62,576 nucleotides of DNA from an uncultured Eubacteriales bacterium (GTDB lineage Bacteria; Bacillota; Clostridia; Peptostreptococcales; Anaerovoracaceae): assembly GCA_902773665.1 (NCBI GenBank), contig CACYFF010000011.1:1-62576 (forward strand), written 5' to 3'. How positions within the stretch are numbered: the first letter of the stretch is position 1; every line of letters begins with the position of its first letter. Below are positions 1-62,576 of the stretch, piece after piece. The notes under the pieces are model-generated. The model had not been told where the DNA came from. It did not search any database and saw only the letters and a program-made list of their open reading frames with translations. The translations under genes were made by a program, and so were the position numbers.

Positions 1-411
1 ACCCAGGGAAGCAACGATCATGGTCAGAGCTTCGTTGTAGGATACAGGATTCTCGGGCTTGAAGGTCTTGTCGGGATAGCCTGCAACAAATCCTACGGAA
101 ACTGCGTAAGCGATGTAACCGGATGCCCAGTGGGAAGCGGGAACATCGGAGAAGCCGGTAGCGCCGCTGCCTTTGACGGGAATGCCAAGAGCTGCAGTGA
201 TCATAGTAGCCATCTGAGCTCTGGTAACATTATCGCCAGGCTTGAAGGTGCCATCGGGGAAACCCGCGATTACGCCGAGGCCGGAAAGAACGTTAACGGG
301 TTCGCTGTAATACTCGGTGTCCTTGACATCAGAGAAATCGCTAGCGAAAACGAAACCGAAGCTTCCCAGGATCATTGCGAACGCGAGTACCAGAGAAAGT
401 ACTTTCTTCAT
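1..411 (-). CDS. SLH-domain secreted protein, 5' part only
   Basis: The first 137 codons are in the window; the rest runs off the left edge. A signal peptide (MKKVLSLVLAFAMILGSFG) is followed by an SLH repeat beginning FSDVKDTEYYSEP, with the GFPDGTFKPGDNVTR core, then a second one starting FSDVPASHWASGY with GYPDKTFKPENPVSYNEA. SLH domains bind pyruvylated secondary cell-wall polymer, so the product is probably an S-layer or surface protein. The ATG at 411 has AAGGAGGAATT just upstream, which fixes the start. The second repeat is close in wording to the one in the 13303-14136 product, so the two are probably paralogues. What lies after the SLH pair cannot be seen. Confidence 0.9.
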   Translation of the reverse strand, partial: MKKVLSLVLAFAMILGSFGFVFASDFSDVKDTEYYSEPVNVLSGLGVIAGFPDGTFKPGDNVTRAQMATMITAALGIPVKGSGATGFSDVPASHWASGYIAYAVSVGFVAGYPDKTFKPENPVSYNEALTMIVASLG

Positions 412-535
412 TCTTAATTCCTCCTTAAGAATAAGCCTCTGGGGACCTACTAATCCGCGCCTGTCTGCCCCAGTCAGACGATTGCGGGTCGAAGATTTTG
501 CATGCAACAGACATATGTAACCTTCGACAGTTAGC

Positions 536-563
536 ATTATAGCACCCCCGGACAAGGGTGCAA
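536..563 (-). promoter_or_regulatory. Sigma-A type promoter for the left-edge SLH gene
   Basis: On the minus strand there is TTGCAC (558-563), a 16-bp spacer and TATAAT (536-541). It would start transcription near 529, giving a leader of about 118 nt. That leader contains two inverted repeats, GTCGAAG/CTTCGAC and GTCTG/CAGAC. Long structured leaders are common on S-layer mRNAs. Called from sequence match only. Confidence 0.6.
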
Positions 564-603
564 GCAGTTTACACCGTTTGTAAAAAACCTGTAATATACG
601 AGT

Positions 604-1911
604 TTATTCACGAAGGCAGCCAATGGGGATTATCTTAACGCCACTGGGCAGCGTGTATGCCATCGACGCATTTGCGCAGATCACCAGCATTTGTGATGGT
701 TCACGATATAATACGCCGGGGTGCAGGGAATTTTGGGTCACCTTTTCGTTATGGGCACGTATAAGGTCGCGGAATTTTAACAAACCTTGCTCGGCTTGCG
801 GAACGGAGGCTTCGCCGGTCTTGATCTCGATCAGAGCATATCGTCCGTCGTTCAACTGATAGATCGCGTCGATCTCCAGGCCTATGCTGTCGCTGTAATG
901 CGCAACATGGGCACTTTGCACAGAGGCGAAAGCGAGCAGATCCCGTAATACCAGGTTTTCGAACACATGTCCGAAGAGGTCGAAGTCCTGATAAAAATAC
1001 TGGGGCGACAGACCAAGAGCCGCGATCGCGATGGAAGGGTCAACAAAAACGTGTTTCTTTGAAGTGCGAATTGCAGTTTTTGAGCGGATCTGCGGAGACC
1101 ATGCGCTGATATCTTCCAATACATATAACCGCTTTAAGACATCCACATAGTCGGTAAATGTTGATTTCGAGACATTATAGTTCGCCTGAACATCTGCAAG
1201 CAGCGTTGTTTGCTTCACCAATGTAGCCATATTCCTGGCATATGCCCACAAAATGGTCTTTGCCAGTTCAGGGTTTCGATTAACGCCGTCCAGTGCACTG
1301 ATGTCTTTCTGATAGATTTGCTGACAATAATCTCTTGCGATCTGCAAGCGGCTGTCCTTGTCCGCAAGCTCCATGCAGCGGGGCCAACCACCCCGGCAGG
1401 ACGCGTAGATCAGATCCTCGATCGTGAGCGTACTTCTGGCGCCATCAACAGAATAGTCTGCTTCGGTGATCAGCCGGGAAAGTGAGACTGAGCCGTTTGA
1501 TTCACCGGTCTCGAAAAGGGTCATCGGATACATAACGACCTCGGAGATCCGGCCGGTTCCCGTATGCGGAGTATTGATGCGCTTGCTGGAGGACCCGGTG
1601 AGATAGTACGACCCGGTAGCTGCTGGGTCGTCATCGCAGGCTTTTCGTATGGTTCCCCAGATTTTCGGCGCATCCTGCCACTCGTCGAACAAGATGGGCG
1701 TTTCATTGCGAAGAAATAAACTTGGCGTGGTCTCGGCAAGTGCGAGATAGCCGGCGCGTTTATCTTCATCCTGGAATTCTATAACGGTTTTGCAGCGTTC
1801 TTTTGCCGTACGGGTCTTACCGCAACCCTTCGGCCCTACGATATTGATTGCATTAAATGCCTGTGTGCGGTTGTCGATCTCATGATCTATAAGGCGGTGG
1901 ATATATTTCAA
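604..1911 (-). CDS. AAA ATPase with DUF4143-type C-terminal domain
   Basis: A 435-residue cytosolic protein. The N-terminal ATPase has Walker A GPKGCGKT near residue 26 and Walker B-like PILFDEWQ. The C-terminal part has the EIKTGEASVPQAEQG stretch that in the DUF4143 family resembles a degenerate PD-(D/E)XK nuclease core. Family members are widespread in anaerobes, often accessory, and their role is not established. The start is TTG at 1911, supported by GGGAGGT eight bases upstream; no in-frame ATG is better placed. It is divergent from the integrase at 2141, and the 23-bp repeats lie between them. Function beyond ATP binding is not inferred. Confidence 0.85.
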   Translation of the reverse strand: MKYIHRLIDHEIDNRTQAFNAINIVGPKGCGKTRTAKERCKTVIEFQDEDKRAGYLALAETTPSLFLRNETPILFDEWQDAPKIWGTIRKACDDDPAATGSYYLTGSSSKRINTPHTGTGRISEVVMYPMTLFETGESNGSVSLSRLITEADYSVDGARSTLTIEDLIYASCRGGWPRCMELADKDSRLQIARDYCQQIYQKDISALDGVNRNPELAKTILWAYARNMATLVKQTTLLADVQANYNVSKSTFTDYVDVLKRLYVLEDISAWSPQIRSKTAIRTSKKHVFVDPSIAIAALGLSPQYFYQDFDLFGHVFENLVLRDLLAFASVQSAHVAHYSDSIGLEIDAIYQLNDGRYALIEIKTGEASVPQAEQGLLKFRDLIRAHNEKVTQNSLHPGVLYREPSQMLVICANASMAYTLPSGVKIIPIGCLRE

Positions 1912-1969
1912 TTGCGTTTACCTCCCGAAGGTATTATGCCATGGAAAGCATTGGACTTCAAGGGCATTG

Positions 1970-2061
1970 GTCGTTTTTCGACAATTTTATCAGTCGTTTT
2001 TCGAGTATTTTATCAGTCGTTTTTCGACAATTTTGTTGGTCGTTTTTCGAGCGGCAACGAT
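1970..2061. repeat. Four tandem 23-bp repeats (iteron-like)
   Basis: The 12-mer GTCGTTTTTCGA occurs at 1970, 1993, 2016 and 2039, exactly 23 bp apart. The remaining 11 bases are similar in the first three units (CAATTTTATCA, GTATTTTATCA, CAATTTTGTTG) and diverged in the fourth. A period of 23 is not a multiple of three, so this is not a coding repeat, although an open frame crosses it. The repeats sit between the divergent ATPase and integrase genes. Plausible roles are integrase arm sites, an operator, or an origin-type iteron array. Confidence 0.85.
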
Positions 2062-2140
2062 CTCCGCCCTGCGTAGTACAATGCCGTCATATTCTTGTAG
2101 CCATTTTGTAGCCGCGCTTTTTGCGGCAGAAAGGAGAAGA

Positions 2141-3208
2141 ATGTCCGTCTCGAAGGATAAAAAGACCGGTAAATGGATCGCTCAGGTGCGGATCCGGGAC
2201 CAGGCTGGCAAAGTAACACACAAAAAGAAAAGAGGGTTTGCGACGAAAAAGGCAGCCCAGGAATGGGTGAATATTATAGGAAGAAAGGAATATTCTCTCG
2301 ACATGCCATTCGCGAAGTTCGTGGAGCTTTATTTGGATGATGCGGGTCACCGGATGAAGCCCTCGACCATGGCAACGAAGCGCATGATCTATACTACGAA
2401 GATCCTGCCCTATTTTGGGGAGATGCAACTGGATGCGATCGGGCCAGCCGATGTGCGCAGCTGGCAGAATGCGGTCATGAGCCAGACAAATGAGCATGGA
2501 CAGCCGTTCGCGAAGACTTATTTGCGGACGATGCATGGGCAGCTGACGGCGGTGTTTAACTATGCGATGCGGTATTATAAGTTGAGAGAAAATCCTTGCC
2601 GTGCGGCTGGCAGCATAGGCACGAAAAGGGGAGAGAACGTGAACTTCTGGACGAAGGAGGAGTTCTTGCGGTTTCTGGATACGCAGCGAGGCAACAAGGC
2701 TACATATACGATGTTTATGGTGCTGTATTATACGGGAATGCGGGAAGGAGAATTGCTGGCGCTGACCGCGGAGGATATCGATTTTGAGCGGGCGGAGATC
2801 CGGATCAATAAGACGTATCAGCGCATCGCGCGGCAGGATGTGGTTATGACCCCGAAAACACCTAAAAGCAACCGGGTGATCTCGATGTCGCCGGCGCTGG
2901 GGGAATGTTTGAAGGAGTATTTGGAGGCTGGTGGAATTGAGGCAGGCCGGGTCTTTCCTTACAGCCGCTACTATCTATATAGACAGCTGAAGAAAGGATG
3001 CGCTGCGGCTGGGGTTAAGACGATCCGCGTGCACGACCTGCGGCATAGCCATGCGAGCCTGCTGGTGGAGATGGGCTATTCGCCGTTGTTAATCGCGGAG
3101 CGATTGGGTCACGACCATGTGCAGACGACGATGGATACCTATAGCCATCTGTACCCTAACAAGCAACGGGATGTAGCCAACCGGCTGGATGCGTTTATTA
3201 ATGGGTAA
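2141..3208 (+). CDS. Tyrosine-type site-specific integrase
   Basis: A 355-residue recombinase of the phage/ICE integrase class. The N-terminal AP2-like arm-binding domain (KKTGKWIAQVRIRD) is followed by the SAM-like core-binding domain and the catalytic domain. Visible catalytic residues are Arg in TGMREGELL (about residue 200), HDLRH (about 298-302), the His in ERLGHDH and the nucleophile in MDTYSHLY (about 334). The ATG at 2141 has AAGGAGAAG upstream; the frame is open further 5' but only through the 23-bp repeats. GTAGCC motifs occur just before the gene (near 2095-2115) and after it (near 3229), possibly its own core sites. No excisionase or other element genes are recognisable nearby. 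Confidence 0.93.
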   Translation: MSVSKDKKTGKWIAQVRIRDQAGKVTHKKKRGFATKKAAQEWVNIIGRKEYSLDMPFAKFVELYLDDAGHRMKPSTMATKRMIYTTKILPYFGEMQLDAIGPADVRSWQNAVMSQTNEHGQPFAKTYLRTMHGQLTAVFNYAMRYYKLRENPCRAAGSIGTKRGENVNFWTKEEFLRFLDTQRGNKATYTMFMVLYYTGMREGELLALTAEDIDFERAEIRINKTYQRIARQDVVMTPKTPKSNRVISMSPALGECLKEYLEAGGIEAGRVFPYSRYYLYRQLKKGCAAAGVKTIRVHDLRHSHASLLVEMGYSPLLIAERLGHDHVQTTMDTYSHLYPNKQRDVANRLDAFING

Positions 3209-3324
3209 GTGGCCGTTTTGAAGGAAAGTGTAGCCAAAATGGAGCCAACAACTTAAAGAAAGCAGATATCCAAATATTTTCTTGAGAGTAAGAACTAGCT
3301 CCGAAGGGGTCATCGTTTGCGGAT

Positions 3325-3759
3325 GTGGTAAATGTGTGCGTTATCTACATTGCAAAGTTCGACATTTTTGAGGATGGACGATCGGTTTATCATGTGAACA
3401 GAATCGTACGCGAAACCGGAAAAGTCGTGTATAATGGAATGGAAGAGGTCTACGTAAATGCAGAGGCGCGGGACGGCACGGAAGTGGCCGAACTGATGCA
3501 GGTTTTTACGGAAGGACCGGTCTATAACGACAAATTTCCAGTAACATCCGGTTTGAAGAAACTTTACAGGGATGGTGATGATGAGATGATCTACACGTTA
3601 TCCGATAAGTTGAGGGAAGAGGGGCGCGATAAAGAACGGGCAAGGATCGTTCTGAATATGCTGGAATCAGGTATGCCTGTTGAACAAATCGAAAAACTGA
3701 CAGGAATTGATCAATCCTTTGTTATTGCTATTCAAAGAAATCTGCAAATTCAGCAGTAA
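3325..3759 (+). pseudogene. Rpn-type nuclease/transposase, C-terminal remnant
   Basis: The frame (YIAKFDIFEDGRSVYHVN... VVYNGMEEVYVNAE... FPVTSGLKKLYRDGDDEM) matches the middle and C-terminal part of Rpn family PD-(D/E)XK recombination-promoting nucleases, including the terminal KEVARIVL-like helix (KERARIVLNMLESGM). The first ~100 residues, which carry the catalytic core, are absent: the frame begins abruptly at 3325 with a GTG and no ribosome site. The truncation lies about 115 bp after the integrase stop, so insertion of the integrase-bearing DNA may have removed the 5' part. A terminator follows directly. It is unlikely to be active. Confidence 0.75.
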
Positions 3760-3776
3760 TATGTGAACTTAAATAG

Positions 3777-3803
3777 GCCCGCCTCCCTCGAGGCGGGCTT
3801 TTT
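3777..3803 (+). terminator. Intrinsic terminator
   Basis: A perfect 9-bp stem, GCCCGCCTC/GAGGCGGGC, with loop CCTC and five Ts. The same stem and loop recurs at 4711-4734, so the GNAT cassette is bracketed by near-identical hairpins. Confidence 0.9.
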
Positions 3804-3810
3804 GAATTAC

Positions 3811-3839
3811 TTGACATATTTTAGCAATGCATATACAAT
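3811..3839 (+). promoter_or_regulatory. Strong sigma-A type promoter
   Basis: TTGACA (3811-3816), a 17-bp spacer and TACAAT (3834-3839). This is one of the best promoter matches in the window. The next feature downstream is not a gene but two or three hairpins ending in a terminator at 3932. Confidence 0.8.
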
Positions 3840-3845
3840 AAACCC

Positions 3846-3932
3846 ACGAACAGAATATTTACGCGGGCCAACGGCTCACCCGGCCGTTCGCGAGCACCAA
3901 AGTGCGATAGGAGTGATTCCTATCGCTTTTTT
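3846..3932 (+). ncRNA. Candidate ~87-nt small RNA
   Basis: A consensus promoter ends at 3839 and an intrinsic terminator (GCGATAGGA/TCCTATCGC, loop GTGAT, six Ts) ends at 3932. Between them is no open frame with a ribosome site. The transcript would fold as an outer CGCG/CGCG plus inner AACGGC/GCCGTT hairpin, a small GCAC/GTGC hairpin, and the terminator. The GNAT-like gene starts 67 bp later with no convincing -35 of its own, so read-through may feed it. The arrangement (promoter, structured RNA, leaky terminator, protein gene) recalls type III toxin-antitoxin loci, but the protein is not a ToxN homologue that I recognise. An attenuating leader is the main alternative. Confidence 0.45.
3904..3932 (+). 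terminator. Intrinsic terminator ahead of the GNAT-like gene
   Basis: A perfect 9-bp stem GCGATAGGA/TCCTATCGC with loop GTGAT and a run of six Ts. It lies between the 3811 promoter and the gene at 4000. Confidence 0.88.
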
Positions 3933-3999
3933 GTTAAAGGGGTAATAGTAAATGCATTATTTTTCCCCCTCTTGTTATATAATATAAGGAGACCAAGTT

Positions 4000-4545
4000 A
4001 TGATTACAGTAAAAATCGATGTTCTTACCCCATGCCTAAAGGATAAGAATACCGGTGACATCATCCTAACCGAAGTAGTTCGTGTAAAGCGTCCATCTGT
4101 TTTGCGCAAGTTTAAATCTTCTAATGGTTGGTATGTTGATTGGGAAGACCTACTGGAGGAAAATGAGATCTACGCGCTGGTCGTTGAGGGCTCTGTAGAT
4201 GTACAAGGTCTTGTAGCGGTCAGACCTAACTATGACATGCGTGCGTTGTACATTAATTGGATGTGCGCCAGTCCTGACAACAATGCGCTGATTCATGAAG
4301 ACGTTAGGTATACAGGTGTTGGAGGACATCTGTTTGCCATAGCCTCACAAAAATCCATCGACTATGGATTTGACGGAGTAATGTTTGGATTTGCTGCAAA
4401 CAAGGCTCTGTTAAGCCATTATCTCAATGTATTTAATGGAGAATTTATAGGCATTTTGCATCCGTACCATTTTGCAATTGATGAAGAAAACTCAAAACGA
4501 ATTTTGGAGGAATATGATTATGAATGGACAGATGAAGAGATATAA
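4000..4545 (+). CDS. GNAT-fold-like protein of unknown substrate
   Basis: A 181-residue cytosolic protein. The order of elements suits a GNAT acyltransferase fold: a WEDLLEENEIYALVVEGSVDVQGLVAVRPNY-type central sheet, LYINWMCASPDN, then a VGGHLFAIASQKSIDYGFDGVMFGFAANKAL segment corresponding to the acetyl-CoA-binding turn and following helix. The canonical Q/RxxGxG/A is reduced to TGVGGHL. The ATG at 4000 has AAGGAG nine bases upstream. It overlaps the small gene at 4520 by 26 bp, so the two are translationally coupled. The local DNA is markedly AT-richer than the chromosome on either side, suggesting transfer. A toxin or modifying enzyme is possible but unproven. Confidence 0.7.
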   Translation: MITVKIDVLTPCLKDKNTGDIILTEVVRVKRPSVLRKFKSSNGWYVDWEDLLEENEIYALVVEGSVDVQGLVAVRPNYDMRALYINWMCASPDNNALIHEDVRYTGVGGHLFAIASQKSIDYGFDGVMFGFAANKALLSHYLNVFNGEFIGILHPYHFAIDEENSKRILEEYDYEWTDEEI

Positions 4546-4699
4546 AGAAAGTCTCGCAAAAACGCCCGGACCTATCGGTCAAGACCAGTTTCCGAAAATC
4601 AAGTTAGATCTTCGGGGACTTATGAAATACGCAAAAGACAAAGGCTTAAAAGTGGCCGATTTGTCAGAAGAAGAAAAAAAGATGTTTATTTGTGAGTAA
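4520..4699 (+). CDS. Small partner protein of the GNAT-like gene
   Basis: A 59-residue protein, not recognised. The N-terminal third is basic and flexible (MKRYKESLAKTPGPIGQ); the rest is a predicted helix with LDLRGLMKYAKDKGLKVADLSEEEKKMF. I chose the ATG at 4520 because GGAGG (4506-4510) is nine bases upstream; the in-frame ATG at 4514 would be too close. The gene overlaps the end of the GNAT-like gene in another frame and ends just before a terminator. The size, overlap and pairing are those of a cognate antitoxin or adaptor, but no ribbon-helix-helix or other DNA-binding motif is clear. Confidence 0.65.
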   Translation: MNGQMKRYKESLAKTPGPIGQDQFPKIKLDLRGLMKYAKDKGLKVADLSEEEKKMFICE

Positions 4700-4710
4700 T
4701 AACGTACCAA

Positions 4711-4740
4711 GGCCCGCCTCCCTCGAGGCGGGCCGCTTTC
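4711..4740 (+). terminator. Intrinsic terminator of the GNAT cassette
   Basis: A 10-bp stem GGCCCGCCTC/GAGGCGGGCC with loop CCTC, essentially a copy of the hairpin at 3777. The T-tract is poor (GCTTTCT). Confidence 0.75.
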
Positions 4741-4772
4741 TACGATAAGTTCCCAGACGAGGTCATCCATGC

Positions 4773-4808
4773 ACCCAGTTTACTTGACGTATGTCAAGTA
4801 AACTGGGT
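4773..4808. repeat. Perfect 16-bp inverted repeat, 4-nt spacer
   Basis: ACCCAGTTTACTTGAC and its exact complement are separated by GTAT. It lies three bases beyond the stop of the SGNH gene on the opposite strand. There is no T-run on the minus side and only ATTTT on the plus side, so it may be a weak bidirectional terminator or the end of a small insertion. Confidence 0.8.
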
Positions 4809-4811
4809 ATT

Positions 4812-5828
4812 TTACTGCGCCTGCTCGAGCTGCTTGTAGATATACTCCGCATCCTTCTCCCAGGTCTCGTAGGCGTCGTCGCCGCGGTGATCCGGGATGT
4901 CGTAATGGTCCGCCAGATACTGACCGAACCAGCTGGTAAACTTCGCCGCGCCGGGCGCGTTCAGATGGCCGTCGTCGGCCATGTCGGTCGCGAAATCCAT
5001 GCCCACTTCGTCGTACATAACGTTGCAGTCGACAAACGGTACGCCATACTCTGCCGCGATGTCGGCGGCCGTGTTGAAGCGCATCTGCTTTTCCGGCGTC
5101 GTCGCGTAGGGCGTGCAGACCACCAACAGCGGCACGTCCTTCTCTGTGCAGAGCTGCAGGATCTTCCGGTAGTACTCTTCCGTGCGGGGTTCCAGCGGGT
5201 CACGCTCCGACACGTCCGCCACCTGCGGCGTCTCCTTCGCCTCCGTGTTGAACTTCAGCGTCGTCCCCTTCCAGTTCTCGTACATCACATCGTCCTGGTA
5301 AGGCAGGATGTCGCGGAACGTCAGGTCGTTGTAGCGCGTGTGGTACTGGGTGTAGCTCAGGAGGAAGTCGATCCAGCGGTCGCGCGGGGCACTGGCCTTG
5401 ATTGCCTCGATCTTGTTGCGGCTCCAGCGCATGCCGAACGTGTTGCGGATGACCATCGAATCGTCGCGGTAGGGCGTGTCGATGTAGGTCATGTAGCCCT
5501 CCAGCACCACGAGGCTCGGCTTCTGGTATTTCAGCGCCTCGATGAGGCAATGATACGAATTCCACATGGGCTGCTGGCTGCCGGCCAGGATGTACGCCGG
5601 GATGCCCTGCTCCCGCCACAGCACACCGGTGTTGAACCCACAGTACGCGTGACTGCTGCCCAGCACAAGCACCTCCACCGAATTTTCGGGGAGTTCGTAG
5701 AACAGTTCCATGTCGTAGATGCCGTCGTCGTTCTTCGGCTTCAGCACGTGGCATACCGAAACCAGCACGAGGGCCAGCACGACCAGAAAGCATGTTATGC
5801 GGATGGCGGATCTCAGCGGTTTCTGCAT
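4812..5828 (-). CDS. Membrane-anchored SGNH-type esterase/acyltransferase
   Basis: A 338-residue protein with one N-terminal membrane segment (residues 10-30) and an extracytoplasmic domain. The block I motif is VLVLGSSHAYCGFN (GSSH at 57-60) and the block V motif is DDGHLN (about 285-288), giving the expected Ser and Asp-x-x-His. AlgJ/AlgX/DltD-like SGNH proteins act with an MBOAT to move acyl groups onto surface polysaccharides or teichoic acids, and the MBOAT lies directly upstream in the same operon. A palindromic repeat separates them (5840-5887). The acylated polymer cannot be told from sequence. Confidence 0.82.
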   Translation of the reverse strand: MQKPLRSAIRITCFLVVLALVLVSVCHVLKPKNDDGIYDMELFYELPENSVEVLVLGSSHAYCGFNTGVLWREQGIPAYILAGSQQPMWNSYHCLIEALKYQKPSLVVLEGYMTYIDTPYRDDSMVIRNTFGMRWSRNKIEAIKASAPRDRWIDFLLSYTQYHTRYNDLTFRDILPYQDDVMYENWKGTTLKFNTEAKETPQVADVSERDPLEPRTEEYYRKILQLCTEKDVPLLVVCTPYATTPEKQMRFNTAADIAAEYGVPFVDCNVMYDEVGMDFATDMADDGHLNAPGAAKFTSWFGQYLADHYDIPDHRGDDAYETWEKDAEYIYKQLEQAQ

Positions 5829-5839
5829 TTTGATCTAAC

Positions 5840-5887
5840 GGGGACGGTTCTTTTTGGTTCAAAATGATCTAAAAGAGAACCGTCCCC
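5840..5887. repeat. REP-like palindrome (GGGGACGGTTC family), copy A
   Basis: The element begins GGGGACGGTTCTTTTT and ends AAAAGAGAACCGTCCCC, a 48-bp imperfect palindrome. It fills the gap between the SGNH start and the MBOAT stop. A nearly perfect copy is at 49793-49841, a half copy at 7133-7159 and a diverged one near 53299-53350. Confidence 0.88.
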
Positions 5888-5899
5888 AACAGTTCATCT

Positions 5900-7360
5900 T
5901 TAGAATTGGAAGTAAATAAACGCCTTCGGGTCGAAGGTCGGTCCATACTCGCCGAACACGAAGATACAGACGATCAGGAAAATGATGACGCCCCACTCCG
6001 TGGACAGCCTGCGGGTCATCAGGTAATCGTCCGGTGTCTGGCCTTTGCGCCGTTTTATCAGGTCGAAGATGGCCAGGACGGCGATGCCCAGCGCCAGGAT
6101 GCGCAGCTCTTCGATGGGCAGCACCAGGTCGTTGACCCCGCCATTCCTCACAAACAGCTTCAGAAAATCGACCGCGGCGCCGATGCTTGGCGCGCGGAAG
6201 AAGATCCAGGCGAAGTTGACGAACAGCAGCGTGATGCCCCAGCGGATGAAGGTCACGAGGTCGATGCCGCGCCGGTGCGTGCGCTTGCTCTGTACCACCC
6301 TGCCGCTGCGGTCTCTGCGGGTAAACAGGTCTTCGACCAGCTGCCCAAGGCCGTGGATGCCGCCCCACAGCACGAAGGACCAGTCCGCCCCGTGCCAAAG
6401 GCCCGAGACCAGGAAGGTGATGAGGAGGTTCACGCGCCGCCTCCCCTCGCCCTTGCGGTTGCCGCCCAAGGGAATGTAGAGGTAGTCGCGGAACCAGGTC
6501 GACAGCGAGATGTGCCAGCGACTCCAGAAGTCGCGGATCGACGTGGCCAGGTACGGCGTGTTGAAGTTCTCCATCAGGTCGAAGCCGAGGATGCGGGCCG
6601 CGCCGATGGCGATGGCGGAGTAACCGCCGAAGTCGCAGTAAATTTGCAGGGTAAAAGCGAAGGTGGCCAGCAGCAGCGTGACCCGCCCATAGCTCTCCGG
6701 CGCCTCCCACACGGCGTCCACCAGCAGGGCTGCCCGGTCGGAGATGACCATCTTGAGGAAGAAGCCCCAGACCATGAGGATGGCTCCGCGGGTCACGCGG
6801 TCTGCGTTCCACAGTTTGGTCTCGTGGGCGGTCTGGACCTGAGTAAGCAGATTGCGGGAGCGCTCGATGGGTCCAGCCACCAGCTGCGGGAAGAAGGACA
6901 CGAACAGCGCGTAGCGCAGCAGGTTGTGTTCGGCGCGGATATCGCCCCGGTAGACGTCGATGATGTAGCCCAGCGCCTGGAACGTGTAGAACGAGATGCC
7001 CACGGGCAGCAGCAAGTCCAACGTGCGGCCGCTGTGCAGCGTGCTCAAGACCATGTTGCCGTACTTGAACACCCCCAGGATCGCCAGGTTAAAGACGATG
7101 CACGCCGCGAGGATGGCCTTGCGGGAACTGTCGGGGACGGTTCTCTTCAGTTCATTTTGCGCGTTATCCAATGCCAGGCCGCTTACGTATGTTGCCAGCG
7201 TGCTGACCGCCATCAACCCCGCATACTTTACGTTCCACGCCATGTAGAATGCGTAGCTGCAGACCAGAAGCCACAGCACGCGCAGTTTTCTCGGTACAAC
7301 AAAGTACACCGCGCAGACGATGGGGAAAAAGAACATAAATTGTACCGAGTTGAATTGCAT
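5900..7360 (-). CDS. MBOAT-family membrane O-acyltransferase
   Basis: A 486-residue polytopic membrane protein of the AlgI/DltB class. The N-terminus (VQFMFFFPIVCAVYFVVPRKLRVLWLL), the LLLPVGISFYTFQALGYIIDVYRG segment, and the WHISLSTWFRDYLYIPLGGNRKG motif are characteristic. The active-site His lies in SGLWHGADW (about residue 323) and a second in GGIHGLG. It would pass acyl groups across the membrane to the SGNH partner encoded next. Residues about 68-77 (QNELKRTVPD) are encoded by a half-copy of the GGGGACGGTTC repeat inserted in frame in a predicted loop. The start at 7360 lies 9 bp after the previous gene's stop. Confidence 0.92.
   Translation of the reverse strand: MQFNSVQFMFFFPIVCAVYFVVPRKLRVLWLLVCSYAFYMAWNVKYAGLMAVSTLATYVSGLALDNAQNELKRTVPDSSRKAILAACIVFNLAILGVFKYGNMVLSTLHSGRTLDLLLPVGISFYTFQALGYIIDVYRGDIRAEHNLLRYALFVSFFPQLVAGPIERSRNLLTQVQTAHETKLWNADRVTRGAILMVWGFFLKMVISDRAALLVDAVWEAPESYGRVTLLLATFAFTLQIYCDFGGYSAIAIGAARILGFDLMENFNTPYLATSIRDFWSRWHISLSTWFRDYLYIPLGGNRKGEGRRRVNLLITFLVSGLWHGADWSFVLWGGIHGLGQLVEDLFTRRDRSGRVVQSKRTHRRGIDLVTFIRWGITLLFVNFAWIFFRAPSIGAAVDFLKLFVRNGGVNDLVLPIEELRILALGIAVLAIFDLIKRRKGQTPDDYLMTRRLSTEWGVIIFLIVCIFVFGEYGPTFDPKAFIYFQF
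7133..7159 (-). repeat. Half REP-like element inside the MBOAT coding region
   Basis: On the minus strand the half reads CAAAATGAACTGAAGAG then AACCGTCCCC, matching the right half of copy A (CAAAATGATCTAAAAGAG then AACCGTCCCC). It keeps the reading frame of the MBOAT gene and encodes part of a loop. Confidence 0.75.
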
Positions 7361-7369
7361 AGTCTATCG

Positions 7370-9271
7370 TTATTTGGCGATGGGTGGTTCGGGGGAGTTT
7401 TCCGGAGCTTTAGGCTTCGGCTTCTTCGGGAACAGCTCCGCCGCCAGCTCGTGAGCCGATTTCGTCCGGATCTCTTCCGCAAGCGAGATCGGTTTGTGAG
7501 GTTCTTCTGCTTTAGGTTCTTCGATCTTTTCTTCTACGGGTGCCGGCTCCTCCACGGGCGCAGGTTCTGGAGCTACAGGTACTTCCACGGGCGCAACAGG
7601 CTCTTCAGTCTTTTCTTCCGGAACGGCCGTCGGTTTCGCTTCTGTTGTAGTTTCTTCTTTTTCTTCCTCTATCGGTTCCGGCTTCGCTTCTGCAACAGCC
7701 TCTTCTTTTTCGCTCACGACAGGCGCAGGTTCCGGAACCGTTTCCGCCGCGGGCTTCTCAACCGCCGGCTTTGTCGCGACCGCGCACGCAGCCTGCCCTG
7801 CTGTTCCAGCGATGAACGCAATAAACAGCGGCAGCATCGGTGCCGAATATCTGGCCACTAGAAGGCCGAAAGCGGGCAGCGCCGACAGAATTACCACGAC
7901 CCAGCCTAAATACGCCTTATTCGGCCATTTTAAGCCCTTCAGGACCATCTGCAGCGCAAAGCATACCAGAAACGCATACCACACGACGCCCCAGGTCTCG
8001 AAGAACAGCTTATAGAACTTGACACTTGCGTTGTGCACCACCGTGCCCGTGTTGGCGGTCACGTATTCGTGCAGCGCCTCGCCCGCCAGCTCGTTCTGCT
8101 CGTAGCGGGTCAGCGACGCGTCGGAAACGATCTCGTTGTACCTCGCGCTCGCGAATTCCGGCACCTTCCCCGAGTGGTACCAATCGGCCGGCGCCTTCTC
8201 GTTGTTCGCCAGATACACGTCCAGGTTGCCGTAGTCCTCGAGGGCGATCGCGTGACCCGTCTCGATCCAATTCACTGCCGTATTGACCCCAAGGATCGCC
8301 GCAAACACGACGATCATCATAAGCAGGTTATAAAAATATGCTTTCGTACGATGAGACAGCCTGCGGCGAGCAGGCTTCTGTCCCTGCTGATCTTGGCCCC
8401 TTTGTTCTTTTGTGCCGGCCTGGAGCCGGATCCCATGAAGAACCGTCCACACCAGTGACCCGACAAACAGCAGACTGTACGCCGGGCGGAAGAGCATCAG
8501 GACGAAGGTCGCAGCCAGGATCTTCCGCGGGTCCGCCCCGCTCACCACCAGCCAGACGACCAGCGCGATAAGGCACACCACATAATTCTCCGTCAGCACG
8601 AATCCCGGATTCGGGTGCCGGATCTGGATGCTGCAGTAAATATAGAAGGCAGGCACTGCCAGCCCGGTGACCGCCGCCAGGATCCACGGCAGCGCGGTCT
8701 GAGCCTTCTTCTGCGCTTCGACAGGCTCAGCGCCCGTCGTATTTACAGCGCCCGGCTTTGCCGCATCTTCCTTCTGCCACGCGAACAGTCCCCGCTGCAT
8801 CGCGTCCACGCCGTTTTCCGCAAGTTTCAGTGCAGTGACCGCCATCAATGCAGCCGCCACTCCATAAAATGCATACTGGAATCCCAGCACGCCCAGCATA
8901 TCCGCCCGCGTGCCGAGTATGTGTTCCGCAAAGCCTGCGCCGACCAGGAACTCCGACATGTTGCTAAACAGGAACAGCAATACTGTCGTGACGAACGGCA
9001 GTCCCGGCGGCACGACAAAATTGGCGATCGGCCGCGCCGTCTGGATAAAATGACCATTTTCCAGCAGGTTGCGCGCAATGCTGATGTAGAGGTCTCCGTC
9101 GTCCGACTGCAGATATAAGCTGCCGTTCGTCCGCAGATTCCAGTACGCGATGCCGCACGCCGCGCCTGCGAAGGCCAGGACTGCGCAGAGCCAATAAGCC
9201 CATTTGCCATAACGCCCGAACCGTCCGCCGGCCTGCGATCCATATCGATTTATAGTCCGATTTTTTTCCAT
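7370..9271 (-). CDS. Polytopic membrane protein, GT-C glycosyltransferase-like
   Basis: A 633-residue membrane protein. After one N-terminal segment comes an extracytoplasmic stretch with DDGDLYISIARNLLENG and PPGLPF, which is the acidic-loop arrangement of GT-C transferases (ArnT/PMT-like), then roughly ten membrane segments. The last ~140 residues are a soluble tail rich in Glu, Pro, Ala and Val (repeats of the PVEEPAPVEE type), ending in a basic, proline-rich stretch (FPKKPKPKAPENSPEPP). It is the first gene of the operon with MBOAT and SGNH, fitting synthesis and acylation of a surface glycan. The donor and acceptor are unknown; assignment to GT-C rests on topology and the acidic motif only. 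Confidence 0.65.
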   Translation of the reverse strand: MEKNRTINRYGSQAGGRFGRYGKWAYWLCAVLAFAGAACGIAYWNLRTNGSLYLQSDDGDLYISIARNLLENGHFIQTARPIANFVVPPGLPFVTTVLLFLFSNMSEFLVGAGFAEHILGTRADMLGVLGFQYAFYGVAAALMAVTALKLAENGVDAMQRGLFAWQKEDAAKPGAVNTTGAEPVEAQKKAQTALPWILAAVTGLAVPAFYIYCSIQIRHPNPGFVLTENYVVCLIALVVWLVVSGADPRKILAATFVLMLFRPAYSLLFVGSLVWTVLHGIRLQAGTKEQRGQDQQGQKPARRRLSHRTKAYFYNLLMMIVVFAAILGVNTAVNWIETGHAIALEDYGNLDVYLANNEKAPADWYHSGKVPEFASARYNEIVSDASLTRYEQNELAGEALHEYVTANTGTVVHNASVKFYKLFFETWGVVWYAFLVCFALQMVLKGLKWPNKAYLGWVVVILSALPAFGLLVARYSAPMLPLFIAFIAGTAGQAACAVATKPAVEKPAAETVPEPAPVVSEKEEAVAEAKPEPIEEEKEETTTEAKPTAVPEEKTEEPVAPVEVPVAPEPAPVEEPAPVEEKIEEPKAEEPHKPISLAEEIRTKSAHELAAELFPKKPKPKAPENSPEPPIAK

Positions 9272-9330
9272 AAAAATACCTGCGGCAGCTTCGCTGTCGT
9301 GAATCCATTATACCATTAAAGCCCGCAAAG

Positions 9331-9364
9331 AAAAAACTGCCGCTTTGCAGCGCGGCAGTTTTGT
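9331..9364 (-). terminator. Terminator of the NSS transporter gene
   Basis: On the minus strand AAAACTGCCGCGC pairs with GCGGCAGTTTT and is followed by a T-rich tract. It lies between the transporter stop (9387) and the GT-C-like gene start (9271). Confidence 0.82.
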
Positions 9365-9386
9365 GTCGTATTTTATATTTTTTAAA

Positions 9387-10745
9387 TTATCTCAGTCCCT
9401 GCCAGACCAGGATGAGAATGAGGATCGGCAGGATAAACTGGAAGTAGACCTTTAAGCCTCTGGCGAACTTGAGGCCCTTGCCGTCGTTGACTTCCTTCAT
9501 GTAGTTATCGAAGCCCCAGCCCCACTTCGTTACGCAGAAGAGCAGGAAGAGAAGCGAACCGATGGGCAGCAGCAGGTTGGAGACGATAAAGTCTTCGCTG
9601 TCCAGGATGTCTCCGCCGCGGATGAGGTGGATGTTGCTCCAGACGTTGTAGCCCAGCACGCAGGGAATGGAGAGGATCCAGACCAGGATGCCGTTCATGA
9701 TGACGGACTTCTTACGGCCCATGCCGAAGGTATCGATGGAGAACGCCGCGATGTTCTCGAATACCGCGATGACGGTGGAGAAGCTGGCGAACATCATGAA
9801 CAGGAAGAACAGCGTGCCCCAGATGCGGCCGCCGGCCATGTTCACGAAGATGTTGGGCAGGGTCACGAAGATGAGCCCCGGACCCGCACCCGGCTCCACG
9901 CCGAAGGAGAAGCAGGCGGGGAAGATGATGATGCCCGCCATGATAGCGACGAAGGTGTCCAGGCTGCAGATGCGCACCGCTTCGCTGGGAAGCGTGTTGT
10001 CCTTGGACATATAGGTGCCGAAGATCTCCATGGAGCCGATACCCAGGGACAGGGTGAAGAACGCCTGGTTCATGGCTGCGGTCATCACCTTGCCCATGCC
10101 CACCTCGGACGCTCTTTCCATGCTGGGCAGCAGGTAGAACTTCATGCCCTCTGCCGCGCCGGGGAGCGTAAGGCTGTGGATGCCGAGGATGACCATCAGA
10201 CCCAGCAGGGCCAGCATCATGAACTTCGTGACTTTTTCCACGCCGTTCTGAATGCCGCCGCCGCAGATCGCAAAGCCCAGCACGACGTTGACAGTCATCC
10301 AGATCATCATGAGTTTGGGATCGCCCAGCATGCCGCCGAACACGCTGCTCACTTCATCTGCAGTCATGCCGGCTGTAAAGCCGCCGGTGAGGAATTTCCA
10401 AAAGTAGCAGAACATCCAGCCGGATACGGTGGTGTAGTACATCATCAGCAGGTAGTTGCCTATCATGCAAAGCCAGCCGTGGATGTGCCATTTGGCGCCC
10501 GGTTTTTCCAGCGCTTCGTAGCCGCGGATCATGCTCTTGCGGCTGCTCCGGCCGATCGCCAGCTCCATGGTCATGACGGGGATGCCCATGATGATCAGGA
10601 AGATGAGATACCAGACGACGAAGATGCCCCCGCCGTTCGCCCCTGTTACGTAGGGGAATTTCCAAACGTTTCCGATGCCGATGGCGCAGCCCGCGCTCAC
10701 CAACAGGAAACCAAGTCTCGATTTAAAACTCTCTCTGTTGTCCAT
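9387..10745 (-). CDS. Sodium-dependent NSS/SNF-family transporter
   Basis: A 452-residue membrane protein of the neurotransmitter:sodium symporter family. TM1 shows the family signature SAGCAIGIGNVWKFPYVTGANGGGIF, with the unwound GIGN and the Na+ site residues. Further hallmarks are the FFTLSLGIGSM region of TM6 and the PACFSFGVEPGAGPGLIFVTLP stretch. Prokaryotic members of this length usually have 11 TMs and import amino acids such as tyrosine or tryptophan. The gene stands alone, with a terminator after it and the terminator of the next operon before it. Substrate is not predicted. Confidence 0.95.
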   Translation of the reverse strand: MDNRESFKSRLGFLLVSAGCAIGIGNVWKFPYVTGANGGGIFVVWYLIFLIIMGIPVMTMELAIGRSSRKSMIRGYEALEKPGAKWHIHGWLCMIGNYLLMMYYTTVSGWMFCYFWKFLTGGFTAGMTADEVSSVFGGMLGDPKLMMIWMTVNVVLGFAICGGGIQNGVEKVTKFMMLALLGLMVILGIHSLTLPGAAEGMKFYLLPSMERASEVGMGKVMTAAMNQAFFTLSLGIGSMEIFGTYMSKDNTLPSEAVRICSLDTFVAIMAGIIIFPACFSFGVEPGAGPGLIFVTLPNIFVNMAGGRIWGTLFFLFMMFASFSTVIAVFENIAAFSIDTFGMGRKKSVIMNGILVWILSIPCVLGYNVWSNIHLIRGGDILDSEDFIVSNLLLPIGSLLFLLFCVTKWGWGFDNYMKEVNDGKGLKFARGLKVYFQFILPILILILVWQGLR

Positions 10746-10767
10746 ACCTATTACCGTTAAAACGAAA

Positions 10768-10796
10768 ACAAAAGACCGGCCCGAAACCGGGCCGGC
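10768..10796 (-). terminator. Terminator of the P-loop/zinc-ribbon operon
   Basis: CCGGCCCG/CGGGCCGG hairpin; on the minus strand it is followed by TCTTTTGTTTTC. It is only about 25 bp upstream of the NSS start. Confidence 0.78.
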
Positions 10797-10863
10797 CGAT
10801 TTACGTGTTTAATTGTAGCATAAAAGTTTAACGCGTTAAAGGGTTAAGCGGTTAAAAAACGAC

Positions 10864-12018
10864 CTATTTTCCCTTTGCCACCATCTCGTACACGAGCTTG
10901 GCGAGGTTCTTCGGGATATCGGAGGCTTTTTTGCCGGCGAACGTCCTGGCCACCACGGACACGATGTCCGGCACGCGGCCCGAAAAGATCTCGTTTACAA
11001 TGCGACCGAAGTCCGTGGACTCGTCGATCACGAGCTCGCCGCGGTGGATCCTGTCGTAGACTGCTACGGTGGTCTCGCCTACTGCGGCGGTCACCGCGGC
11101 GGCTACGGCCGCATTCAGCACGCTGCCTCCGATGGTGCCCACCACGGGGATACCCTTGAGCGCCACCAGCAGCGAACGGCCCACGATGGTCGTGGCGCCT
11201 GCCTTTAAAGCCGCATCGCTTATCTGCGATGCCGCATTCTTGTCTTTTAAGTCGTACAGCCGGGTGATCTTCGCCAGCATGGCGGTCTGCACCGGCACCA
11301 GCAGCGTGGCATCCGGAAAGCTGACCGGCACAGCACCGATCGTCGCAGCCAAAGCGGAAGACGCCGCTACCGTTGCGTTCGCCTCCTTGCGCTTTAAGTC
11401 CCAGACCACGCTCCGCACCTTGCGCTCCGACGCTGCCTGCTGCGCTTCGGGGATGCATTCCCGGGTGCGCTCCATTAGGCGGTCCAGGCCCCGCACGGGC
11501 ACGATGCCCAACGGCGTTTCGAATTCATGAGCCAGTACACAAATAATATCCTTTGTGCGCAGCGCCAGATCCTTCGCGGGCCGGTATTCGGCAAAGGCGT
11601 CCTGCAACATTAAAATGTTGGCGACGTCGCGCTCGTCCGTGCCCAGCGAACGGGTGAACACCGCGATCAGCGGCAGATCCGGCCACAGCTTGGCAGCCTG
11701 CCGCAGACCGTCGAGATCTTCCTCCAGGATGCTGCGCTGCATGCCGTCCAGGCAGTACCAGACGATGCTCACAGGTTCTTTGCGCAGCGCTTTCAGCTTT
11801 GCAGAAGACTCCGGCGCGTCGATGAGTTCCAGTGCGCCGTCTGCTTCCACGTAAGGCCGGATTGCCTCGACGAGCGTGCTCTTGCCCGATCCAGGCGCGC
11901 CCAGCACCAGGACGTTGAGCTTCTCCGGGTCCAGCAGGCCGGGCTTCTTTTCCTTCTCCGCCCGCTTAGGCAGAGCGAGTATATTCCGTTTTGCTTCGTG
12001 TTTTGCTCTGGGAGACAT
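10864..12018 (-). CDS. P-loop GTPase-like protein with DUF697-like tail
   Basis: A 384-residue protein. A basic N-terminal stretch (about 1-34) precedes a P-loop domain with Walker A LGAPGSGKST (about 40) and a switch-like LELIDAPES. The expected NKxD base-specificity motif is replaced by VFTRSLG, so guanine specificity is doubtful. The C-terminal ~150 residues are Ala/Gly/Val-rich amphipathic helices (ATIGAVPVSFPDATLLVPVQTAMLAKI, VALKGIPVVGTIGGSVLNAAVAAAV), the pattern of DUF697/YcjF-type membrane-associated domains. It is read first in an operon with the zinc ribbon at 12030, or second if the promoter lies beyond that gene; the gap is 11 bp. Role unknown. Confidence 0.7.
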   Translation of the reverse strand: MSPRAKHEAKRNILALPKRAEKEKKPGLLDPEKLNVLVLGAPGSGKSTLVEAIRPYVEADGALELIDAPESSAKLKALRKEPVSIVWYCLDGMQRSILEEDLDGLRQAAKLWPDLPLIAVFTRSLGTDERDVANILMLQDAFAEYRPAKDLALRTKDIICVLAHEFETPLGIVPVRGLDRLMERTRECIPEAQQAASERKVRSVVWDLKRKEANATVAASSALAATIGAVPVSFPDATLLVPVQTAMLAKITRLYDLKDKNAASQISDAALKAGATTIVGRSLLVALKGIPVVGTIGGSVLNAAVAAAVTAAVGETTVAVYDRIHRGELVIDESTDFGRIVNEIFSGRVPDIVSVVARTFAGKKASDIPKNLAKLVYEMVAKGK

Positions 12019-12029
12019 GGGTCAGCTCC

Positions 12030-12245
12030 TTACTTGTCTTCTCCAAACAGAATATCCAGGATCTCGGCTTCATCCACCCAGTTCGCGTCGTCCCGGGAAG
12101 AGCCCATCTGCGCACCGCAGCCCGGACATTCCGGCTGGGGGAATTCCACCTTGCAGCCGCACTCGGAGCAGATATATTCGGGATCGCCGAACAGATGACT
12201 GTGCTGGATCCAATAGGGATGTTTGGGTTTGCTGAATAAAGACAT
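12030..12245 (-). CDS. Small zinc-ribbon protein
   Basis: A 71-residue protein with paired knuckles CSECGC and CPGCGAQ, 14-15 residues apart, preceded by IQHSHLFGDPEY and followed by an acidic tail (DEAEILDILFGEDK). Such stand-alone rubredoxin-like ribbons usually bind zinc and mediate protein contacts. It is upstream of and 11 bp from the P-loop gene on the same strand, so the two probably work together. The start ATG at 12245 has GGAGTAG close upstream. Confidence 0.78.
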   Translation of the reverse strand: MSLFSKPKHPYWIQHSHLFGDPEYICSECGCKVEFPQPECPGCGAQMGSSRDDANWVDEAEILDILFGEDK

Positions 12246-12268
12246 GGCTCTACTCCTTCCGGGCTCAA

Positions 12269-12868
12269 TTATTTCAACGTTTCCACTGCAATCTGCAGCG
12301 CCTGCACCAGGGTCTCCATCGGCAGCACCGGCACGCCTTCCGCCGGGTCCATCTCCTTCGTCGCAGGCACGTGGATAAAGCCGCCTTTTACGTCCCGGAA
12401 CAGGGGTTCTTCCGCGATTGCACGCAGCAGGCCATACATCAGATTGTTGCAGACATATACGCCGGCGGTGTTGGAGATCTTCGCGGGGATGCCGGCTTCC
12501 CGGAGCCGCTGGGTTATGGTATGGATCGGCAGCCGCGTCATGTAGGCGGCAGGGCCGTCGGGATCGATCGGGTCACCGTGGGGAAACGCGCCCTCGTTGT
12601 CGGGGATCGTCTCGTCCATGGCGTTGACCGCCACACGCTCCGGCGTGATCTCGCTGCGGCCGTCCGCCAGTCCGACGCAGATGACCGCATCCGGCACCCA
12701 CCCGCGCATTTCTTCGACCAGAAGCGCTGGCGCCTTCTGATATACAACAGGCAGGCGGAGCTTGCGAAGCTCTATGCCTTCCGGCGCCTGCAGCGCCTCG
12801 ACCGCCGCCCAGGACGGGTTAAAGCTGTTTCCGTCGAAGGGCTCGAAGCCCGTCATCAGTACTTTCAT
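12269..12868 (-). CDS. pcp: Pyroglutamyl-peptidase I
   Basis: A 199-residue cytosolic cysteine peptidase of family C15, which removes N-terminal pyroglutamate. The start MKVLMTGFEPFDGNSFNPSW is diagnostic. The catalytic Glu lies in the segment around ERVAVNAMDETIPDN, the nucleophile in NTAGVYVCNNLMYGLL and the His in GGFIHVP. It is slightly shorter than the usual ~210-215 residues. I chose ATG 12868 because GGAGG lies six bases upstream and homology begins there, although the frame is open to 13051. The intergenic region upstream is structured (see 12869-13302). Confidence 0.93.
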   Translation of the reverse strand: MKVLMTGFEPFDGNSFNPSWAAVEALQAPEGIELRKLRLPVVYQKAPALLVEEMRGWVPDAVICVGLADGRSEITPERVAVNAMDETIPDNEGAFPHGDPIDPDGPAAYMTRLPIHTITQRLREAGIPAKISNTAGVYVCNNLMYGLLRAIAEEPLFRDVKGGFIHVPATKEMDPAEGVPVLPMETLVQALQIAVETLK

Positions 12869-12989
12869 AAAACCTCCGATTTCAGGTGAGTTGACCCCTG
12901 CCAGTACTTTCGTAACAGCAACGCTATATATGTGATTATAGCACAGAAAACCCCCGCAGTTGAGTGCGGGGGGTGCGGGTGGCGGGCGG

Positions 12990-13178
12990 TTACCGTGACC
13001 CATGGCATTGTGGGTCACCTGAAAGTGCGGTTCGCTCTGCGAATCCTTCAACTACCTGTACCGTCGTATCTTCCATACAAGAATAATTATACTTTGCTGC
13101 CCTCCTGCACCCGTCCTGTCTGGCAGGAGATTTGCCTCCTTCTGTCCTGTCTAATCGGTCATTTTTATCTTTTGGCAT
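12990..13178 (-). CDS. Possible 62-residue small protein
   Basis: The ATG at 13178 is preceded by a consensus AAGGAGG six bases upstream. The frame begins MPKDKNDRLDRTEGGK and is basic, with no recognised domain, signal peptide or membrane segment. The coding span overlaps the hairpins in this gap, which argues that the sequence is constrained as nucleic acid instead. Kept only because of the ribosome site. Confidence 0.25.
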   Translation of the reverse strand: MPKDKNDRLDRTEGGKSPARQDGCRRAAKYNYSCMEDTTVQVVEGFAERTALSGDPQCHGSR

Positions 13179-13240
13179 TTACAGCCTCCTTTCCGGGAGC
13201 CGGAGCTTCCCGTTATGGGAGCTGTAATTTTTGCGTAATA

Positions 13241-13268
13241 AAAAAGACGCCGCGGTGGCGCCTTTTTG
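13241..13268 (-). terminator. Terminator of the 13303 SLH gene
   Basis: On the minus strand AAGGCGCC pairs with GGCGTCTT (one G-U) around loop ACCGC and is followed by TTTTTT. Confidence 0.8.
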
Positions 13269-13302
13269 TGCGGAATAAAAATGCTTAAATTTCAAAATGG
13301 GG

Positions 13303-14136
13303 TTATCGTCTAGGGCTGTTGAAGGAATCGCTTAAAAAGCAAGATACATCTGCTCTGGTCAAGAGCCCATTGCCGGTTTTGCTACATGTGTTCATTATAC
13401 CGATCTCTTTAGCCTTATTTGTAAAACAATCCGGATAAGATCCTTGCAGATCGGACATTTTATAGCCTAAAGAAGCGACGATCATAGTTAGAGCTTCGTT
13501 ATAGGAAACTTCTTTTTCAGGCTTAAAGCTTCCATCTGGATATCCGCCCAAATATCCCGCATTTGCTGCTGCAGATATAAAGGAATATGCCCAATGTGAT
13601 TTGGGGACATCAATAAAGGAAGAACCGGCACTTGCAAAAGAGCTTACGTTGTTTGCGTTCACCAGCATAACTGCCAATTGCGTCCTAGAAACCGTTTGAT
13701 TGGGTTTAAAGGAACCATCTGGATATCCACCAATCACACCTCTGTCTGACAAATCAACTACAGCTTTGTAATAGTACGCTGATGTCGACAAATCGGTAAA
13801 TAGAGGCTTTTCCTCTACAGGCGCAGCAGGCTGCCATGCTGGAGCCTGAGGTTCCGGGGTAGAAGGTGTAGTCGGCGTTACTGGGGCAGATCTGTCGATA
13901 GAACTACTTAAAGTAGGCGGATTACATACCTGGCACGGCCGATAGCCACGGTTAACTGCATCCTGGAGTGTTACTTCAATACGGCTTCTTAATGTCCGGC
14001 ATCCATCAAGATGATAACATTCACCTGTTTTCGTGATGATGACGATCATCGAGCCATCAGCAGCAAATACGGCGAGGGGGCTCATTAGCAGTATGCACGC
14101 TATGAATATGGACAGTATGCGTTTCATATTTTTCAT
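13303..14136 (-). CDS. Secreted two-SLH protein with an N-terminal Cys/His motif domain
   Basis: A 277-residue exported protein. The signal peptide MKNMKRILSIFIACILLMSPLA is followed by a small domain with TGECYHLDGCRTLRS and YRPCQVCNP, four Cys and a His spaced as in a zinc-binding module seen in secreted bacterial proteins. A Pro/Thr linker (about 100-125) leads to two SLH repeats (LFTDLSTSAYYYKAVV... GYPDGSFKPNQTVSRTQ and FIDVPKSHWAYSF... GYPDGSFKPEKEVSYNEA) and a truncated third. I chose ATG 14136 because TAGGAGC is well spaced; the frame is open to 14154. The gene is AT-richer than its neighbours. Confidence 0.88.
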   Translation of the reverse strand: MKNMKRILSIFIACILLMSPLAVFAADGSMIVIITKTGECYHLDGCRTLRSRIEVTLQDAVNRGYRPCQVCNPPTLSSSIDRSAPVTPTTPSTPEPQAPAWQPAAPVEEKPLFTDLSTSAYYYKAVVDLSDRGVIGGYPDGSFKPNQTVSRTQLAVMLVNANNVSSFASAGSSFIDVPKSHWAYSFISAAANAGYLGGYPDGSFKPEKEVSYNEALTMIVASLGYKMSDLQGSYPDCFTNKAKEIGIMNTCSKTGNGLLTRADVSCFLSDSFNSPRR

Positions 14137-14255
14137 TTTTGTGCTCCTAACCACTAAGGTTCCTGAAGATCAACTAATTATAAACTGGCTTTCTATACTT
14201 ATCTCTCAATAATTATAGCACAGAAAGTTATAGGCAAAGCGTTAACATATTATGG

Positions 14256-14284
14256 TTGCACGCCCACAATTAATATGTTACAAT
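14256..14284 (+). promoter_or_regulatory. Promoter of the type I toxin mRNA
   Basis: TTGCAC (14256-14261), a 17-bp spacer and TACAAT (14279-14284). The start near 14291 gives a ~70-nt leader before the toxin ATG, as usual for type I toxins, whose ribosome site is often sequestered. Confidence 0.75.
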
Positions 14285-14361
14285 ATTTTCCAGACATCCG
14301 CTGGGGTGGTGCTGCCTCTTTGAATCTTGCCGCAAGGCATGTAGGAAAGGAGGTGAGCCTC

Positions 14362-14451
14362 ATGGTCACCTTTGGAGACTTGTTTCAATACACACTTGTA
14401 TTGTGCGGGGTATTCGGGGTTGCTGTGGCTATTTTCAGCCGCAGAAAATGA
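14362..14451 (+). CDS. Holin-like type I toxin peptide, 29 residues
   Basis: A 29-residue hydrophobic peptide starting MVTFGDLFQYTLVLCG and ending in a basic SRRK tail: one membrane helix with a charged C-terminus. This matches the putative holin-like toxin (Hol-Tox, TxpA/BsrG-like) class of type I systems, whose members typically start MVTYSDLF. AAAGGAGGTGA lies eight bases before the ATG. Its own promoter is at 14256 and a strong hairpin begins at its stop codon. Family knowledge: such peptides insert in the inner membrane and are silenced by an antisense RNA overlapping the mRNA 3' end; a matching promoter is present here on the other strand. Confidence 0.8.
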   Translation: MVTFGDLFQYTLVLCGVFGVAVAIFSRRK

Positions 14452-14480
14452 GATCAGCCACCAAGTGATTGGTGGCTGAT
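14451..14480. terminator. Terminator of the toxin mRNA, shared with the antisense RNA
   Basis: GATCAGCCACCAA and its exact complement are separated by GTGA, a perfect 13-bp stem. The plus side has a weak tail (AATCTGCGT); the minus side is followed by TCATTTTCTG. In known type I loci the toxin and antitoxin RNAs overlap in just such a 3' hairpin. Confidence 0.75.
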
Positions 14481-14564
14481 CAATCTGCGTCAAGTAGAGG
14501 TATCACCGCCATCCGACCAGCGGTTGTCTGTTGTAACAGACTGTTACCTCGTGTCTATTATATA
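14451..14564 (-). ncRNA. Candidate antisense antitoxin RNA
   Basis: On the minus strand TTGCTA (14582-14587), a 17-bp spacer and an extended -10 TGATATATA (TATATA at 14559-14564) predict a start near 14552. The transcript would run through a GTCTGTT/AACAGAC hairpin and then through the complement of the toxin terminator, giving about 100 nt of RNA overlapping the toxin mRNA 3' end. Inferred from promoter and layout, not from homology. Confidence 0.5.
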
Positions 14565-14647
14565 TCACAGAATCTGCCAATTAGCAAGGCTTATCAACCT
14601 ATTGGCCTATGAGTAGTTTCTTTTCTAAGGACGAAATCGCCCTGACT

Positions 14648-15511
14648 TCACATAAAGAAGTCATCAGCATCCTCGAGCGTCTTTAAGATCTCTTCTTCTC
14701 GGACCCCGGCAGTTCTTGCCAAAGCAATGGAACCCTGCATGGATGTCCGGATGTCCGAAGAAAAGGCATTCTCCACGAAGCCGTTAAACTCATTCATTTC
14801 TTCTTGCAGTTCTGCCTTAAAGGCCTCGAACTTCTCCTGAAGTTCAGCATCCAGAACACGTTGATTCTGCAGATACTCTTCCAACAGAGCCCGTTCTTTT
14901 TTATAGAGCTTTAGCCTGCCATATTCAAAGGCATAGATAGCTGCGGCCTGCGCCAGATCCGCATATTCACCGAGCCTTGGAATATATAGCATGCAGGACA
15001 ACAGCTTGACCATCGCCTCCAAGCAGAGCCATAAGCAATCGTCTGTGTAGGCGACTTCCTCGATTATTCCATCCAAGAAGGCTTCCGTTTTGCCTCTAAG
15101 CTCTTCCGACAAAGCCGTAATGGCAGCAACTTTTTCCTCCGGAATCTTTCCGTTAAAAAGTGACGCCGACCAATCGATATAATTCGCATATAAATCGAAG
15201 ATATGGGCGCTATACTCCACGCCATCCATCTCCACAGACAACTGTGTAACGGTTTCTGCAACAGCCGCCCAATCTTCTTTCGTATAGGCCTGTGGATATT
15301 GACCCAAGGAGACTCGCTTTAAAACCTCAAAAGTAAGGGTCGTCCCAATTTTAAGTTTCGTTAAGGCCTCGCTGTCATCATTTTCGACCATTTCATACAG
15401 ATACTTCTGCAATTTACGAAAGATTGCGATGCCATTTTTAATGGTACCGGCGGTATCTTCATCCAGCAGGTCTTCTATCGAAAGGCCTTCCAATATTGTC
15501 AAATCCATCAT
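14648..15511 (-). CDS. All-helical protein, third gene of the helicase operon
   Basis: A 287-residue protein, not recognised. It is predicted mostly alpha-helical and acidic, with no signal peptide. Residues about 175-245 are a long amphipathic helix or coiled coil (RLKLYKKERALLEEYLQNQRVLDAELQEKFEAF-type pattern), and the C-terminus is acidic (EEEILKTLEDADDFFM). It begins 10 bp after the stop of the 15522 gene and has AGGGAATAG as ribosome site, so the two are surely co-transcribed and probably form one complex. Codon use and base composition match the upstream gene. It could regulate or immunise against the pore-like protein; this is inference. Confidence 0.7.
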   Translation of the reverse strand: MMDLTILEGLSIEDLLDEDTAGTIKNGIAIFRKLQKYLYEMVENDDSEALTKLKIGTTLTFEVLKRVSLGQYPQAYTKEDWAAVAETVTQLSVEMDGVEYSAHIFDLYANYIDWSASLFNGKIPEEKVAAITALSEELRGKTEAFLDGIIEEVAYTDDCLWLCLEAMVKLLSCMLYIPRLGEYADLAQAAAIYAFEYGRLKLYKKERALLEEYLQNQRVLDAELQEKFEAFKAELQEEMNEFNGFVENAFSSDIRTSMQGSIALARTAGVREEEILKTLEDADDFFM

Positions 15512-15521
15512 CGTCTATTCC

Positions 15522-16556
15522 CTATGCGATCGTCTTTTCAAACATTGCAGACAAAGATTTCGTATTATTCACCAGCGCAACAAGCTGCATCTTCTGGTCT
15601 GCATCGAAAGAAGCGTAGTCCTTCCCGTATAATGCGAGGCATTCACGGTACTGCTTGCTTAACTTTTCTCTGATAGAAGTAGTTTCTATTAAAATTTGAT
15701 TGATTTTACCGTCCAACTCTTTTACTGTTTCAATATTCTTTTTTACGGATTCAATCTCTTCGTTTTTCTGTTTATTCAGTTTTGTACGCTTGTTAGCAAA
15801 CAGCAAAATAGAAGAAAGGAGAGTTGCGCCGGCGATTGTCAAGCCGATTGGACCTGCCATTGCTAACAATGCTTTGCCTGCAGCGATGCCGCCTGCACCC
15901 TGTGCTAACGTTCCCCCGCCAAGCCATGCTAATGCAGCATTTGTGGCAGCTGCACCGGAAAGCGTAGATATCGCGGTTCCCGTGGACGCCGTCCCAAACG
16001 TCGTTGCTATCCACATCGCTGCAGTAGGGGCCATAAATGCAACCGATGCGCCGGCAGCCAGCCCCGCACCTGCACCGCCTGCAGCTTCTCTTGCCGCCTG
16101 CAGTTCTTTATTAGCGAACTCGCAGCTCTCGATAAACTTGCCCCTGTTTATATTAATTTCTTCAAAATCTGCATCAAAAGTCTTTGGACGATTAGCAATG
16201 CTATTAATCAACCCTTCGACATTTTCTACGGTATCTGTTGCGCGGCTTCTTTCCACGAACAGTTTAATGCCCTTATCGTTCATCAGCGTGTAGGCATCGT
16301 TATACTCTGTAATGGAAGATGACAGCATGCGATCCAGTTCCGTAAGTTTTGCCTGGATATCATCTTTTGTTGCAATGGCTGAATCTTTAATTTCTCCAGC
16401 TTTTTCTGCAACGGCACTCGCCTTTTCTTTTAAGCCAGAAGTGTCGATACTTTTAGCCTTTACGACTGCTTTATCTACGGCTTTGGAACCTGCATGGCCC
16501 GCTGCGCCGGCGATTAACTTTGCTGTATCAAAGATAGAATCTTTATTCTTTGCCAT
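15522..16556 (-). CDS. Helical protein with a Gly/Ala-rich membrane-inserting core
   Basis: A 344-residue protein with a three-part plan: helical N-terminal region (1-155, Lys/Ala/Asp-rich), a strongly hydrophobic Gly/Ala/Thr-rich block (159-254, with GGAGAGLAAGASVAFM and AGPIGLTIAGATLLSSILLF), and a C-terminal coiled coil (256-300) plus a short tail. There is no signal peptide. The helix-hydrophobic hairpin-helix plan is that of alpha-pore-forming proteins and of some dynamin or Gly-zipper membrane proteins. It starts 17 bp after the helicase stop with GGAGGAG as ribosome site. In a defence operon such a protein would be a candidate membrane-breaching effector. No named family is claimed. 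Confidence 0.65.
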   Translation of the reverse strand: MAKNKDSIFDTAKLIAGAAGHAGSKAVDKAVVKAKSIDTSGLKEKASAVAEKAGEIKDSAIATKDDIQAKLTELDRMLSSSITEYNDAYTLMNDKGIKLFVERSRATDTVENVEGLINSIANRPKTFDADFEEININRGKFIESCEFANKELQAAREAAGGAGAGLAAGASVAFMAPTAAMWIATTFGTASTGTAISTLSGAAATNAALAWLGGGTLAQGAGGIAAGKALLAMAGPIGLTIAGATLLSSILLFANKRTKLNKQKNEEIESVKKNIETVKELDGKINQILIETTSIREKLSKQYRECLALYGKDYASFDADQKMQLVALVNNTKSLSAMFEKTIA

Positions 16557-16573
16557 AAATAGCTCCTCCCTAT

Positions 16574-19501
16574 TTACCCCACAATATATTCATACAACGC
16601 TTCCTGCACCGGGGTCTCCAGCTGATAGGCGATTTCGACCGCCGTGCTCTTGGTTCCCGGCATCGTAAACTCTTTCGTTTCGCCAGTCGCGTGCAAATGA
16701 CCCAGATAATAGAATTCTTTCGAGGTTTCCTTATCGTCTTTATTCTTCCGCACGAACAGGTGCATGGCAATACCTCGCTCGTCCGCATGCAGGGCATTCT
16801 GCACATCGCCCGATTCTACGGTACGATTCGACTTGGAAATCGCAATCAGACGCCACGGCGACTCGAAGCGGTCGTTGTAATTCTGCGTCTCGACCACGTC
16901 TTCGGCCTTATCGTAATTGATAAAGACCGGATAGGTTTTCGTCTTAGCATCGTACTTATAACCGCCGATGTTCAGGGCAACTTCGCCCTTGTCCCAGTTC
17001 AGGATGCGGCAGACATCTTCATACGTATATTTTGCGTTCAGCGTAAAGAATGTATCGGCATAGCGGATCGCATAATCCCTGCGATTCCGATAAAGGCCGA
17101 AGTCCACAAGGGTCTGCACTTCGGCACGGAATGCCTCATTCTCCAGCATTTTTGCGAACGGCTCCGAAATCGAATAATCGTCACCATCGGGCTGCAGCAG
17201 CACCGCCGATTGATACGTACCGGCCGATCCGCCGCTGGGGAACTGGTTCGTCATAAAGTTGATTACATTTGTGCGGATGGTGTCGGTCACGACCAGATCG
17301 TATTCGCGGCGCATCGCATCCTCGAATCGCGCGAGAACATTTCGTCCGTCTTCCAACAGCAGTTTCAACATCACCAGTTCGTGGACCCGCTTGCCCGGCG
17401 CCAGTTTGCGGGAAATAAACTGCAGCACGTTCTCTTCTGCATCCGTAAAGCGAACCGTATATTCCTTTTCGTATTTCTTCAGGAATGTGTAATAGCAACC
17501 GATGTTCTTGTTATCGAAGATCCGCAGAGGGTCGATGGAATCGGTGCGGTCAAAGTCCATCAGCGTCGGGATGCGGCCCAGCCGCGCCCTCAGATTCTTA
17601 TAACTCGTTTTGATCAGTTCGATGTCGTTGAACCGCGCATCGTCGATCGATTTATAGATCCGTTCCTTCGCGATCTCATCGAAATCGATCGTCGAACAGC
17701 CGGGGATCACCCGCGAGCCTTCACTGATATACCGGCGCACATTATCCTTGTTGTATGTCTTATCACCGGACAGCGCGATGGGGATCAGGAAGCTCTTCTT
17801 GTAGTTTCCGATAAAGTCGATGACCACCACATATTCCTTATCCGCCAGTTTCCGCAGGCCGCGTCCGAGCTGCTGCACGAAAATGATGGCAGATTGCGTC
17901 GGCCGCAGCATCACGACCTGGTTGACCGATGGAATATCCACGCCCTCATTAAAGATATCTACCGTAATGATGTAATCCAAGTAATTGTCCGGTTCATCCG
18001 TCTCCAGCATCTGGATCGCATATTCACGATCCGCCTCGCTGTGATCCCCGGTGAGGGCCTTCGTGTGCAAGCCTTTCGCGTTCAGCTGACGTTCCAGTTC
18101 CAACGCTTCCTCTTTACGGCTGCAAAAGATCAGCCCCTTGATCCTGCCGTGGTCACAGCCGTAAAAACGGGTCACATCGTAAATGTGTTTGACCCGTTCC
18201 TCAGAGACCAGGTAGCGGAAATCGGTCTCGTCCTCCACCAGCTGACCGTCCACCGTAAAGTCTGAAACCCCATGATAATGGAAGGGCGAAAGCATGTTCT
18301 GCTCCAGCGCATCCTGCAGGCGAATTTCGTAGGCGATGTTGTAGTTGAACGTCTTGAAGATGTCGATGCCGTCCGTTCTTTCCGGCGTAGCGGACATGCC
18401 CAGCAGGAACTTCGGCGTAAAGTAATGGATGAGCCTCTGATAGGACTCCGCGCCGGAACGGTGAACTTCGTCGATGCAGATGTAGTCAAAGGTGTCCGGG
18501 TCGAACTTCGTGTAATGGTCCGGCCGGGACATGGTCTGCACGGTCGTAAAGATAAAGTCGGATTCTGTATCGTGCTCAGATCCGCCGTAGAATCCCATGG
18601 TCCGGGTATTGCCGAAAACCGTGCGGAAGGTCTTCATAGCCGCACGGGCAATGTTTTCGCGATGAATGACGAAAAGCACGCGTCTTGCATCGAAAGCGCT
18701 GGCATCGAAGGCGGAAAGATAGGTTTTCCCGGTGCCTGTGGCGGAGATCAGAAGAGCGCGGTCCTGACCTTCCGCGCGCAGAACCTGCAGTGCCTCGAGC
18801 GCCTCCTTCTGCATGGTGTTGGGGCTGGGACGGAACCCGAGCGGATATTCAACTGCAAGCTCCTCCTCGGACTCGCTGCGGGCGCGAATCTGCGCGATCC
18901 GCTGGGCCCGATAGATCCGCGTATACTGCAGCAGCCAATCTTCATCGACAACGGTCGCCGATGCAAACTGCCGGTCGAATTCGCTGCGGATATCCGAAAC
19001 GATGGATCCCTCCGTAAAGGATGTGACCCTTAGATTCCACTCGTTGTTGGCACACAGAGCATTCTGTGTAAGATTGCTGCTACCGACGATCAGCGTGTGA
19101 CCTTCTCCATGCCGGAAGATATACCCCTTGGCGTGGAAGTTGTTTTCGGTCTGGATTTTCAGCTCAATATTAGGAAAACGGAGCAACCGGCGAAGTGCGC
19201 GGGGCTCCGTAAAATTCTGATAGGAAGACGCCAGGATGCGGCCCTTGATCTGCTTATGCTCCAGCTCTTTCAGCGCGTCAATAATGACCTCGACACCACT
19301 GTTCGTAACAAAGGCAACAGAAAAAGCGAACTCATCGCAGGTGCGGAGTTCCGAAAGAATCGTCGTGAGGACCTTCGTTTTTTGCTGGGCGTCATTCAGC
19401 AGCAGTTTGGGTTTATAATCCTGCCTTGCTACCGTTGTACTGTCGATATATCCCGCACGAAGAGCTTTTTCTAGATCTTTTGTTAGGATTTGATCTTGCA
19501 C
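16574..19501 (-). CDS. PLD nuclease-SF2 helicase-DUF3427 fusion
   Basis: A 975-residue protein in three parts. A phospholipase D-like domain (about 35-185) carries the HKD-type motif FHAKGYIF with a following VGSSNLTQNAL. An SF2 helicase (about 225-580) has Walker A SATGTGKT (about 255), DEVH in CIDEVHRSG (about 344), SAT in LGMSATPERTDG, and motif VI QQLGRGLRK. The C-terminal third matches DUF3427, including HLFVRKNKDD and FYYLGHL. PLD-helicase-DUF3427 proteins occur as single-gene or operon-borne candidates for restriction-like defence. Here it is first in a tight operon with two unrecognised helical proteins. The single visible HKD implies that a dimer forms the nuclease site. Confidence 0.9.
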   Translation of the reverse strand: MQDQILTKDLEKALRAGYIDSTTVARQDYKPKLLLNDAQQKTKVLTTILSELRTCDEFAFSVAFVTNSGVEVIIDALKELEHKQIKGRILASSYQNFTEPRALRRLLRFPNIELKIQTENNFHAKGYIFRHGEGHTLIVGSSNLTQNALCANNEWNLRVTSFTEGSIVSDIRSEFDRQFASATVVDEDWLLQYTRIYRAQRIAQIRARSESEEELAVEYPLGFRPSPNTMQKEALEALQVLRAEGQDRALLISATGTGKTYLSAFDASAFDARRVLFVIHRENIARAAMKTFRTVFGNTRTMGFYGGSEHDTESDFIFTTVQTMSRPDHYTKFDPDTFDYICIDEVHRSGAESYQRLIHYFTPKFLLGMSATPERTDGIDIFKTFNYNIAYEIRLQDALEQNMLSPFHYHGVSDFTVDGQLVEDETDFRYLVSEERVKHIYDVTRFYGCDHGRIKGLIFCSRKEEALELERQLNAKGLHTKALTGDHSEADREYAIQMLETDEPDNYLDYIITVDIFNEGVDIPSVNQVVMLRPTQSAIIFVQQLGRGLRKLADKEYVVVIDFIGNYKKSFLIPIALSGDKTYNKDNVRRYISEGSRVIPGCSTIDFDEIAKERIYKSIDDARFNDIELIKTSYKNLRARLGRIPTLMDFDRTDSIDPLRIFDNKNIGCYYTFLKKYEKEYTVRFTDAEENVLQFISRKLAPGKRVHELVMLKLLLEDGRNVLARFEDAMRREYDLVVTDTIRTNVINFMTNQFPSGGSAGTYQSAVLLQPDGDDYSISEPFAKMLENEAFRAEVQTLVDFGLYRNRRDYAIRYADTFFTLNAKYTYEDVCRILNWDKGEVALNIGGYKYDAKTKTYPVFINYDKAEDVVETQNYNDRFESPWRLIAISKSNRTVESGDVQNALHADERGIAMHLFVRKNKDDKETSKEFYYLGHLHATGETKEFTMPGTKSTAVEIAYQLETPVQEALYEYIVG

Positions 19502-19554
19502 AGGGCGCTCCTATATCTAAAATCTATATACATTTTAACATGGATTCTTCTGCC

Positions 19555-20118
19555 CTACCTCCACGGGCAATCCGCCAGATGGTCGTTTACGATGCCGATG
19601 GACTGCAGGAAGGAATAGGTGATGACGGGGCCGACAAAGCCGATGCCGCGCTTCTTCATGTCGGCGGCCATACGGCGCGAGACGTCCGACTCTACCGGCA
19701 TTTCCGCCGGGGTCTTCCAGCGGCCGTCGATACGTTTACCGCTCGAGAAGCCCCACAGATAGGCGTCGAAAGAGCCGAATTCCACCTGCAGTTTCTGCAC
19801 GATCTGCGCGTTTTTGCGCACGCTGAAGATCTTGGCGCGGTTGCGGATGAGCCCGGGATCGGTCATCAGGGCCTCCAGTTCCGAATCAGTCATGGCAGCG
19901 CAGGCGTCGATGTCGAAGCCGTGGAATGCCGCCCGGTAGGCCTCCCGCTTGTGCATGATGGTCTTCCACGAAAGCCCCACGCTGGCACCTTCCAGGCAGA
20001 GCATTTCGAATTGGAAGCGGTCATCGTGGTTCTCTTTGCACCATTCGTTGTCGTGATATTCCTCTAAGATCGGGTCACCCTCGTACCAGGCGCGGCAGGC
20101 GCACGTTCCTTTTTCCAT
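19555..20118 (-). CDS. tag: DNA-3-methyladenine glycosylase I
   Basis: A 187-residue base-excision enzyme that removes N3-methyladenine from alkylated DNA. The N-terminus CRAWYEGDPILEEYHDNEWC aligns with the Tag pattern CxW...YHDxEWG, and LEGASVGLSWKTIMHKREAYRAAF is the usual catalytic-pocket helix set. The C-terminal NDHLADCPWR supplies the second His/Cys pair of the structural zinc site. It lies between the helicase operon and a lipoprotein gene on the same strand and starts 6 bp after that gene's stop, so it may be read from the same transcript. Length is typical. Confidence 0.93.
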   Translation of the reverse strand: MEKGTCACRAWYEGDPILEEYHDNEWCKENHDDRFQFEMLCLEGASVGLSWKTIMHKREAYRAAFHGFDIDACAAMTDSELEALMTDPGLIRNRAKIFSVRKNAQIVQKLQVEFGSFDAYLWGFSSGKRIDGRWKTPAEMPVESDVSRRMAADMKKRGIGFVGPVITYSFLQSIGIVNDHLADCPWR

Positions 20119-20124
20119 AAAAGC

Positions 20125-21117
20125 CTACTCCTCGAACAGCCCGTCCAGATAGCCCAGCAGGTCGTCCAGCAGGGGCTGCAGCAGCGCGATATCCGAGGGC
20201 TCGCTCACCATAATGTTCTCCCGGTGGCCGTTCTCGTATTCCAGATAGATCTCCAGGTCGCCCGCGTCGGGCCAGGGATCGAAGTTCTCCCTGCCTTGCC
20301 CGTACAGAACGGAATAGTGGCTGAAGGCCCGCCAGTCGTGGCTGGCAAAGATCTCCGAGATCCGGTCGAAATAGTCCTCCGGGAAGGCGCGATACAGATC
20401 CAATTCGGTCGTCTCGGTCCCGTAATTGTAGATATCCTTGTTCAGCACGAGGGTCTGCCCGTCGATCGCCATCTCCTCCGGCACGTTGATGTCGCCGTAG
20501 GAATAGTGCCTGCCGTCCTTCTTCCAGTCGAAGCACAGGCGGGTAATCTCCCCCGTTTCCCTCGGCGGAACAAAGCGATCGTCGCCCTTGGCAGCGAACC
20601 AGTCCGCGAAGGCCAGGTAGATGCCCTGCGCCCAGGGCGCTTCGGGCTCGTTGTTGATGGTAAAGGTGAGGTTTTCGCTGGAGGCGTAGTTGATGTCCAC
20701 GCCGCAGGCTTGGAACTCCGGCGGGAGCCCCGCGGTCACATCGTAGATGCCGTTTTGCGATGCGAGCTGGTTCTCGTCGATGACCCTCTGCAGCGCCGCC
20801 AGCAGCTCTTCGTCTGCGGTCATCTGCACGCCGGAGCCGCTTTCGCTTGCGATGAGCGTGCCGCTTTCGTCCGGCTTTATCTCGAAGACGTATTCGCGGT
20901 CACCGTCTCCTTTGCCCCATTCGCCCTGGAGATAGAAGTGGGCGTAGAAATCCGCGATCTCCTTGGATTCTATCGTCTTGGGCGCGTTGGCGTCGATGTG
21001 AGTCGTGTTGCCGCCTTCGATAGGTTCTTCTTCCGGGACGGTGTCCGCATCCGGGTCGCAGCCGGCCAGCAGGAAGGCCAGCGCCGGGATGAGCAAAAGA
21101 AAGATCCAATGTTTCAT
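20125..21117 (-). CDS. Lipoprotein of unknown function
   Basis: A 330-residue exported protein. The signal peptide MKHWIFLLLIPALAFLLAGC has a clear LAGC lipobox, so the mature form is lipid-anchored on the outer face of the membrane. An acidic linker (PDADTVPEEEP) follows. The rest is acidic and predicted mixed alpha/beta with no recognised domain; paired segments such as FYAHFYLQGEWGKGDGDREYVFEIKPDESG and RLCFDWKKDGRHYSYG suggest beta-rich repeats. It lies between tag and a 45-residue secreted peptide and starts 9 bp downstream of the latter. The start has AGGAGG five bases upstream. Confidence 0.8.
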   Translation of the reverse strand: MKHWIFLLLIPALAFLLAGCDPDADTVPEEEPIEGGNTTHIDANAPKTIESKEIADFYAHFYLQGEWGKGDGDREYVFEIKPDESGTLIASESGSGVQMTADEELLAALQRVIDENQLASQNGIYDVTAGLPPEFQACGVDINYASSENLTFTINNEPEAPWAQGIYLAFADWFAAKGDDRFVPPRETGEITRLCFDWKKDGRHYSYGDINVPEEMAIDGQTLVLNKDIYNYGTETTELDLYRAFPEDYFDRISEIFASHDWRAFSHYSVLYGQGRENFDPWPDAGDLEIYLEYENGHRENIMVSEPSDIALLQPLLDDLLGYLDGLFEE

Positions 21118-21126
21118 AGCGTCCTC

Positions 21127-21264
21127 CTATTCTTCGGGGATCGTAACGTCGCCGAGCTTCCAGCTCTCGATGCCCTCGATCCGCAGATAGCGCAAGCTCT
21201 CGTCGGTAAAGGTGCTGCCTGCCAGCAGGCACAGTATTAGCAAAAGCAGTATCGCTCGTTTCAT
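21127..21264 (-). CDS. Small secreted or membrane peptide, 45 residues
   Basis: MKRAILLLLILCLLAGSTFTDES is a signal peptide or membrane anchor, with LLAGS resembling a lipobox without its Cys. Only about 25 residues follow (RYLRIEGIESWKLGDVTIPEE). GGAGG lies eight bases before the ATG at 21264; the open frame extends to 21312 but through a palindromic repeat. It is 9 bp upstream of the lipoprotein gene. It may be a truncated sibling of that lipoprotein or a leader-type peptide. Confidence 0.6.
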   Translation of the reverse strand: MKRAILLLLILCLLAGSTFTDESLRYLRIEGIESWKLGDVTIPEE

Positions 21265-21298
21265 GTGCGTGTCCTCCGCTTTTATTATATAAAAATAA

Positions 21299-21325
21299 GG
21301 ACAGGTGCACAATGTACCTGTCCCC
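21299..21325. repeat. Short palindrome GGACAGGT...ACCTGTCC
   Basis: Arms GGACAGGT-g-CA and TG-t-ACCTGTCC lie between the cystatin gene stop and the small peptide gene. The form (flanking G- and C-runs, about 27 bp) resembles the GGGGACGGTTC elements but the arm sequence differs. Confidence 0.6.
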
Positions 21326-21341
21326 GTGTGTTGTTGTGTTA

Positions 21342-22061
21342 TTAGTAGCCCAGCTCTACGTCGTCCACAGACAGCACTTCCACATGACCGTCCAGGGCGC
21401 TGTACAGGGTGAGTACCACGTAGCGGGGCTGCGCATCGGGAGAGACTGCCTTCGCCTGTGCCAGCACCTTGTAATTGACGCCGGAGACCACCTGGGAAGC
21501 CAGCAGCGCGATCGCTTCGTAGTCTACGCCCAGCAGCTGTTCGCGGGCCTTGTCGATCACTGCCTGTACGTCTTCGGAGATGGCAGGATCTTCCGCCGCG
21601 TTCCAGCCGCCCAGCAGATCTTCGTTGTTCGCATTCTGCAGATCGCTAATATCCTTAACTTCGAGATTTCCGTCCAGATCCTCATAGATGTAGACCAGGG
21701 AATAGCCCGGCTTCGCGTCGGGATAGATCACCGTGGACTTGCACAGGAAGCAGTGGTTGAGCCCGGCCACGACCTGGTGACCCAGGTAAGCGATGGGCTC
21801 ATAAGCAACTCCCGTGAGCCCTTCCAGCGCTCTTTCAAACAGATCCTTCAGATCGTCCGTCATGGCAGTATCCTCTGCTGCTTCCCAGCCGCCTGCGATG
21901 GCGACTTCTTCGACTTCTTCGACCGGTTCTACGACGGCTTCTTCCGTCTGAGCACCGCTGCCTGCGGCCAGGTCATCTGCGGCCTTGGCGCAGCCCGTGG
22001 CGCCCATCAGCATCATGAAAGCTAAAGTACCTGCTAAAAATCTCTTCATTACATTTCTCAT
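21342..22061 (-). CDS. Lipoprotein with two cystatin-like domains
   Basis: A 239-residue exported lipoprotein. The signal ends in the lipobox MGATGC (Cys24). After an acidic linker there are two tandem repeats of ~90 residues. Each begins with a Gly-Gly (57-58, 151-152), has a helix (MTDDLKDLFERALEGL / ISEDVQAVIDKAREQL), and contains QxVxG: QVVAGLNH (96-100) and QVVSGVNY (190-194). The N-terminal Gly and the QxVxG loop are the two hallmark papain-binding elements of cystatins/stefins. The product is therefore likely a surface cysteine-protease inhibitor or a cystatin-fold relative. I chose ATG 22061 since GGAGG lies eight bases upstream. Confidence 0.82.
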   Translation of the reverse strand: MRNVMKRFLAGTLAFMMLMGATGCAKAADDLAAGSGAQTEEAVVEPVEEVEEVAIAGGWEAAEDTAMTDDLKDLFERALEGLTGVAYEPIAYLGHQVVAGLNHCFLCKSTVIYPDAKPGYSLVYIYEDLDGNLEVKDISDLQNANNEDLLGGWNAAEDPAISEDVQAVIDKAREQLLGVDYEAIALLASQVVSGVNYKVLAQAKAVSPDAQPRYVVLTLYSALDGHVEVLSVDDVELGY

Positions 22062-22110
22062 TTTCTTTTCCTCCGTTATCTTTTTACCTTCCATTTTTGT
22101 GTTCTCACTC

Positions 22111-22812
22111 TTAAAGACCGAAGGATCTCTCAGTTGGTTGCGTGGACGCAAAAATATTTTTTGCAATGATTTCGAGGCTGTTTGGCGTGACCCGGCAGGG
22201 CAGATGCAGCACCATTACCCCAGCCGCCCGGGCCTCTTCCAGCGCGATGCCGAACGTCGGCTGTGTGGCATCGTTTGGCCTTACTTCGGTAACGCCTTCC
22301 ATGGCGATCACGAAGGCTACCGCCGCGTGCCAGTCTTCCTTCGCTGCGCGGGTCAACTCGTGCAGATGCTTAACGCCCCGCTCCGTCGGCGCATCCGGGA
22401 AGTAGCCGATGCCGTCGATATTGAGCGTGCATCCTTTCACTTCCAGAAGCCAGCGCTCTTCGCCCTTCTCCATCATAAAATCGATGCGGGAATCGCCCCA
22501 GGTGAATTCCGCTGCGATGCGGTCGAACCCCTGGGTCTGCAGCCACTCCAGACAGACCTGGTTGGGCGCCTGGCTGTCGATGTTGACGATGGAACCGTCC
22601 TCCCGGCGGACAGCCACCAGGTCGTATTTCGTCTTGCGGGCAGGATTATCGGAGGCGCACAGAAACACTTCCGCACCGGGCAGCAACAGTTCCTTGCAGC
22701 GCCCGGTATTCTTGACATGCACCGTCTGAACTGCGCCATCCAACTCTACGTGGGCGACGAAGCGGTTCGGGCGGTCAATGAATGCGGCTGTGCGGATGTC
22801 GGGGTAAATCAT
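22111..22812 (-). CDS. sfsA: SfsA-family protein
   Basis: A 233-residue cytosolic protein of the SfsA (sugar fermentation stimulation) family. Family marks are RPNRFVAHVELDG near the N-terminus (an OB-like part), HVKNTGRCKELLLPGAEVFL, and the PD-(D/E)XK-like core GDSRIDFMM...RWLLEVKGCTL. SfsA proteins bind DNA and have a nuclease fold, but their role is unsettled. Length is typical. No strong ribosome site is visible before ATG 22812. It is 49 bp from the cystatin lipoprotein gene, which is probably not functionally linked. Confidence 0.93.
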   Translation of the reverse strand: MIYPDIRTAAFIDRPNRFVAHVELDGAVQTVHVKNTGRCKELLLPGAEVFLCASDNPARKTKYDLVAVRREDGSIVNIDSQAPNQVCLEWLQTQGFDRIAAEFTWGDSRIDFMMEKGEERWLLEVKGCTLNIDGIGYFPDAPTERGVKHLHELTRAAKEDWHAAVAFVIAMEGVTEVRPNDATQPTFGIALEEARAAGVMVLHLPCRVTPNSLEIIAKNIFASTQPTERSFGL

Positions 22813-22851
22813 GTGCAGTGTTCGCTTACTAAAAATCGCGGCCAGAGAAAA

Positions 22852-22890
22852 TGTATCGCAAACGGCTTTCTAAACGCCTTCTGCGATACA
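22852..22890. repeat. TGTATCG-family palindrome, copy 1
   Basis: TGTATCGCA and TGCGATACA flank a 21-bp interior. It lies in the 308-bp gap between sfsA and the nitrilase gene, which otherwise shows no gene. Confidence 0.75.
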
Positions 22891-23049
22891 ACATTTCAGG
22901 ATTGAGGGAGTTGATCTGCTGTATAAGGGGTTAAGACCCTCTGAGGTTCGGGGCAGTAGGGCCGAAAAGTCCTTCCGACAGGTAAAAAAGCACGCCTTTA
23001 CGCCATCCATTTGTAAAAGTTTACATTAGGATTTCTTTCCCAAAGAGAA

Positions 23050-23092
23050 GATGTATCGCAAAGCGTGATAATTCATCCTTTTGCGATACATC
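23050..23092. repeat. TGTATCG-family palindrome, copy 2
   Basis: GATGTATCGCAAA and TTTGCGATACATC flank a 17-bp interior. It ends about 30 bp after the nitrilase stop and might also act in termination. Three further family members lie at 53470-53708. Confidence 0.78.
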
Positions 23093-23120
23093 ACGCAGAT
23101 CCGCGAGTTTTCGACCTGGA

Positions 23121-23993
23121 TCAATAACCGAATTTCGCCGGGTCATACCCCAGCAGGCGGTCGTACACGTCGGTCCGACGGTCGGTGACCACGGAGTTGT
23201 ACAGATTAGCCTGGTGCTGGCGGACTTTTGCGAAATCGCAGTCTGCATACAGGATCTCGTCGCCGGTCTTGCCTGCGGGCCCTGCGATTGGAGCCCCGGC
23301 ATTGTCCACGATGACGCTGCGACCGGCAAACTCCTCGCCCCGCTCGATTCCCGTCCGCACCGCCACCGCCACGTAAACATTGCTGCAGTTTGCGGCAGCC
23401 ATGGCGTGGAATACCACGAAAGTATTCATGTCGAAGGGGGCATGGGGACGCGCCGGACCGTCGACCCCGGCAATGATGATATCTGCGCCCTGCATCGCCA
23501 ATATGCGATAGAGTTCCTGATACCAGCAGTCGTTGCAGACCAGCATACCGATACGGCCGATAGGTGTATGGAAGACGGGGAGACCCAGATCACCAGGTTC
23601 GAACCACAGATATTCATCGTCCCAGATCTGCAGCTTGCGGTACTTGCCGACGACGCCGTCCGGGCCGAACAACACGGCCGTGTTATACAGACGGTCGCCG
23701 CAGTTCTCGTTGAGACCTGCGTAAATATAGACTTTCCGCTCCATGGCAAGCTTCAGAAACGCCTGGCTGCTGGGGCCTTCCGGAACCGGCTCCGACAGGG
23801 AAAAAGCCTCTTCGCGGTTCGCAAACACGTAGCCGCTTACGCAAAGTTCAGGCAAGACGATCAGCTGCGCGCCGTTGTCTGCAGCTTCGGAAACGTACTG
23901 CAGGCACAGCTGCAGATTCCGTTCCGTTTCTCCAACGTGCGGCTCCATCTGGATGACCGCGACCTTTACGGGGATCTCTTTCTTGATCTTCAT
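23121..23993 (-). CDS. Carbon-nitrogen hydrolase (nitrilase superfamily)
   Basis: A 290-residue cytosolic amidase-like enzyme. The catalytic triad is visible: Glu in IVLPELCVSGY, Lys in GKYRKLQIWDDEY and Cys in MLVCNDCWYQE. A second Glu-type support lies in the LWFEPGD segment. The spacing and SGYVFANREEAF fit the aliphatic amidase/N-carbamoylase-like branches, with substrate undetermined. AGAGGTG lies close before ATG 23993; an upstream in-frame GTG at 24002 is less well placed. The gene is single, with a palindromic repeat after it and a scar of gene fragments before it. Confidence 0.9.
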   Translation of the reverse strand: MKIKKEIPVKVAVIQMEPHVGETERNLQLCLQYVSEAADNGAQLIVLPELCVSGYVFANREEAFSLSEPVPEGPSSQAFLKLAMERKVYIYAGLNENCGDRLYNTAVLFGPDGVVGKYRKLQIWDDEYLWFEPGDLGLPVFHTPIGRIGMLVCNDCWYQELYRILAMQGADIIIAGVDGPARPHAPFDMNTFVVFHAMAAANCSNVYVAVAVRTGIERGEEFAGRSVIVDNAGAPIAGPAGKTGDEILYADCDFAKVRQHQANLYNSVVTDRRTDVYDRLLGYDPAKFGY

Positions 23994-24084
23994 AGGCTTC
24001 ACCTCTTGTATCTGCGGGATGGATCGGTAGGGTGATTTTTTCTCATTATATCACGCGCAGCGCTGGCGAAATGCCTTGGACGCG

Positions 24085-24112
24085 AAAAACCCCCGGCGCA
24101 GGCCGGAGGCTT
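24085..24112 (-). terminator. Terminator after the permease fragment
   Basis: On the minus strand CCTCCGGC pairs with GCCGGGGG and is followed by TTTTTCG. It would once have ended the iron-transport operon whose last codons survive at 24129. Confidence 0.8.
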
Positions 24113-24128
24113 TTCGCATCTCTTTATT

Positions 24129-24377
24129 CTACAGTGTAACATCACCGTCTGGGTTAACAATATTGAACAACACCATCGACAGGATGGTAATGGCGGTCAG
24201 CAGCGTTGCCATGGCCGAAGCAACACCGTAGTGGCCGCGGACGATCTGAGTATAGATGGCGACTGTCAAGGTCTGGGTCTTCGCTATATACAGGAAGATC
24301 GCAGTGGACAGCTCCGTTACCAGCGTGACCCAGGACAGGATAGCACCGGCGACGATACCCGAAGACATCATCGGCAG
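24129..24377 (-). pseudogene. C-terminal fragment of an FbpB-type ABC permease
   Basis: Only the last ~82 codons remain. LPMMSSGIVAGAILSW is the conserved EAA-loop exit of iron(III)-type ABC permeases, followed by VTELSTAIFLY, TLTVAIYTQIVRGHYGVASAMATLL and the natural C-terminus and terminator. Sequence 5' of 24377 (on the minus strand) is unrelated: it is the complement of a pgi fragment. There is no ribosome site. A rearrangement or an assembly join created this. Confidence 0.85.
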
Positions 24378-24495
24378 GGTGATCTACTTCCTGGAGCTGA
24401 ACGCCGCGATCTCGGCCATGCTGTTGGATGTCAACCCCTTCGACCAGCCCGGGGTAGAAAACTACAAGCGAGAGATCCGGCAATTGGTGGCAGAG
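24373..24495 (+). pseudogene. pgi: C-terminal fragment of glucose-6-phosphate isomerase
   Basis: About 41 codons in one frame: VIYFLELNAAISAMLL then DVNPFDQPGVENYK and a short tail. ELN-AISxxLLxVNPFDQPGVExYK is the highly conserved C-terminal signature of Pgi. No upstream Pgi sequence is present: at 24373 it abuts the permease fragment on the opposite strand, and at its other end it runs into the NUDIX gene, also on the opposite strand. It has no start and cannot be functional. Confidence 0.82.
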
Positions 24496-24899
24496 TCTCG
24501 CTCCACCAGCTTTTCCACGATAGGATAGTCCGCGGCCGCCCAGTCCAGTTTGGGCATGTCCTTGGGGGCCAGCCAGCAATGGTCGACATGTTCCTTGCGG
24601 ACGAATCGCGGATCGGTGACCCGGCACAAAAACGTGTCCATGGTGATCTCAAATTCGGGGTAAATATGGTGCACCGTGGCGAAATAGTCATCTTCGGAGA
24701 TCTCTATGTTAAAGTCCATTTCCTCGCGCAGCTCGCGCATCAGAGCCTGGGGCTTCGTCTCCCCTGCTTCGACCTTGCCGCCGGGGAACTCCCACTTGAA
24801 ATCCGTCGAAGGGAACTTGCCCTTGGGGCGCTGCATGCAGAGAATCTTACCATCGTATTCAATGATCGCCCCCACCACTTTGTAATGTTTTTTATTCAT
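24462..24899 (-). CDS. NUDIX hydrolase (MutT/CTP-pyrophosphohydrolase type), 3' end altered
   Basis: A 145-residue protein. The Nudix box is complete: GGKVEAGETKPQALMRELREEM (shown in parts: GGKVEAGE, RELREEM). VVGAIIEYDGKILCMQRPKG and WEFPGG are typical of MutT-like sanitising enzymes that hydrolyse oxidised or modified nucleotides. ATG 24899 overlaps the stop of the MBL gene by 8 bp, indicating coupling. The last ~12 residues (ERDSATNCRISRL) are read from the complement of the pgi fragment, so the native end was probably lost; the catalytic domain is intact. Confidence 0.85.
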   Translation of the reverse strand: MNKKHYKVVGAIIEYDGKILCMQRPKGKFPSTDFKWEFPGGKVEAGETKPQALMRELREEMDFNIEISEDDYFATVHHIYPEFEITMDTFLCRVTDPRFVRKEHVDHCWLAPKDMPKLDWAAADYPIVEKLVERDSATNCRISRL

Positions 24900-25770
24900 A
24901 GGCCGCTCCGTACAGCTGCGCTGCCTGGCGCGTAAGCACGATGCCGAAATCGCCGAAACGGTAGAAGATGTTGTCCCCTTCCGTCTTCGGGTCATGCTCG
25001 CCGACGACCTCCCCGGACAGCACCTTGCCGAAGGCGTCCGCGATCTCCGTTAAAGCGCTGCCTTCCCAGATGGGGTTGTTGTGGGAGCACAGCAGCGTGC
25101 AGTCTGAGAAGCGCTCCGCCAGCTTAAGCACCGTGGACATGTAGATGGGCACCATCTCCGGGCCCTCGATGTAGGCGTACATGGGAGCCGGATAGATCGT
25201 GTCGCCGGTAAACAGCAGCTTGTTCTCCACATCCGCAAGCATGATGCAGTCCTTCGTGTGGCCCGGGGTGGAGATGACGTGCAGCTTGCGGCCGCCCAGA
25301 TCGAACACGTGGCCGTCCTCGATGGGCACGACCTTGCAGGGCTTCGTGTGCCAGGTCTTAAGGTCGAACCAGGGCTCGCCGTCGTACCACAGGGCTTCGG
25401 GCACCCGGTTTTCGGCGTCCGCCTGGAAGACGTCGCCGCTCTCCAGCCGCTTTACGTATTCGGGCAGGTTGATCAGATGGGTCTCGGGGAAGCGCCAGTT
25501 GTCGCCCACGTGGTCGAAGTGGGAGTGGCTGTTGACCAGGATGATGGGCTTGTCCGTCAGAAATTCCACGACGGCTTTGATGTTGCCCAGGCCCATGCCG
25601 GAGTCCAGCAGCAGGGCCTTTTCTTCGCCCTCGATCAGATAGCTGATGACTTCCTGGAAGTGATGCGGTTCGTAGATAGCCGTTACGCCTTCCGCCACTT
25701 TATATGGTTCGAACCAGCTGCTTTCGCAGGGGATCTTCTTCAAATCGCTGAATTTTGTAAGTTTGCTCAT
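24892..25770 (-). CDS. Metallo-beta-lactamase-fold hydrolase
   Basis: A 292-residue cytosolic metalloenzyme. The motif HSHFDHVGD (HxHxDH) supplies the first metal ligands; STPGHTKDC and LFTGDTIYP supply the next His and the bridging Asp, and CSHNNPIW the last His. This is the glyoxalase II/lactonase-like branch. Substrate is not evident. It follows a terminator, so it has its own start, and it is coupled to the NUDIX gene by an 8-bp overlap. Confidence 0.9.
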   Translation of the reverse strand: MSKLTKFSDLKKIPCESSWFEPYKVAEGVTAIYEPHHFQEVISYLIEGEEKALLLDSGMGLGNIKAVVEFLTDKPIILVNSHSHFDHVGDNWRFPETHLINLPEYVKRLESGDVFQADAENRVPEALWYDGEPWFDLKTWHTKPCKVVPIEDGHVFDLGGRKLHVISTPGHTKDCIMLADVENKLLFTGDTIYPAPMYAYIEGPEMVPIYMSTVLKLAERFSDCTLLCSHNNPIWEGSALTEIADAFGKVLSGEVVGEHDPKTEGDNIFYRFGDFGIVLTRQAAQLYGAAYE

Positions 25771-25792
25771 GTTTCTTTCCTTTGCTGTTATA

Positions 25793-25822
25793 AAAACGCC
25801 GCCTGTATTGTATCACAGGCGG
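25793..25822 (-). terminator. Terminator of the ABC-PfkB-BtpA operon
   Basis: CCGCCTGT/ACAGGCGG hairpin followed on the minus strand by CGTTTTT. It separates the transporter/kinase operon from the MBL-NUDIX pair. Confidence 0.85.
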
Positions 25823-25836
25823 CCGGGTTTGTCTTG

Positions 25837-26565
25837 CTACCGTAGCGTCTTGACTATCTCCATCAGCGTGCGGACCTTGGCCGGGCTTACGTCGCCGGTG
25901 TCCTTGCCGGTGTCCTTAAAGTAGCTGCCCACGACGGCGGCATCCGCGATCTGCAGCTGCTCGACGCAGTTCTCCGCGGTGAGCCCGGAGCAGATGACCA
26001 GCGGAAAATCGCCCAGCAGGCTGCGGAACTCCTTCAGTTTGTCCAAGGGCGTCTGCGCGCCGGTGGCATCGCCCGTAACACAGACGGCGCCGCAGCGGCT
26101 CTTCGCCTCCTGCAAATCTTCCGCCAGGGTGTGCGCCGACATCACCGGCTGGTATTTAAACCGCACGCCGCCCAAGACCAGAGCATCCGTGCGGGCCTCC
26201 TCCTTGGCGAGGAAGGCTTTCATGGAGACCTCGTCCCGGGGCTTTACGTGGCCAATGACCGAATCCAGCTGCAGAAAATCGCAGCCGTACTGGCGGGCCA
26301 GCTCAAAGTTCAGGGAATCGAAATTCAGGCAATTTACGCCGACGGGCACGTTTGGCCTATGGGTGAGCAGATATTCCAGCAGCCAGGCCAGCTGGTCGTA
26401 GGTGCCGAAATAGTCCTCTGCCAGCAGCGCATCCACACCGCCTTCCAGATAAGCCGCGACTTCGCGTTTCGCGCGCTCCTTCACATCTTCGTCCGAAGCG
26501 CCCTTCAGATGGAGCACGCCAATGATGGGTTTTGGGGTTTTAAAGACATCCTGAAATGTTTTCAT
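25837..26565 (-). CDS. BtpA/SgcQ-family TIM-barrel protein
   Basis: A 242-residue protein of the BtpA family. PIIGVLHLKGASDEDVKERA at the N-terminus, EGGVDALLAEDYFGTYDQ, VGVNCLNFDSLN, and the C-terminal VICSGLTAENC...ADAAVVGSYFKDTG phosphate-binding-like loop are characteristic. The family includes SgcQ, linked to sugar or nucleoside catabolism; the enzymatic activity is not settled. ATG 26565 has AAGGA upstream and lies inside the end of the PfkB gene (26-bp overlap), so the two are coupled. With PfkB and the ABC importer it suggests uptake and phosphorylation of a small glycosylated compound. Confidence 0.85.
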   Translation of the reverse strand: MKTFQDVFKTPKPIIGVLHLKGASDEDVKERAKREVAAYLEGGVDALLAEDYFGTYDQLAWLLEYLLTHRPNVPVGVNCLNFDSLNFELARQYGCDFLQLDSVIGHVKPRDEVSMKAFLAKEEARTDALVLGGVRFKYQPVMSAHTLAEDLQEAKSRCGAVCVTGDATGAQTPLDKLKEFRSLLGDFPLVICSGLTAENCVEQLQIADAAVVGSYFKDTGKDTGDVSPAKVRTLMEIVKTLR

Positions 26566-27439
26566 GTTTTGATCCTTCTTGAGGGGTTGGCCACGGGGGT
26601 GGCTGGCGCGCGCAGTAGGAGGCGGCCAGGTTGGCCATGTACAGGGTCTGCTGCGGAGGCAGGCCTTCGGCGATGCCGACAAGGCTGGCTGCTGTGGAGC
26701 AGTTGCCGCAGCCCGTGGGGTCAACGCTGTGTTCGACGCCGATGGCGGGTGCGAACGTGACCCCTGCAGGGGTCACCAGGGCGGAGCCCTCTTCACCTAG
26801 CCGGAAGAAACAGGGCTTGCCGTAGCTTTGCAGGCGCCGGCAGATCTCGTCCCGGTCCGCCGTGCCGAAGAAGCCGCAGGCCTCGTCGTAATTCAGAGAG
26901 AAAGCGTCCACCTGGGCGATGCGGGCCTCGATCGCCTCCTTGCAGGCGGGGTCTCTCAGGTCGTCGCCGTTGATCTCCCACAGCAGGGTCGCCTGGGGCA
27001 CCAGCGCCTTGATCTCTTCAAATTCGTCCGCGATCTTCGCAGACAGGCTGGCCTCGATATAGATGCCTTTCGTCTCCGGACCGCAGGCTTCCGCGATCAT
27101 CTGCGGGGTAATGCGGCCGGTATCCTTAGCCATCTTCTCGTATTCCTCTCCCTGGCTGCATTCCTCGGTCCAGATGCCGTCCGGCCGGTACTTCAGGGAA
27201 TATTTCAGGGTCTGGGGCAAGCATTTCTTTACGCGGCAGTCGATGCCGTTGTCCGAGAACCACTTGCCGTAGTATTCGTCGAAATCCGGCCCCGCCGTGC
27301 CCACATAGGCCACGCTTTTGCGCCAGAAAACCAGGCCGGAGGCCGCATACCAGGAGCCTCCGGGGGTGTTCAGGATCTGCGTGCCGTCCGCAAACGTTAC
27401 ATCCGTCAGCATATTGTAGCCCGCTGCTACGTATTCCAT
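26540..27439 (-). CDS. PfkB-family kinase with altered catalytic motif
   Basis: A 299-residue ribokinase-like protein. The N-terminal substrate lid region (AAGYNMLTDV, NTPGGSWYAASG) and SLNYDEACGFFG are in place. The C-terminal signature, normally DTTGAGD with Asp as catalytic base, here reads DPTGCGNCSTAASL: the base position is Asn. Either it belongs to a variant subfamily or it has lost kinase activity. It lies downstream of the ABC importer (8 bp from the ATPase gene) and overlaps the BtpA-like gene. Confidence 0.85.
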   Translation of the reverse strand: MEYVAAGYNMLTDVTFADGTQILNTPGGSWYAASGLVFWRKSVAYVGTAGPDFDEYYGKWFSDNGIDCRVKKCLPQTLKYSLKYRPDGIWTEECSQGEEYEKMAKDTGRITPQMIAEACGPETKGIYIEASLSAKIADEFEEIKALVPQATLLWEINGDDLRDPACKEAIEARIAQVDAFSLNYDEACGFFGTADRDEICRRLQSYGKPCFFRLGEEGSALVTPAGVTFAPAIGVEHSVDPTGCGNCSTAASLVGIAEGLPPQQTLYMANLAASYCARQPPPWPTPQEGSKHENISGCL

Positions 27440-27447
27440 GGCGCCTC

Positions 27448-28173
27448 CTACATGTGGATGACCTGGGACAGGAACAGCTTGAGGCGGTCGCTCTGGGGGG
27501 CGTCGAAGATCTGGTCGGGGGTGCCCTCCTCCACGATCTTGCCTCCGTCCACGAAGATCACACGGTCTGCCACCTTTCTCGCAAAGCCCATCTCGTGGGT
27601 GACCACTGCCAGGGTCATGCCTTCGTCCGCCAGTTCCTTCATGACGTTGAGGACCTCGCCGATCATCTCGGGGTCAAGCGCCGAGGTCGGCTCGTCGAAC
27701 AGGATGACCTCCGGGCTCTGGCACAGCGCCCGGGCGATGGCGACACGCTGCTTCTGCCCGCCGGACAGGGACGCGGGATAGTCGTTCGCCTTCTCCGCCA
27801 GACCGACGCGGGTGAGCAGCTTGATGGCGGTCTCCTCCGCCTGCTTCTGGGGCACTCCGCCGGCTTTGACCGGGCCCAGCGTCAGGTTCTCCAGCACGGT
27901 CTTGTGGGGGAACAGGTTGAACAGCTGGAACACGAAGCCGATGTGGGCCAGATCCTTGGTGGTGTCCTTGGAGAAGTCCACCAGCTTATCGTTGACGTAC
28001 AGCTCGCCGCTGTCGGGGACCTCCAGGCCGTGCAGGCAGCGGATGAGGGTGGATTTGCCGGAGCCGGAGGGACCGATGATGCAGACGACTTCCCCTTTAT
28101 GGATGTGCAGCGACACGTCGTCCACGGCCTTTACGTTTCCGAAATGTTTGCTCAGATGAACGGCTTTAATCAC
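27448..28173 (-). CDS. Amino-acid ABC transporter ATPase (GlnQ-like)
   Basis: A 241-residue ATPase of the polar amino-acid uptake class. Walker [11 protein letters not shown]-loop [11 protein letters not shown], signature LSGGQKQR, Walker [15 protein letters not shown] and the switch His in VTHEMGFA are all present. The start is GTG at 28173, overlapping the permease stop by 8 bp. With the permease and binding lipoprotein it forms a complete importer. Confidence 0.95.
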
Positions 28174-28846
28174 TTTCGGCCAGCCTCCTTTCCAGTCTGC
28201 GCGCGAAGTAGGAGATGGTGAGGGTCATCACCAGATAGGCCACCGTCGCGAACAGCAGCGGCAGCAGATAGTTATAGAACTTGGCGCCAAGCACGTCCGC
28301 CCGCTGCAGCAGTTCCGCCGCGCCGATGGTGGACAGCAGGGACGAATCCTTGATGAGCACGATGAATTCGTTGATGTAGGGCGGCAGGATGCGCTTGAAC
28401 GCCTGGGGCAGGATGATCTCCCGCAGGGTCTGCTTGTGGGTCAGGCCGATGGTCTTCGCCGCCTCCCACTGGCCCTTGTCCACGGACTGGATGGCGGAGC
28501 GGAACAGCTCCGTCGAGTAGGCGCCGGAGTTGATCGCGATGGCGATGGTGCCCACCAGGATGGGATTAGGCGTGAAGACGTAGTGGAATAGCGTCCTGGT
28601 AATGACAGGGCCGCCCAGGTAGAGGAGCAGGATCTGCAGCATCATGGGGGTGCCGCGGATGACCTCCACATAGACGTTGGCGATGGCTCTGGCTATCTTG
28701 TTCTTGCCCATCCTCGCCATGGCTGCCAGAAGGCCCAGCACCGAGCCTCCCGCCAAGGCGCAGATGGCCACCAGCAGGGAGTAACCGGCGCCCTTCACCA
28801 TGAACTGCATGTTTTCGGGCGTAAAGATTCGTTCGAATGCACTCAT
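28166..28846 (-). CDS. Amino-acid ABC transporter permease
   Basis: A 226-residue inner-membrane protein with about five TM helices. [18 protein letters not shown] and the EAA loop [33 protein letters not shown] (a few residues shown: [14 protein letters not shown]) are typical of the HisM/GlnP family. It is cotranscribed with the binding protein and ATPase. Confidence 0.94.
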
Positions 28847-28869
28847 AAAACCGTTCCTTTAAGACGACA

Positions 28870-28900
28870 ATCATGGCAGGAAGGGACTCCCTGCCATGAT
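28870..28900 (-). terminator. Intergenic stem-loop between binding protein and permease genes
   Basis: ATCATGGCAGG and its complement form a perfect 11-bp stem with a 9-nt loop. There is no T-run, so it is more likely a 3' stability or attenuation hairpin that raises binding-protein mRNA over permease mRNA. Confidence 0.6.
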
Positions 28901-28938
28901 GCATGCGATTTCAGTTTCTTCCGGAGGTCTTCGCCGTT

Positions 28939-29715
28939 TTAGTTGAACCACTTGACGACCAGTTCGCTGTAGGCGTCGCTGGCGGTAAACTCGTTGATGA
29001 TCTCGTTGACCTTGGCCTGCAGATTGACGTTCTTCTGGTTGGTGATGGCCTTGATCTCCTCAACGGTGAGGTCGTCGGCGATCATCTGGAAGAGGTCGGG
29101 CTCTGCGGAGATGTAAGAGTTGGCTACGCACTGCTCGGTAACGATGGCCTGCATCGCACCGGCTTTCACGGCCTCGCTCATGACGGCGATCTCGCCGGGC
29201 TGGGTGGTAAAGCCGTACTGGCCTGCCAGTTCGTTCGCCACATCCATACCGGTGGTGCCGTTGCCTGCACCGACGATGCCGCCGGCCAGATCTTCCAGCT
29301 TCGTGATGCCGTACTTGGTGGAAGCGAAGCAGGACTGGGAGGAGGTCATGTAGGTATCGGTGAACAGAACGGACTGCGCACGTTCTTCGGTGTAGGAGAA
29401 GCAAGAGATGCCCATATCTACAGTGCCTGCGGTGACCGCACTGATGATCGTGTCGAATTCCATCGGAACGATCTCGAGCTCGACGCCCAGTTTTTCGGCG
29501 ATCATGGCGGCGATATCGGCGTCCAGACCGACTACATTTCCGGCGGCATCGTAGGATTCGTAGGGGGGATAGTCTGCAGCCATGCCGACTCTCAGCTTAC
29601 CGGCGGTGCCGAGTTCGTCTTCCCAGGTTGCGATATCGCTGGAGGAGCTGCCGCAGGCGGCGAGGCCTACGATCATGCACAGTGCCAGAAGCAGTGCGGT
29701 CAGTTTCTTTGCCAT
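28939..29715 (-). CDS. Amino-acid-binding lipoprotein of the ABC importer
   Basis: A 258-residue lipoprotein with signal MAKKLTALLLALCMIVGLAAC (lipobox LAAC) and a type 3 solute-binding domain: KLRVGMAADYPPYESYDAAG, GLDADIAAMIAEKLGVELE, VDMGISCFSYTEERAQSVLFTD. These match polar amino-acid binding proteins. It is the first gene of the operon, directly after a near-consensus promoter. Confidence 0.94.
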   Translation of the reverse strand: MAKKLTALLLALCMIVGLAACGSSSSDIATWEDELGTAGKLRVGMAADYPPYESYDAAGNVVGLDADIAAMIAEKLGVELEIVPMEFDTIISAVTAGTVDMGISCFSYTEERAQSVLFTDTYMTSSQSCFASTKYGITKLEDLAGGIVGAGNGTTGMDVANELAGQYGFTTQPGEIAVMSEAVKAGAMQAIVTEQCVANSYISAEPDLFQMIADDLTVEEIKAITNQKNVNLQAKVNEIINEFTASDAYSELVVKWFN

Positions 29716-29779
29716 TTTGTTTTCCTTCTTTCTTATTTTTTCGATTGCAATTTTATACGTGAGGAGTGATTACGCTAGG

Positions 29780-29808
29780 ATTTTATTCTTTGTTATGCGG
29801 GTTGTCAA
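29780..29808 (-). promoter_or_regulatory. Promoter of the amino-acid ABC operon
   Basis: TTGACA (29803-29808), a 17-bp spacer and TAAAAT (29780-29785) on the minus strand. The ~60 bp upstream are very AT-rich (an UP-like tract) and include TGCAT/ATTCA half sites that only loosely resemble an ARG box. Confidence 0.85.
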
Positions 29809-29876
29809 GGGGTAATATTCATTATTTAATCACTTTTTGAATATTTTTATGCATTTTATTGTATAAACCATCCGTG

Positions 29877-29902
29877 CAATAAAAGAGGAGGCCGAGGCCT
29901 CC
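29877..29902 (-). terminator. Terminator downstream of the amidohydrolase and element copy 1
   Basis: GGAGGCC/GGCCTCC with a 2-nt loop, followed on the minus strand by TCTTTTATTG. Confidence 0.7.
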
Positions 29903-29918
29903 CTGTTCTATGTGACCC

Positions 29919-30142
29919 GTACAGAGCCGCTCCTCTTCGCCGCAGCTCAGGGATCTGGTGTTTCGACGGTTTCTTTCGCGTGCCGTTTCGGGACCGCGAG
30001 ACGACCTCGGCCGGTTTCGTCTTTGCGAAACGCGGCCTCAAGCAACATCTCGCCGGGTCAAGCCCGCCCGAAACGGATTCCGCTCAGAAACCGGAAACAC
30101 AGACGATTCCTTCACATCCGGCTCATAGGAGCGGCTCTGTAC
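29919..30142 (+). ncRNA. Highly structured repeated element, copy 1 (candidate structured RNA)
   Basis: A 224-bp element. The outer arms GTACAGAGCCGCTCCT and AGGAGCGGCTCTGTAC pair perfectly. The 180-bp core (29941-30120) folds as nested helices: GGGATC/GATTCC, GTGTTTC/GAAACAC, GGTTTCT/AGAAACC, CCGTTTCGG/CCGAAACGG, GACC..CGAGA/TCTCG..GGTC, GGCC/GGCC and GTTTCG/CGAAAC. An inverted copy at 31849-32090 has the same 180-bp core with seven substitutions and no indels; most keep pairing. One G-U wobble (GGGATC/GATTCC) is valid only if this strand is the RNA. It lies in the 466-bp gap 29716-30181, with no protein gene of its own. It could be a structured RNA or a palindromic mobile element. Confidence 0.7.
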
Positions 30143-30181
30143 TATTATTCCATCAAGAAAAGGACGTTTTATGTCATGCCG

Positions 30182-31777
30182 CTACTTCTGAAATACCGTC
30201 CGCCCCCGGCTGATGGTCCGGGTGACGCTTACGTCCTTGATCGTATTGGGATCGATCGAAAAGATGTCGTCGGACAGCACGACCAGATCGGCCAGATAGC
30301 CTTCCTTGATCTGTCCCAGTTCGTCTTCCATAAAGCAGGATTTCGCGGCATTTACGGTAAATAATTTAACAGCATCGTACACGGAAAGCTTTTGCTCCGG
30401 GAGCCAGCCGCCGGCAGGTGTGCCATTCAATTTCTGGCGGGTCACCGCGAAATAGATGTTTTCCAGTACATCGAAGCGCTCCACCGGCGCGTCGGAGCCG
30501 CCGATCGTGAGGATGCCGAGATCCTGCATGGTCTTCCAGGCGTACGTATCCTTCGCACGGTCGTGGCCGATCCGGTCTTCGCAGATATCCATATCCGTGC
30601 CGACGAAAACAGGCTGGATATAGGCGATCACATTGTCTTCCGCCATGCGCTGCAGAATGTGCGGCGTCGTGATCTGCGCATGCACGATGCCGTGGCGAAT
30701 GTCCGCCTTCGGGCACTTTTCCTGCGCATACTCCACCGCATTCAGCACGACCTCCATGGCTCGGTCACCGATGCAGTGCACCGCGACGGAAATGTCGTTC
30801 TCCTGCGCCTTCAGGAAAAAGGCATTCATCTGATCCTGGGTAAACAGAAGCAGACCGCGGTTTTCCGGTTCGCCGGGGTAAGGGTCGGTAATGGCAGCTG
30901 TTTTCGCTCCCAGTGACCCATCCAGCAGCAATTTGAGCGGGCCGACCCGGTACATGCCGTCCCCCTGCTTCGTGCGGTACCCTTCCGCCACGAAATCCGA
31001 GAACGACTCCTGATCCAGGAACAGACACTGTTCCCAGATCCGGACCGGCATGCGATCCTGCGCGTCCAGATTCCGATACGCCTGCATGACTTTACGCCAT
31101 CCCGCACCGGGAACAGAAAGAAGGTCGTCGCTCTGACAGGTCGTAATCCCTTCTTCGGACAGCTTATGCAGGCCGAATTCCAGCATGTTTTCCACATCCG
31201 CTACGGAGGGTTCGTCGATCACCTTGTAGAAAAGTTTTACGGCCGCTTCGTTCACCACGCCCGAATCGAGGTGGATGCGGTCTGCAAGCATCTCGGCTGC
31301 TTCCGGCAGCGCGGCGATCTTTTGGATCGCAACGGTGTTGCAGACAGCTGCATGTCCGCATGCCCGGACAGCCATCATAGGAATATCGGAAGCGATATCG
31401 TCCAGTTCTTGCCGGGTCGGATAGCGCTTTTCTCCTTCGAAGTTCTGGTCGTTCCACCCTCTACCGTAGATCCAGGTACGATCAGGATGATCTTTCCGGT
31501 AATCACGTAGGGTCTGCAAACACTCATCTACCGTCTTGCAATGAAACAGAGTAGCATTGCTGTTGGCAAATGCATAGATCGCCGTGTGCATGTGCCCTTC
31601 GTTAAAGCCGGGAAGCATAAGAGCGCCCTGCAGATCGATGCGCTCGTCGGCCTTCATCGCTAAAGCCTCTTCGTTGCTGCCGGTAAAAACGATGCGGTCC
31701 CCGTCGATGCCCACAGCCTGGACAATGCGTTCGCCATCCATCGTAACGACTTTTCCGTTATAAAACAGTTTATCCAT
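30182..31777 (-). CDS. Amidohydrolase, YtcJ-like (Amidohydro_3)
   Basis: A 531-residue metal-dependent hydrolase. The N-terminal beta domain (KLFYNGKVVTMDGERI) is followed by LMLPGFNEGHMH, giving metal ligands H62 and H64. Later elements are AVHCIGDRAMEVVLNAVE (third His), RHGIVHAQIT (fourth), and IGGSDAPVER (Asp). The C-terminal LGQIKEGYLADLVVLSDD closes the beta domain. Related proteins hydrolyse amides or exo-enol esters of unknown nature. AAGGAGG precedes the ATG. It is flanked on both sides by inverted copies of the structured element. Confidence 0.92.
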   Translation of the reverse strand: MDKLFYNGKVVTMDGERIVQAVGIDGDRIVFTGSNEEALAMKADERIDLQGALMLPGFNEGHMHTAIYAFANSNATLFHCKTVDECLQTLRDYRKDHPDRTWIYGRGWNDQNFEGEKRYPTRQELDDIASDIPMMAVRACGHAAVCNTVAIQKIAALPEAAEMLADRIHLDSGVVNEAAVKLFYKVIDEPSVADVENMLEFGLHKLSEEGITTCQSDDLLSVPGAGWRKVMQAYRNLDAQDRMPVRIWEQCLFLDQESFSDFVAEGYRTKQGDGMYRVGPLKLLLDGSLGAKTAAITDPYPGEPENRGLLLFTQDQMNAFFLKAQENDISVAVHCIGDRAMEVVLNAVEYAQEKCPKADIRHGIVHAQITTPHILQRMAEDNVIAYIQPVFVGTDMDICEDRIGHDRAKDTYAWKTMQDLGILTIGGSDAPVERFDVLENIYFAVTRQKLNGTPAGGWLPEQKLSVYDAVKLFTVNAAKSCFMEDELGQIKEGYLADLVVLSDDIFSIDPNTIKDVSVTRTISRGRTVFQK

Positions 31778-31848
31778 ACGTGCTGCCTCCTTTTCTACGA
31801 ACCTGCTTTGGTTTAGTATATCACTTTATGACAATATGGCGCCATTTT

Positions 31849-32090
31849 GTGACCTGCATAGCTCCCGGGCCGCACGAGGCGGATGTGAAGGGATCGTCTG
31901 TGTTTCCGGTTTCTGAGCGGAATCCGTTTCGGGCGGGCCTGACCCGGCGAGCCGTTGCTTGAGGCCGCGTTTCGCATAGACGAAACCGGCCGAGGTCGGC
32001 TCGCGGCCCCGAAACGGCACGCGAAAGAAACCGTCGAAACACCAGATCCCTGAGCTGCGCCGAGAGCGGCCCGAGGCTGGCAGGGTCACA
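31849..32090 (-). ncRNA. Highly structured repeated element, copy 2
   Basis: Read on the minus strand this has the same 180-bp core (31880-32059) as copy 1. Its outer stem differs in sequence but still pairs: GGGCCGC/GCGGCCC, where copy 1 has GAGCCGC/GCGGCTC. In the core, CGAGC/GCTCG replaces CGAGA/TCTCG. An extra terminal 7-bp repeat TGTGACC/GGTCACA (31849-31855, 32084-32090) closes it. It fills most of the 352-bp gap between the amidohydrolase and the TolC-like gene. Confidence 0.7.
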
Positions 32091-32091
32091 C

Positions 32092-32114
32092 AAAAAGAGG
32101 AGGCTCTCGCCTCC
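32092..32114 (-). terminator. Terminator of the TolC-like gene
   Basis: GGAGGC/GCCTCC hairpin with a 4-nt loop, followed on the minus strand by TCTTTTTG. The element copy 2 begins right after it. Confidence 0.8.
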
Positions 32115-32130
32115 CTTTTCGTCTTTCGTA

Positions 32131-33306
32131 TTACAGATCCACTCTCGTGGTGCCGACGCCCATGTCGAAGATGTACTGCTGCACAGCCAGATTGTAGTCG
32201 CACACAGCGGAGACCTTGCCCAGCTTCGCGGCGTTCAGATTGGCCAGCGTGTCGTTCAGATCCTGCAGCGTGCAGGCGCCCAGCTCGTAGGAGACCTGCT
32301 GAATGTGGTAGGCGGAAGCCGCCAGCGCGATGGTGCTGTCCGCGGCACCGATAGCCTGCTTCTTCTTGGCCAGCGTCAGGTAATCCGCCCGGATACCCAG
32401 CTCGATCTGCGTGCTGATGTTCTCGGAAGCCTGCTTCATCTGCAGATAGGAAACGTTCTGCTTCTGGTACTCCGAGTTCTTCGGGGATTTCGTCAGCTGC
32501 ACGTGGCTCCACAGCAGCTCCTGCACATCCATACCGAACTTGACGGAACCGATCTCGTTGCGCTTGGCCAGCGCAGAAGCGATGGCTTCGTCCAGGGTCA
32601 CAGACGGCATGGCCACGGGAGAGATCTCCTGGGTCAGCACCGTATTGGCCAGCAGCGGATAGCCCGCCTGCATGTTGAAGTTCATGCGGTCCGCATACCA
32701 ATTGCCTCGCGCGTCGTGCAGGTCTTTATCGGCTGCCACCAGCATGTTCTCTGCGGTGGTCACCTCCAGCCGGGAGGCGGCGCCCAGGCTATACTTTTTC
32801 TGGACCAGCGCCAACGTGTTCTTCTTGTTGACGTAGTTCTCCCAGGTGACTTTCAGGGATTCCTGGGCCAGCAGCGTTTGATAATACAGCTGGTAGATGC
32901 TCATCTCCAGCTTGTTGAGATCCGCTTCGTGGTTCGTCTCCAGGTTGGCCTTGGCGAAATCCCGGGTCATCTTGACGATCGTCGCCTCCACGCCGGTGCC
33001 CTGGCCCACCATGCCTGCCGCGATCACCATGTTGTAGGGCAGCGAGTTGATGTAGTCCTGCATCGCCTTCAGCGTGTCGTAGTTCTCCTTGTAGCCGTTG
33101 GCGATGGCTTCGTCCGACAGCTTGTTGAGACGCACTGTCTCGGCGGCCGTGCCTTCGGTGGTCATCTTCTGGACCACGTCCTCCACGCTCAGTCGGATCT
33201 CTTCCCCCTCGAACTTGATATCCGTGGTGGCGGGGTCCGCGAAAGCGGTGGCGAAGCTGCCGAGGATGAGCCCCAGAGCGAGCAGTATGCTGATTCCTCT
33301 TTTCAT
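32131..33306 (-). CDS. TolC-like secreted helical protein
   Basis: A 391-residue exported protein with signal MKRGISILLALGLILGSFATAFA. Two similar halves of long helices follow, each of the outer membrane efflux protein type: LNKLEMSIYQLYYQTLLAQESLKVTWENYVNKKN-like and ADYLTLAKKKQAIGAADSTIALAASAYHIQQVSYELGACTLQDL, the latter carrying the family's YxxG-x-(T/S)LxDL turn. The beta-barrel insertions of true TolC are not evident. In SLH-bearing Firmicutes such proteins are found both in diderm lineages and in monoderms. It stands alone. Confidence 0.8.
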   Translation of the reverse strand: MKRGISILLALGLILGSFATAFADPATTDIKFEGEEIRLSVEDVVQKMTTEGTAAETVRLNKLSDEAIANGYKENYDTLKAMQDYINSLPYNMVIAAGMVGQGTGVEATIVKMTRDFAKANLETNHEADLNKLEMSIYQLYYQTLLAQESLKVTWENYVNKKNTLALVQKKYSLGAASRLEVTTAENMLVAADKDLHDARGNWYADRMNFNMQAGYPLLANTVLTQEISPVAMPSVTLDEAIASALAKRNEIGSVKFGMDVQELLWSHVQLTKSPKNSEYQKQNVSYLQMKQASENISTQIELGIRADYLTLAKKKQAIGAADSTIALAASAYHIQQVSYELGACTLQDLNDTLANLNAAKLGKVSAVCDYNLAVQQYIFDMGVGTTRVDL

Positions 33307-33390
33307 GTGTCTTACTCTTATCCTTTATATTCCTGAGTTAGCATCAAGTAATTGCAAGGGCATTATATCATACTTGGGTCACAGACAAAA

Positions 33391-33426
33391 GCAAAGAACG
33401 CACCACGGGAAAGGTGCGCTCTTTGC
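33391..33426 (-). terminator. Terminator of the atuA operon
   Basis: GCAAAGAGCGCACC pairs with GGTGCGTTCTTTGC (one mismatch) on the minus strand, followed by TTTTG. Confidence 0.8.
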
Positions 33427-33474
33427 AAAAGGGATGCTATGCCATAAGTTGATTTCTTCAGGATGTCTTGCTAT

Positions 33475-33774
33475 TTAGATCTCCATCTCCAGGAGGTAAG
33501 AGGAGAATCCCTTGCCGTGCATGTCGACGGACAGGGAGCGGGTAACGCCGCCGCCCAGGGCCGCCTGCATCACGTAGTTGAGGCAGCAGATGTCCGGCAG
33601 TTCATAGCGGACAACTTCGCCCTTGACCATGCCCTTGAAGTGTTCCTTGACCTTCTCTGCGGTCACCTTCTCCTTGAGCATTTCGAAGTCCTTCTCATCG
33701 TAGGGAATGAGGGACAGGTTGGAGATATTTCCCTTGTCGCCTGTGCGGGAATGTGCGATCTCATAAAGTTTCAT
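33475..33774 (-). CDS. Small AtuA-associated protein
   Basis: A 99-residue cytosolic protein. The start MKLYEIAHSRTGDKGNISNLSLIPY is the signature of the domain that in many bacteria is fused to the C-terminus of AtuA or encoded next to it. CCLNYVMQAALGGGVTRSLSVD is the conserved end. It lies 20 bp after the AtuA gene and is its likely second subunit. GGAGG precedes the ATG. Role: part of an acyl or terpenoid acid catabolic enzyme complex, chemistry unproven. Confidence 0.85.
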   Translation of the reverse strand: MKLYEIAHSRTGDKGNISNLSLIPYDEKDFEMLKEKVTAEKVKEHFKGMVKGEVVRYELPDICCLNYVMQAALGGGVTRSLSVDMHGKGFSSYLLEMEI

Positions 33775-33794
33775 TGTTCTGCGTCCTCCTTTCC

Positions 33795-35141
33795 TTAGAC
33801 GGTATATACTGCGATCTCGGGCTTAACGTCGTTTCTGTTGATCAGGATGGATGCAACGGAGACGATGTCGCGGGTGCGCTTGACCGCGCCGCAGCCGCCT
33901 GCAGGACCGTTGGTGTAGAGAGCTTCCACTTCGTTGGGAACCAGGTCTGCGATAGCCTTGGTCTTCGCTCTGCCTGCAACTCTTACGCGGACTTCGCTGG
34001 GAGCGCTGGGCAGCTGATTGTCGGGGTTCCAATAGAGGGAATTGCAGCCGATGATGTCGTATTTCATCTCGTCGAACGCGCCGGGAGCGACCAGTTCCAG
34101 TCTCTCCTTGATGATCTCGAGGGCCAGCTTGGCTCTTTCGAGGCAGCCTTCGCCGCCGTAAGAGATCTCGCCGTCGCCGATGAAGCAGTCCTTGTAGCCG
34201 ATGGAGCACTTGAAGGTAGCCGTCTTGGGCTTGCCGGTAGCGCCGGTGACCCGCACACGGTCCTTACCTTCCTGGGTAAACTGGATGTGCTTGAAGTTTG
34301 CAACGACGTCGGGGGTGATGTAGTTTTCGGGATCGTGGATCTCGTAGCAGATCTGTTCCTTCAGGGTGTCTCTGGTGACCATGCCGCCGGAGCCTTCGAC
34401 CTTGGTGATGACGAGGGAACCGTCCTCGGAGATCTCGGCGATGGGGAAGCCCAGATGTGCGGGATCGGGGATGTCCTTCTTGCCCGGCTCCATGAAGTAG
34501 CCGCCGGTTGCCTGGCCGCCGCATTCCAGCAGGTGGCCCATGGCAGTGCCCTTGCCCAGCTTATCCCAGTCTTCCAGATCCCAGCCGAATTCGAAGATGG
34601 CGGGAGCCATGAAGATGGCGGGGTCAGCGACACGGCCAGTGATGACCACGTCAGCGCCTGCCTTCAGGGCCTTGATGATGCCTTCGACGCCCATGTAGGC
34701 GTTGGCGGAGACGACTTTGCCGTCCAGTTCTCTTAAGGGCTTGTGGTTTTCCCAGACTTCGACTTCGTCGTACTTGCCGATGATGGGCAGGATGTCGTCG
34801 CCGGTAACGCAGGCGATCTTCATGCCGGTGAGACCGTGCTTCTTGGCGATCTCCACGCACTTTTCAGCGGCAGCTTCGGGGTTGGCGGAGCCCATGTTGG
34901 TGATGAGCTTGACCTTGTGCTCCCAGCACAGGGGCAGAGCCTTTTCCATGCGGTATTCCAGCAGGCCGTTGTAACCCTTCTTCGGGTCCTTCAGCTTGGC
35001 TTCCTGGCCGATGGCGATGGTGCGCTCTGCGAGGCACTCGTAGCTGATGTAATCGAGATTTCCCTTTTCGATAAGTTCCAGGGAGGGTTCCAGTCTGTCG
35101 CCTGCATAGCCGGCGCCGGAACCGATGCGGATCGTTCTCAT
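33795..35141 (-). CDS. AtuA-family (DUF1446) protein
   Basis: A 448-residue cytosolic protein. IRIGSGAGYAGDRLEPSLEL and LDYISYECLAERTIA at the N-terminus, DVVITGRVADPAIFMAPAI in the middle, and the VRVRVAGRAKTKA / LYTNGPAGGCG end define the acyclic terpene utilisation AtuA family. The first characterised member acts in citronellol/geraniol breakdown; most homologues in Firmicutes have unknown substrates. It is cotranscribed with the CitMHS-type transporter upstream and the small AtuA-associated gene downstream, suggesting that the operon imports and degrades a carboxylic acid. Confidence 0.9.
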   Translation of the reverse strand: MRTIRIGSGAGYAGDRLEPSLELIEKGNLDYISYECLAERTIAIGQEAKLKDPKKGYNGLLEYRMEKALPLCWEHKVKLITNMGSANPEAAAEKCVEIAKKHGLTGMKIACVTGDDILPIIGKYDEVEVWENHKPLRELDGKVVSANAYMGVEGIIKALKAGADVVITGRVADPAIFMAPAIFEFGWDLEDWDKLGKGTAMGHLLECGGQATGGYFMEPGKKDIPDPAHLGFPIAEISEDGSLVITKVEGSGGMVTRDTLKEQICYEIHDPENYITPDVVANFKHIQFTQEGKDRVRVTGATGKPKTATFKCSIGYKDCFIGDGEISYGGEGCLERAKLALEIIKERLELVAPGAFDEMKYDIIGCNSLYWNPDNQLPSAPSEVRVRVAGRAKTKAIADLVPNEVEALYTNGPAGGCGAVKRTRDIVSVASILINRNDVKPEIAVYTV

Positions 35142-35182
35142 GATGGATTTCCTTTCGTTCTATAACTCAAGCTGCGCAGAGA

Positions 35183-36553
35183 TCACAGGTGTACGCCGCC
35201 GGTGATGAGTGCGACGAGCAGCATTACCAAACTGACTGCCCAGGCGATGGGGATGGTCTTCTTCTGGTGTTCGCCGAAGTCTACGCCGGCCAGACCGATC
35301 AGCAGGAAGGTGGATGCGGTCAGCGGGGAGATCGGGAAACCGACGGTCATCTGGCCCAGGATGGCGGCGCGGCCTACGTCTGCGGCTGCAACGCCGAAGC
35401 CGGCTGCGGTATTCGCCAGAACGGGCAGAACGCCGTAGTAGAAGGAATCCGGGTCGAACAGCAGGGATGCGGGCATGGAGATGACGCCGATGATGAGCGG
35501 GAAGAACTTACCCAGAGAAGCGGGGATGATGGAGACCAGCGCTTCGGACATGGCGGTGATCATGCCGGTGCCCTTCATGATGCCCGTAAAGCAGCCTGCG
35601 GCGAACAGCACGGAGCACATCATGAGGCAGGATTTTGCGTGCGCGTCGACTCTGGCCTTGGAAGTCTTGACGTCGGGATAGTTGACTACGGTCGCGATGA
35701 CATAGAAGACCATGAAGACGACGGCGGGCGCGAAGCCGGACTTCAGCAGGGAGACGATGGCTGCGATGATCAGGAAGATATTGAAGCCGAACAGCTTCGG
35801 GCGCTGCAGCGCTTCTTCTTCCGGGGTGAGAGCTGCGGGGGTGTAGACGATTTCGGAAACATTGCCGCCGCCTTCCGCCAGGATGCGGGACTTTTCTCTC
35901 TTGCCCATCAGCGCGGCAAAGACCAGGACGCAGACGAGACCGGCGATGACGGCGGGCAGGTCGGGCATAAAGAAGGAAACAGCGCTGGGTTCGCTCAGAG
36001 CGGTGGCCGCACGGACGGTGGGGCCGCCCCAGGGCAGAACGTTCATAACGCCTGCGGACAGGGCTACGAGGGTCGCCAGGGTGGTGCGTCTCATGCCGAC
36101 GGCGTCGTACAGGGGTACGAGGGGCGGTACGCAGATCAGGAACGTGACCGCGCCGGAGCCGTCCAGGTGCACGATGGCAGCCAGGATAGCGGTGCCGATG
36201 CAGATCTTAACGGGGTCGGTGCCCACGGTCTTGATGATCTTGGCGATGATGGGGCGGAACGTGCCTGCGTCGGTGAGGATGCCGAAGAACAGGATGGAGA
36301 AGATGAACATGACGCCGGTAGCGGCTACGGAGCCGATACCCTTGGCGCCGGTGATCATGCCGCCCAGGGACTTGAAGTTGGCTGCGAAGTTGATGACGCC
36401 GGGAGCGTTCTCCGGATCAGTCACAAAGAATCCGCAGGCGATGATGCCGGTGATGATGGGGACCGCGATGAGGGCTACCAGGGGGGAAGCCTTCTTGGTC
36501 ATGATCAGTACCAGCATGGCAATGACGGTGATGAAACCTAATACTGCTAACAT
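35183..36553 (-). CDS. CitMHS-family carboxylate transporter
   Basis: A 456-residue polytopic membrane protein with 11-12 TM helices. MLAVLGFITVIAMLVLIMTKKASPLVALI, IVHLDGSGAVTFLICVPPLVPLYDAVGMRR and MNVLPWGGPTVRAATAL are typical of the Me2+-citrate/proton symporter CitMHS family. AGGAGGT precedes the ATG. It is first in the operon with the AtuA genes and lies downstream of an operator bound, in all likelihood, by the regulator at 36744. The natural substrate may be another di- or tricarboxylate. Confidence 0.9.
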   Translation of the reverse strand: MLAVLGFITVIAMLVLIMTKKASPLVALIAVPIITGIIACGFFVTDPENAPGVINFAANFKSLGGMITGAKGIGSVAATGVMFIFSILFFGILTDAGTFRPIIAKIIKTVGTDPVKICIGTAILAAIVHLDGSGAVTFLICVPPLVPLYDAVGMRRTTLATLVALSAGVMNVLPWGGPTVRAATALSEPSAVSFFMPDLPAVIAGLVCVLVFAALMGKREKSRILAEGGGNVSEIVYTPAALTPEEEALQRPKLFGFNIFLIIAAIVSLLKSGFAPAVVFMVFYVIATVVNYPDVKTSKARVDAHAKSCLMMCSVLFAAGCFTGIMKGTGMITAMSEALVSIIPASLGKFFPLIIGVISMPASLLFDPDSFYYGVLPVLANTAAGFGVAAADVGRAAILGQMTVGFPISPLTASTFLLIGLAGVDFGEHQKKTIPIAWAVSLVMLLVALITGGVHL

Positions 36554-36595
36554 GGGACCTCCTGAAATAGTGAGATTGATAAACTTTGCACAATC

Positions 36596-36624
36596 ATCCT
36601 ACAGGGGCGAAATGGGTGTTACAA
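36596..36624 (-). promoter_or_regulatory. Promoter of the CitMHS-AtuA operon
   Basis: TTGTAA (36619-36624), a 17-bp spacer and TAGGAT (36596-36601). No -24/-12 GG-N10-GC spacing is seen, so this is a sigma-A type promoter in spite of the enhancer-type regulator next door. Confidence 0.6.
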
Positions 36625-36634
36625 TGAAAAAGAA

Positions 36635-36650
36635 TTCCAGAATGCTGGAA
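36635..36650. promoter_or_regulatory. Proximal operator TTCCAG-N4-CTGGAA
   Basis: A perfect inverted repeat just upstream of the -35 of the CitMHS promoter. With its A/T flanks it could also terminate the regulator transcript (stem GAATTCCAG/CTGGAATTC, then TTTTT on the minus strand). Confidence 0.75.
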
Positions 36651-36723
36651 TTCTTTTTTGTTCGATATAAAAACTATTTGAATTTTCAACGTTTTTCGGC
36701 GCTTCTGATTTCCTGGAAGCACA

Positions 36724-36739
36724 TTCCAGCATTCTGGAA
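36724..36739. promoter_or_regulatory. Distal operator TTCCAG-N4-CTGGAA
   Basis: The same inverted repeat, 89 bp from the proximal one and directly after the regulator's stop codon. It has no T-run, so it is better explained as a binding site than as a terminator. Confidence 0.75.
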
Positions 36740-36743
36740 TGCA

Positions 36744-38084
36744 CTACTTCAGTTTGGCATACAGGCTGGCTAGAGAAATGCCCAGCTCCTTTGCCGCCGC
36801 TTTTTTGCCCTTCAGGTCGGTGCCATAGAACTCCAGGGTACGCAGGATCTCGGTCTTTTCATACTCCCGCACGCGGTCGTACAGGGGCAGCGTGCCCCGG
36901 CGGGTGCTCTTGCCGATGTTCTCCGGCAGGTTGGCCTCCGTGATCTGCCCATCCTGGCAGGTATAGGCGGAGAACTCCAGTACAGACTTCAGCTCCCGGA
37001 CGTTGCCCGGCCAGCTGTGGTACATCAGCACGTCCAGGGCGTCCTCCGTAATGGAGAGCCGCTGCTTCAGCGTAATGGACAGCTCGTCCAGGATCTGCTT
37101 AACAAGAAGCGGCAGGTCCTCCATCCGTTCCCGGAGCGAAGGGATCTTTACCGCAAAGCTGCTGAGCGCATAATACAGCTCCGTGCTGAACTTGCCCGCC
37201 GTCACCAGTTCCGTCAGGTCCACGTTGCTGGCCGCGATGATCCGCACGTCCACCGGCAGCTCCGTTACGGAACCCACCGGTCGTATCGTATTGCTCTGGA
37301 TCGTCCGCAGGATCTTGCTCTGCAGATCCAGACTCATCTCGGAGATCTCGTCCAGCACCAGCGTGCCGCCATTGGTCGCCTCGAAGATACCGATCTGCTC
37401 GTCCGCCGCGTCGCCGTAGGCTCTGTGGGTCACCCGGCCGAAGAGCTGCGCCTCCAGGGTCGGAGAATCGAATAGCGCGCAGTTGATGGACGCAAAGGGC
37501 TCCTTGCTGCGGTCGCTGGCGTTGTGGATCGCCTTGGCGTAGACGCCCTTCCCCGTCCCGGATTCGCACATCAGAAGCACCGGCGCCCGCAGCGGCGCGA
37601 TCTTGCGGGCGAAGTCCCGGCAGGCCCGGGAACTCTTGGCTTTCGCGGCGATCACGTCGAAGGTCACACCCGTGGTGTTCGTCTGGTTGACCCGGTGCAG
37701 GATCTGCCGGTTGCGCCGCTCTGCTTCGTCGATCTTCTTGCGGAAACTGGAGGCTTCGTCCATGAAGGTGACCACGGAGATCCCCCCGATCAGCCTGCCG
37801 TATTCGAAGATCGGGTACATGTTGACGAAATACGAGTTTGCGCCCTCCCTGCGTTCCATCTGCAGGATGGGCTTTCCGGTCTTTAACACGTCGGTAAGCC
37901 TGGCGCCGGGCCGGAGCTCCCGGAGCTTGCGGCCTTCGATGGCGTTGGCCGGAATGCCGCTGTCCTTCAGCAGGAATTCCCGGTAGGCCCGGTTGGCGAA
38001 GACGATGGTCTCGTCGGCGTCTATGATGTTGATGCCCTCGTGAAGAGCGTTGAAAATTGCCTTTGCGGAATCGGACAGGACCAT
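36744..38084 (-). CDS. PAS-AAA+-Fis enhancer-type regulator lacking GAFTGA
   Basis: A 446-residue transcription regulator: PAS domain (about 8-120), AAA+ domain (about 140-370) and a Fis-type HTH (KGKKAAAKELGISLASLYAKL). Walker A is CESGTGKG, Walker B GTLVLDEI, and the Arg finger region FSTELYYALSSFAVKIPSLRER is intact. The sigma-54-contacting loop, normally GAFTGA, reads RAYGDA between LFGRVTH and DEQIGIFEA. It therefore probably works without sigma-54, like TyrR-type relatives. It is adjacent to the CitMHS-AtuA operon, and three copies of TTCCAG-N4-CTGGAA surround it. GGAGGTG precedes the ATG. The PAS domain may sense a pathway metabolite. Confidence 0.9.
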   Translation of the reverse strand: MVLSDSAKAIFNALHEGINIIDADETIVFANRAYREFLLKDSGIPANAIEGRKLRELRPGARLTDVLKTGKPILQMERREGANSYFVNMYPIFEYGRLIGGISVVTFMDEASSFRKKIDEAERRNRQILHRVNQTNTTGVTFDVIAAKAKSSRACRDFARKIAPLRAPVLLMCESGTGKGVYAKAIHNASDRSKEPFASINCALFDSPTLEAQLFGRVTHRAYGDAADEQIGIFEATNGGTLVLDEISEMSLDLQSKILRTIQSNTIRPVGSVTELPVDVRIIAASNVDLTELVTAGKFSTELYYALSSFAVKIPSLRERMEDLPLLVKQILDELSITLKQRLSITEDALDVLMYHSWPGNVRELKSVLEFSAYTCQDGQITEANLPENIGKSTRRGTLPLYDRVREYEKTEILRTLEFYGTDLKGKKAAAKELGISLASLYAKLK

Positions 38085-38108
38085 GGGAGCACCTCCATGG
38101 TTCTATAA

Positions 38109-38133
38109 TTCCAGAAGCCTGGAACAATGTCAA
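38109..38133 (-). promoter_or_regulatory. Regulator promoter with operator in the spacer
   Basis: On the minus strand TTGACA (38128-38133) is followed 17 bp later by AATTAT. TTCCAG-N4-CTGGAA (38109-38124) lies exactly between -35 and -10, the position expected for autorepression. Confidence 0.7.
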
Positions 38134-38181
38134 GAATGATTTCATTCAAGACGCCCTATGGTCCGTCTTTTCCGCAATTTC

Positions 38182-41100
38182 TTAGTAATTGCGGTGCAGC
38201 TGATAATACGAGCCGTTGCTCTGATCAAACACGATCGCCACATCCCAGGTGAGGGTGCCGCCATCCGCGAACCGCGCCGTAAAGCGCACCGTCGCAGGCA
38301 CCGGTTTTGCCGTCCCTATGGTCTGCAGCATGGAGCTGTGCCAGATCTGCCCCGTATAGTTCACCTTGCCATCCGCCCCGACGCTGCCGCGGACAAGCCG
38401 CGCAGCGTACTGCGGAAATTCCAGGATCTGGGCGTCGACGGACACGGGTTCGCCGCCGGTTGGCGCATTCAGCACGAGGGTCTCTCCGGGCCAGAACATG
38501 TTGGCAGGTCTTACGGCTGGCGTGCCTTTCTTCGCCTCGTTCCAGGCGAGCCGGTTGGCTTCCCAGGCGGCTGTGTGGGTCACGGAGCCGGTCAGGGACC
38601 GTTCTTCCTTCACCTTAAAGCGCAGCGTGTCCACATCCGCACCCTCCCCGTCGCGCACGGTCACCACGATGTCGTAGGTGCCGGGCGCGGCAGGGGGAAG
38701 CCCAGAGAGCACGACGGCCGGATAGTTGCCGGAAGCGTCGGGTTTTAAGTCTTTTACGGTCTTCGTGCCGATGGGCTTGCTGCCGGAATCCTTGTAGACC
38801 TCGATCGTCACGGTCAGCGCATCCTTGTCCTTATCGTCCACCGTCGCCTTTACCGTGTAGGTGTTGCCGGCCTTCGGCGCCGCCGGGTCCGTCGTTATGC
38901 TCTTCACCCACGGCGCGTCGTTGCCCGGTCCGCTCTGGATGTAGAACGTGATGGACACCCGGTTGGATTCCTTGTCGTATGCGGGATCTCCCGTGCTGTC
39001 CTCCTGCCAGTGGGTCAGGGTGTATTTGCCGTCCACCCAGAATTTCGTGATGGGCGCTGCCAGGTCTTTTCCCGCCTGGGGATGCAGTCCGTCGCTCAAG
39101 GGTTCGTGGGTGTAGACCCAGTGCTGCTTCTTGGAGGGGTCATTCTCGTAGTCGCCGTAATAGACCTGATAATTGATCGTCTCGCCCTTGGCGTACACCC
39201 GGGCGGGCTCCTCTTTCTCTGCCTTGTACGGCAGGATCTTCGCCTCCGTGCCGCTCTGGGTCCAGCCCGACAGGTCCGCCTCCGCCTTAAAACTGCAGGC
39301 GAGGGCTGTATCCTCCGTCTGGCCGCTCACCGTCCAGATCCGCAGGTTGCGGATGACCGTTCCATCGTCCGCCGTCAGCGCGATGCGCCCGCCGCCGGAA
39401 TAGACCAGGTCCTCCGCGTACAGCCTGCCGCCCTCCTCGAAGAAGCGGCCTTCCGCCAGCGCGGCAGGCAGGGCTGCGCCGGGGTTCGACAGATACATCT
39501 GCAGATCCGAGAATGCCACCTGTCCGCCGTAGTTCGTGTTGACCGAAGCCGTCAGCTTATGGCTTCCCATCAGATTTCTGTAGGCAAATCTCACGTCCGC
39601 CGGCATCACATACAGCGCCAGCAGTCCGTCGCTCTCCTTCGTGTTGATGCCGAACAACGCGTCGTCGAAACTCCAGCTGGCGTTGTAATAGCGGGTCTTG
39701 CCGGTGTTGGAGGACGTGTAGGAACCGCCCCGCCCCGTACCGGCGAACACCATCTTCAGCGCCTGCTGGCCCGCCGGGATGTTCAGATCCAGTGTAAGGG
39801 TCTTCGTATAGCCCCGCATCTCTTCGCTCACGGAGGCATAAGAGCTGCGCAGGCCGGTCACCCGCTGCGCGCTGTAAGGCGCGTAGTGCAGCACCTGCCG
39901 GGGCGTCGTAAAGCTGCCGCTGATGCGCCGCATCGTGCCATCCCCCTTAACGGATGAAGATACGGGAACAGTCTGCAGTCCGGCGCGCTGCTGTGCATCG
40001 CCCTCCTGCACCAGGAAGACCTTCAGATTGTCCAGCCAGAATTCCCAGCTGTGTCCGGACGACTTCGTGCGCTCCTTAACCGAGGCGCTCAGCACATAGG
40101 AGCCGCTTTCCAGCAGTACGTCGTGCATATACGTGCCAGACAGCCGCGAAATGCCGGCAGAAGGGATGTCCAATGCCACCGCAGTTCCGCCGTCTCTGCT
40201 CAGCAGCAGGCGTTTGCTTAAGGGATCGGTATCCGCGTTGTACTCGAAGTCCATCGTCAGCACCGCCCGGTACCCATCCGGCACGGTAAAGCGGATGGGA
40301 TAGGTCGAACCGCTCTGCGTCCAGGCGCTGGAGGTCTCCCTCGTGTACAGCGCACCGATGCGGTAGCGGCCGCCGCTGACCGCCGCAGCATCCACTGTAA
40401 AGAACCGGTCAACTGCGGCATCGTCGAAGTTTTCCTCGTGCGCCGACGTCACCCGGTAGCCGGGAGAACTGCTGTCCATGCCGGCAGGCGCCGTCAGCTG
40501 CGCCTGTACGGAGAACACGTCGCTCTTTGCCGTCGTGTCGTATTCGTAGAAATAGGTTGTATCCGGCGCCAGGCTGATGGTGCGGGTCAACGCCCCTGCC
40601 CCGCTCAGCACCGCCGCGTTCTGCCCCTGCTCTTTCATCTGCTTTACCGCCTGCGCGATCTGCGCCATGGCAGCGGCTGCAGTCTCCGCCGTCTGCGTGC
40701 CGTTCAACGCAGCGTAGTAGGTATAGTCCTTGCCGTAGGACAAATGCTTTGCCTTCAGGCGGTCCTCCTCGTCCGCCCGGCTCTCCGCGACGTGCACGAT
40801 CTGTTTGATGTCTGCCGAGCCGTTCAGGTTCGCCGTCGCGCCCACGTAGCGGATGCTCTGAAAGCCTTCTTCCATGGGAAATCCCATGGGGTTGCGGAAC
40901 GTGCCGTTGAAGGAGAAGATCGCCGTATCCAGGTAGCGTTCTCCGGTGGAATACACGTAATTGCAGCCGAAATACACGCCGATGGCGCCGTTTTCGTCCT
41001 CCAGCGCATAGACCACGGGAGAGCCGTAGTTCGGATAGTTGTCTTCCTTGCTTCGCTTATCCGTATACACATCGTCCGTGTATACGCTGTATACGCAGCA

Positions 41101-44100
41101 CCAGACTTCCCGGCTTTTCGGCAGCCGGTTGCGTCCGCCCAGCCCCAGGTAGTTTACGCGGCCGTCCCCGCGCCACACGGGATAGACGGAGGCGATGGAA
41201 TCGATGCCGGCCTGGATGGGCATCCTGCGGAGAAGCGCGTTGTCCGCACCGTAGGCGTAAAACGCCTGACCGCTGCGAACGAAAGCAGCGCCGGAGGCGT
41301 CGATGGCGATGCCCTGGGCATCCCTGGCATACCCTTCCAGTGACCCCTCCAGCAGCGCGCAGCGCACGCTCTCCTTCGCGGGGTCAAATACGCCGCGGTA
41401 AAGCCCCAGACCTTTGCCCAGATCCAGTTTGGCGATAAACTGCACAGCGCCGCCCACGTAGGCCGGGCAGCTGAGCGGCGCATCGTAGATACACGATAAG
41501 CTGCCGCCGCTTCTGGGCATGCGCCAGATGCTGGTCTCCTTAAACGTGTAGATGGATTCCGGCGTGAGCAGATTGAACGGTCCCAGCGCCGCCGGCAGCG
41601 TTGCCACATAGGTGCCGGTGCGGATGTCGAACAGAGCGGTCCTGCCGCTGTCCGTCAGGTACAGATATGTGCCATCCGCATCGAAACCCCAGGAGGCGTC
41701 GCGCAGATAGGTGCTGCTGTCCAGCACAGCCTGGGAAACGGTGGTGGTCCAGACGGTCGCTCCGCTGCTGTTTCTCGCCGTGATCGTAAACGGATAGGTG
41801 TGGATGCTGTACTTGGGATTGCCGCTGTATGTCTGCACCGAGGGCGTGAGCATGTAGCTGTAGCGTCCGTCGGATACCAGGTTGCCGCCGTTCCACATGC
41901 CGCTGAAATACGTGGAGTACAGCTGCTGTTCGCTGTCGCGGTAATCCCTGCCGCCGTGGCCTCCGGTGGTCACCTCCGTCAGCTTACCGGTCCGGTCGCC
42001 TGCCGCCGCCTGCCGGAAGTCCGCGGACACCTCCGCTGCGATGCCTTCCGCCAGCAGCGCAGCCTTCAGACTGGGTGCCGCCGCCAGCACGTCGCGGGCG
42101 GCTTTGTCCGACTCCGTAAGCAGGAAGACTTCCGCCGTTTCGGTCCGCAGCAGGTCCAGGCTCACCCTGGGGGCTATGTTGTCCACCCGCGAGCTTTTCT
42201 CCGCGCTATGGCTCAAATAATCGGCGTCTGAGACGTATTCCGGCAGGGTCTCCTCTGTCCACACATCCTTTACGGTGAGCTTTACCGAGAACGGTCCCAC
42301 GCCGGTCTTATCGAAGCGTACGGACTTTCTGCTGCCGAAGCTCAGATCCGCGTAACCGGGCAGAGACGGCACGGACTGCCAGCTGCCGTCCGCCGTTTTA
42401 AACTGCCAGGTACGCTGGAGCGCGTCACCGTCGGAGACAGACGCGCATACCGGGGTGATAGACGCCGTATTCGTCCCTTCCTTCCGGTAATAGGCATCTT
42501 CCAGATCGATGACCGCCATAGGCGGCAGATCCGGGGCCACCTCGAACGTGCCGAACGCATTATCCGAGCCGCCGGCGCTGTCCTTCACCCGGATCTCGTA
42601 GGAGAGCGTGCGGGTCTCGTGCCATTTCGTCAGGAAATCCAGTTCCACGCACAGGAAATACGCGTCCGACCCGGTGTCGTACAGGCTGCGGTACTTGATA
42701 TGCGCCGCATTGGCCGGCGCCTTTTCCGCGCCGCCGAACACCTTTTCCACGGAGATGCTCTCTCCGCTCGCCACATCCGTCAGCTTTATGGACAGCTGGT
42801 CAACGGGATTCTTCGGGTCCTGCGCCACGGTTATGAGGAGCTTCTGCTTGCGGTTCTCCTTCTGCACGCCGCCCAGATCCTCCAGGATCGCCGGCGTTTT
42901 CAGGATCTTTATGCTTTGTGTGTCGGTATCCTTCAGGCCGTTGGAAGCCGTTGCCGTCAGCTTTACCTGATAGGTGCCGGGCTTCGTGAACACCGCGATC
43001 GCCCCGGTCTTGCCGGACTTGCGGATGCTGCCGACGCCTTTCTGCACGATGGTAAAACTGCTTTTTCCCAGCCCCAGCTCCGCAGCCCGGGCGGCATTCA
43101 TGCTCTTGCCGTCCACCTCGTACCAGGAGCAGTCCCGCGCCTCCACATCGTGACCCGCATAAGCGACCGCCGGCAGTTCCAGGATCGCATCCAGACCGGT
43201 AATGTCATCGCCGTCCGCAGGCAGCGCCGGGTCGGTGGGATCGCCGGGATCGACCGGATCGTCCGGATCACCGCCGGGATCGCCCCCGGGACCTGTGCCC
43301 GGACCGTCGCATCCCGTCCCGGGGCCGTCCGGACCCTCTCCCGGATCCGGATCTTCCGGCACGGGCGTGCGCAGATCCGTAAATACCAGGCTGACGGGAA
43401 ACTCGAAGTGCAGCCCGCAGGCACCTGCCGCCGCGAACGTGCCGCTGCCGATGGAATAGCCGGCGGAATCCACGACGTTTACGCCCAGGGTAATGGGGTG
43501 ACCCCCTTCCAGCGCACCGCTCTTCCCCGTGATGAAGGACGGATGGATGGCGTTGCTGCCGGTGTCGGAAGGATCGTCTTCGTTATAGTAGCCGAGTCCC
43601 TGCACGGCGGACTGTCCGTTGCCGAAAATGGAATAGATGTTATAGCCGTATTTTTTGTCCACCAGCGGCACCGTGACGGACATGCCGGGCACGTAATCCC
43701 GCAGGCTGGCGTTGCTGTCGCTGAAGTGAAACACCGGCGTTGCGGAGAATTCGACCTGGCTGCCGCTCTTGAGGGTCACCTCCGCGGGGGAACTTTCCGC
43801 GAACAGCATCGAGCAGTCCCGCCCCCGATAGTCCGTAAAGACCACCTGCCAGTCCGTGCCGCGCGTGCCTTCCGAAAGCAGCGCTGCGACCTCCGCCGGC
43901 ACGCTGACCGCAAAAACGGCCTTCTGATTCGCCTGCAGATACTGGTCCAGAGCGCGGATCTGCGAATCCTCGATGCGGATCTGCTCGCTGCCCTTGTTGC
44001 CGACTTTCCAGTAACCGCCGGAGTAATGCCACAGGTCCAGCGTCCAGGTGCCGGACACCTTGGCCATCTGAGAAGAGCTCGTCTCCGCCGGAGACAGAGC

Positions 44101-44181
44101 CGAAGCGGGAGCGCTGCCGAAGAGGAGCGTTCCCGAAAGAAGCAGGGAGATGCCCCTGCGAAGCAGGTTTCGCAGTTTCAT
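38182..44181 (-). CDS. Giant secreted surface protein, ~1999 residues
   Basis: A signal peptide (KLRNLLRRGISLLLSGTLLFGSAPASA) opens a protein with an N-terminal cohesin-like beta domain (SGTWTLDLWHYSGGYWKV), a Gly/Pro/Asp-rich linker around residues 270-320 (PDPGEGPDGPGTG, DPGGDPDDPVDPGDP), PKD/Ig-like domains (KPGTYQVKLTATASNG, APGTYDIVVTVRDGEG), a beta-propeller-like middle with tyrosine-rich strands, and two similar carbohydrate-binding-like modules (SYVLSASVKERTKSS, FRNLMGSHKLTASVNTNYGG). No SLH, sortase or TM anchor is seen, so it may be held by its neighbour. ATG 44181 has AGGTGA upstream. It starts 9 bp after the SLH gene's stop, indicating one operon. Adhesin or polysaccharide-binding role is inferred. 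Confidence 0.85.
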   Translation of the reverse strand: MKLRNLLRRGISLLLSGTLLFGSAPASALSPAETSSSQMAKVSGTWTLDLWHYSGGYWKVGNKGSEQIRIEDSQIRALDQYLQANQKAVFAVSVPAEVAALLSEGTRGTDWQVVFTDYRGRDCSMLFAESSPAEVTLKSGSQVEFSATPVFHFSDSNASLRDYVPGMSVTVPLVDKKYGYNIYSIFGNGQSAVQGLGYYNEDDPSDTGSNAIHPSFITGKSGALEGGHPITLGVNVVDSAGYSIGSGTFAAAGACGLHFEFPVSLVFTDLRTPVPEDPDPGEGPDGPGTGCDGPGTGPGGDPGGDPDDPVDPGDPTDPALPADGDDITGLDAILELPAVAYAGHDVEARDCSWYEVDGKSMNAARAAELGLGKSSFTIVQKGVGSIRKSGKTGAIAVFTKPGTYQVKLTATASNGLKDTDTQSIKILKTPAILEDLGGVQKENRKQKLLITVAQDPKNPVDQLSIKLTDVASGESISVEKVFGGAEKAPANAAHIKYRSLYDTGSDAYFLCVELDFLTKWHETRTLSYEIRVKDSAGGSDNAFGTFEVAPDLPPMAVIDLEDAYYRKEGTNTASITPVCASVSDGDALQRTWQFKTADGSWQSVPSLPGYADLSFGSRKSVRFDKTGVGPFSVKLTVKDVWTEETLPEYVSDADYLSHSAEKSSRVDNIAPRVSLDLLRTETAEVFLLTESDKAARDVLAAAPSLKAALLAEGIAAEVSADFRQAAAGDRTGKLTEVTTGGHGGRDYRDSEQQLYSTYFSGMWNGGNLVSDGRYSYMLTPSVQTYSGNPKYSIHTYPFTITARNSSGATVWTTTVSQAVLDSSTYLRDASWGFDADGTYLYLTDSGRTALFDIRTGTYVATLPAALGPFNLLTPESIYTFKETSIWRMPRSGGSLSCIYDAPLSCPAYVGGAVQFIAKLDLGKGLGLYRGVFDPAKESVRCALLEGSLEGYARDAQGIAIDASGAAFVRSGQAFYAYGADNALLRRMPIQAGIDSIASVYPVWRGDGRVNYLGLGGRNRLPKSREVWCCVYSVYTDDVYTDKRSKEDNYPNYGSPVVYALEDENGAIGVYFGCNYVYSTGERYLDTAIFSFNGTFRNPMGFPMEEGFQSIRYVGATANLNGSADIKQIVHVAESRADEEDRLKAKHLSYGKDYTYYAALNGTQTAETAAAAMAQIAQAVKQMKEQGQNAAVLSGAGALTRTISLAPDTTYFYEYDTTAKSDVFSVQAQLTAPAGMDSSSPGYRVTSAHEENFDDAAVDRFFTVDAAAVSGGRYRIGALYTRETSSAWTQSGSTYPIRFTVPDGYRAVLTMDFEYNADTDPLSKRLLLSRDGGTAVALDIPSAGISRLSGTYMHDVLLESGSYVLSASVKERTKSSGHSWEFWLDNLKVFLVQEGDAQQRAGLQTVPVSSSVKGDGTMRRISGSFTTPRQVLHYAPYSAQRVTGLRSSYASVSEEMRGYTKTLTLDLNIPAGQQALKMVFAGTGRGGSYTSSNTGKTRYYNASWSFDDALFGINTKESDGLLALYVMPADVRFAYRNLMGSHKLTASVNTNYGGQVAFSDLQMYLSNPGAALPAALAEGRFFEEGGRLYAEDLVYSGGGRIALTADDGTVIRNLRIWTVSGQTEDTALACSFKAEADLSGWTQSGTEAKILPYKAEKEEPARVYAKGETINYQVYYGDYENDPSKKQHWVYTHEPLSDGLHPQAGKDLAAPITKFWVDGKYTLTHWQEDSTGDPAYDKESNRVSITFYIQSGPGNDAPWVKSITTDPAAPKAGNTYTVKATVDDKDKDALTVTIEVYKDSGSKPIGTKTVKDLKPDASGNYPAVVLSGLPPAAPGTYDIVVTVRDGEGADVDTLRFKVKEERSLTGSVTHTAAWEANRLAWNEAKKGTPAVRPANMFWPGETLVLNAPTGGEPVSVDAQILEFPQYAARLVRGSVGADGKVNYTGQIWHSSMLQTIGTAKPVPATVRFTARFADGGTLTWDVAIVFDQSNGSYYQLHRNY

Positions 44182-44190
44182 GGCCGTCAC

Positions 44191-45396
44191 CTACTTCCAC
44201 TGGAATACCGGGGCGTCCAGGGGCAGCGTGCCGGACAGCTGATAGCGGTCCGATGCCACTTTGTACTGCACCTGCGTTTTGCCCGACGTCAGATCCTGTT
44301 CCGCCAGAGCCAGACTGCTCTCGGCGGGGCCGTCCTCCCGGGTGACCGTCACCAGCAGCGCGGCAGTCCCGGCGTTCTTCAGATCCGCAAGATCGAAGAC
44401 GAACTGTGCGCCGCCGGCTTCCTTCAGATCCGCCCTGTAGGTCGGCATCTTTTCCATGCCTTTGCGGCAGATCCACACGTAACCGTCGAGCCCGGTGCCG
44501 TTCCGGTCGCAGACCTGCACGTCGATCTTTCCGCCGCAGCCTTCGGGCAGCGCCGGCCAGGCGAGCTTTACGACATACTTGCCGTCTTCCTTTACGAAGC
44601 GGGCGGACGTTACGACGGACTGCAGGTAACTGCGGGCCGCATCATCCATAAACGATAGGACTTCCGCATTCCCCGTCTTAACGAGGACGCGCTCCTCCTT
44701 GCGCTGCAGCAGTTCTTCCCGGGTCTTGGGTTCCGCAGGCTTTGCGGACACCGGGGATTCCGGTTCTTCCGCAGGTTCCGGGTCTGCCGGTGCCTCCGCG
44801 CCGGTGATCTGCGCCAGCGCCGTCATGGCAGCAGCCGCTTCCGCCCGCGTCAAAAAGCCCAGCGGCCGGAAGGTGCCGTCGGGATAGCCGGTGAGGGCGC
44901 CGTAATAGGCGCAGAGCGCGATCGGATATTCCCGCTCATCTGTTGCCTCCACGTCCGAAAACAGGAGATCCGCCTGCTTTACGTTGCGGCCGCTCAAGCC
45001 GGCTTTGCCGAGCAAGCCTGCCATGATGAGCGCCATGTCCCGTCTGGGGATGGGTTCGTCTAGGACGCGCGAAGGCACCTGGGCTTCGCTGAAGATCTCC
45101 TGCGCCGCCGCAGCGTCGTAGAAGGGCCTGGCCCAGTGGGCCTTGTAAGGGGTCACATCGGTGTTCGACGTCCCCTGCCCGCGCATGGCCATGGCGAGAA
45201 ATTCGCCGTAGGAGACCCGACGGGAAGGCTTAAAACTGCCGTCGGGATAGCCGGAAACGATGCCCAGATCGTGGGCCGTTTCCACGTAAGACGCAAACCA
45301 ATCCGTCTGCCGCACATCGGAAAACAGAGAGGCTGCGGAGATGGGCACGGTCAGAAGAAAGACCAGTGCCGCTGTGAGTAGTACGGTTCTTTTCAT
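44191..45396 (-). CDS. SLH-domain surface protein
   Basis: A 401-residue exported protein. The signal peptide MKRTVLLTAALVFLLTVPISA is followed by SLH repeats: LFSDVRQTDWFASYVETAHDLGIVSGYPDGSFKP, a second diverged one, and DVEATDEREYPIALCAYYGALTGYPDGTFRP. An Ala/Pro/Glu linker (about 215-245) leads to a C-terminal beta domain (EVLSFMDDAARSYLQ... EGCGGKIDVQVCDRNG). It is read just before the giant surface protein; the SLH domains could tether both to the wall. I prefer ATG 45396, since the signal peptide begins there, although its ribosome site is poorly spaced. Confidence 0.88.
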   Translation of the reverse strand: MKRTVLLTAALVFLLTVPISAASLFSDVRQTDWFASYVETAHDLGIVSGYPDGSFKPSRRVSYGEFLAMAMRGQGTSNTDVTPYKAHWARPFYDAAAAQEIFSEAQVPSRVLDEPIPRRDMALIMAGLLGKAGLSGRNVKQADLLFSDVEATDEREYPIALCAYYGALTGYPDGTFRPLGFLTRAEAAAAMTALAQITGAEAPADPEPAEEPESPVSAKPAEPKTREELLQRKEERVLVKTGNAEVLSFMDDAARSYLQSVVTSARFVKEDGKYVVKLAWPALPEGCGGKIDVQVCDRNGTGLDGYVWICRKGMEKMPTYRADLKEAGGAQFVFDLADLKNAGTAALLVTVTREDGPAESSLALAEQDLTSGKTQVQYKVASDRYQLSGTLPLDAPVFQWK

Positions 45397-45418
45397 CCTT
45401 TCTTCGCTCCCACGCAAA

Positions 45419-45447
45419 GAAACTGCCATTATTATACAGGCAGTTTC
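45419..45447 (-). terminator. Terminator of lysO
   Basis: GAAACTGCC/GGCAGTTTC hairpin with an 11-nt loop followed by TTTG on the minus strand. Its loop holds a TATAAT that might serve the SLH gene. Confidence 0.6.
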
Positions 45448-45477
45448 TGGAAATCGCAAGATGAAATTGGATGATTT

Positions 45478-46440
45478 TTACAAAAACAGGGGGACGACGA
45501 AGGGCACTGCCAGCGAGAGCAAAAAGCCCGTCACGAAGGAGCAGATGCCGATGCGGGCGTTGGTAGCCCGGGCGGCGACGGGAAGGCACACGTCCATGGC
45601 CGTTGACCCCGGCAGCCCCAAAGCCTCGAGCCAGCCGCATTTGGCGGCAACGATGGGGATGAGGATGACCGAAAACAGTTCCCGCATCACATTATGCATA
45701 AAGGAGATGGTCCCCGCCGCCACGTAGCCCGCATCCAGGATGATGCCGGAGCTCAGGGAATACCAGCCGAAGCCGGAGCCGATGGCGAAGCATTCCCGCA
45801 GGGAAAGGGGCAGGAACAGGGAGCAAAGCGCGGAGCCTGCGAAAGTGCCGGCGGCCACAGCCAGCGGCAGGATGAAGGCGACCTGACCCGCAGAGCGGAT
45901 ATCGGAAGCGATCTTGCCTTCCAGGCCCAAAGTCAGGCCGATCATGACGAGCAGCGCGCAGAGACCCACGGTGATAAATGTGCCGGCTCCGCTGCCCAGC
46001 GTTTCCGCTTCCATGCGGCCGCTGCGGACGAGCCAGTAACTGAGGGCGATGCCGACGGAGACCAGACCCACCATCTTCAGGGTATTGGAGCCGGTCCCGG
46101 AGACGGCGTAACTATCCTCCGAACGCTTGGGAGCGGCGCCTTTGCCGTGCTTTTCCCCATAGCGGTCGTAGCCGAGGAGACGCCGGATGAGCGAGACGGA
46201 GAGCATGGAAAAAAGCAGCACGACTGCGGTAAAGGCAAGGGCGTAGATTCCGTAAGAGCCGATGTTGCGGACGGCCTCTTCGTTGGATCCCACGCGGAGA
46301 CCCATGGCGAAGATCAGCAAGAGCACCAGTATATTCTGGGCAGGGTCGAGCCAGCCCATCCGCGCGCGCAGCTTGCGCAGCGGCAGGCCCGCAAAGTATC
46401 CCAACACACAGCTACCCAAATACATCACAGCATCTTGCAT
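45478..46440 (-). CDS. lysO: LysO-family (DUF340) lysine exporter
   Basis: A 320-residue inner-membrane protein with about eight TM helices. GYFAGLPLRKLRARMGWLD and LLIFAMGLRVGSNEEAVRNIGSYG in the N-terminal half, and GSGFGWYSLSSGIIL...FMHNVMRELFSVILIPIVAAK in the C-terminal half are hallmark DUF340/LysO stretches. LysO exports lysine and thialysine. The start ATG 46440 has AAAGGGAC upstream; the open frame reaches 46464. It is transcribed alone with a terminator after it. Confidence 0.92.
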   Translation of the reverse strand: MQDAVMYLGSCVLGYFAGLPLRKLRARMGWLDPAQNILVLLLIFAMGLRVGSNEEAVRNIGSYGIYALAFTAVVLLFSMLSVSLIRRLLGYDRYGEKHGKGAAPKRSEDSYAVSGTGSNTLKMVGLVSVGIALSYWLVRSGRMEAETLGSGAGTFITVGLCALLVMIGLTLGLEGKIASDIRSAGQVAFILPLAVAAGTFAGSALCSLFLPLSLRECFAIGSGFGWYSLSSGIILDAGYVAAGTISFMHNVMRELFSVILIPIVAAKCGWLEALGLPGSTAMDVCLPVAARATNARIGICSFVTGFLLSLAVPFVVPLFL

Positions 46441-46503
46441 AAAAAAAAGTCCCTTTCTGCCCATTTTGGGGCATCCGGGGACTATTGTACCATAATGATC
46501 AGC

Positions 46504-47361
46504 TTATTTCACGCGTTCGTCGTACAGGAACAGCATCCAGCCGTGGGCTTCGTCTGCCGCAAAGTTCTGCAGCTGTTCGTAGGTGGCGTGCAGGGTGGGA
46601 TAGACGTGGTCTGCGCCGTTCGCATCGGTGTAGGTCTCGATGGCCGTAGTGATGTTGTGCTCCCGGCCGAAGGCTACCAGCAACTCTGCGACTTCCGGAT
46701 CGTCCGAATCCAGCTGCACCTCGTCTGCAAATAGATCCACCCAGACCCGGTAGACCGCCTCGTCACCGTATTCCTTCATGGCGGCCCGCAGGGGCTCGGA
46801 ATACCCGACATCCCCGTTCTTCGGCGTCACGTAGCAGCCATCCGGCGCATCCGGATAGCCGGAGACCAGCGTCTTGCCGTTATACGCATCCGCGTCCATA
46901 CCGGCGTATGCATAACTATCGCTGGTCGGCATCTCCACCCCTTCCGTGGGCAGAGGTTCGGTTTCCGCAGGAGCTGCTTCGTCGAGCTCCGCCATCTCTA
47001 CCGGCTCTTCCGCCATTTCCGCCGCATCCTCTTCCTCGGCAGCTTCCGCCGTCAGACCCAGATTCATCGTGTTCTTTTGCTCCCCTTCCTGGGTCACACC
47101 CAGCATGGGAGCCCCTGCCGCCGGCGTGGCATCCTTCGAGCTCTGGCCCATCCCCCCGAATGCGCCGAGACCCGCCAGACACAGCACCGCCACCGCAGCA
47201 ACGGCCGTCCCCCAACGGCGCGCCGCGGACCAGCCGGCAAAGCGACTCAGACGAACGACTTTGCGCTCTTCCGGCGCTGCAGCAACTTCCGCCTCCAGCG
47301 CCTCCGCCACCAGATCGTCGTCGATATGTCCCATTCCCTTTAACAGATCGTAACCCTTCAT
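46504..47361 (-). CDS. Anti-sigma factor-like membrane protein
   Basis: A 285-residue protein. The N-terminal ~50 residues are cytosolic and acidic then basic (HIDDDLVAEALEAEV, VVRLSRFAGWSAARR), one TM helix (WGTAVAAVAVLCLAGLGAFGG) follows, then an acidic low-complexity linker (VEMAELDEAAPAETEPLP), and an extracytoplasmic domain with SGYPDAPDGCYVTPKNGDVGYSEPLRAAMKEYGDEAVYRVWVDLF. Its ATG overlaps the sigma gene stop by 4 bp. Topology and pairing identify it as the cognate anti-sigma factor; the outer domain may sense the signal. Confidence 0.85.
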   Translation of the reverse strand: MKGYDLLKGMGHIDDDLVAEALEAEVAAAPEERKVVRLSRFAGWSAARRWGTAVAAVAVLCLAGLGAFGGMGQSSKDATPAAGAPMLGVTQEGEQKNTMNLGLTAEAAEEEDAAEMAEEPVEMAELDEAAPAETEPLPTEGVEMPTSDSYAYAGMDADAYNGKTLVSGYPDAPDGCYVTPKNGDVGYSEPLRAAMKEYGDEAVYRVWVDLFADEVQLDSDDPEVAELLVAFGREHNITTAIETYTDANGADHVYPTLHATYEQLQNFAADEAHGWMLFLYDERVK

Positions 47362-47918
47362 ATCCGAACCCCTTCTTTCTCCAGGTATTCCTTCAGTTTG
47401 CCCCGCGTGCGGAGAAGCGAGCTTTTCACCTTGCTCTCGGAAAATCCCAGCGCCTCCGCGACCTCCGACACCGACTCCTCCATCAGGTAGCGCCGCACGA
47501 AGATCGTCCGGTTATCCTTGGTCTCCGTCCGCAGGAATGCGCTCAGCAGCGTCCCCAGCCCTTCCGGGTCAAACTCCCGCTCGGCCATGGCGTCCGGGAT
47601 GCACTGCTCCATCTCCCCCGTCAGCTCCACCACCTGGGCGAACCGCTTCTGCGCGCCTCTCTTTTCCAGCATGCCCAGCGCGGTGTTCCGGCAGATCTTT
47701 ACGATGTACGCCAGAAAATAGACCGGCTGGTTGGGCGGGATGGAGTTCCACGTCTTTAAATACGTGTCATTCTCGCATTCCTCCGCATCCGGTTTGTCCT
47801 CGAGGATGCGCATGGCGACCGCCAGCAGCTTTGACCCGTAGCAAAGTCGAGTCTGCTCGATGGCTTCTTCATCTCTCGCATTGTATAATTCCAGGATCCT
47901 GGTATCGTTCAATTCCAT
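47358..47918 (-). CDS. ECF-type RNA polymerase sigma factor
   Basis: A 186-residue sigma-70 family protein. Region 2 is ILELYNARDEEAIEQTRLCYGSKLLAVAMRIL with DAEECENDTYLKTWNSIPP, typical of ECF regions 2.2-2.4; region 4 is the HTH SVSEVAEALGFSESKVKSSLLRTRGKLKEYL. It is coupled to the anti-sigma gene by an ATGA overlap. The ATG at 47918 has AAGGAG only one base away, so the start may in fact be a little upstream in the same frame. The regulon cannot be read from this window. Confidence 0.9.
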   Translation of the reverse strand: MELNDTRILELYNARDEEAIEQTRLCYGSKLLAVAMRILEDKPDAEECENDTYLKTWNSIPPNQPVYFLAYIVKICRNTALGMLEKRGAQKRFAQVVELTGEMEQCIPDAMAEREFDPEGLGTLLSAFLRTETKDNRTIFVRRYLMEESVSEVAEALGFSESKVKSSLLRTRGKLKEYLEKEGVRI

Positions 47919-47954
47919 ACTCCTTTTGTCGATGGGCCCTTCACTGTAACAGAC

Positions 47955-47984
47955 GGAAAGCGCAGCCGTCCGGTTGCGCTTTCC
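47955..47984 (-). terminator. Stem-loop between the phosphatase and sigma genes
   Basis: A perfect 10-bp stem GGAAAGCGCA/TGCGCTTTCC with a 10-nt loop and no T-run. It may end the SLH-phosphatase transcript or mark the sigma leader. Confidence 0.5.
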
Positions 47985-48138
47985 TGATAACTTTTTAAAC
48001 TTATGCCACCGGGCCGCCCTGCTGCGCGCCTTCCTTATTGCCGAGCTCACGCTCTTCCAGAAACTTGTTCAGCTATTCCTGGAACTGCCGCCAGTTTTCA
48101 AGCGCGGCAACGGAATCATTATCCGCTTCTATTGCTTT

Positions 48139-49764
48139 CTATTCGATGATGCGGGTCACGCCCTCGCCGTAGATGGTGGTCCAGTCGTTCTTCATGGACA
48201 CGGGCACCCAGTCGAATTCTTCGCAGAGCGCCGCCATCTTGTTCGCTTTGGACTGGCTGCCGTTCTCCCGCAGCGTGTCGTCGCAGCAGAGCATAAAGGC
48301 AAGGCTCTTGTACGGGTTGTTGTAAGTAACATATTCCGCCATGCTGCTGTCGCCGGTGCTGTTGCCGAAGGACAGCACGGGTTGCTGGCCGATCTCCTGC
48401 ATGATGACGGAGACCTTGTTCATCTTGAGATTCTTGATGAGGAAATCGCCGCCCAGGACCAGCTCCTCGCCGTCTTTAAAGACGTAGCTCAGGCCGTCCG
48501 TTTCGCCCTGGCCGCTGGAGACGATAGCTTCGTCGGAGCCGATGATATTGCGGTTGGGGATGTTGAGCACGCTGTTATCCAGGATGCCGCGCACGATGAG
48601 CCGGTCGGTGCCGCTCACGATGTAGACCGTAAAGCCGTTCGCCTGCAGGTATTCCACCACCTGCACCATGGGCTTGTAGAAGCCTTCTCCGCGGGTCATG
48701 CCGGTGTAGCCGGGCATCGCCTGCTTCTTGAATTCCTGGATATAGTCGTTGAATTCCCCGATCGTCATGCCTGCAAATGCGGAGGCGACGGCCTTGCCGT
48801 GGTCCACCTCCAAGCCCGCGAAGGATTCGCCGGTCTCGTTCTGGGTGCGGATCTTGTTTGCGACTTCCTTTTCGAAATCGCTGGCCTTGTCCTTATATTG
48901 CGGATCGTCCAGCACGCGCCAGGCCAGAAGCGTGTAATCGAAGTAGTTCGGGTCGGTCTCGCAGAACAGCGTGCCGTCCAGGTCGAACACCGCGATGCGG
49001 TCGGTCTCAGGGATAAAGTCGGGGCTTTCCGGGTCGGTGACCGCCTCGATATAGGCGGTGAGTTCCTTCTTCGCCCGGGCATCGTCGGTCCAAAGCGACA
49101 GGGGCTGCGTTTCTTTGACCCATCCATCGAACACCATCAGCATGGCCGCTGCCTGGGCTCTGGTGAGGGTGCCCTTGGGGCTGAGCTTATCCGCCGCCGT
49201 ACCGTTGATGACCCCGGCAGCCACTGCCCACTGCAGGGCGGACGCGTAGCCTTCGGAGATCTCGAACGCGTCGGTATAGCTTAAAATGTTGGTGTTTTCG
49301 CCGATGCTGGTGTCCGCGCCGGTGAGGGCTGCGTAATTGCGGAGCAGCACGGCGGTCTCTTCTCTGGTAAGAACCCCGTTCGGAGCGATCTTTCCGCTCT
49401 TCTGGGAAAGCACGCCTTCTGCGGCCGCCCAGCGGACGGCTTCTTCGTACCAGCTCTCCGCGGCTACGTCGCTGTAGGGCATGGCGTAGTTGACGACGGG
49501 TTTGCCTTCCTTTGCCCAGAGGATCGTCAGCAGCTGGGCCCGGGTGAGGGCCGTGTCCGGACTGAACTTATCTGCCGCCGTGCCGCCCATCAGGCCGTTA
49601 TCGACGGCGTAGTTGACGGCCTTCTCGTACCAGGCACCCTTTGCGACGTCGGTGTAGACGTCCGCGGCATCGTTCGCAGCGAAGGCTGGCGCCGGCGTCA
49701 AGGCCAATAAAACAGCTGCCAGTACCGCAGCCAGGGAACGGATTGCAGGTTTGTCGGTTCTCAT
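48139..49764 (-). CDS. SLH-anchored HAD-superfamily phosphatase
   Basis: A 541-residue exported protein. The signal peptide ends near AAVLLALTPAPAFA. Three SLH repeats follow (about 30-215: VYTDVAKGAWYEKAVNYAVDNGLMGG, YSDVAAESWYEEAVRWAA, SYTDAFEISEGYASALQWAV). From about residue 265 a HAD phosphatase begins with the nucleophile motif IAVFDLDGTLFCETDP; motif II is VYIVSGTDR and motif III-IV VLSFGNSTGDSSM with the DSS acid. This is the phosphoserine-phosphatase-like branch. It would act at the cell surface, perhaps on phosphorylated nutrients or surface polymers. Known surface HAD phosphatases usually lack SLH, so the fusion is notable. Confidence 0.9.
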   Translation of the reverse strand: MRTDKPAIRSLAAVLAAVLLALTPAPAFAANDAADVYTDVAKGAWYEKAVNYAVDNGLMGGTAADKFSPDTALTRAQLLTILWAKEGKPVVNYAMPYSDVAAESWYEEAVRWAAAEGVLSQKSGKIAPNGVLTREETAVLLRNYAALTGADTSIGENTNILSYTDAFEISEGYASALQWAVAAGVINGTAADKLSPKGTLTRAQAAAMLMVFDGWVKETQPLSLWTDDARAKKELTAYIEAVTDPESPDFIPETDRIAVFDLDGTLFCETDPNYFDYTLLAWRVLDDPQYKDKASDFEKEVANKIRTQNETGESFAGLEVDHGKAVASAFAGMTIGEFNDYIQEFKKQAMPGYTGMTRGEGFYKPMVQVVEYLQANGFTVYIVSGTDRLIVRGILDNSVLNIPNRNIIGSDEAIVSSGQGETDGLSYVFKDGEELVLGGDFLIKNLKMNKVSVIMQEIGQQPVLSFGNSTGDSSMAEYVTYNNPYKSLAFMLCCDDTLRENGSQSKANKMAALCEEFDWVPVSMKNDWTTIYGEGVTRIIE

Positions 49765-49792
49765 GATCTCTATATCCTTTCTATGATCTGTT

Positions 49793-49841
49793 GGGGACGG
49801 TTCTTTTTTAGATCAAAATGATCTAAAAAAGAACCGTCCCC
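49793..49841. repeat. REP-like palindrome (GGGGACGGTTC family), copy C
   Basis: A 49-bp perfect palindrome: 23-bp arms starting GGGGACGGTTCTTTTTTAGA with a 3-nt AAA centre. It lies between two divergent genes, next to the start of each. Confidence 0.92.
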
Positions 49842-49872
49842 GATAGTTCACTATCTGTGCTATTATACCACT

Positions 49873-50019
49873 ATGAAGCGAAACCACTCAAACAAGTTCA
49901 AGATCGTCCTGATCGCAGCGGCGCTTGCCCTGTGCGTTTTCGGCGCGCTTTCCGGCGAAGCCTCGATCGTTTTTACCAAAGCAGCCACCATCTGCATGGA
50001 GTGCATCGGCCTTGATTAA
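49873..50019 (+). CDS. CD1871A-family CXXC-motif peptide
   Basis: A 48-residue peptide: a basic start (MKRNHSNKFK), one hydrophobic helix (IVLIAAALALCVFGAL) and a C-terminal CMECIGL with the CXXC. This is the CD1871A family, regularly found just before a 4Fe-4S membrane ferredoxin gene, as here. It likely helps electron or thiol transfer at the membrane. The stop codon overlaps the start of the next gene. Confidence 0.85.
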   Translation: MKRNHSNKFKIVLIAAALALCVFGALSGEASIVFTKAATICMECIGLD

Positions 50020-50884
50020 ACATCTGCGCAAAATCGTACAGGCCGGATGGGGCTTGCTTTCCAACGGCTATATAAAGGGATTTCTGCCCGGCGCACCCCG
50101 GCTCTACACCGGTGCGCTGAAGCATTTCTGCGTGCCCGGGCTCAACTGCTACTCCTGCCCCGGAGCCCTGGGCGCCTGCCCCATCGGCGCGCTGCAGGCG
50201 GTCCTTACGGAGCGGCACAGAAGGTTCCCCTTCTTCGTGCTGGGCTATCTGGCGGCCGTAGGCCTGCTGGCCGGACGCTTCATCTGCGGCTGGCTCTGCC
50301 TGTTCGGGCTGCTGCAGGAGCTGCTCTACAAGGTCCCCACGCCCAAACTCACCGTGCCCGAGAAGATCGATAGACCTCTCCGCAAGCTGAAATACCTGGT
50401 GCTGGCGGTCCTGGTCGTCGGCCTGCCCCTGCTCTACCGCACAAAATACGGCGCGGGCCTTCCCTTCTTCTGCAAGTACCTCTGCCCGGCAGGTACGCTG
50501 GAAGGCGGTGTGTTCCAGGTGCTCCTGAACGACGCCCTGCGGCCGGCTCTCGGTGCGCTGTTCCGCTGGAAAATGGCGGTCCTGCTCTTCTGCATCGCAG
50601 CCTCGACCGTCGTCTACCGGCCCTTCTGCAAATACCTCTGCCCCCTGGGAGCGTTCTATTCCCTGTTTCAGCGGGTCAGCCTGGTGCGCCAGCGTTTCGA
50701 CAGCCACGTCTGCACCGGCTGCGGCGCCTGCGCCAAGAGCTGCGCCATGGGCGTTGACCCCCGCACTGCGCCTAACAGCGCCGAATGCATCCGCTGCGGC
50801 GAGTGCCAGAAGGTCTGTCCGGTTCACGCCCTGTCTTTCGGCGCCGGCAAAAATATTTCCTCAAAAGAACAAATAGTGTCTTAG
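50012..50884 (+). CDS. Membrane 4Fe-4S ferredoxin-type protein (NapH/RsxB-like)
   Basis: A 290-residue inner-membrane iron-sulfur protein with about five TM helices. Cys motifs are CGWLCLFGLL, CKYLCPAGTLE and CKYLCPLGAF in or near the membrane part, and a C-terminal pair of 4Fe-4S sites CTGCGACAKSC and CIRCGECQKVCP. The start is a TTG at 50012 overlapping the CXXC gene stop; GGAG lies 11 bases upstream. The pair probably passes electrons to an unknown membrane acceptor. Confidence 0.9.
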   Translation: MIKHLRKIVQAGWGLLSNGYIKGFLPGAPRLYTGALKHFCVPGLNCYSCPGALGACPIGALQAVLTERHRRFPFFVLGYLAAVGLLAGRFICGWLCLFGLLQELLYKVPTPKLTVPEKIDRPLRKLKYLVLAVLVVGLPLLYRTKYGAGLPFFCKYLCPAGTLEGGVFQVLLNDALRPALGALFRWKMAVLLFCIAASTVVYRPFCKYLCPLGAFYSLFQRVSLVRQRFDSHVCTGCGACAKSCAMGVDPRTAPNSAECIRCGECQKVCPVHALSFGAGKNISSKEQIVS

Positions 50885-50914
50885 AATTCTAAGACAAACA
50901 CCGGAACAATTAAA

Positions 50915-50950
50915 AACTGGCGTAGATCTTCGCTGAAATCTACGCCAGTT
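50915..50950. terminator. Bidirectional terminator
   Basis: AACTGGCGTAGAT and its exact complement, 13-bp stem. It lies between the convergent ferredoxin and YcxB-like genes; a perfect 18-bp palindrome (50878-50895) precedes it at the ferredoxin stop codon. Confidence 0.88.
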
Positions 50951-50979
50951 TGCTTTTGTTATAGCACACGTCCCGGCCT

Positions 50980-51513
50980 TTACCGGACGATCTTCACGTC
51001 CGGCCGCTCGGCCTGCAGATACTCCAGGATCTCCTTTGCGTAGCGGCGATTGACGGTGATGATAAAGCCCATCCCGTCCTTCGTAAAGAAGCTGATCGAC
51101 TCATCGAAGATGCGCACGAAGGCCAGGTTATCCCAGCTCATGCGGACGGTCTGGCTGTCCCCCTTGTTCAGCTCCACGCCTTTCTCATCCATGGTGAACA
51201 CGGACGTGCGGGGGTCATCCATCATATTCTTCTGCAGTCCGTTCAGCCGCTTCCAGAGGGCTGCGCTGAAGATCGCGACGATGATGAGCGCCACCAGCGC
51301 GACGGTGCCCAGCGTATCCCAGCCCCATGCGATGTTCATCGCGGCGATGAGCACAGCCAGCACGGCGCAGAGGATCGTGTAGATCTTATAGGCTTTAAAA
51401 TAGTCCGTCAGCTTGCGCTCCGGTTTCTGCAACAGGCGGCGGTACTGGGTGGCAACATTGATGGCTTCTCTGTAAAAAGCTTCGTTCCCCTTTTCTTTGA
51501 TCTCTAATCTCAT
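50980..51513 (-). CDS. YcxB-like membrane protein
   Basis: A 177-residue protein with two TM helices (IYTILCAVLAVLIAAM and GTVALVALIIVAIFSAALW) and a C-terminal soluble part FTMDEKGVELNKGDSQTVRMSWDNLAFVRIFDESISFFTKDGMGFIITVN. The latter is a PH-like beta fold characteristic of YcxB family proteins. Function is unknown. Good GGAG ribosome site. Confidence 0.82.
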   Translation of the reverse strand: MRLEIKEKGNEAFYREAINVATQYRRLLQKPERKLTDYFKAYKIYTILCAVLAVLIAAMNIAWGWDTLGTVALVALIIVAIFSAALWKRLNGLQKNMMDDPRTSVFTMDEKGVELNKGDSQTVRMSWDNLAFVRIFDESISFFTKDGMGFIITVNRRYAKEILEYLQAERPDVKIVR

Positions 51514-51597
51514 AAAAATTCTTCTCCTTTTTCAATTTGCCCAATTATTATAACAGATTGTTGGACAGGCGAATAATAACGGGGACGGCGCTTTATC

Positions 51598-51828
51598 TCA
51601 TGAAAGCAGGGTCGTATAGCGATCCTGCTTTTTTGCTTTGCGTACGAAGCGGACGTAGAAGAAGATCAGAGCCAGGCAGAACGCGGCCAGCGTAACGGGT
51701 GCGAAGATGAAAAAGTCGCTGCGTTCGGTCACGCCTTCTGTAAGGGAGAAGTCGTACAGACCGTGCATCAGCCAGAAGTACAGTACGAAGGCCGGGATCA
51801 AACTGACGAGAAAGGCGATGATCAACAT
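51598..51828 (-). CDS. Small two-TM membrane protein
   Basis: A 76-residue protein: TM1 (MLIIAFLVSLIPAFVLYFWLMHGLY), a short acidic loop, TM2 (FIFAPVTLAAFCLALIFFYVRF) and a basic tail (VRKAKKQDRY). Not assigned to a family. It begins 4 bp after the 51833 gene stop, so the two are coupled. Confidence 0.7.
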   Translation of the reverse strand: MLIIAFLVSLIPAFVLYFWLMHGLYDFSLTEGVTERSDFFIFAPVTLAAFCLALIFFYVRFVRKAKKQDRYTTLLS

Positions 51829-51832
51829 GGGT

Positions 51833-52252
51833 CTATTTATCTTCCGGGGTCCAGGATTGCTGCAGCTTGTCGATCTGCAGCACGCCGGGGACTTTCACAA
51901 CGACCTGATACTGGTCTTCGTACACGATCTCCCCGGGCGTGTTCGTATACACCAGGTAATAGGGATGATCGTAGCGCTCCAGCAGCCACAGCGCCGGGCG
52001 GATCATCTTCATCATCTCGTCCGAGTTCTCCGTCTTGAAGAAGCAGACGACCTTCTCCTGGTTCTTGCATTGAGGCGGCCAGGGCAGGTTATCGGCGAAC
52101 CAGTCGTCGATCTCCCGGTAAAGTGCGGCATCCTCCTCGTCCATCACGTCGTCCTGGATGAGCTGCCAGCACATGCTGAAGATGCCCTTGGCATACATGG
52201 TGTTTTCCGCCAGTTCCTGTCCCTGGATCCGTAAGTATTTGTAATGCATCAT
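51833..52252 (-). CDS. Hypothetical cytosolic protein, 139 residues
   Basis: Not recognised. Sequence features are YLRIQGQELAENTMYAKGIFSMCWQL, an acidic DDVMDEEDAALYREIDDWFADNLPWPP, and KVVCFFKTENSDEMMKMIRPALWLLERY. No signal or TM. I chose ATG 52252 because GAGGTG precedes it; the open frame reaches 52426. It lies between a GNAT gene and a two-TM protein on the same strand. Confidence 0.7.
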   Translation of the reverse strand: MMHYKYLRIQGQELAENTMYAKGIFSMCWQLIQDDVMDEEDAALYREIDDWFADNLPWPPQCKNQEKVVCFFKTENSDEMMKMIRPALWLLERYDHPYYLVYTNTPGEIVYEDQYQVVVKVPGVLQIDKLQQSWTPEDK

Positions 52253-52283
52253 GACGGCACCTCGCTGTTCTTTCCTATCCAGT

Positions 52284-52895
52284 TTAATATGAAGCGCCGG
52301 TCGAAGCAAGCCAGTATGGCGGCTGCGGTTTTTCCCCTGGTGCCAGCGGCACCTTAACGTCCGTGCGATCCTCATCGTACAGCTGCTTGTGCCACCGCAT
52401 GATATCCTTGATATCTTGCGCTTCATCGCCTATCAGCAATGCCTGCCAGCGCAGGCCGCAGGTCGCCATTTCGTAAGCCGGACGAAAACCGTTCCTCTCA
52501 TAGAATGCGATCCTCCGTCTGCGGATCGCGTTTTCTTCGTCCGGATCCCCGTCCACCGGCAGCTCCGATTCGCAGACCATGGGTCTGCCCTGCTTTTTCA
52601 GCTGCGTCAGCATCCAGGCGCCGTATCCGCCGTTGCGGGCAGCGGCTGTTACGCCCAGATAATCCAGCAGCACGAGGGGAATGCCCTTTCGTTTCCAAAT
52701 GCAGGCGAAGCCGATGGGCATCTGATCGGAGCCCGCAGGACCATCTTCGAACAGTCCCCAGACTTCGTAGCGGTCCTCCGCAAGCAGGCGCGCAATATCC
52801 GCTTCCGGCTTGATCTCGTTGGGAGCAAAACATTCCGGCAGCAGCGTGCGGTACCAGCAGCGGATCTGTTGTTCGTTCATAAGGAGCAATTGCAT
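52284..52895 (-). CDS. GNAT-family N-acetyltransferase
   Basis: A 203-residue protein. The GNAT core includes VWGLFEDGPAGSDQMPIGFACIWKR (strands 2-4), VLLDYLGVTAAARNGGYGAWML (the acetyl-CoA loop, RNGGYG), CESELPVDGDPDEEN and the FYERNGF hallmark of the C-terminal part. ATG 52895 has AGGAG eight bases upstream; the open frame reaches 53141. The acceptor is unknown. Confidence 0.88.
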   Translation of the reverse strand: MQLLLMNEQQIRCWYRTLLPECFAPNEIKPEADIARLLAEDRYEVWGLFEDGPAGSDQMPIGFACIWKRKGIPLVLLDYLGVTAAARNGGYGAWMLTQLKKQGRPMVCESELPVDGDPDEENAIRRRRIAFYERNGFRPAYEMATCGLRWQALLIGDEAQDIKDIMRWHKQLYDEDRTDVKVPLAPGEKPQPPYWLASTGASY

Positions 52896-52933
52896 GGGTC
52901 TATCTCCTTGATCGCTTTTCTTTTGCGGTCTCC

Positions 52934-53258
52934 CTAGTCCAAAATGCTGCCGTCCCGGGAGATCGTAACGACTTGCCAGGGGATGAATTTCCCGCTGTTT
53001 CGGAGTGCGTTCTCCGCCGCCCTCTGCAGCCCGCCGCAGCAGGGCACCTCCATGCGGACGATGGTTACGCTCTTGATATCGTTGCCGCGGATGATCGCGG
53101 TCAGCTTCTCCGTATAGTCCACCGCATCGAGTTTCGGACAACCGATGACGGTGACTTTTCCGCGCATGAAATCCTCATGCATATTGGCATAGGCGTAAGC
53201 CGTGCAGTCCGCTGCCGTTGCATTTTTCTTCGTCTATATGGATGATTTTGCGGATCAT
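52934..53258 (-). pseudogene. Ferredoxin-like 4Fe-4S protein with internal deletion
   Basis: Both ends of one protein survive. The start MIRKIIHIDEEKCNGSG (ATG 53258 with AAGGAGG upstream) matches proteins beginning IIHIDEEKCNGCGLC. The C-terminal part MHEDFMRGKVTVIGCPKLD, VRMEVPCCGGLQRA, PWQVVTISRDG is their conserved end, normally ~150 codons further on. The join lies about 53195-53215 and also shifts frame, so the N-terminal frame stops shortly after. The iron-sulfur region is lost; not functional. Confidence 0.75.
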
Positions 53259-53298
53259 TTCTGAATCCTCCTTTTTTTCTGCTATCATTATACACAAA

Positions 53299-53350
53299 GA
53301 GAACGGTTCTTTGCCTCACGAAAGCTCTGCTGAGACAAAGAAACATCCCC
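53299..53350. repeat. Diverged REP-like palindrome, copy D
   Basis: Arms GGTTCTTTGCCTCA and TGAGACAAAGAAAC flank a 12-bp centre; the right end ATCCCC and left GAGAACGG recall the GGGGACGGTTC family. Confidence 0.55.
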
Positions 53351-53389
53351 GTTATCTGCTCTGATTCTTTTATTTGACCGTAAAGCCGT

Positions 53390-53417
53390 ATCGTTTCGAA
53401 CAAAACGTTGAAACGAT
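53390..53417. repeat. Short inverted repeat ATCGTTTC/GAAACGAT
   Basis: Perfect 8-bp arms, 12-bp centre, inside the gene-free stretch 53259-53814. Possibly a decayed TGTATCG-family member. Confidence 0.4.
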
Positions 53418-53469
53418 TCTTTGCAGTATTTCTCTGAACATGCAGCGTAAATTTCGCGGATTTTAAGAA

Positions 53470-53507
53470 TGTATCGTTTTTGTGCAATTTTGCGGTTTAT
53501 AGATACA
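53470..53507. repeat. TGTATCG-family palindrome, copy 3
   Basis: TGTATC and GATACA arms with a 26-bp T-rich interior. Confidence 0.6.
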
Positions 53508-53552
53508 TGTTTCAACAATTCCCGGCTTTTGCCCATGCAGGCTTATGTAAAC

Positions 53553-53592
53553 TTGTATCGATAATTGCTGATACTATCAAAAAACGATACAA
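53553..53592. repeat. TGTATCG-family palindrome, copy 4
   Basis: TTGTATCG and CGATACAA arms with a 24-bp interior. Confidence 0.68.
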
Positions 53593-53666
53593 TATGGCGA
53601 GTTCCCTCTGAATAGCAGATGCCATAAACATCGTTTTGATCTGATAGATCAAAGCGAGGTCCGCAA

Positions 53667-53708
53667 GATGTATCTAAAATCCAACAAAAAACTCAAAAAC
53701 GATACATC
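53667..53708. repeat. TGTATCG-family palindrome, copy 5
   Basis: GATGTATC and GATACATC arms with a 26-bp A-rich interior. Copies 3-5 and two other hairpins fill the 555-bp gap 53259-53814, where I see no other gene or RNA. Confidence 0.7.
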
Positions 53709-53756
53709 TTCCCCTGCCGCGATTTTTACCACTACTTTTTGTCCTAAAAAGCCAAA

Positions 53757-53786
53757 CGAAAAAGATGGCACCCAACGGATGCCATC
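53757..53786 (-). terminator. Terminator of the 53815-55591 operon
   Basis: GATGGCA/TGCCATC with a 9-nt loop, followed on the minus strand by TTTTTCG. Confidence 0.85.
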
Positions 53787-53814
53787 CTCTTTGTTTCTGT
53801 GTTGTGCGTACAGA

Positions 53815-53946
53815 TTAGTCAATCCGTTCCTCATCCTTTTTTAAATCCCTGTCATACTCCTTCATTTGTTTTCTTCGTTTCAAGAGCTCACGAGTTCCTG
53901 CGTAAAGAATATAGATTATCGCAATAAGAATAACAATATCTATCAC
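53815..53946 (-). CDS. Small single-pass membrane protein, 43 residues
   Basis: GTG start at 53946 with GGGAGG seven bases upstream. The peptide is one TM helix (IDIVILIAIIYILYAGT) and a highly charged cytosolic tail (ELLKRRKQMKEYDRD, then LKKDEERID). It begins 15 bp after the stop of the 53962 gene and ends just before a terminator, so it is the third gene of that operon. No family recognised. Confidence 0.65.
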   Translation of the reverse strand: MIDIVILIAIIYILYAGTRELLKRRKQMKEYDRDLKKDEERID

Positions 53947-53961
53947 GATGGGACCTCCCAT

Positions 53962-54699
53962 TTACCGCAATCCCATAACAAACACGAACAAGGCCAAGAC
54001 CGGGAACACCGTCCAGGCTATATAACGGCTGACGATCTCCCAATCAGAAGGCTCCGCATTCTCCGGGTCGGCGATCCGAAAACGAAGATGCCAGCGGAAC
54101 AGCTCGTCGGCAAACAGGATGCTGAATGCGGTCACAGCGCAGAGAAACAAGCCGCTGATCCAGCCAAAGACATCTCCTTTATGCGTCAGTTTGGGGCCGG
54201 ACATCAGATCGATCAGTTCGTAAACCGAAGGTTCGACCTCGCCTTCCATAATCAATGAAATGCGGCTGATGGGGCTTCCGTTCGTTGTGAACAGCTGTCG
54301 ATCCGGTCCGAATATGATTTCGCAGCCGCGGAAAACCACCTGTTCGCCGCACCGAAGTTCCAAGCCCCTGATATCTTTTCCGGAATACTCCATCGGCATT
54401 TTCTCCGGGATCGCGGAAGGATCCTCCTGCAGCGTATAGGGGCCGAACGTCTCCTCCCCATACTGAAATACCACGGTGCCGTCCGCAGCGACGCTAAAGG
54501 ATGTAGGTACAACGCCGTGGTGTCTACCGGAATACACCGTTTTCCCGTCCTCTGACGAGGGTACGAGGATCGTATCAAGGTAGCGAATGCCCTCTCTGTG
54601 CAGCGTGACCCAATACAGCACAGAAAAAACCAAGACCATAACGAGCAGCACAGCCAGGATGACCTTTTGGTAGATTGTTAGTTTTGAACCCTTGCGCAT
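53962..54699 (-). CDS. Membrane protein with an extracytoplasmic beta domain
   Basis: A 245-residue protein. One N-terminal TM helix (VILAVLLVMVLVFSVLYWV), an outside domain with FSVAADGTVVFQYGEETFGPYTLQEDPSAIPEK and LRCGEQVVFRGCEIIFGPD, then two C-terminal TM helices (VFGWISGLFLCAVTAFSILF, YIAWTVFPVLALFVFVMGL). Not recognised. I chose ATG 54699 since GGGAG precedes it. It lies 13 bp after the 54713 gene. Confidence 0.75.
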   Translation of the reverse strand: MRKGSKLTIYQKVILAVLLVMVLVFSVLYWVTLHREGIRYLDTILVPSSEDGKTVYSGRHHGVVPTSFSVAADGTVVFQYGEETFGPYTLQEDPSAIPEKMPMEYSGKDIRGLELRCGEQVVFRGCEIIFGPDRQLFTTNGSPISRISLIMEGEVEPSVYELIDLMSGPKLTHKGDVFGWISGLFLCAVTAFSILFADELFRWHLRFRIADPENAEPSDWEIVSRYIAWTVFPVLALFVFVMGLR

Positions 54700-54712
54700 C
54701 GAATACTCCCTT

Positions 54713-55591
54713 TTACTCGGCGACCCATGCCGCACCTTTCAGGTCGATATAGAATTCATCCACAAGACCGTCCTCGCTGACAGAATAGTTGCCTGTGAAC
54801 CAATAGTTCCAGGGATGGCCCGAGGTTTCTTCAACCAAGCCGATACGATAGAAGAAATAGCCGGGCTCGGATGCGGGAGAAACTTCTATGCAGCCACAGA
54901 GCCAGTTCTCGCCCTTTTGCTTGCAAAGGTACTCCAGATTATACAAAGACCGTCCCAGCAAAACGTTTTCGAAGCCGCGCTCCGTCATATACGGTTTGAT
55001 GCCGGAATGCAGCGTCTCGATCGCATCGACTCCGTACACGCCGTCCGGGGCCTGTACATCCACGAATTCCGAACGGCCTCCCTTGCCGATCGTAAAGAAT
55101 TCCCGCAGGAAAGCCAGTCCAGGATACTTGCCGTTTGGATCCGTCCACGCTTCACAGAGGCTCCAAATCCTTTCCTGATCCTTTTTAGCGATGCGAAACG
55201 TCCCTTCTCCCCATCTGCGGCCGCCCGGGGATTGCTGACTGATCCGGCCCTGTTCCGAGATCGCTACTTCCGATCGGACCTGCTGATTGCCCAGCATGAC
55301 CCAATAGGAATTTCCGTGAAATACGGTCTGCCGCCCGGGAAGAAGAAAGTGAGCAGATGCATCGCGCATCACATCCAGGAAGGCAGAGGAATCTGCTATT
55401 GGAAGGGTCACGTCGATCGTAAGAGGATCTTCCCCGGCGACACGCTCCTGGATCCGGACCGTCTCCGCTTCTCCTCGGCCTACACCCAGCCAGGCGATAT
55501 CGTACAGCGAATGGGGCCAAAGAAAAACATAGGCCAGCACCGCTGCGCAGATCACCGCCGCCAAGATTCCGCTTACATGATGTTTTTTCAT
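54713..55591 (-). CDS. Membrane-anchored exported protein, unknown function
   Basis: A 292-residue protein with one N-terminal TM anchor (VSGILAAVICAAVLAYVFLW) and an extracytoplasmic domain. Segments DIAWLGVGRGEAETVRIQERV, FLLPGRQTVFHGNSYWVMLG and a C-terminal NYSVSEDGLVDEFYIDLKGAAWVAE suggest a beta-rich fold. No recognised domain. It is first in an operon with two further membrane proteins, which together may form a small complex. Confidence 0.75.
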   Translation of the reverse strand: MKKHHVSGILAAVICAAVLAYVFLWPHSLYDIAWLGVGRGEAETVRIQERVAGEDPLTIDVTLPIADSSAFLDVMRDASAHFLLPGRQTVFHGNSYWVMLGNQQVRSEVAISEQGRISQQSPGGRRWGEGTFRIAKKDQERIWSLCEAWTDPNGKYPGLAFLREFFTIGKGGRSEFVDVQAPDGVYGVDAIETLHSGIKPYMTERGFENVLLGRSLYNLEYLCKQKGENWLCGCIEVSPASEPGYFFYRIGLVEETSGHPWNYWFTGNYSVSEDGLVDEFYIDLKGAAWVAE

Positions 55592-55662
55592 GGGGTCACC
55601 TCCTTTGCCTTCAGTCTATCATAGTGCGGTTGGAAATCAATTACAGAACAGTTACAACAAAA

Positions 55663-55690
55663 ACGGGACTGAGGAAGTCCTCAGTCCCGT
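55663..55690 (-). terminator. Terminator of the large SLH protein gene
   Basis: ACGGGACTGAGG and its complement, 12-bp perfect stem with a 4-nt loop, followed by TTTTTG on the minus strand. Confidence 0.92.
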
Positions 55691-55704
55691 CTCTCATACA
55701 GGTA

Positions 55705-58700
55705 CTATTTCCAGCTCTCGATCGCGCCGTCCATGGTGTAATCGTGCGCGTTGATCGCTTCGTGCATGTTGTAGAAATACCACTTCGTATCGTCCTTCAG
55801 GTCGCTGAACTGCATCAGCCCGCTGCGGTGCGCATCGATATACGTCCTGTCAGCAACGCGGCCCAGCATCAGGTTGACGATCGTTGCAGCTTCGCCTCTG
55901 GTGATATAGCCTGCCGGAACGAACGTACCGTCGGAATATCCGGTGATCCATCCGTATTCTGCGGCCGTTGCGATATTCTTCTCCGCCCAGTAACCCTTCG
56001 GAACGTCGGAGAACGTCTTGCCGCCGTTCGCTTCCTTGGCAAACAGCGTCGCCACGGCTGCAAACTCAGCTCTGGTGATCATCTGGTCCGGCTTGAATTC
56101 GCCGTCCGGATAACCGGCCATGATGCCCTTGCCTGCCAGCACGCCGACATACTTCGTATACCAGGCGTCTTCCTCGATATCCGGGAAGGTCTTCTCTGCC
56201 GTCACGCTCTTATCCCGCAGCAGGTTGTAGAACATGGTCGCGGTTTCCGCTCTCGTGATATTGCCCTCTGGACGGACCGTTCCGTTGGGATAGCCGCTGA
56301 TGTAGATGATATGGTCTTCCGTGATCAGCATGTCGGCAACACCGGTCACGTCCGGCGTAGCGAAAGCCAGTTTGAACGTCGCTTCCACTGTCGTCTTAGA
56401 ATCCGGCTGCTTGTAACTGTAGGAGCCATCTGCCTTCCTGGTCACTTCGATCTCGGTTCCGTCTTTCGCGGTGACCTTCAGCGTATCCAGCGTGTAGCCG
56501 TTATCCGGCTTCACCGTGAGCGTGACTGTCTCATCTTTTGCCGCAGTCTTTTTATCCGCCTCTACGCTTCCGTGATCGGCCGGGCTGACCGTTACGTCAT
56601 AGCCGCTAGTACCGCCGCCGGTTGAAGGCGTCGGAGAAGGCGTGACCTTATTGTCATAACCGATCGCATAGGTGGAGAAGCGCTTCGCAAAGACCGTGAT
56701 GCTGTCGTCGCTTACCTTGAATCCTTCGTTCGCATTGGAGCTGGAAGCCTTCATGACTTCGGCTTTCTGATCACCAGAGTGGAAACGGTAAACTGTAACG
56801 TTTTCCTTATCCGTCGAATCGAACGGAATGATGATCGTCAGGATCTCGTCGTTCGTGCCGCCGATATCGGTCGTACCGGCTTCCGCGCCGCCGATGATCG
56901 TCTTTTCCAGCTTCAGATCCAGAGGAATGATTGTCTGATCCTGCGCCTCATCCAGCGCTTCGATCTGAGCGACTTCGTCGTCGAACTGAGCCTTCTTTTC
57001 AGCAGGGATATTCGACTCGTCGGTGACGGTCAGTGTGATCGTCAGCTTCGTCGCGTCTGAGGGGATCGTCTCCTTCTGCGCGATCGTATCCAACCCGCCG
57101 ACGACAGGCGCATATGCGCCGGCCTTGGAGTTGTCCAGTACGGAGTTCTTTTCTGCTTCGGGCATAGTGATTTTGATCGTGTTCGTTGCGCCGCCAATGA
57201 TCGTTACGATGACGGTGGCCTTGACGCCGTCCTTTTCGGCGATCACGTTGTAATCGCCCTCTTCGAGATCGTCTACAGTGAATTTGCCTTCCAGGTCTGT
57301 CGTGATCCCGGTGATCTCCACGCCTTTCCAGTTGGTGACCGTGATCGCAGCCCCGGTCGTGTAGATCTCCTTGGTGGGATCTGCGGGATCCGGCTCAACG
57401 ACTTCACCTACCAGGTCGCCTGTGGTCTCGGGTTCTTCCGGAGTGATCGGCTCCGTCTGATTCTCTTCCCACTGCGCATAGAGAGTAACGTCCGCATCCA
57501 GTGTGACTTCTGCCTTGTCGGCATAAGCTGTGCCGCTACCGTCCGCCTCTGTGTTCCAACCCTTGAAAGTATATCCTTCGCGGGTGAGCGTATTGGCTGT
57601 CAGAATCGTTGGGGCACCTTCCGCGATTACCTGATCGTCCATAGTGCCTTCGCCGCCATTGGCATCAAAGGTGACGGTGACTGCAGGCTTCCACTGTGCA
57701 TACAATGTCAAATTATTGCTCAGCTTGACCGTTTCCTTATCTGCATAGACAGTACCACTGCCGTCTGCTTCGGTGTTCCATCCGGTAAAGGCATATCCGT
57801 CGCGGGTAAAGGTGCATTCATTCAGCGCTTCTGCTTCACCGATAGGAACTCTCTGCCTGTCCATGTAACCACGGCCCTCATTGCGGTCGAATTCGACGAT
57901 CACCTTATTGGTGATATGCGTGAAGGGATAGAAATCGTTCACCCAATCCCCGCGCTCAAAATCTTCATCGACACGGGCATGCTCCGCGAGCGTTATGTAA
58001 GAAAGCGATTCCAGAGAATAAGACGGCGCGCCGTTGCTTTCTCTGGTGGCATCATCTTTATCGTGGTAAATATACGCATCTTTGATGACATATACGCCAT
58101 CACTGCCAATGGATTTATATCCATTGTTGAGCGCGCCGTAGCCTGGATCGATACCGGAATATCCCGCTCCGCACAGCAATCCACAATAGATACCGCCGTC
58201 GATGATGACCGTTCCGGCGTTGAACATCATGGGATACTCATAGTCGTCCGTTTGGATATATCCGGTCTGCTCTTCTGTGCTGTCTGTGATGTTCAGCGTC
58301 ATACCGCTGTTGATAACAAAGGGAATATGGTCATTGTCGTAATGTTGATTTGTGTTGCTCGTTAAGCCATATCCCGCCAGTTCCAGAGAGTATTCCGTCA
58401 CACCCGATGAAGCCGGGAGGACAACGCTGTTGCCATAAGTAACGTTTCTGAGAAGCTCGATCGTTTCGCCCTGTTTTGCATCTGCAAAAGCTTCGTGGAT
58501 TGTATAGTATTCTATCGTGCTTCCGCTCCGTTCGATCTTGCAGGCGGGCGTGGTCATCTGAAGCATGTTTTCTCCGGATTCGAAAACGGCTGCACTTTTC
58601 TCCTCATATCCGTAATACGCCGTAAAATCGCCCGTGTTGCGTTTGACGCTTCCCTCGTAGCAAGCGAAATCGTACGGAAGAACTTCGCCCTCATAACGGG

Positions 58701-59844
58701 CAACGCCGGGCAGCAATGAGCGGTCGTTCCCGATGTGGATCATCACCTGCGCGCTCGTACCGAGGTTGACGTCCAAACCGGCCAGGCCGTCCTGAAGCGC
58801 AAAGACCGCGCCCGCGTCCTGGGTCAGATACAGATCACCTTTACTGTTTACGAAATCGAACTTGCCAATATTCCGAATGGTCGGCGTTCCCAGGAACGTG
58901 AGGGTCTCCAGGCTCTCAAAGGTCGTCTTGACGCTCTCCAGGAATGTGACGCTCGCAGCGCCGCCGATCGTAGCAATCCCGCTGATCGCACTGATATTAT
59001 CGAATTCTGAGGTGCCGTTCAGCAGCGAGGTGCCGCTGATGCTCGCTCCGCGTGTGAAGCCGTGGACCGTGGCGTCCGTAACCGTAAGTGTTTCGGAATA
59101 TCCGGAATTCAAATACGCTGCATCGTTGATCACAGCGCCGTCCTTGATTACGATAGGCGACTTGTTGCTGCTGTTGCCGATCGCTACGCCGGATTTTGCA
59201 TCCTGTGCATTTACCGTCGTACCTTCGCCGGTGATTGTGATCGTGCCTTTGTTGGCGTAACGATCCGTGTACAATTCTTTAAGTTTCGCCGTTGCGCCGC
59301 CGGAGATTTCGACCGTGCTGGGATTCATTGTTTGTCCTTCGACAGATGCTTTCTCCGAGATCTTGACGGAGCCACTGCCGCTGACGGAATACGTAAAAAC
59401 AAGCCGGCTGCCTTCACCGGTAACCGTCACGCCGCCGACTTTGTCAAGATACATACTGTAAACGCTCAGCACCGCCCCTTCCGTGACAGAAACCCTGCCC
59501 TTCAGGGCGGACCACGACGCTCCCAGGGATCCCGTGCTTTCCACGGATCCGGGACCTTTCAGCGTAAGCAGGATTCCCGCTGCGGGCACCAGGTTGTAGC
59601 TCGCACCCGCGATCGTATGATCGTTCAGATCGATCACGGAATCCGCCGTTACGTTTATGTTCGCCGTAAGCGTAATATCGCCGGCAAGTTCGATCTCGCC
59701 GCCGGAAGCCAGTGCGGCTATCAATTCCGCTTCGTTCGAAACGGATGTCGCTGCATACGCCGTCAGCGTCACGCCCGGCACAGAGCCGATCAGCATGAAC
59801 AGCACGAGCAGTATGCTCATTACTCTTTTCCTTGTTCGGTTCAT
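55705..59844 (-). CDS. Large SLH-anchored adhesin-like protein, 1379 residues
   Basis: The signal peptide (MNRTRKRVMSILLVLFMLIGSVPG) is followed by a beta-helix-like N-terminal region (about 25-620: AELIAALASGGEIELAGDITLT, then many short polar repeats). Next come two Listeria-Bacteroides (Flg_new/InlB-type) repeats, each with GYxFxGWNTEADGSG and LTLYAQW (about 660-800), a carboxypeptidase-regulatory-like domain (TNWKGVEITGITTDLEGKFTV), an alpha/beta domain, a divergent bacterial Ig-like repeat (SPADHGSVEADKKTAAKDETVTL), and three C-terminal SLH domains (ISGYPNGTVRPEGNITR, MAGYPDGEFKPDQMITR, ITGYSDGTFVPAGYITR). I chose ATG 59844, with GGAGG upstream. A surface adhesin is likely; the ligand is unknown. 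Confidence 0.93.
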   Translation of the reverse strand: MNRTRKRVMSILLVLFMLIGSVPGVTLTAYAATSVSNEAELIAALASGGEIELAGDITLTANINVTADSVIDLNDHTIAGASYNLVPAAGILLTLKGPGSVESTGSLGASWSALKGRVSVTEGAVLSVYSMYLDKVGGVTVTGEGSRLVFTYSVSGSGSVKISEKASVEGQTMNPSTVEISGGATAKLKELYTDRYANKGTITITGEGTTVNAQDAKSGVAIGNSSNKSPIVIKDGAVINDAAYLNSGYSETLTVTDATVHGFTRGASISGTSLLNGTSEFDNISAISGIATIGGAASVTFLESVKTTFESLETLTFLGTPTIRNIGKFDFVNSKGDLYLTQDAGAVFALQDGLAGLDVNLGTSAQVMIHIGNDRSLLPGVARYEGEVLPYDFACYEGSVKRNTGDFTAYYGYEEKSAAVFESGENMLQMTTPACKIERSGSTIEYYTIHEAFADAKQGETIELLRNVTYGNSVVLPASSGVTEYSLELAGYGLTSNTNQHYDNDHIPFVINSGMTLNITDSTEEQTGYIQTDDYEYPMMFNAGTVIIDGGIYCGLLCGAGYSGIDPGYGALNNGYKSIGSDGVYVIKDAYIYHDKDDATRESNGAPSYSLESLSYITLAEHARVDEDFERGDWVNDFYPFTHITNKVIVEFDRNEGRGYMDRQRVPIGEAEALNECTFTRDGYAFTGWNTEADGSGTVYADKETVKLSNNLTLYAQWKPAVTVTFDANGGEGTMDDQVIAEGAPTILTANTLTREGYTFKGWNTEADGSGTAYADKAEVTLDADVTLYAQWEENQTEPITPEEPETTGDLVGEVVEPDPADPTKEIYTTGAAITVTNWKGVEITGITTDLEGKFTVDDLEEGDYNVIAEKDGVKATVIVTIIGGATNTIKITMPEAEKNSVLDNSKAGAYAPVVGGLDTIAQKETIPSDATKLTITLTVTDESNIPAEKKAQFDDEVAQIEALDEAQDQTIIPLDLKLEKTIIGGAEAGTTDIGGTNDEILTIIIPFDSTDKENVTVYRFHSGDQKAEVMKASSSNANEGFKVSDDSITVFAKRFSTYAIGYDNKVTPSPTPSTGGGTSGYDVTVSPADHGSVEADKKTAAKDETVTLTVKPDNGYTLDTLKVTAKDGTEIEVTRKADGSYSYKQPDSKTTVEATFKLAFATPDVTGVADMLITEDHIIYISGYPNGTVRPEGNITRAETATMFYNLLRDKSVTAEKTFPDIEEDAWYTKYVGVLAGKGIMAGYPDGEFKPDQMITRAEFAAVATLFAKEANGGKTFSDVPKGYWAEKNIATAAEYGWITGYSDGTFVPAGYITRGEAATIVNLMLGRVADRTYIDAHRSGLMQFSDLKDDTKWYFYNMHEAINAHDYTMDGAIESWK

Positions 59845-60017
59845 AGGTCCTCCAATTATGTATTGATCAAAAAATGACAACGGTTCGTACTGTTAATTGT
59901 AGAAAAACCCGTTTGCCAGAACAACGGAAGGTTTCAGAACGAAACATTTCCAGAGCTTCTTTTTTGTTATGATAAAATAGAGAAAATGTATTCCATTCTC
60001 TTTTGGGGGAAGCATTT

Positions 60018-60617
60018 ATGTCGCATTCGGAAACGTTTGGAAACAAAATCAAGGAATTGCGCGAATCGAAAGGCATCACGCAGATCCAGCTCGCCGACCG
60101 GATGAAGGTGTCGAGAAGCACCATCGCGAACTGGGAAGTGGGCAACCGCCTGCCGGATCTCAGCATGCTGGCGCGCCTGGCAAAAGCGCTGGAGACAGAA
60201 CCTTACGTTCTGATCGACGAGCTGAGTCAGCCGCAGGAACAGGCGAACTGCATCGTTGCGGAAGACTCTCCCGTGATGCTGAACGGCTTTGTGCGCATGC
60301 TGCAGGAAGAACTGCCCGGAGCAAGGGTCCGGGGCTTTGCCGATGCGAAGAGCGCCATGGAATTCGCGCACTCCAACCCCGTCGCCATCGCCTTTTTGGA
60401 CATCGAACTGGGCGGCCAGGACGGACTGTCGCTGGCCAACGCTTTGACGGAGATCAATCCGCGGGTCAACATCATCTTTCTGACGGGTCACGCGGAATAT
60501 AAAGGAAGCGCGCTGGACATGCACTGCAGCGGCTATATCATGAAACCCCTTACGCCGCAGAAGATCCACAACGAGATCGACCATCTGCGCTATCCTGTCC
60601 GGGGGTTGTCCTTATGA
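60018..60617 (+). CDS. Response regulator with N-terminal XRE HTH and C-terminal REC
   Basis: A 199-residue protein. The N-terminal ~65 residues are an HTH_3 domain (GNKIKELRESKGITQIQLADRM, VSRSTIANWEVGNRLPD). Residues about 78-195 form a receiver domain: acidic pocket VAEDS, phospho-acceptor Asp in AFLDIELGG (about 127), Thr in IIFLTGHAEY and Lys in YIMKPLT. The usual order in response regulators is REC first. ATG 60018 has GGGGGAA upstream; an in-frame TTG at 60003 is the alternative. Its stop overlaps the kinase start by 4 bp. Confidence 0.93.
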   Translation: MSHSETFGNKIKELRESKGITQIQLADRMKVSRSTIANWEVGNRLPDLSMLARLAKALETEPYVLIDELSQPQEQANCIVAEDSPVMLNGFVRMLQEELPGARVRGFADAKSAMEFAHSNPVAIAFLDIELGGQDGLSLANALTEINPRVNIIFLTGHAEYKGSALDMHCSGYIMKPLTPQKIHNEIDHLRYPVRGLSL

Positions 60618-62356
60618 AAACGCTGAAAGAACATCTGCCCGCCTTCGCGCTGGCGGTCCTGGCTGCGCTGAGCATCCTGCTGGTAACCGCCATCCACCGG
60701 AATCCGGGCCTCGTACACTACGCCTACGCTCCCTACTCTTTCTGGATCCTGCAGCCGGACGAAGTCGTTGAAGAGCCGGTGCCGGACTATGCCGGCGTGC
60801 AGAGAACGTACACGTTTACCCTGCCGGAGGGATCCGCCGCGAACATCGGCGCGCGGATCTGTTTCTATCTGCGGCATACGACGGCCAGCCTGTTCATCGA
60901 AGGGACGGAGCTCACCTACGATTCCTCAGAGACGGATAAACCGCATATCGGCCATACGCCGGGGAATTACTGGGTCACCGTGCCTGTGCGCAGCAATTAT
61001 GCCGGCGCCAGACTGCAGGTGACGCTTACGCCCGTCTTCCGCAGCGTGATGGACGAGACACCGGTCTTTTATCTGATCGGACACGAACAGCTTCTGAATA
61101 TGATCCTGCTGCCGCAGGATGCACCTTTGCTGTTTATCAGCGCGATCGCGCTGATGGCGGGCATTTTCCTCTGCGTGCTGGCTTTCGTATTGCCGCTGAC
61201 CAAAGAGGACCGGCATCACATCGTTCTGCTGGGAGCGCTGGCGGTCTGCGCCGCCTGCTGGAAACTGGCCAATCTGCCTTCGCTCGCCCTTGCGCTGGAC
61301 AGCCGCGGCTGGAACAAGGAGATCTGGTATTTCGGCGCCGTCATGTACATGCTGATGCTGGTGCTGTCTCTGTGCTTCCTGCTCTCCATGCGGGAAAAAG
61401 CAGGCGGACGGATCGGAAAAGCCTGCTATTCTGCAGCGCTGGCAACGGCGATCCTGCTGGTCGTGCTGCAGATCTTCAATATCGTGGAACTGCACGACGT
61501 GCTGATCTGGTTCGGGGTCGGGCTTGCCGTCCTGCATTTTCTGGCGCTGTTTGAGCAAAAACCGTCCCGCAGCGAATTGCTGTGGCTGCTGCCGTTCTTC
61601 CTGACGATGGGCATCGACATGCTCTACTACCTCTCCACGGGAAGCATCCAGCACGCGCCGTTCTTCATGGTCTGGACGGTGTTCAACCTGTTCGTGCGCG
61701 GCTTCGGCTTTATCCGCAGCGCCCTGATGCGTGAACAGCTGCTGCGCAAAAGGGAAGAGGAACTGCGCGAGGCAAAAGTGCAGAGCATGATCAACCAGAT
61801 CCGTCCGCACTTTATCTACAATACGCTCTCCTCGATCTATCTGCTGTGCAAGGATGACCCGCACAGGGCCATGGACGTCATCGGCGATTTCACGTCCTAT
61901 CTGCAGGCGAATTTTACCGCGATCGCGGCGAAAGACCCGATCGAATTCAACGAAGAACTGCGCCACACCAAGGCATATATAGCCGTCGAAACCATGATGT
62001 ACGGCGACAAGCTCAGCGTGGAATACGATGTGCCTTACACGGCCTTCCTGCTGCCGCCGCTCACGCTGCAGCCCATCGTGGAGAACAGCATTCTGTACGG
62101 CGTGGCCCGCAGCGGAAATCCGGAGAAGATCACGATACGGACGAGCCGGGATGCTGCCGGCACCTGTCTGACGGTGGAAGACGACGGCACAGGCTATACG
62201 CCGCAGCTTCCGGACTCCAGGAAGGAAGCGCACGTAGGTCTGCAGAACGTCCGGGAACGCCTGGAACTTCTGTGCGGCGGAACGCTGGACATCGCAGCCC
62301 GTCCGGACGGCGGGACCGTCGTAACGATCTTCATCCCGGACAGGAATGCATCCTGA
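60614..62356 (+). CDS. LytS-like sensor histidine kinase with 7TM-DISM-like sensor
   Basis: A 580-residue membrane kinase. One TM anchor (FALAVLAALSILLVTAI) precedes an extracytoplasmic beta domain (about 35-170: TFTLPEGSAANIGARICFYLRHTTASLFIEG), then about seven TM helices (180-375) of the 7TMR-DISM type. The cytoplasmic part has the His_kinase motif INQIRPHFIYNTLSS (His about 399) and a HATPase_c domain (LQPIVENSILYG, DDGTGYTP, GLQNVRERLELL). It is coupled to the HTH-REC gene by an ATGA overlap, forming a two-component system. The signal is unknown; surface-layer or glycan sensing is one guess from the neighbouring adhesin. Confidence 0.93.
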   Translation: MKTLKEHLPAFALAVLAALSILLVTAIHRNPGLVHYAYAPYSFWILQPDEVVEEPVPDYAGVQRTYTFTLPEGSAANIGARICFYLRHTTASLFIEGTELTYDSSETDKPHIGHTPGNYWVTVPVRSNYAGARLQVTLTPVFRSVMDETPVFYLIGHEQLLNMILLPQDAPLLFISAIALMAGIFLCVLAFVLPLTKEDRHHIVLLGALAVCAACWKLANLPSLALALDSRGWNKEIWYFGAVMYMLMLVLSLCFLLSMREKAGGRIGKACYSAALATAILLVVLQIFNIVELHDVLIWFGVGLAVLHFLALFEQKPSRSELLWLLPFFLTMGIDMLYYLSTGSIQHAPFFMVWTVFNLFVRGFGFIRSALMREQLLRKREEELREAKVQSMINQIRPHFIYNTLSSIYLLCKDDPHRAMDVIGDFTSYLQANFTAIAAKDPIEFNEELRHTKAYIAVETMMYGDKLSVEYDVPYTAFLLPPLTLQPIVENSILYGVARSGNPEKITIRTSRDAAGTCLTVEDDGTGYTPQLPDSRKEAHVGLQNVRERLELLCGGTLDIAARPDGGTVVTIFIPDRNAS

Positions 62357-62383
62357 GCTAACGCAAACCAACTATCAGACATG

Positions 62384-62416
62384 AAAAAAGCAGCACCGCA
62401 AAGATGCTGCTTTTTT
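62384..62416. terminator. Bidirectional intrinsic terminator
   Basis: AAAAAAGCAGCA/TGCTGCTTTTTT with a 9-nt loop. It ends the kinase transcript and also faces the rpsI remnant. Confidence 0.92.
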
Positions 62417-62437
62417 GCATGGTCGTCCGACTCGAGA

Positions 62438-62485
62438 TTAACGCTTGGAGAACTGGGAAGCTCTTCTGGCCTTCTTCAGACCGTA
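62438..62485 (-). pseudogene. rpsI: 3' end of rpsI (ribosomal protein S9), likely att remnant
   Basis: The last codons read YGLKKARRASQFSKR and a stop, the near-invariant C-terminus of S9 (YGLKKARRAPQFSKR). Upstream of the Tyr the sequence is unrelated and a stop codon appears in frame nine codons before the Gln. Ribosomal protein 3' ends, rpsI among them, are known integration sites of tyrosine-recombinase elements. The last ~90 bp of the window would then be the end of such an element. A contig join is the alternative. Confidence 0.75.
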
Positions 62486-62576
62486 CTGCGCTAAAATCGC
62501 ACTCGGAAGCCCTTGATATTACTGGCTTTGCGAGCTTTTCGAAATTTGGTGCCCCACCACTTAACTACTGTCTTTT
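62486..62576. other. Right edge: no gene recognised
   Basis: Ninety-one bases with no recognisable coding sequence on either strand. If the rpsI segment is an attachment site, this is the terminal part of an integrated element lying to the right. Confidence 0.4.

Follow-up and report, generated by a model that had tools for sequence, protein, structure and literature searches.

A family of branched palindromic elements, probably mobile DNA hairpins, in uncultured Clostridia

ERIC/IRU, YPAL, BOX, RUP and SPRITE are intergenic palindromic repeats, some of them roughly 100-170 bp long, and we know of no case in which they are paired inwardly around foreign cargo. In integrons, mobile gene cassettes are bounded by attC sites, which fold into hairpins and vary in sequence; each attC cassette has a single site, in one orientation, and the simple sites show the motifs GTTRRRY / RYYYAAC. 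MITEs and TIME-COMPs are described as short palindromic non-autonomous elements, and two copies, in direct or inverted orientation, can bound and mobilise genes; according to the same sources, MITEs are derived from known transposons and TIMEs are mostly plasmid-borne (PMC13367494, PMC10969869). RUP and SPRITE repeats are also named in one of these articles (PMC10969869). REPINs are presented as extragenic hairpins that are thought to move via single-stranded DNA and that show compensatory changes along the hairpin; they have conserved ends, a less conserved spacer and a RAYT gene nearby (PMC3116915).

Here we describe a structured element that is present twice in the window, that is, in the whole stretch of 62,576 nucleotides that was analysed, which corresponds to contig 11 of the genome G000 (2.22 Mb, 41 contigs) of an uncultured Eubacteriales bacterium; this genome carries four copies. 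The sequence-only reading of this DNA had proposed either a structured RNA or a palindromic mobile element. The structure was upheld by the covariation of 31 copies, and of the two alternatives we favour a mobile DNA palindrome over an RNA gene: with a probability of about 0.58, the element would be a non-autonomous mobile DNA hairpin that is moved in trans, either alone or, with genes in between, as two copies facing inward.

The two copies in the window had been reported to share a core of 180 bp with seven substitutions and no gap, and re-alignment of positions 29941-30120 with the reverse complement of 31880-32059 gave exactly this result (7 mismatches in 180 positions, 0 gaps). The conserved heads occupy 29946-30112 on the + strand in copy 1 (186.7 bits, E 8.9e-48, and delimited also from the fold) and 31888-32054 on the - strand in copy 2 (193.3 bits, E 1.5e-49), scores obtained with a covariance model that was itself built with both copies. 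Copy 1 is closed by a perfect outer stem of 16 bp, in which the locus-specific left arm, GTACAGAGCCGCTCCT (29919-29934, +), pairs with the right arm, AGGAGCGGCTCTGTAC (30127-30142, +), as seen in the fold and in the stalk analysis. In copy 2 one arm of the outer stem, CGGGCCGC (31866-31873, -), is complementary to the other, GCGGCCCG (32066-32073, -), located by the stalk analysis; beyond these arms there is a stem of roughly GTGACC/GGTCAC, and the outermost arm, recognised by eye, is GTGACCTGC (written as the top strand; 31849-31857, feature on the - strand) opposite GCAGGGTCAC at 32080-32089. The unlike closing stems that had been pointed out, GAGCCGC/GCGGCTC and GGGCCGC/GCGGCCC, are present in the sequence.

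Between both copies lies an amidohydrolase gene (30182-31777, -; Amidohydro_3, PF07969, E 4.9e-99), whose composition is ordinary for the host (GC 0.56, GC3 0.69), and the neighbouring gene on the far side of copy 2 (32131-33306, -) encodes a member of the outer membrane efflux protein family (OEP, PF02321, E 3.2e-13). A script scan placed a terminator-like hairpin with a T-rich tail beside each copy, one at 29885-29912 (+) reading toward copy 1, and the other, that of the upstream gene, at 32086-32119 (-) reading toward copy 2. Copy 1 has GTGACCCG at its outer left end (29912-29919, +), and this sequence is also found beside several other copies. It is strongly over-represented in the window (17 occurrences against 2.05 expected), and a T-run followed by GTGACCCG had 50 matches in the genome, some sites being counted twice, against 3 in a reversed control. 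It was rejected as an insertion target or terminal repeat, given that in its own genome the 8-mer falls, by eye, mostly in codons; its role beside the copies is uncertain.

The element measures about 170-220 bp, with a conserved head of about 170 bases that forms a long imperfect hairpin with internal loops, tipped by a three-way junction with a longer and a short arm. In all 31 aligned rows certain unpaired bases are invariant, namely CT and C..CA flanking the longer arm, and TC lower down. Copy 1, taken with its outer stem, folds at -119.2 kcal/mol on the + strand (z -9.39) and at -130.9 kcal/mol on the - strand (z -9.77), with 0 of 200 shuffles as good in either case. Two of the seven substitutions between the copies, at 30001 and 30048, make a single compensatory pair (A-T to C-G), and the one at 30108, whose partner is 29952, turns G-T into G-C; both changes had been claimed beforehand, as A-U to C-G and G-U to G-C. 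At 30047 (partner 30002) a C-A mismatch of the consensus structure becomes C-G, and the other three, at 29993, 30023 and 30061, are unpaired, so a further claimed change, A-U to G-U at 29993, fell away.

A coding element was rejected: stops are scarce on the element strand, but the core length varies between 165 and 175 nt among copies by steps other than multiples of three, and reading frames are therefore not kept. When the 90-residue open reading frame that runs through copy 2 was used as a query, 6 of 8 candidate proteins matched, from contigs no longer than 1,272 bases; we read these six as probable translated copies of the element.

In order to follow the family, a DNA-level search and a covariance model were used. 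The former was positive in 6 of 61 genomes, all of the same genus. The latter, built from 22 copies and run with a strict filter that may lose weak matches, hit 32 times, in 8 of the 296 genomes and 2 of the 92 genera of the bacterial family. Within the genus, which counts eight genomes, all but G006 are positive, with 1-9 copies each; outside the genus there is one positive genome, G097, with two copies. A DNA pattern applied to a species-genome collection found 18 stretches, of which 16 fall in five MAGs that match this genus (RGIG8458, RGIG7540, RGIG1565, RGIG8025 and RUI514, titled Bacillota or Clostridia); the titles of the four RGIG entries refer to stomach or rumen samples of water deer, buffalo or goat. 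The remaining two stretches, in a Verrucomicrobia (L104) and a Betaproteobacteria (L109) record, are probably chance matches. No match to the element was obtained by blastn in phage and plasmid records, nor with two element patterns among viral contigs. Across the whole window Rfam gave no match at gathering score, as had been anticipated, and the five matches below it within 29800-32200 were at chance level (E 0.085-8.9); among the matches listed from open-access literature titles, none describes this element. Judged by these searches, the family is unnamed and without an Rfam match at gathering score.

Three alignments were employed: a near-full-length one with 23 of 24 copies (L019 left out), the one of 22 copies used for the covariance model, from which the orthologue L005 was left out as well as L019, and one of 31 copies, which corresponds to the first 31 of 39 rows, eight partial or antisense matches being left out. 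Heads that are alike occur at unrelated sites in several species. According to a home-made gene caller, 27 of 31 copies overlap no called gene and 4 overlap one, and 20 of 30 copies lie beyond the 3' end of a gene oriented toward them.

Beneath each head there is a self-complementary stalk, and the stalks of most copies are unrelated to one another. In 29 copies (the orthologues L005 and L019 left out), the complementarity of the stalk exceeded the 99th percentile of 812 swapped-flank controls in 17 and the 95th percentile in 24; the left flanks have a mean identity of 27% between copies. The sequence GTGACCC/GGGTCAC is partly common to some outer ends, and the two copies of G097 have a common stalk. 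Related stalks are also kept in the orthologous copies L002/L005 and L003/L019, and thus the stalks are not simply fast-evolving. In one pair of G003, on contig C52, the heads are 97.6% identical and the stalks are different.

The claim that the structure is under pairing-preserving change was thin on two copies and became overwhelming on 31: 96.4% of 1664 cells are paired, against 37-47% when partners are slid, two-sided change is seen in 41 of 54 pairs, and 0 of 500 shuffles were as high on any of five pairing measures, figures that are favoured by the fact that this alignment was fitted to the model. As far as the alignments can tell, the covariation supports one structure but does not separate an RNA from a DNA hairpin. 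In the 22 copies there are 1131 Watson-Crick, 34 G-U, 14 A-C and 9 other cells; 22 of the 34 G-U cells represent one invariant loop-closing T-G, so the variable positions hold 12 G-U against 14 A-C. On a tree of the 31 copies we counted 115 changes from one Watson-Crick pair to another, of which 50 are of a kind that could not have passed via G-U and 65 are of the A-T/G-C type, together with 13 other pair changes via G-U, 18 via A-C and 28 of other kinds. Since an A-C pair reads as G-U when the opposite strand is taken, neither strand is favoured, and this symmetry argues, at the level of the sequences, against a preferred strand. A covariance-model search had been suggested from the two copies, with many homologues, compensatory change and one preferred strand taken as signs of an RNA; the homologues and the compensatory change were found, and the pair symmetry speaks against such a strand.

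These numbers bear on the first alternative, in which the element would be a multicopy non-coding RNA of a new structured type, with a regulatory or catalytic role, and selection would act on its transcript. The strong covariation and the deep z-scores of the fold speak for it, as do the 20 of 30 copies that lie 3' of a gene reading toward them, and the bases that remain invariant and unpaired across distant subfamilies would suit an RNA too. In addition, as reported for rRNA, one-step double changes are common and 61% of them are of the A-T/G-C type (PMC8794818); given that this resembles the 65 of 115 seen here, the double changes alone say nothing on DNA. However, the G-U class is not above the A-C class in the cells of the 22 copies or in the changes on the tree, whereas G-U or U-G pairs take part in 78.5% of the two-step compensatory changes reported for rRNA (PMC8794818), and a control of 22 tRNAs from the fetched loci gave 430 Watson-Crick, 40 G-U and 0 A-C pairs, with brackets from ARAGORN that may leave mismatches out. 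The presence of the family in only 8 of 296 genomes and the stalks that are mostly unrelated between copies also count against a transcript, and we regard this alternative as rather unlikely. On the sequences, a single functional transcript would account less well for the balance between G-U and A-C than a DNA hairpin would, or than repair through template switching, a process reported to create and mend hairpin stems in one step (PMC8794818). Double changes at adjacent positions on one branch were 17 against 10.0 expected among the 31 copies, a value reached in 21 of 2000 simulations, and 3 against 2.0 among the nearest 24 copies, reached in 606 of 2000; this is a weak clustering of the kind that template switching predicts.

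The second alternative takes the symmetry of G-U and A-C into account: a large bidirectional terminator or mRNA-stabilising hairpin, duplicated, would be transcribed on both strands, and both would have to pair. The 27 of 31 copies that overlap no called gene agree with this, and at the L024 site a sister species has a plain terminator hairpin in the place of the element. Nevertheless, a separate terminator-like hairpin is already present within 130 bp of 13 of the 31 copies, by eye, T-runs are not a consistent feature of the element's foot, and the inward-facing pairs around low-GC cargo described below are left unexplained; we consider it quite improbable. The separate hairpins are on the left in 10 of 31 copies and on the right in 5 of 31, a difference too weak for a fixed orientation to terminators, which was rejected.

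A polarity was observed in the base composition of the flanks. Among 28 copies (the orthologues L005 and L019, and L010 for contig ends, being left out), the two sides differ by at least 0.09 in GC in 10, and the low side is the right one in 10 of 10; the two-sided sign test gives 0.002, or 0.008 (8/8) with each pair counted once, the members of a pair not being independent and the cut-off of 0.09 having been chosen after the data were seen. With all 27 unequal copies, the right side is low in 20 versus 7 (p 0.02). Some of the low GC on the right may be due to longer stretches of intergenic DNA there, and the two fetched contigs of G007 are AT-richer overall.

In three cases two copies are found within 3 kb of each other: the pair in the window and two pairs in G003, on contigs C52 (L152, 4140-4305 and 5760-5925) and C10 (L157, 2057-2222 and 4899-5064). 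The right ends point inward in all three; an additional pair, in G004, is a direct tandem. At C52, G003 has an element, two open reading frames and a second element over 1.9 kb, where G000 has 15 unmatched bp between flanks that are 97% and 92% identical. At C10, G003 has an element, three genes and a second element over 3.1 kb, where G000 has 13 unmatched bp, with flanks at 98% and 96%. In both instances, then, two copies and the genes between them behave as one presence/absence unit between the two genomes, and both blocks start beside a terminator-like hairpin. The C10 cargo encodes an HTH_3 regulator, an SPFH/Band 7 protein and a zinc-ribbon protein; no relative of the SPFH protein was found among viral contigs, and the two reading frames of C52 have no match in Pfam, NCBIfam or PADLOC. 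The GC content is 0.38-0.41 in the five cargo genes of the two blocks versus 0.53-0.64 in five flanking genes, in a comparison from which the row for the groEL tail at C10 was left out, and from this composition the blocks are probably foreign. At the DNA level the C10 cargo was matched in none of the seven other genomes of the genus; the C52 cargo was searched for in G000, again with no match. The C10 slot is bounded by a chaperonin gene and a VanY-type gene. In G001, G002 and G005 a different gene occupies it; the G005 version has S-layer homology domains, and those of G001 and G002 are like it by eye. In G000 this gene is missing from the slot. The C10 block therefore seems to be a replacement in G003. 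Target duplications had been put forward as a mark of mobility, and none was recognised by eye at the C10 or C52 junctions.

As for the pair in the window, copy 2 is present at the same place in the sister species G003 (L005) and copy 1 is absent there; at the site of copy 1, G003 keeps the left half of the stem, followed by the sequence that lies about 35 bp past the element, with GCCGCT common at the join. From the alignment this looks like a deletion through GCCGCT, and G003 was ruled out as an empty site for copy 1 since half of the left stem is retained. In G005 the amidohydrolase gene stands next to the same downstream genes without either element, so the window pair is not a proven cassette; copy 1 lies at a junction that is rearranged in gene order relative to G002 and G005. 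No clean empty site for a single copy was found at the sites compared: that of L004 has unrelated intergenic DNA in G003 and G001, and that of L024 has unrelated intergenic DNA in G000; at L026, the right flank in G000 is altogether different. L004 has GTTGACAA on both sides, which may be a native promoter element. For the L003/L019 islet, a second model detected no second element at the far end, and in G000 this islet has other inverted arms, which are AT-rich.

The members of a pair are mutually nearest kin at C52 (97.6%), at C10 (86.7%) and likewise in the tandem of G004, and the 95.8% identity of the window pair is exceeded solely by the G003 orthologue of copy 2. The kinship of neighbours at C52, at C10 and in G004, the rearranged junction at copy 1, the one-step making or repair of stems reported for template switching (PMC8794818), and the adjacent double changes that are somewhat too frequent in 31 copies, but not in the nearest 24, would all suit old, passive and immobile palindromes that are perfected by template switching, homogenised between neighbours and found at breakpoints or variable islets since palindromes break; we find this very doubtful, as heads that resemble one another are found in several species at sites that are unrelated, and the inward facing of the pairs and the low GC on the right side are left unexplained.

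A mobile DNA palindrome is favoured because G-U does not exceed A-C, because the copies are scattered and locus-specific, and because inward-facing pairs with low-GC cargo are present or absent between sister genomes; the kinship of the pair members at C52, at C10 and in the window and the low GC on the right side also speak for it. We infer mobility, since a linked transposase (in the one class searched, Y1_Tnp), a duplicated target and a cleanly empty site for a single copy were looked for and not found. In such a mechanism the active form would be the folded DNA hairpin and not a transcript, and an enzyme supplied in trans, presumably encoded elsewhere, is predicted to recognise and move it. 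Two copies facing inward would carry the genes in between and act as the ends of gene cassettes, and the unit would move rather than being lost. At every site the head would come to have a newly made or newly acquired stalk, perhaps through template switching. A bolder version, in which the family constitutes a new cassette system with inward heads as portable ends for whatever genes lie between, a block moved by a host or helper enzyme, a fresh stalk formed when the sequence of the target is copied into a perfect hairpin, and ends without fixed sequence, has in our opinion a low likelihood. As for the mover, a transposase of the Y1_Tnp class was found in 3 of the 8 genomes of the genus and was not found in the copy-bearing genomes G000, G002, G004 and G005, all these genomes being incomplete; a Y1/REP transposase was rejected, given that its presence is uncorrelated with the copies.

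If this reading is correct, a DNA hairpin would pass covariation tests that are meant for non-coding RNA, and the balance of G-U versus A-C would offer a simple test for other orphan candidates of structured RNA. It would also represent an added route by which small foreign gene blocks without mobility genes of their own enter the chromosomes of uncultured gut bacteria, and it would raise the question of how a conserved head gains a different matching stalk at each site.

Set beside ERIC/IRU, YPAL, BOX, RUP and SPRITE as these are generally described, the element is likewise intergenic and palindromic. Unlike attC cassettes, with one site in one orientation, its blocks have two copies that face inward, and an attC identity was discarded because either core motif appears in 2 of 31 copies and the motifs are absent from 29. 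The element resembles the TIME-COMPs described in PMC13367494 in that two copies of a small non-autonomous element bound genes, and it is like a MITE in falling in the 50-500 bp range without protein-coding capacity. It differs from MITEs and TIMEs in its stalk ends, which mostly differ from copy to copy with no fixed terminal inverted repeats in common, in its conserved and branched middle, and in that no parent transposon was found with Y1_Tnp, the class searched. Like the REPINs described in PMC3116915, it is an extragenic hairpin with compensatory changes; unlike them, its middle is conserved and its ends are not, there are 1-9 copies per genome, and G000 has no Y1 transposase. The family thus fails a defining feature of each of three of these systems: the fixed ends of MITEs, the resident RAYT and conserved ends of REPINs, and the core motifs of attC.

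The gene order around copy 1 was analyzed by comparing positions 24500-38134 of the window with the stretches L153 and L154 of its relatives. With respect to genome G005 of the genus, the window carries two separately inverted blocks, one at 25.8-29.7 kb and the other at 30.2-38.1 kb, and copy 1 is located between them; G002, another genome of the genus, agrees with the G005 order over the stretch fetched from it, i.e. the first block and the 37.5-38.1 kb end. Beside copy 2, an outer membrane efflux (OEP) gene is found at 32131-33306. Given that this gene is present in a genome whose relatives are labelled Clostridia or Bacillota, it suggests a lineage with an outer membrane.

The copy L003 of this genome (G000), orthologous to L019 of the sister species G003, adjoins a low-GC islet bounded by inverted AT-rich arms (14746-14863 and 19326-19443 of L204, G000:C10:5100-25000). 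These arms are composed of small hairpins, TGTCTTAGAAAT... and AAACTGACTTAGAAA..., and did not match the element's models. The islet is a hypervariable spot: its genes differ between the sister species (L204 13990-19300 versus L205 13147-19300 in G003), a nucleotidyltransferase/HEPN pair being among those of the G003 version, and a small HTH gene beside the differing genes is common to both. The two species also differ on the G003 C52 stretch (L152), where approximately 600 bp (2693-3299) are absent from G000 at G000:C2 75967-75976; this segment overlaps a gene with a product that resembles, by eye, a J-domain protein.

Repeats of the CCTGAGCCTGTCGAAGGGC and TGAGCTTGTCGAAGCA types adjoin element copies, in the flanks of L003, L011, L019 and L027; in L019 and L027 they also occur within the element itself.

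In G004, two full copies and one partial copy form a direct tandem, 250 bp apart (L156, G004:C23, 801-1413). In L028 (G003:C16:56492-56522) only the right inner arm is left, on an outer stem that by eye still matches; this copy has an internal deletion of the element head. By eye, L026 (G003:C70) looks chimeric, its lower arms being of the common subfamily type and its tip resembling the divergent inward-facing C10 pair of the same genome, which suggests exchange between element copies.
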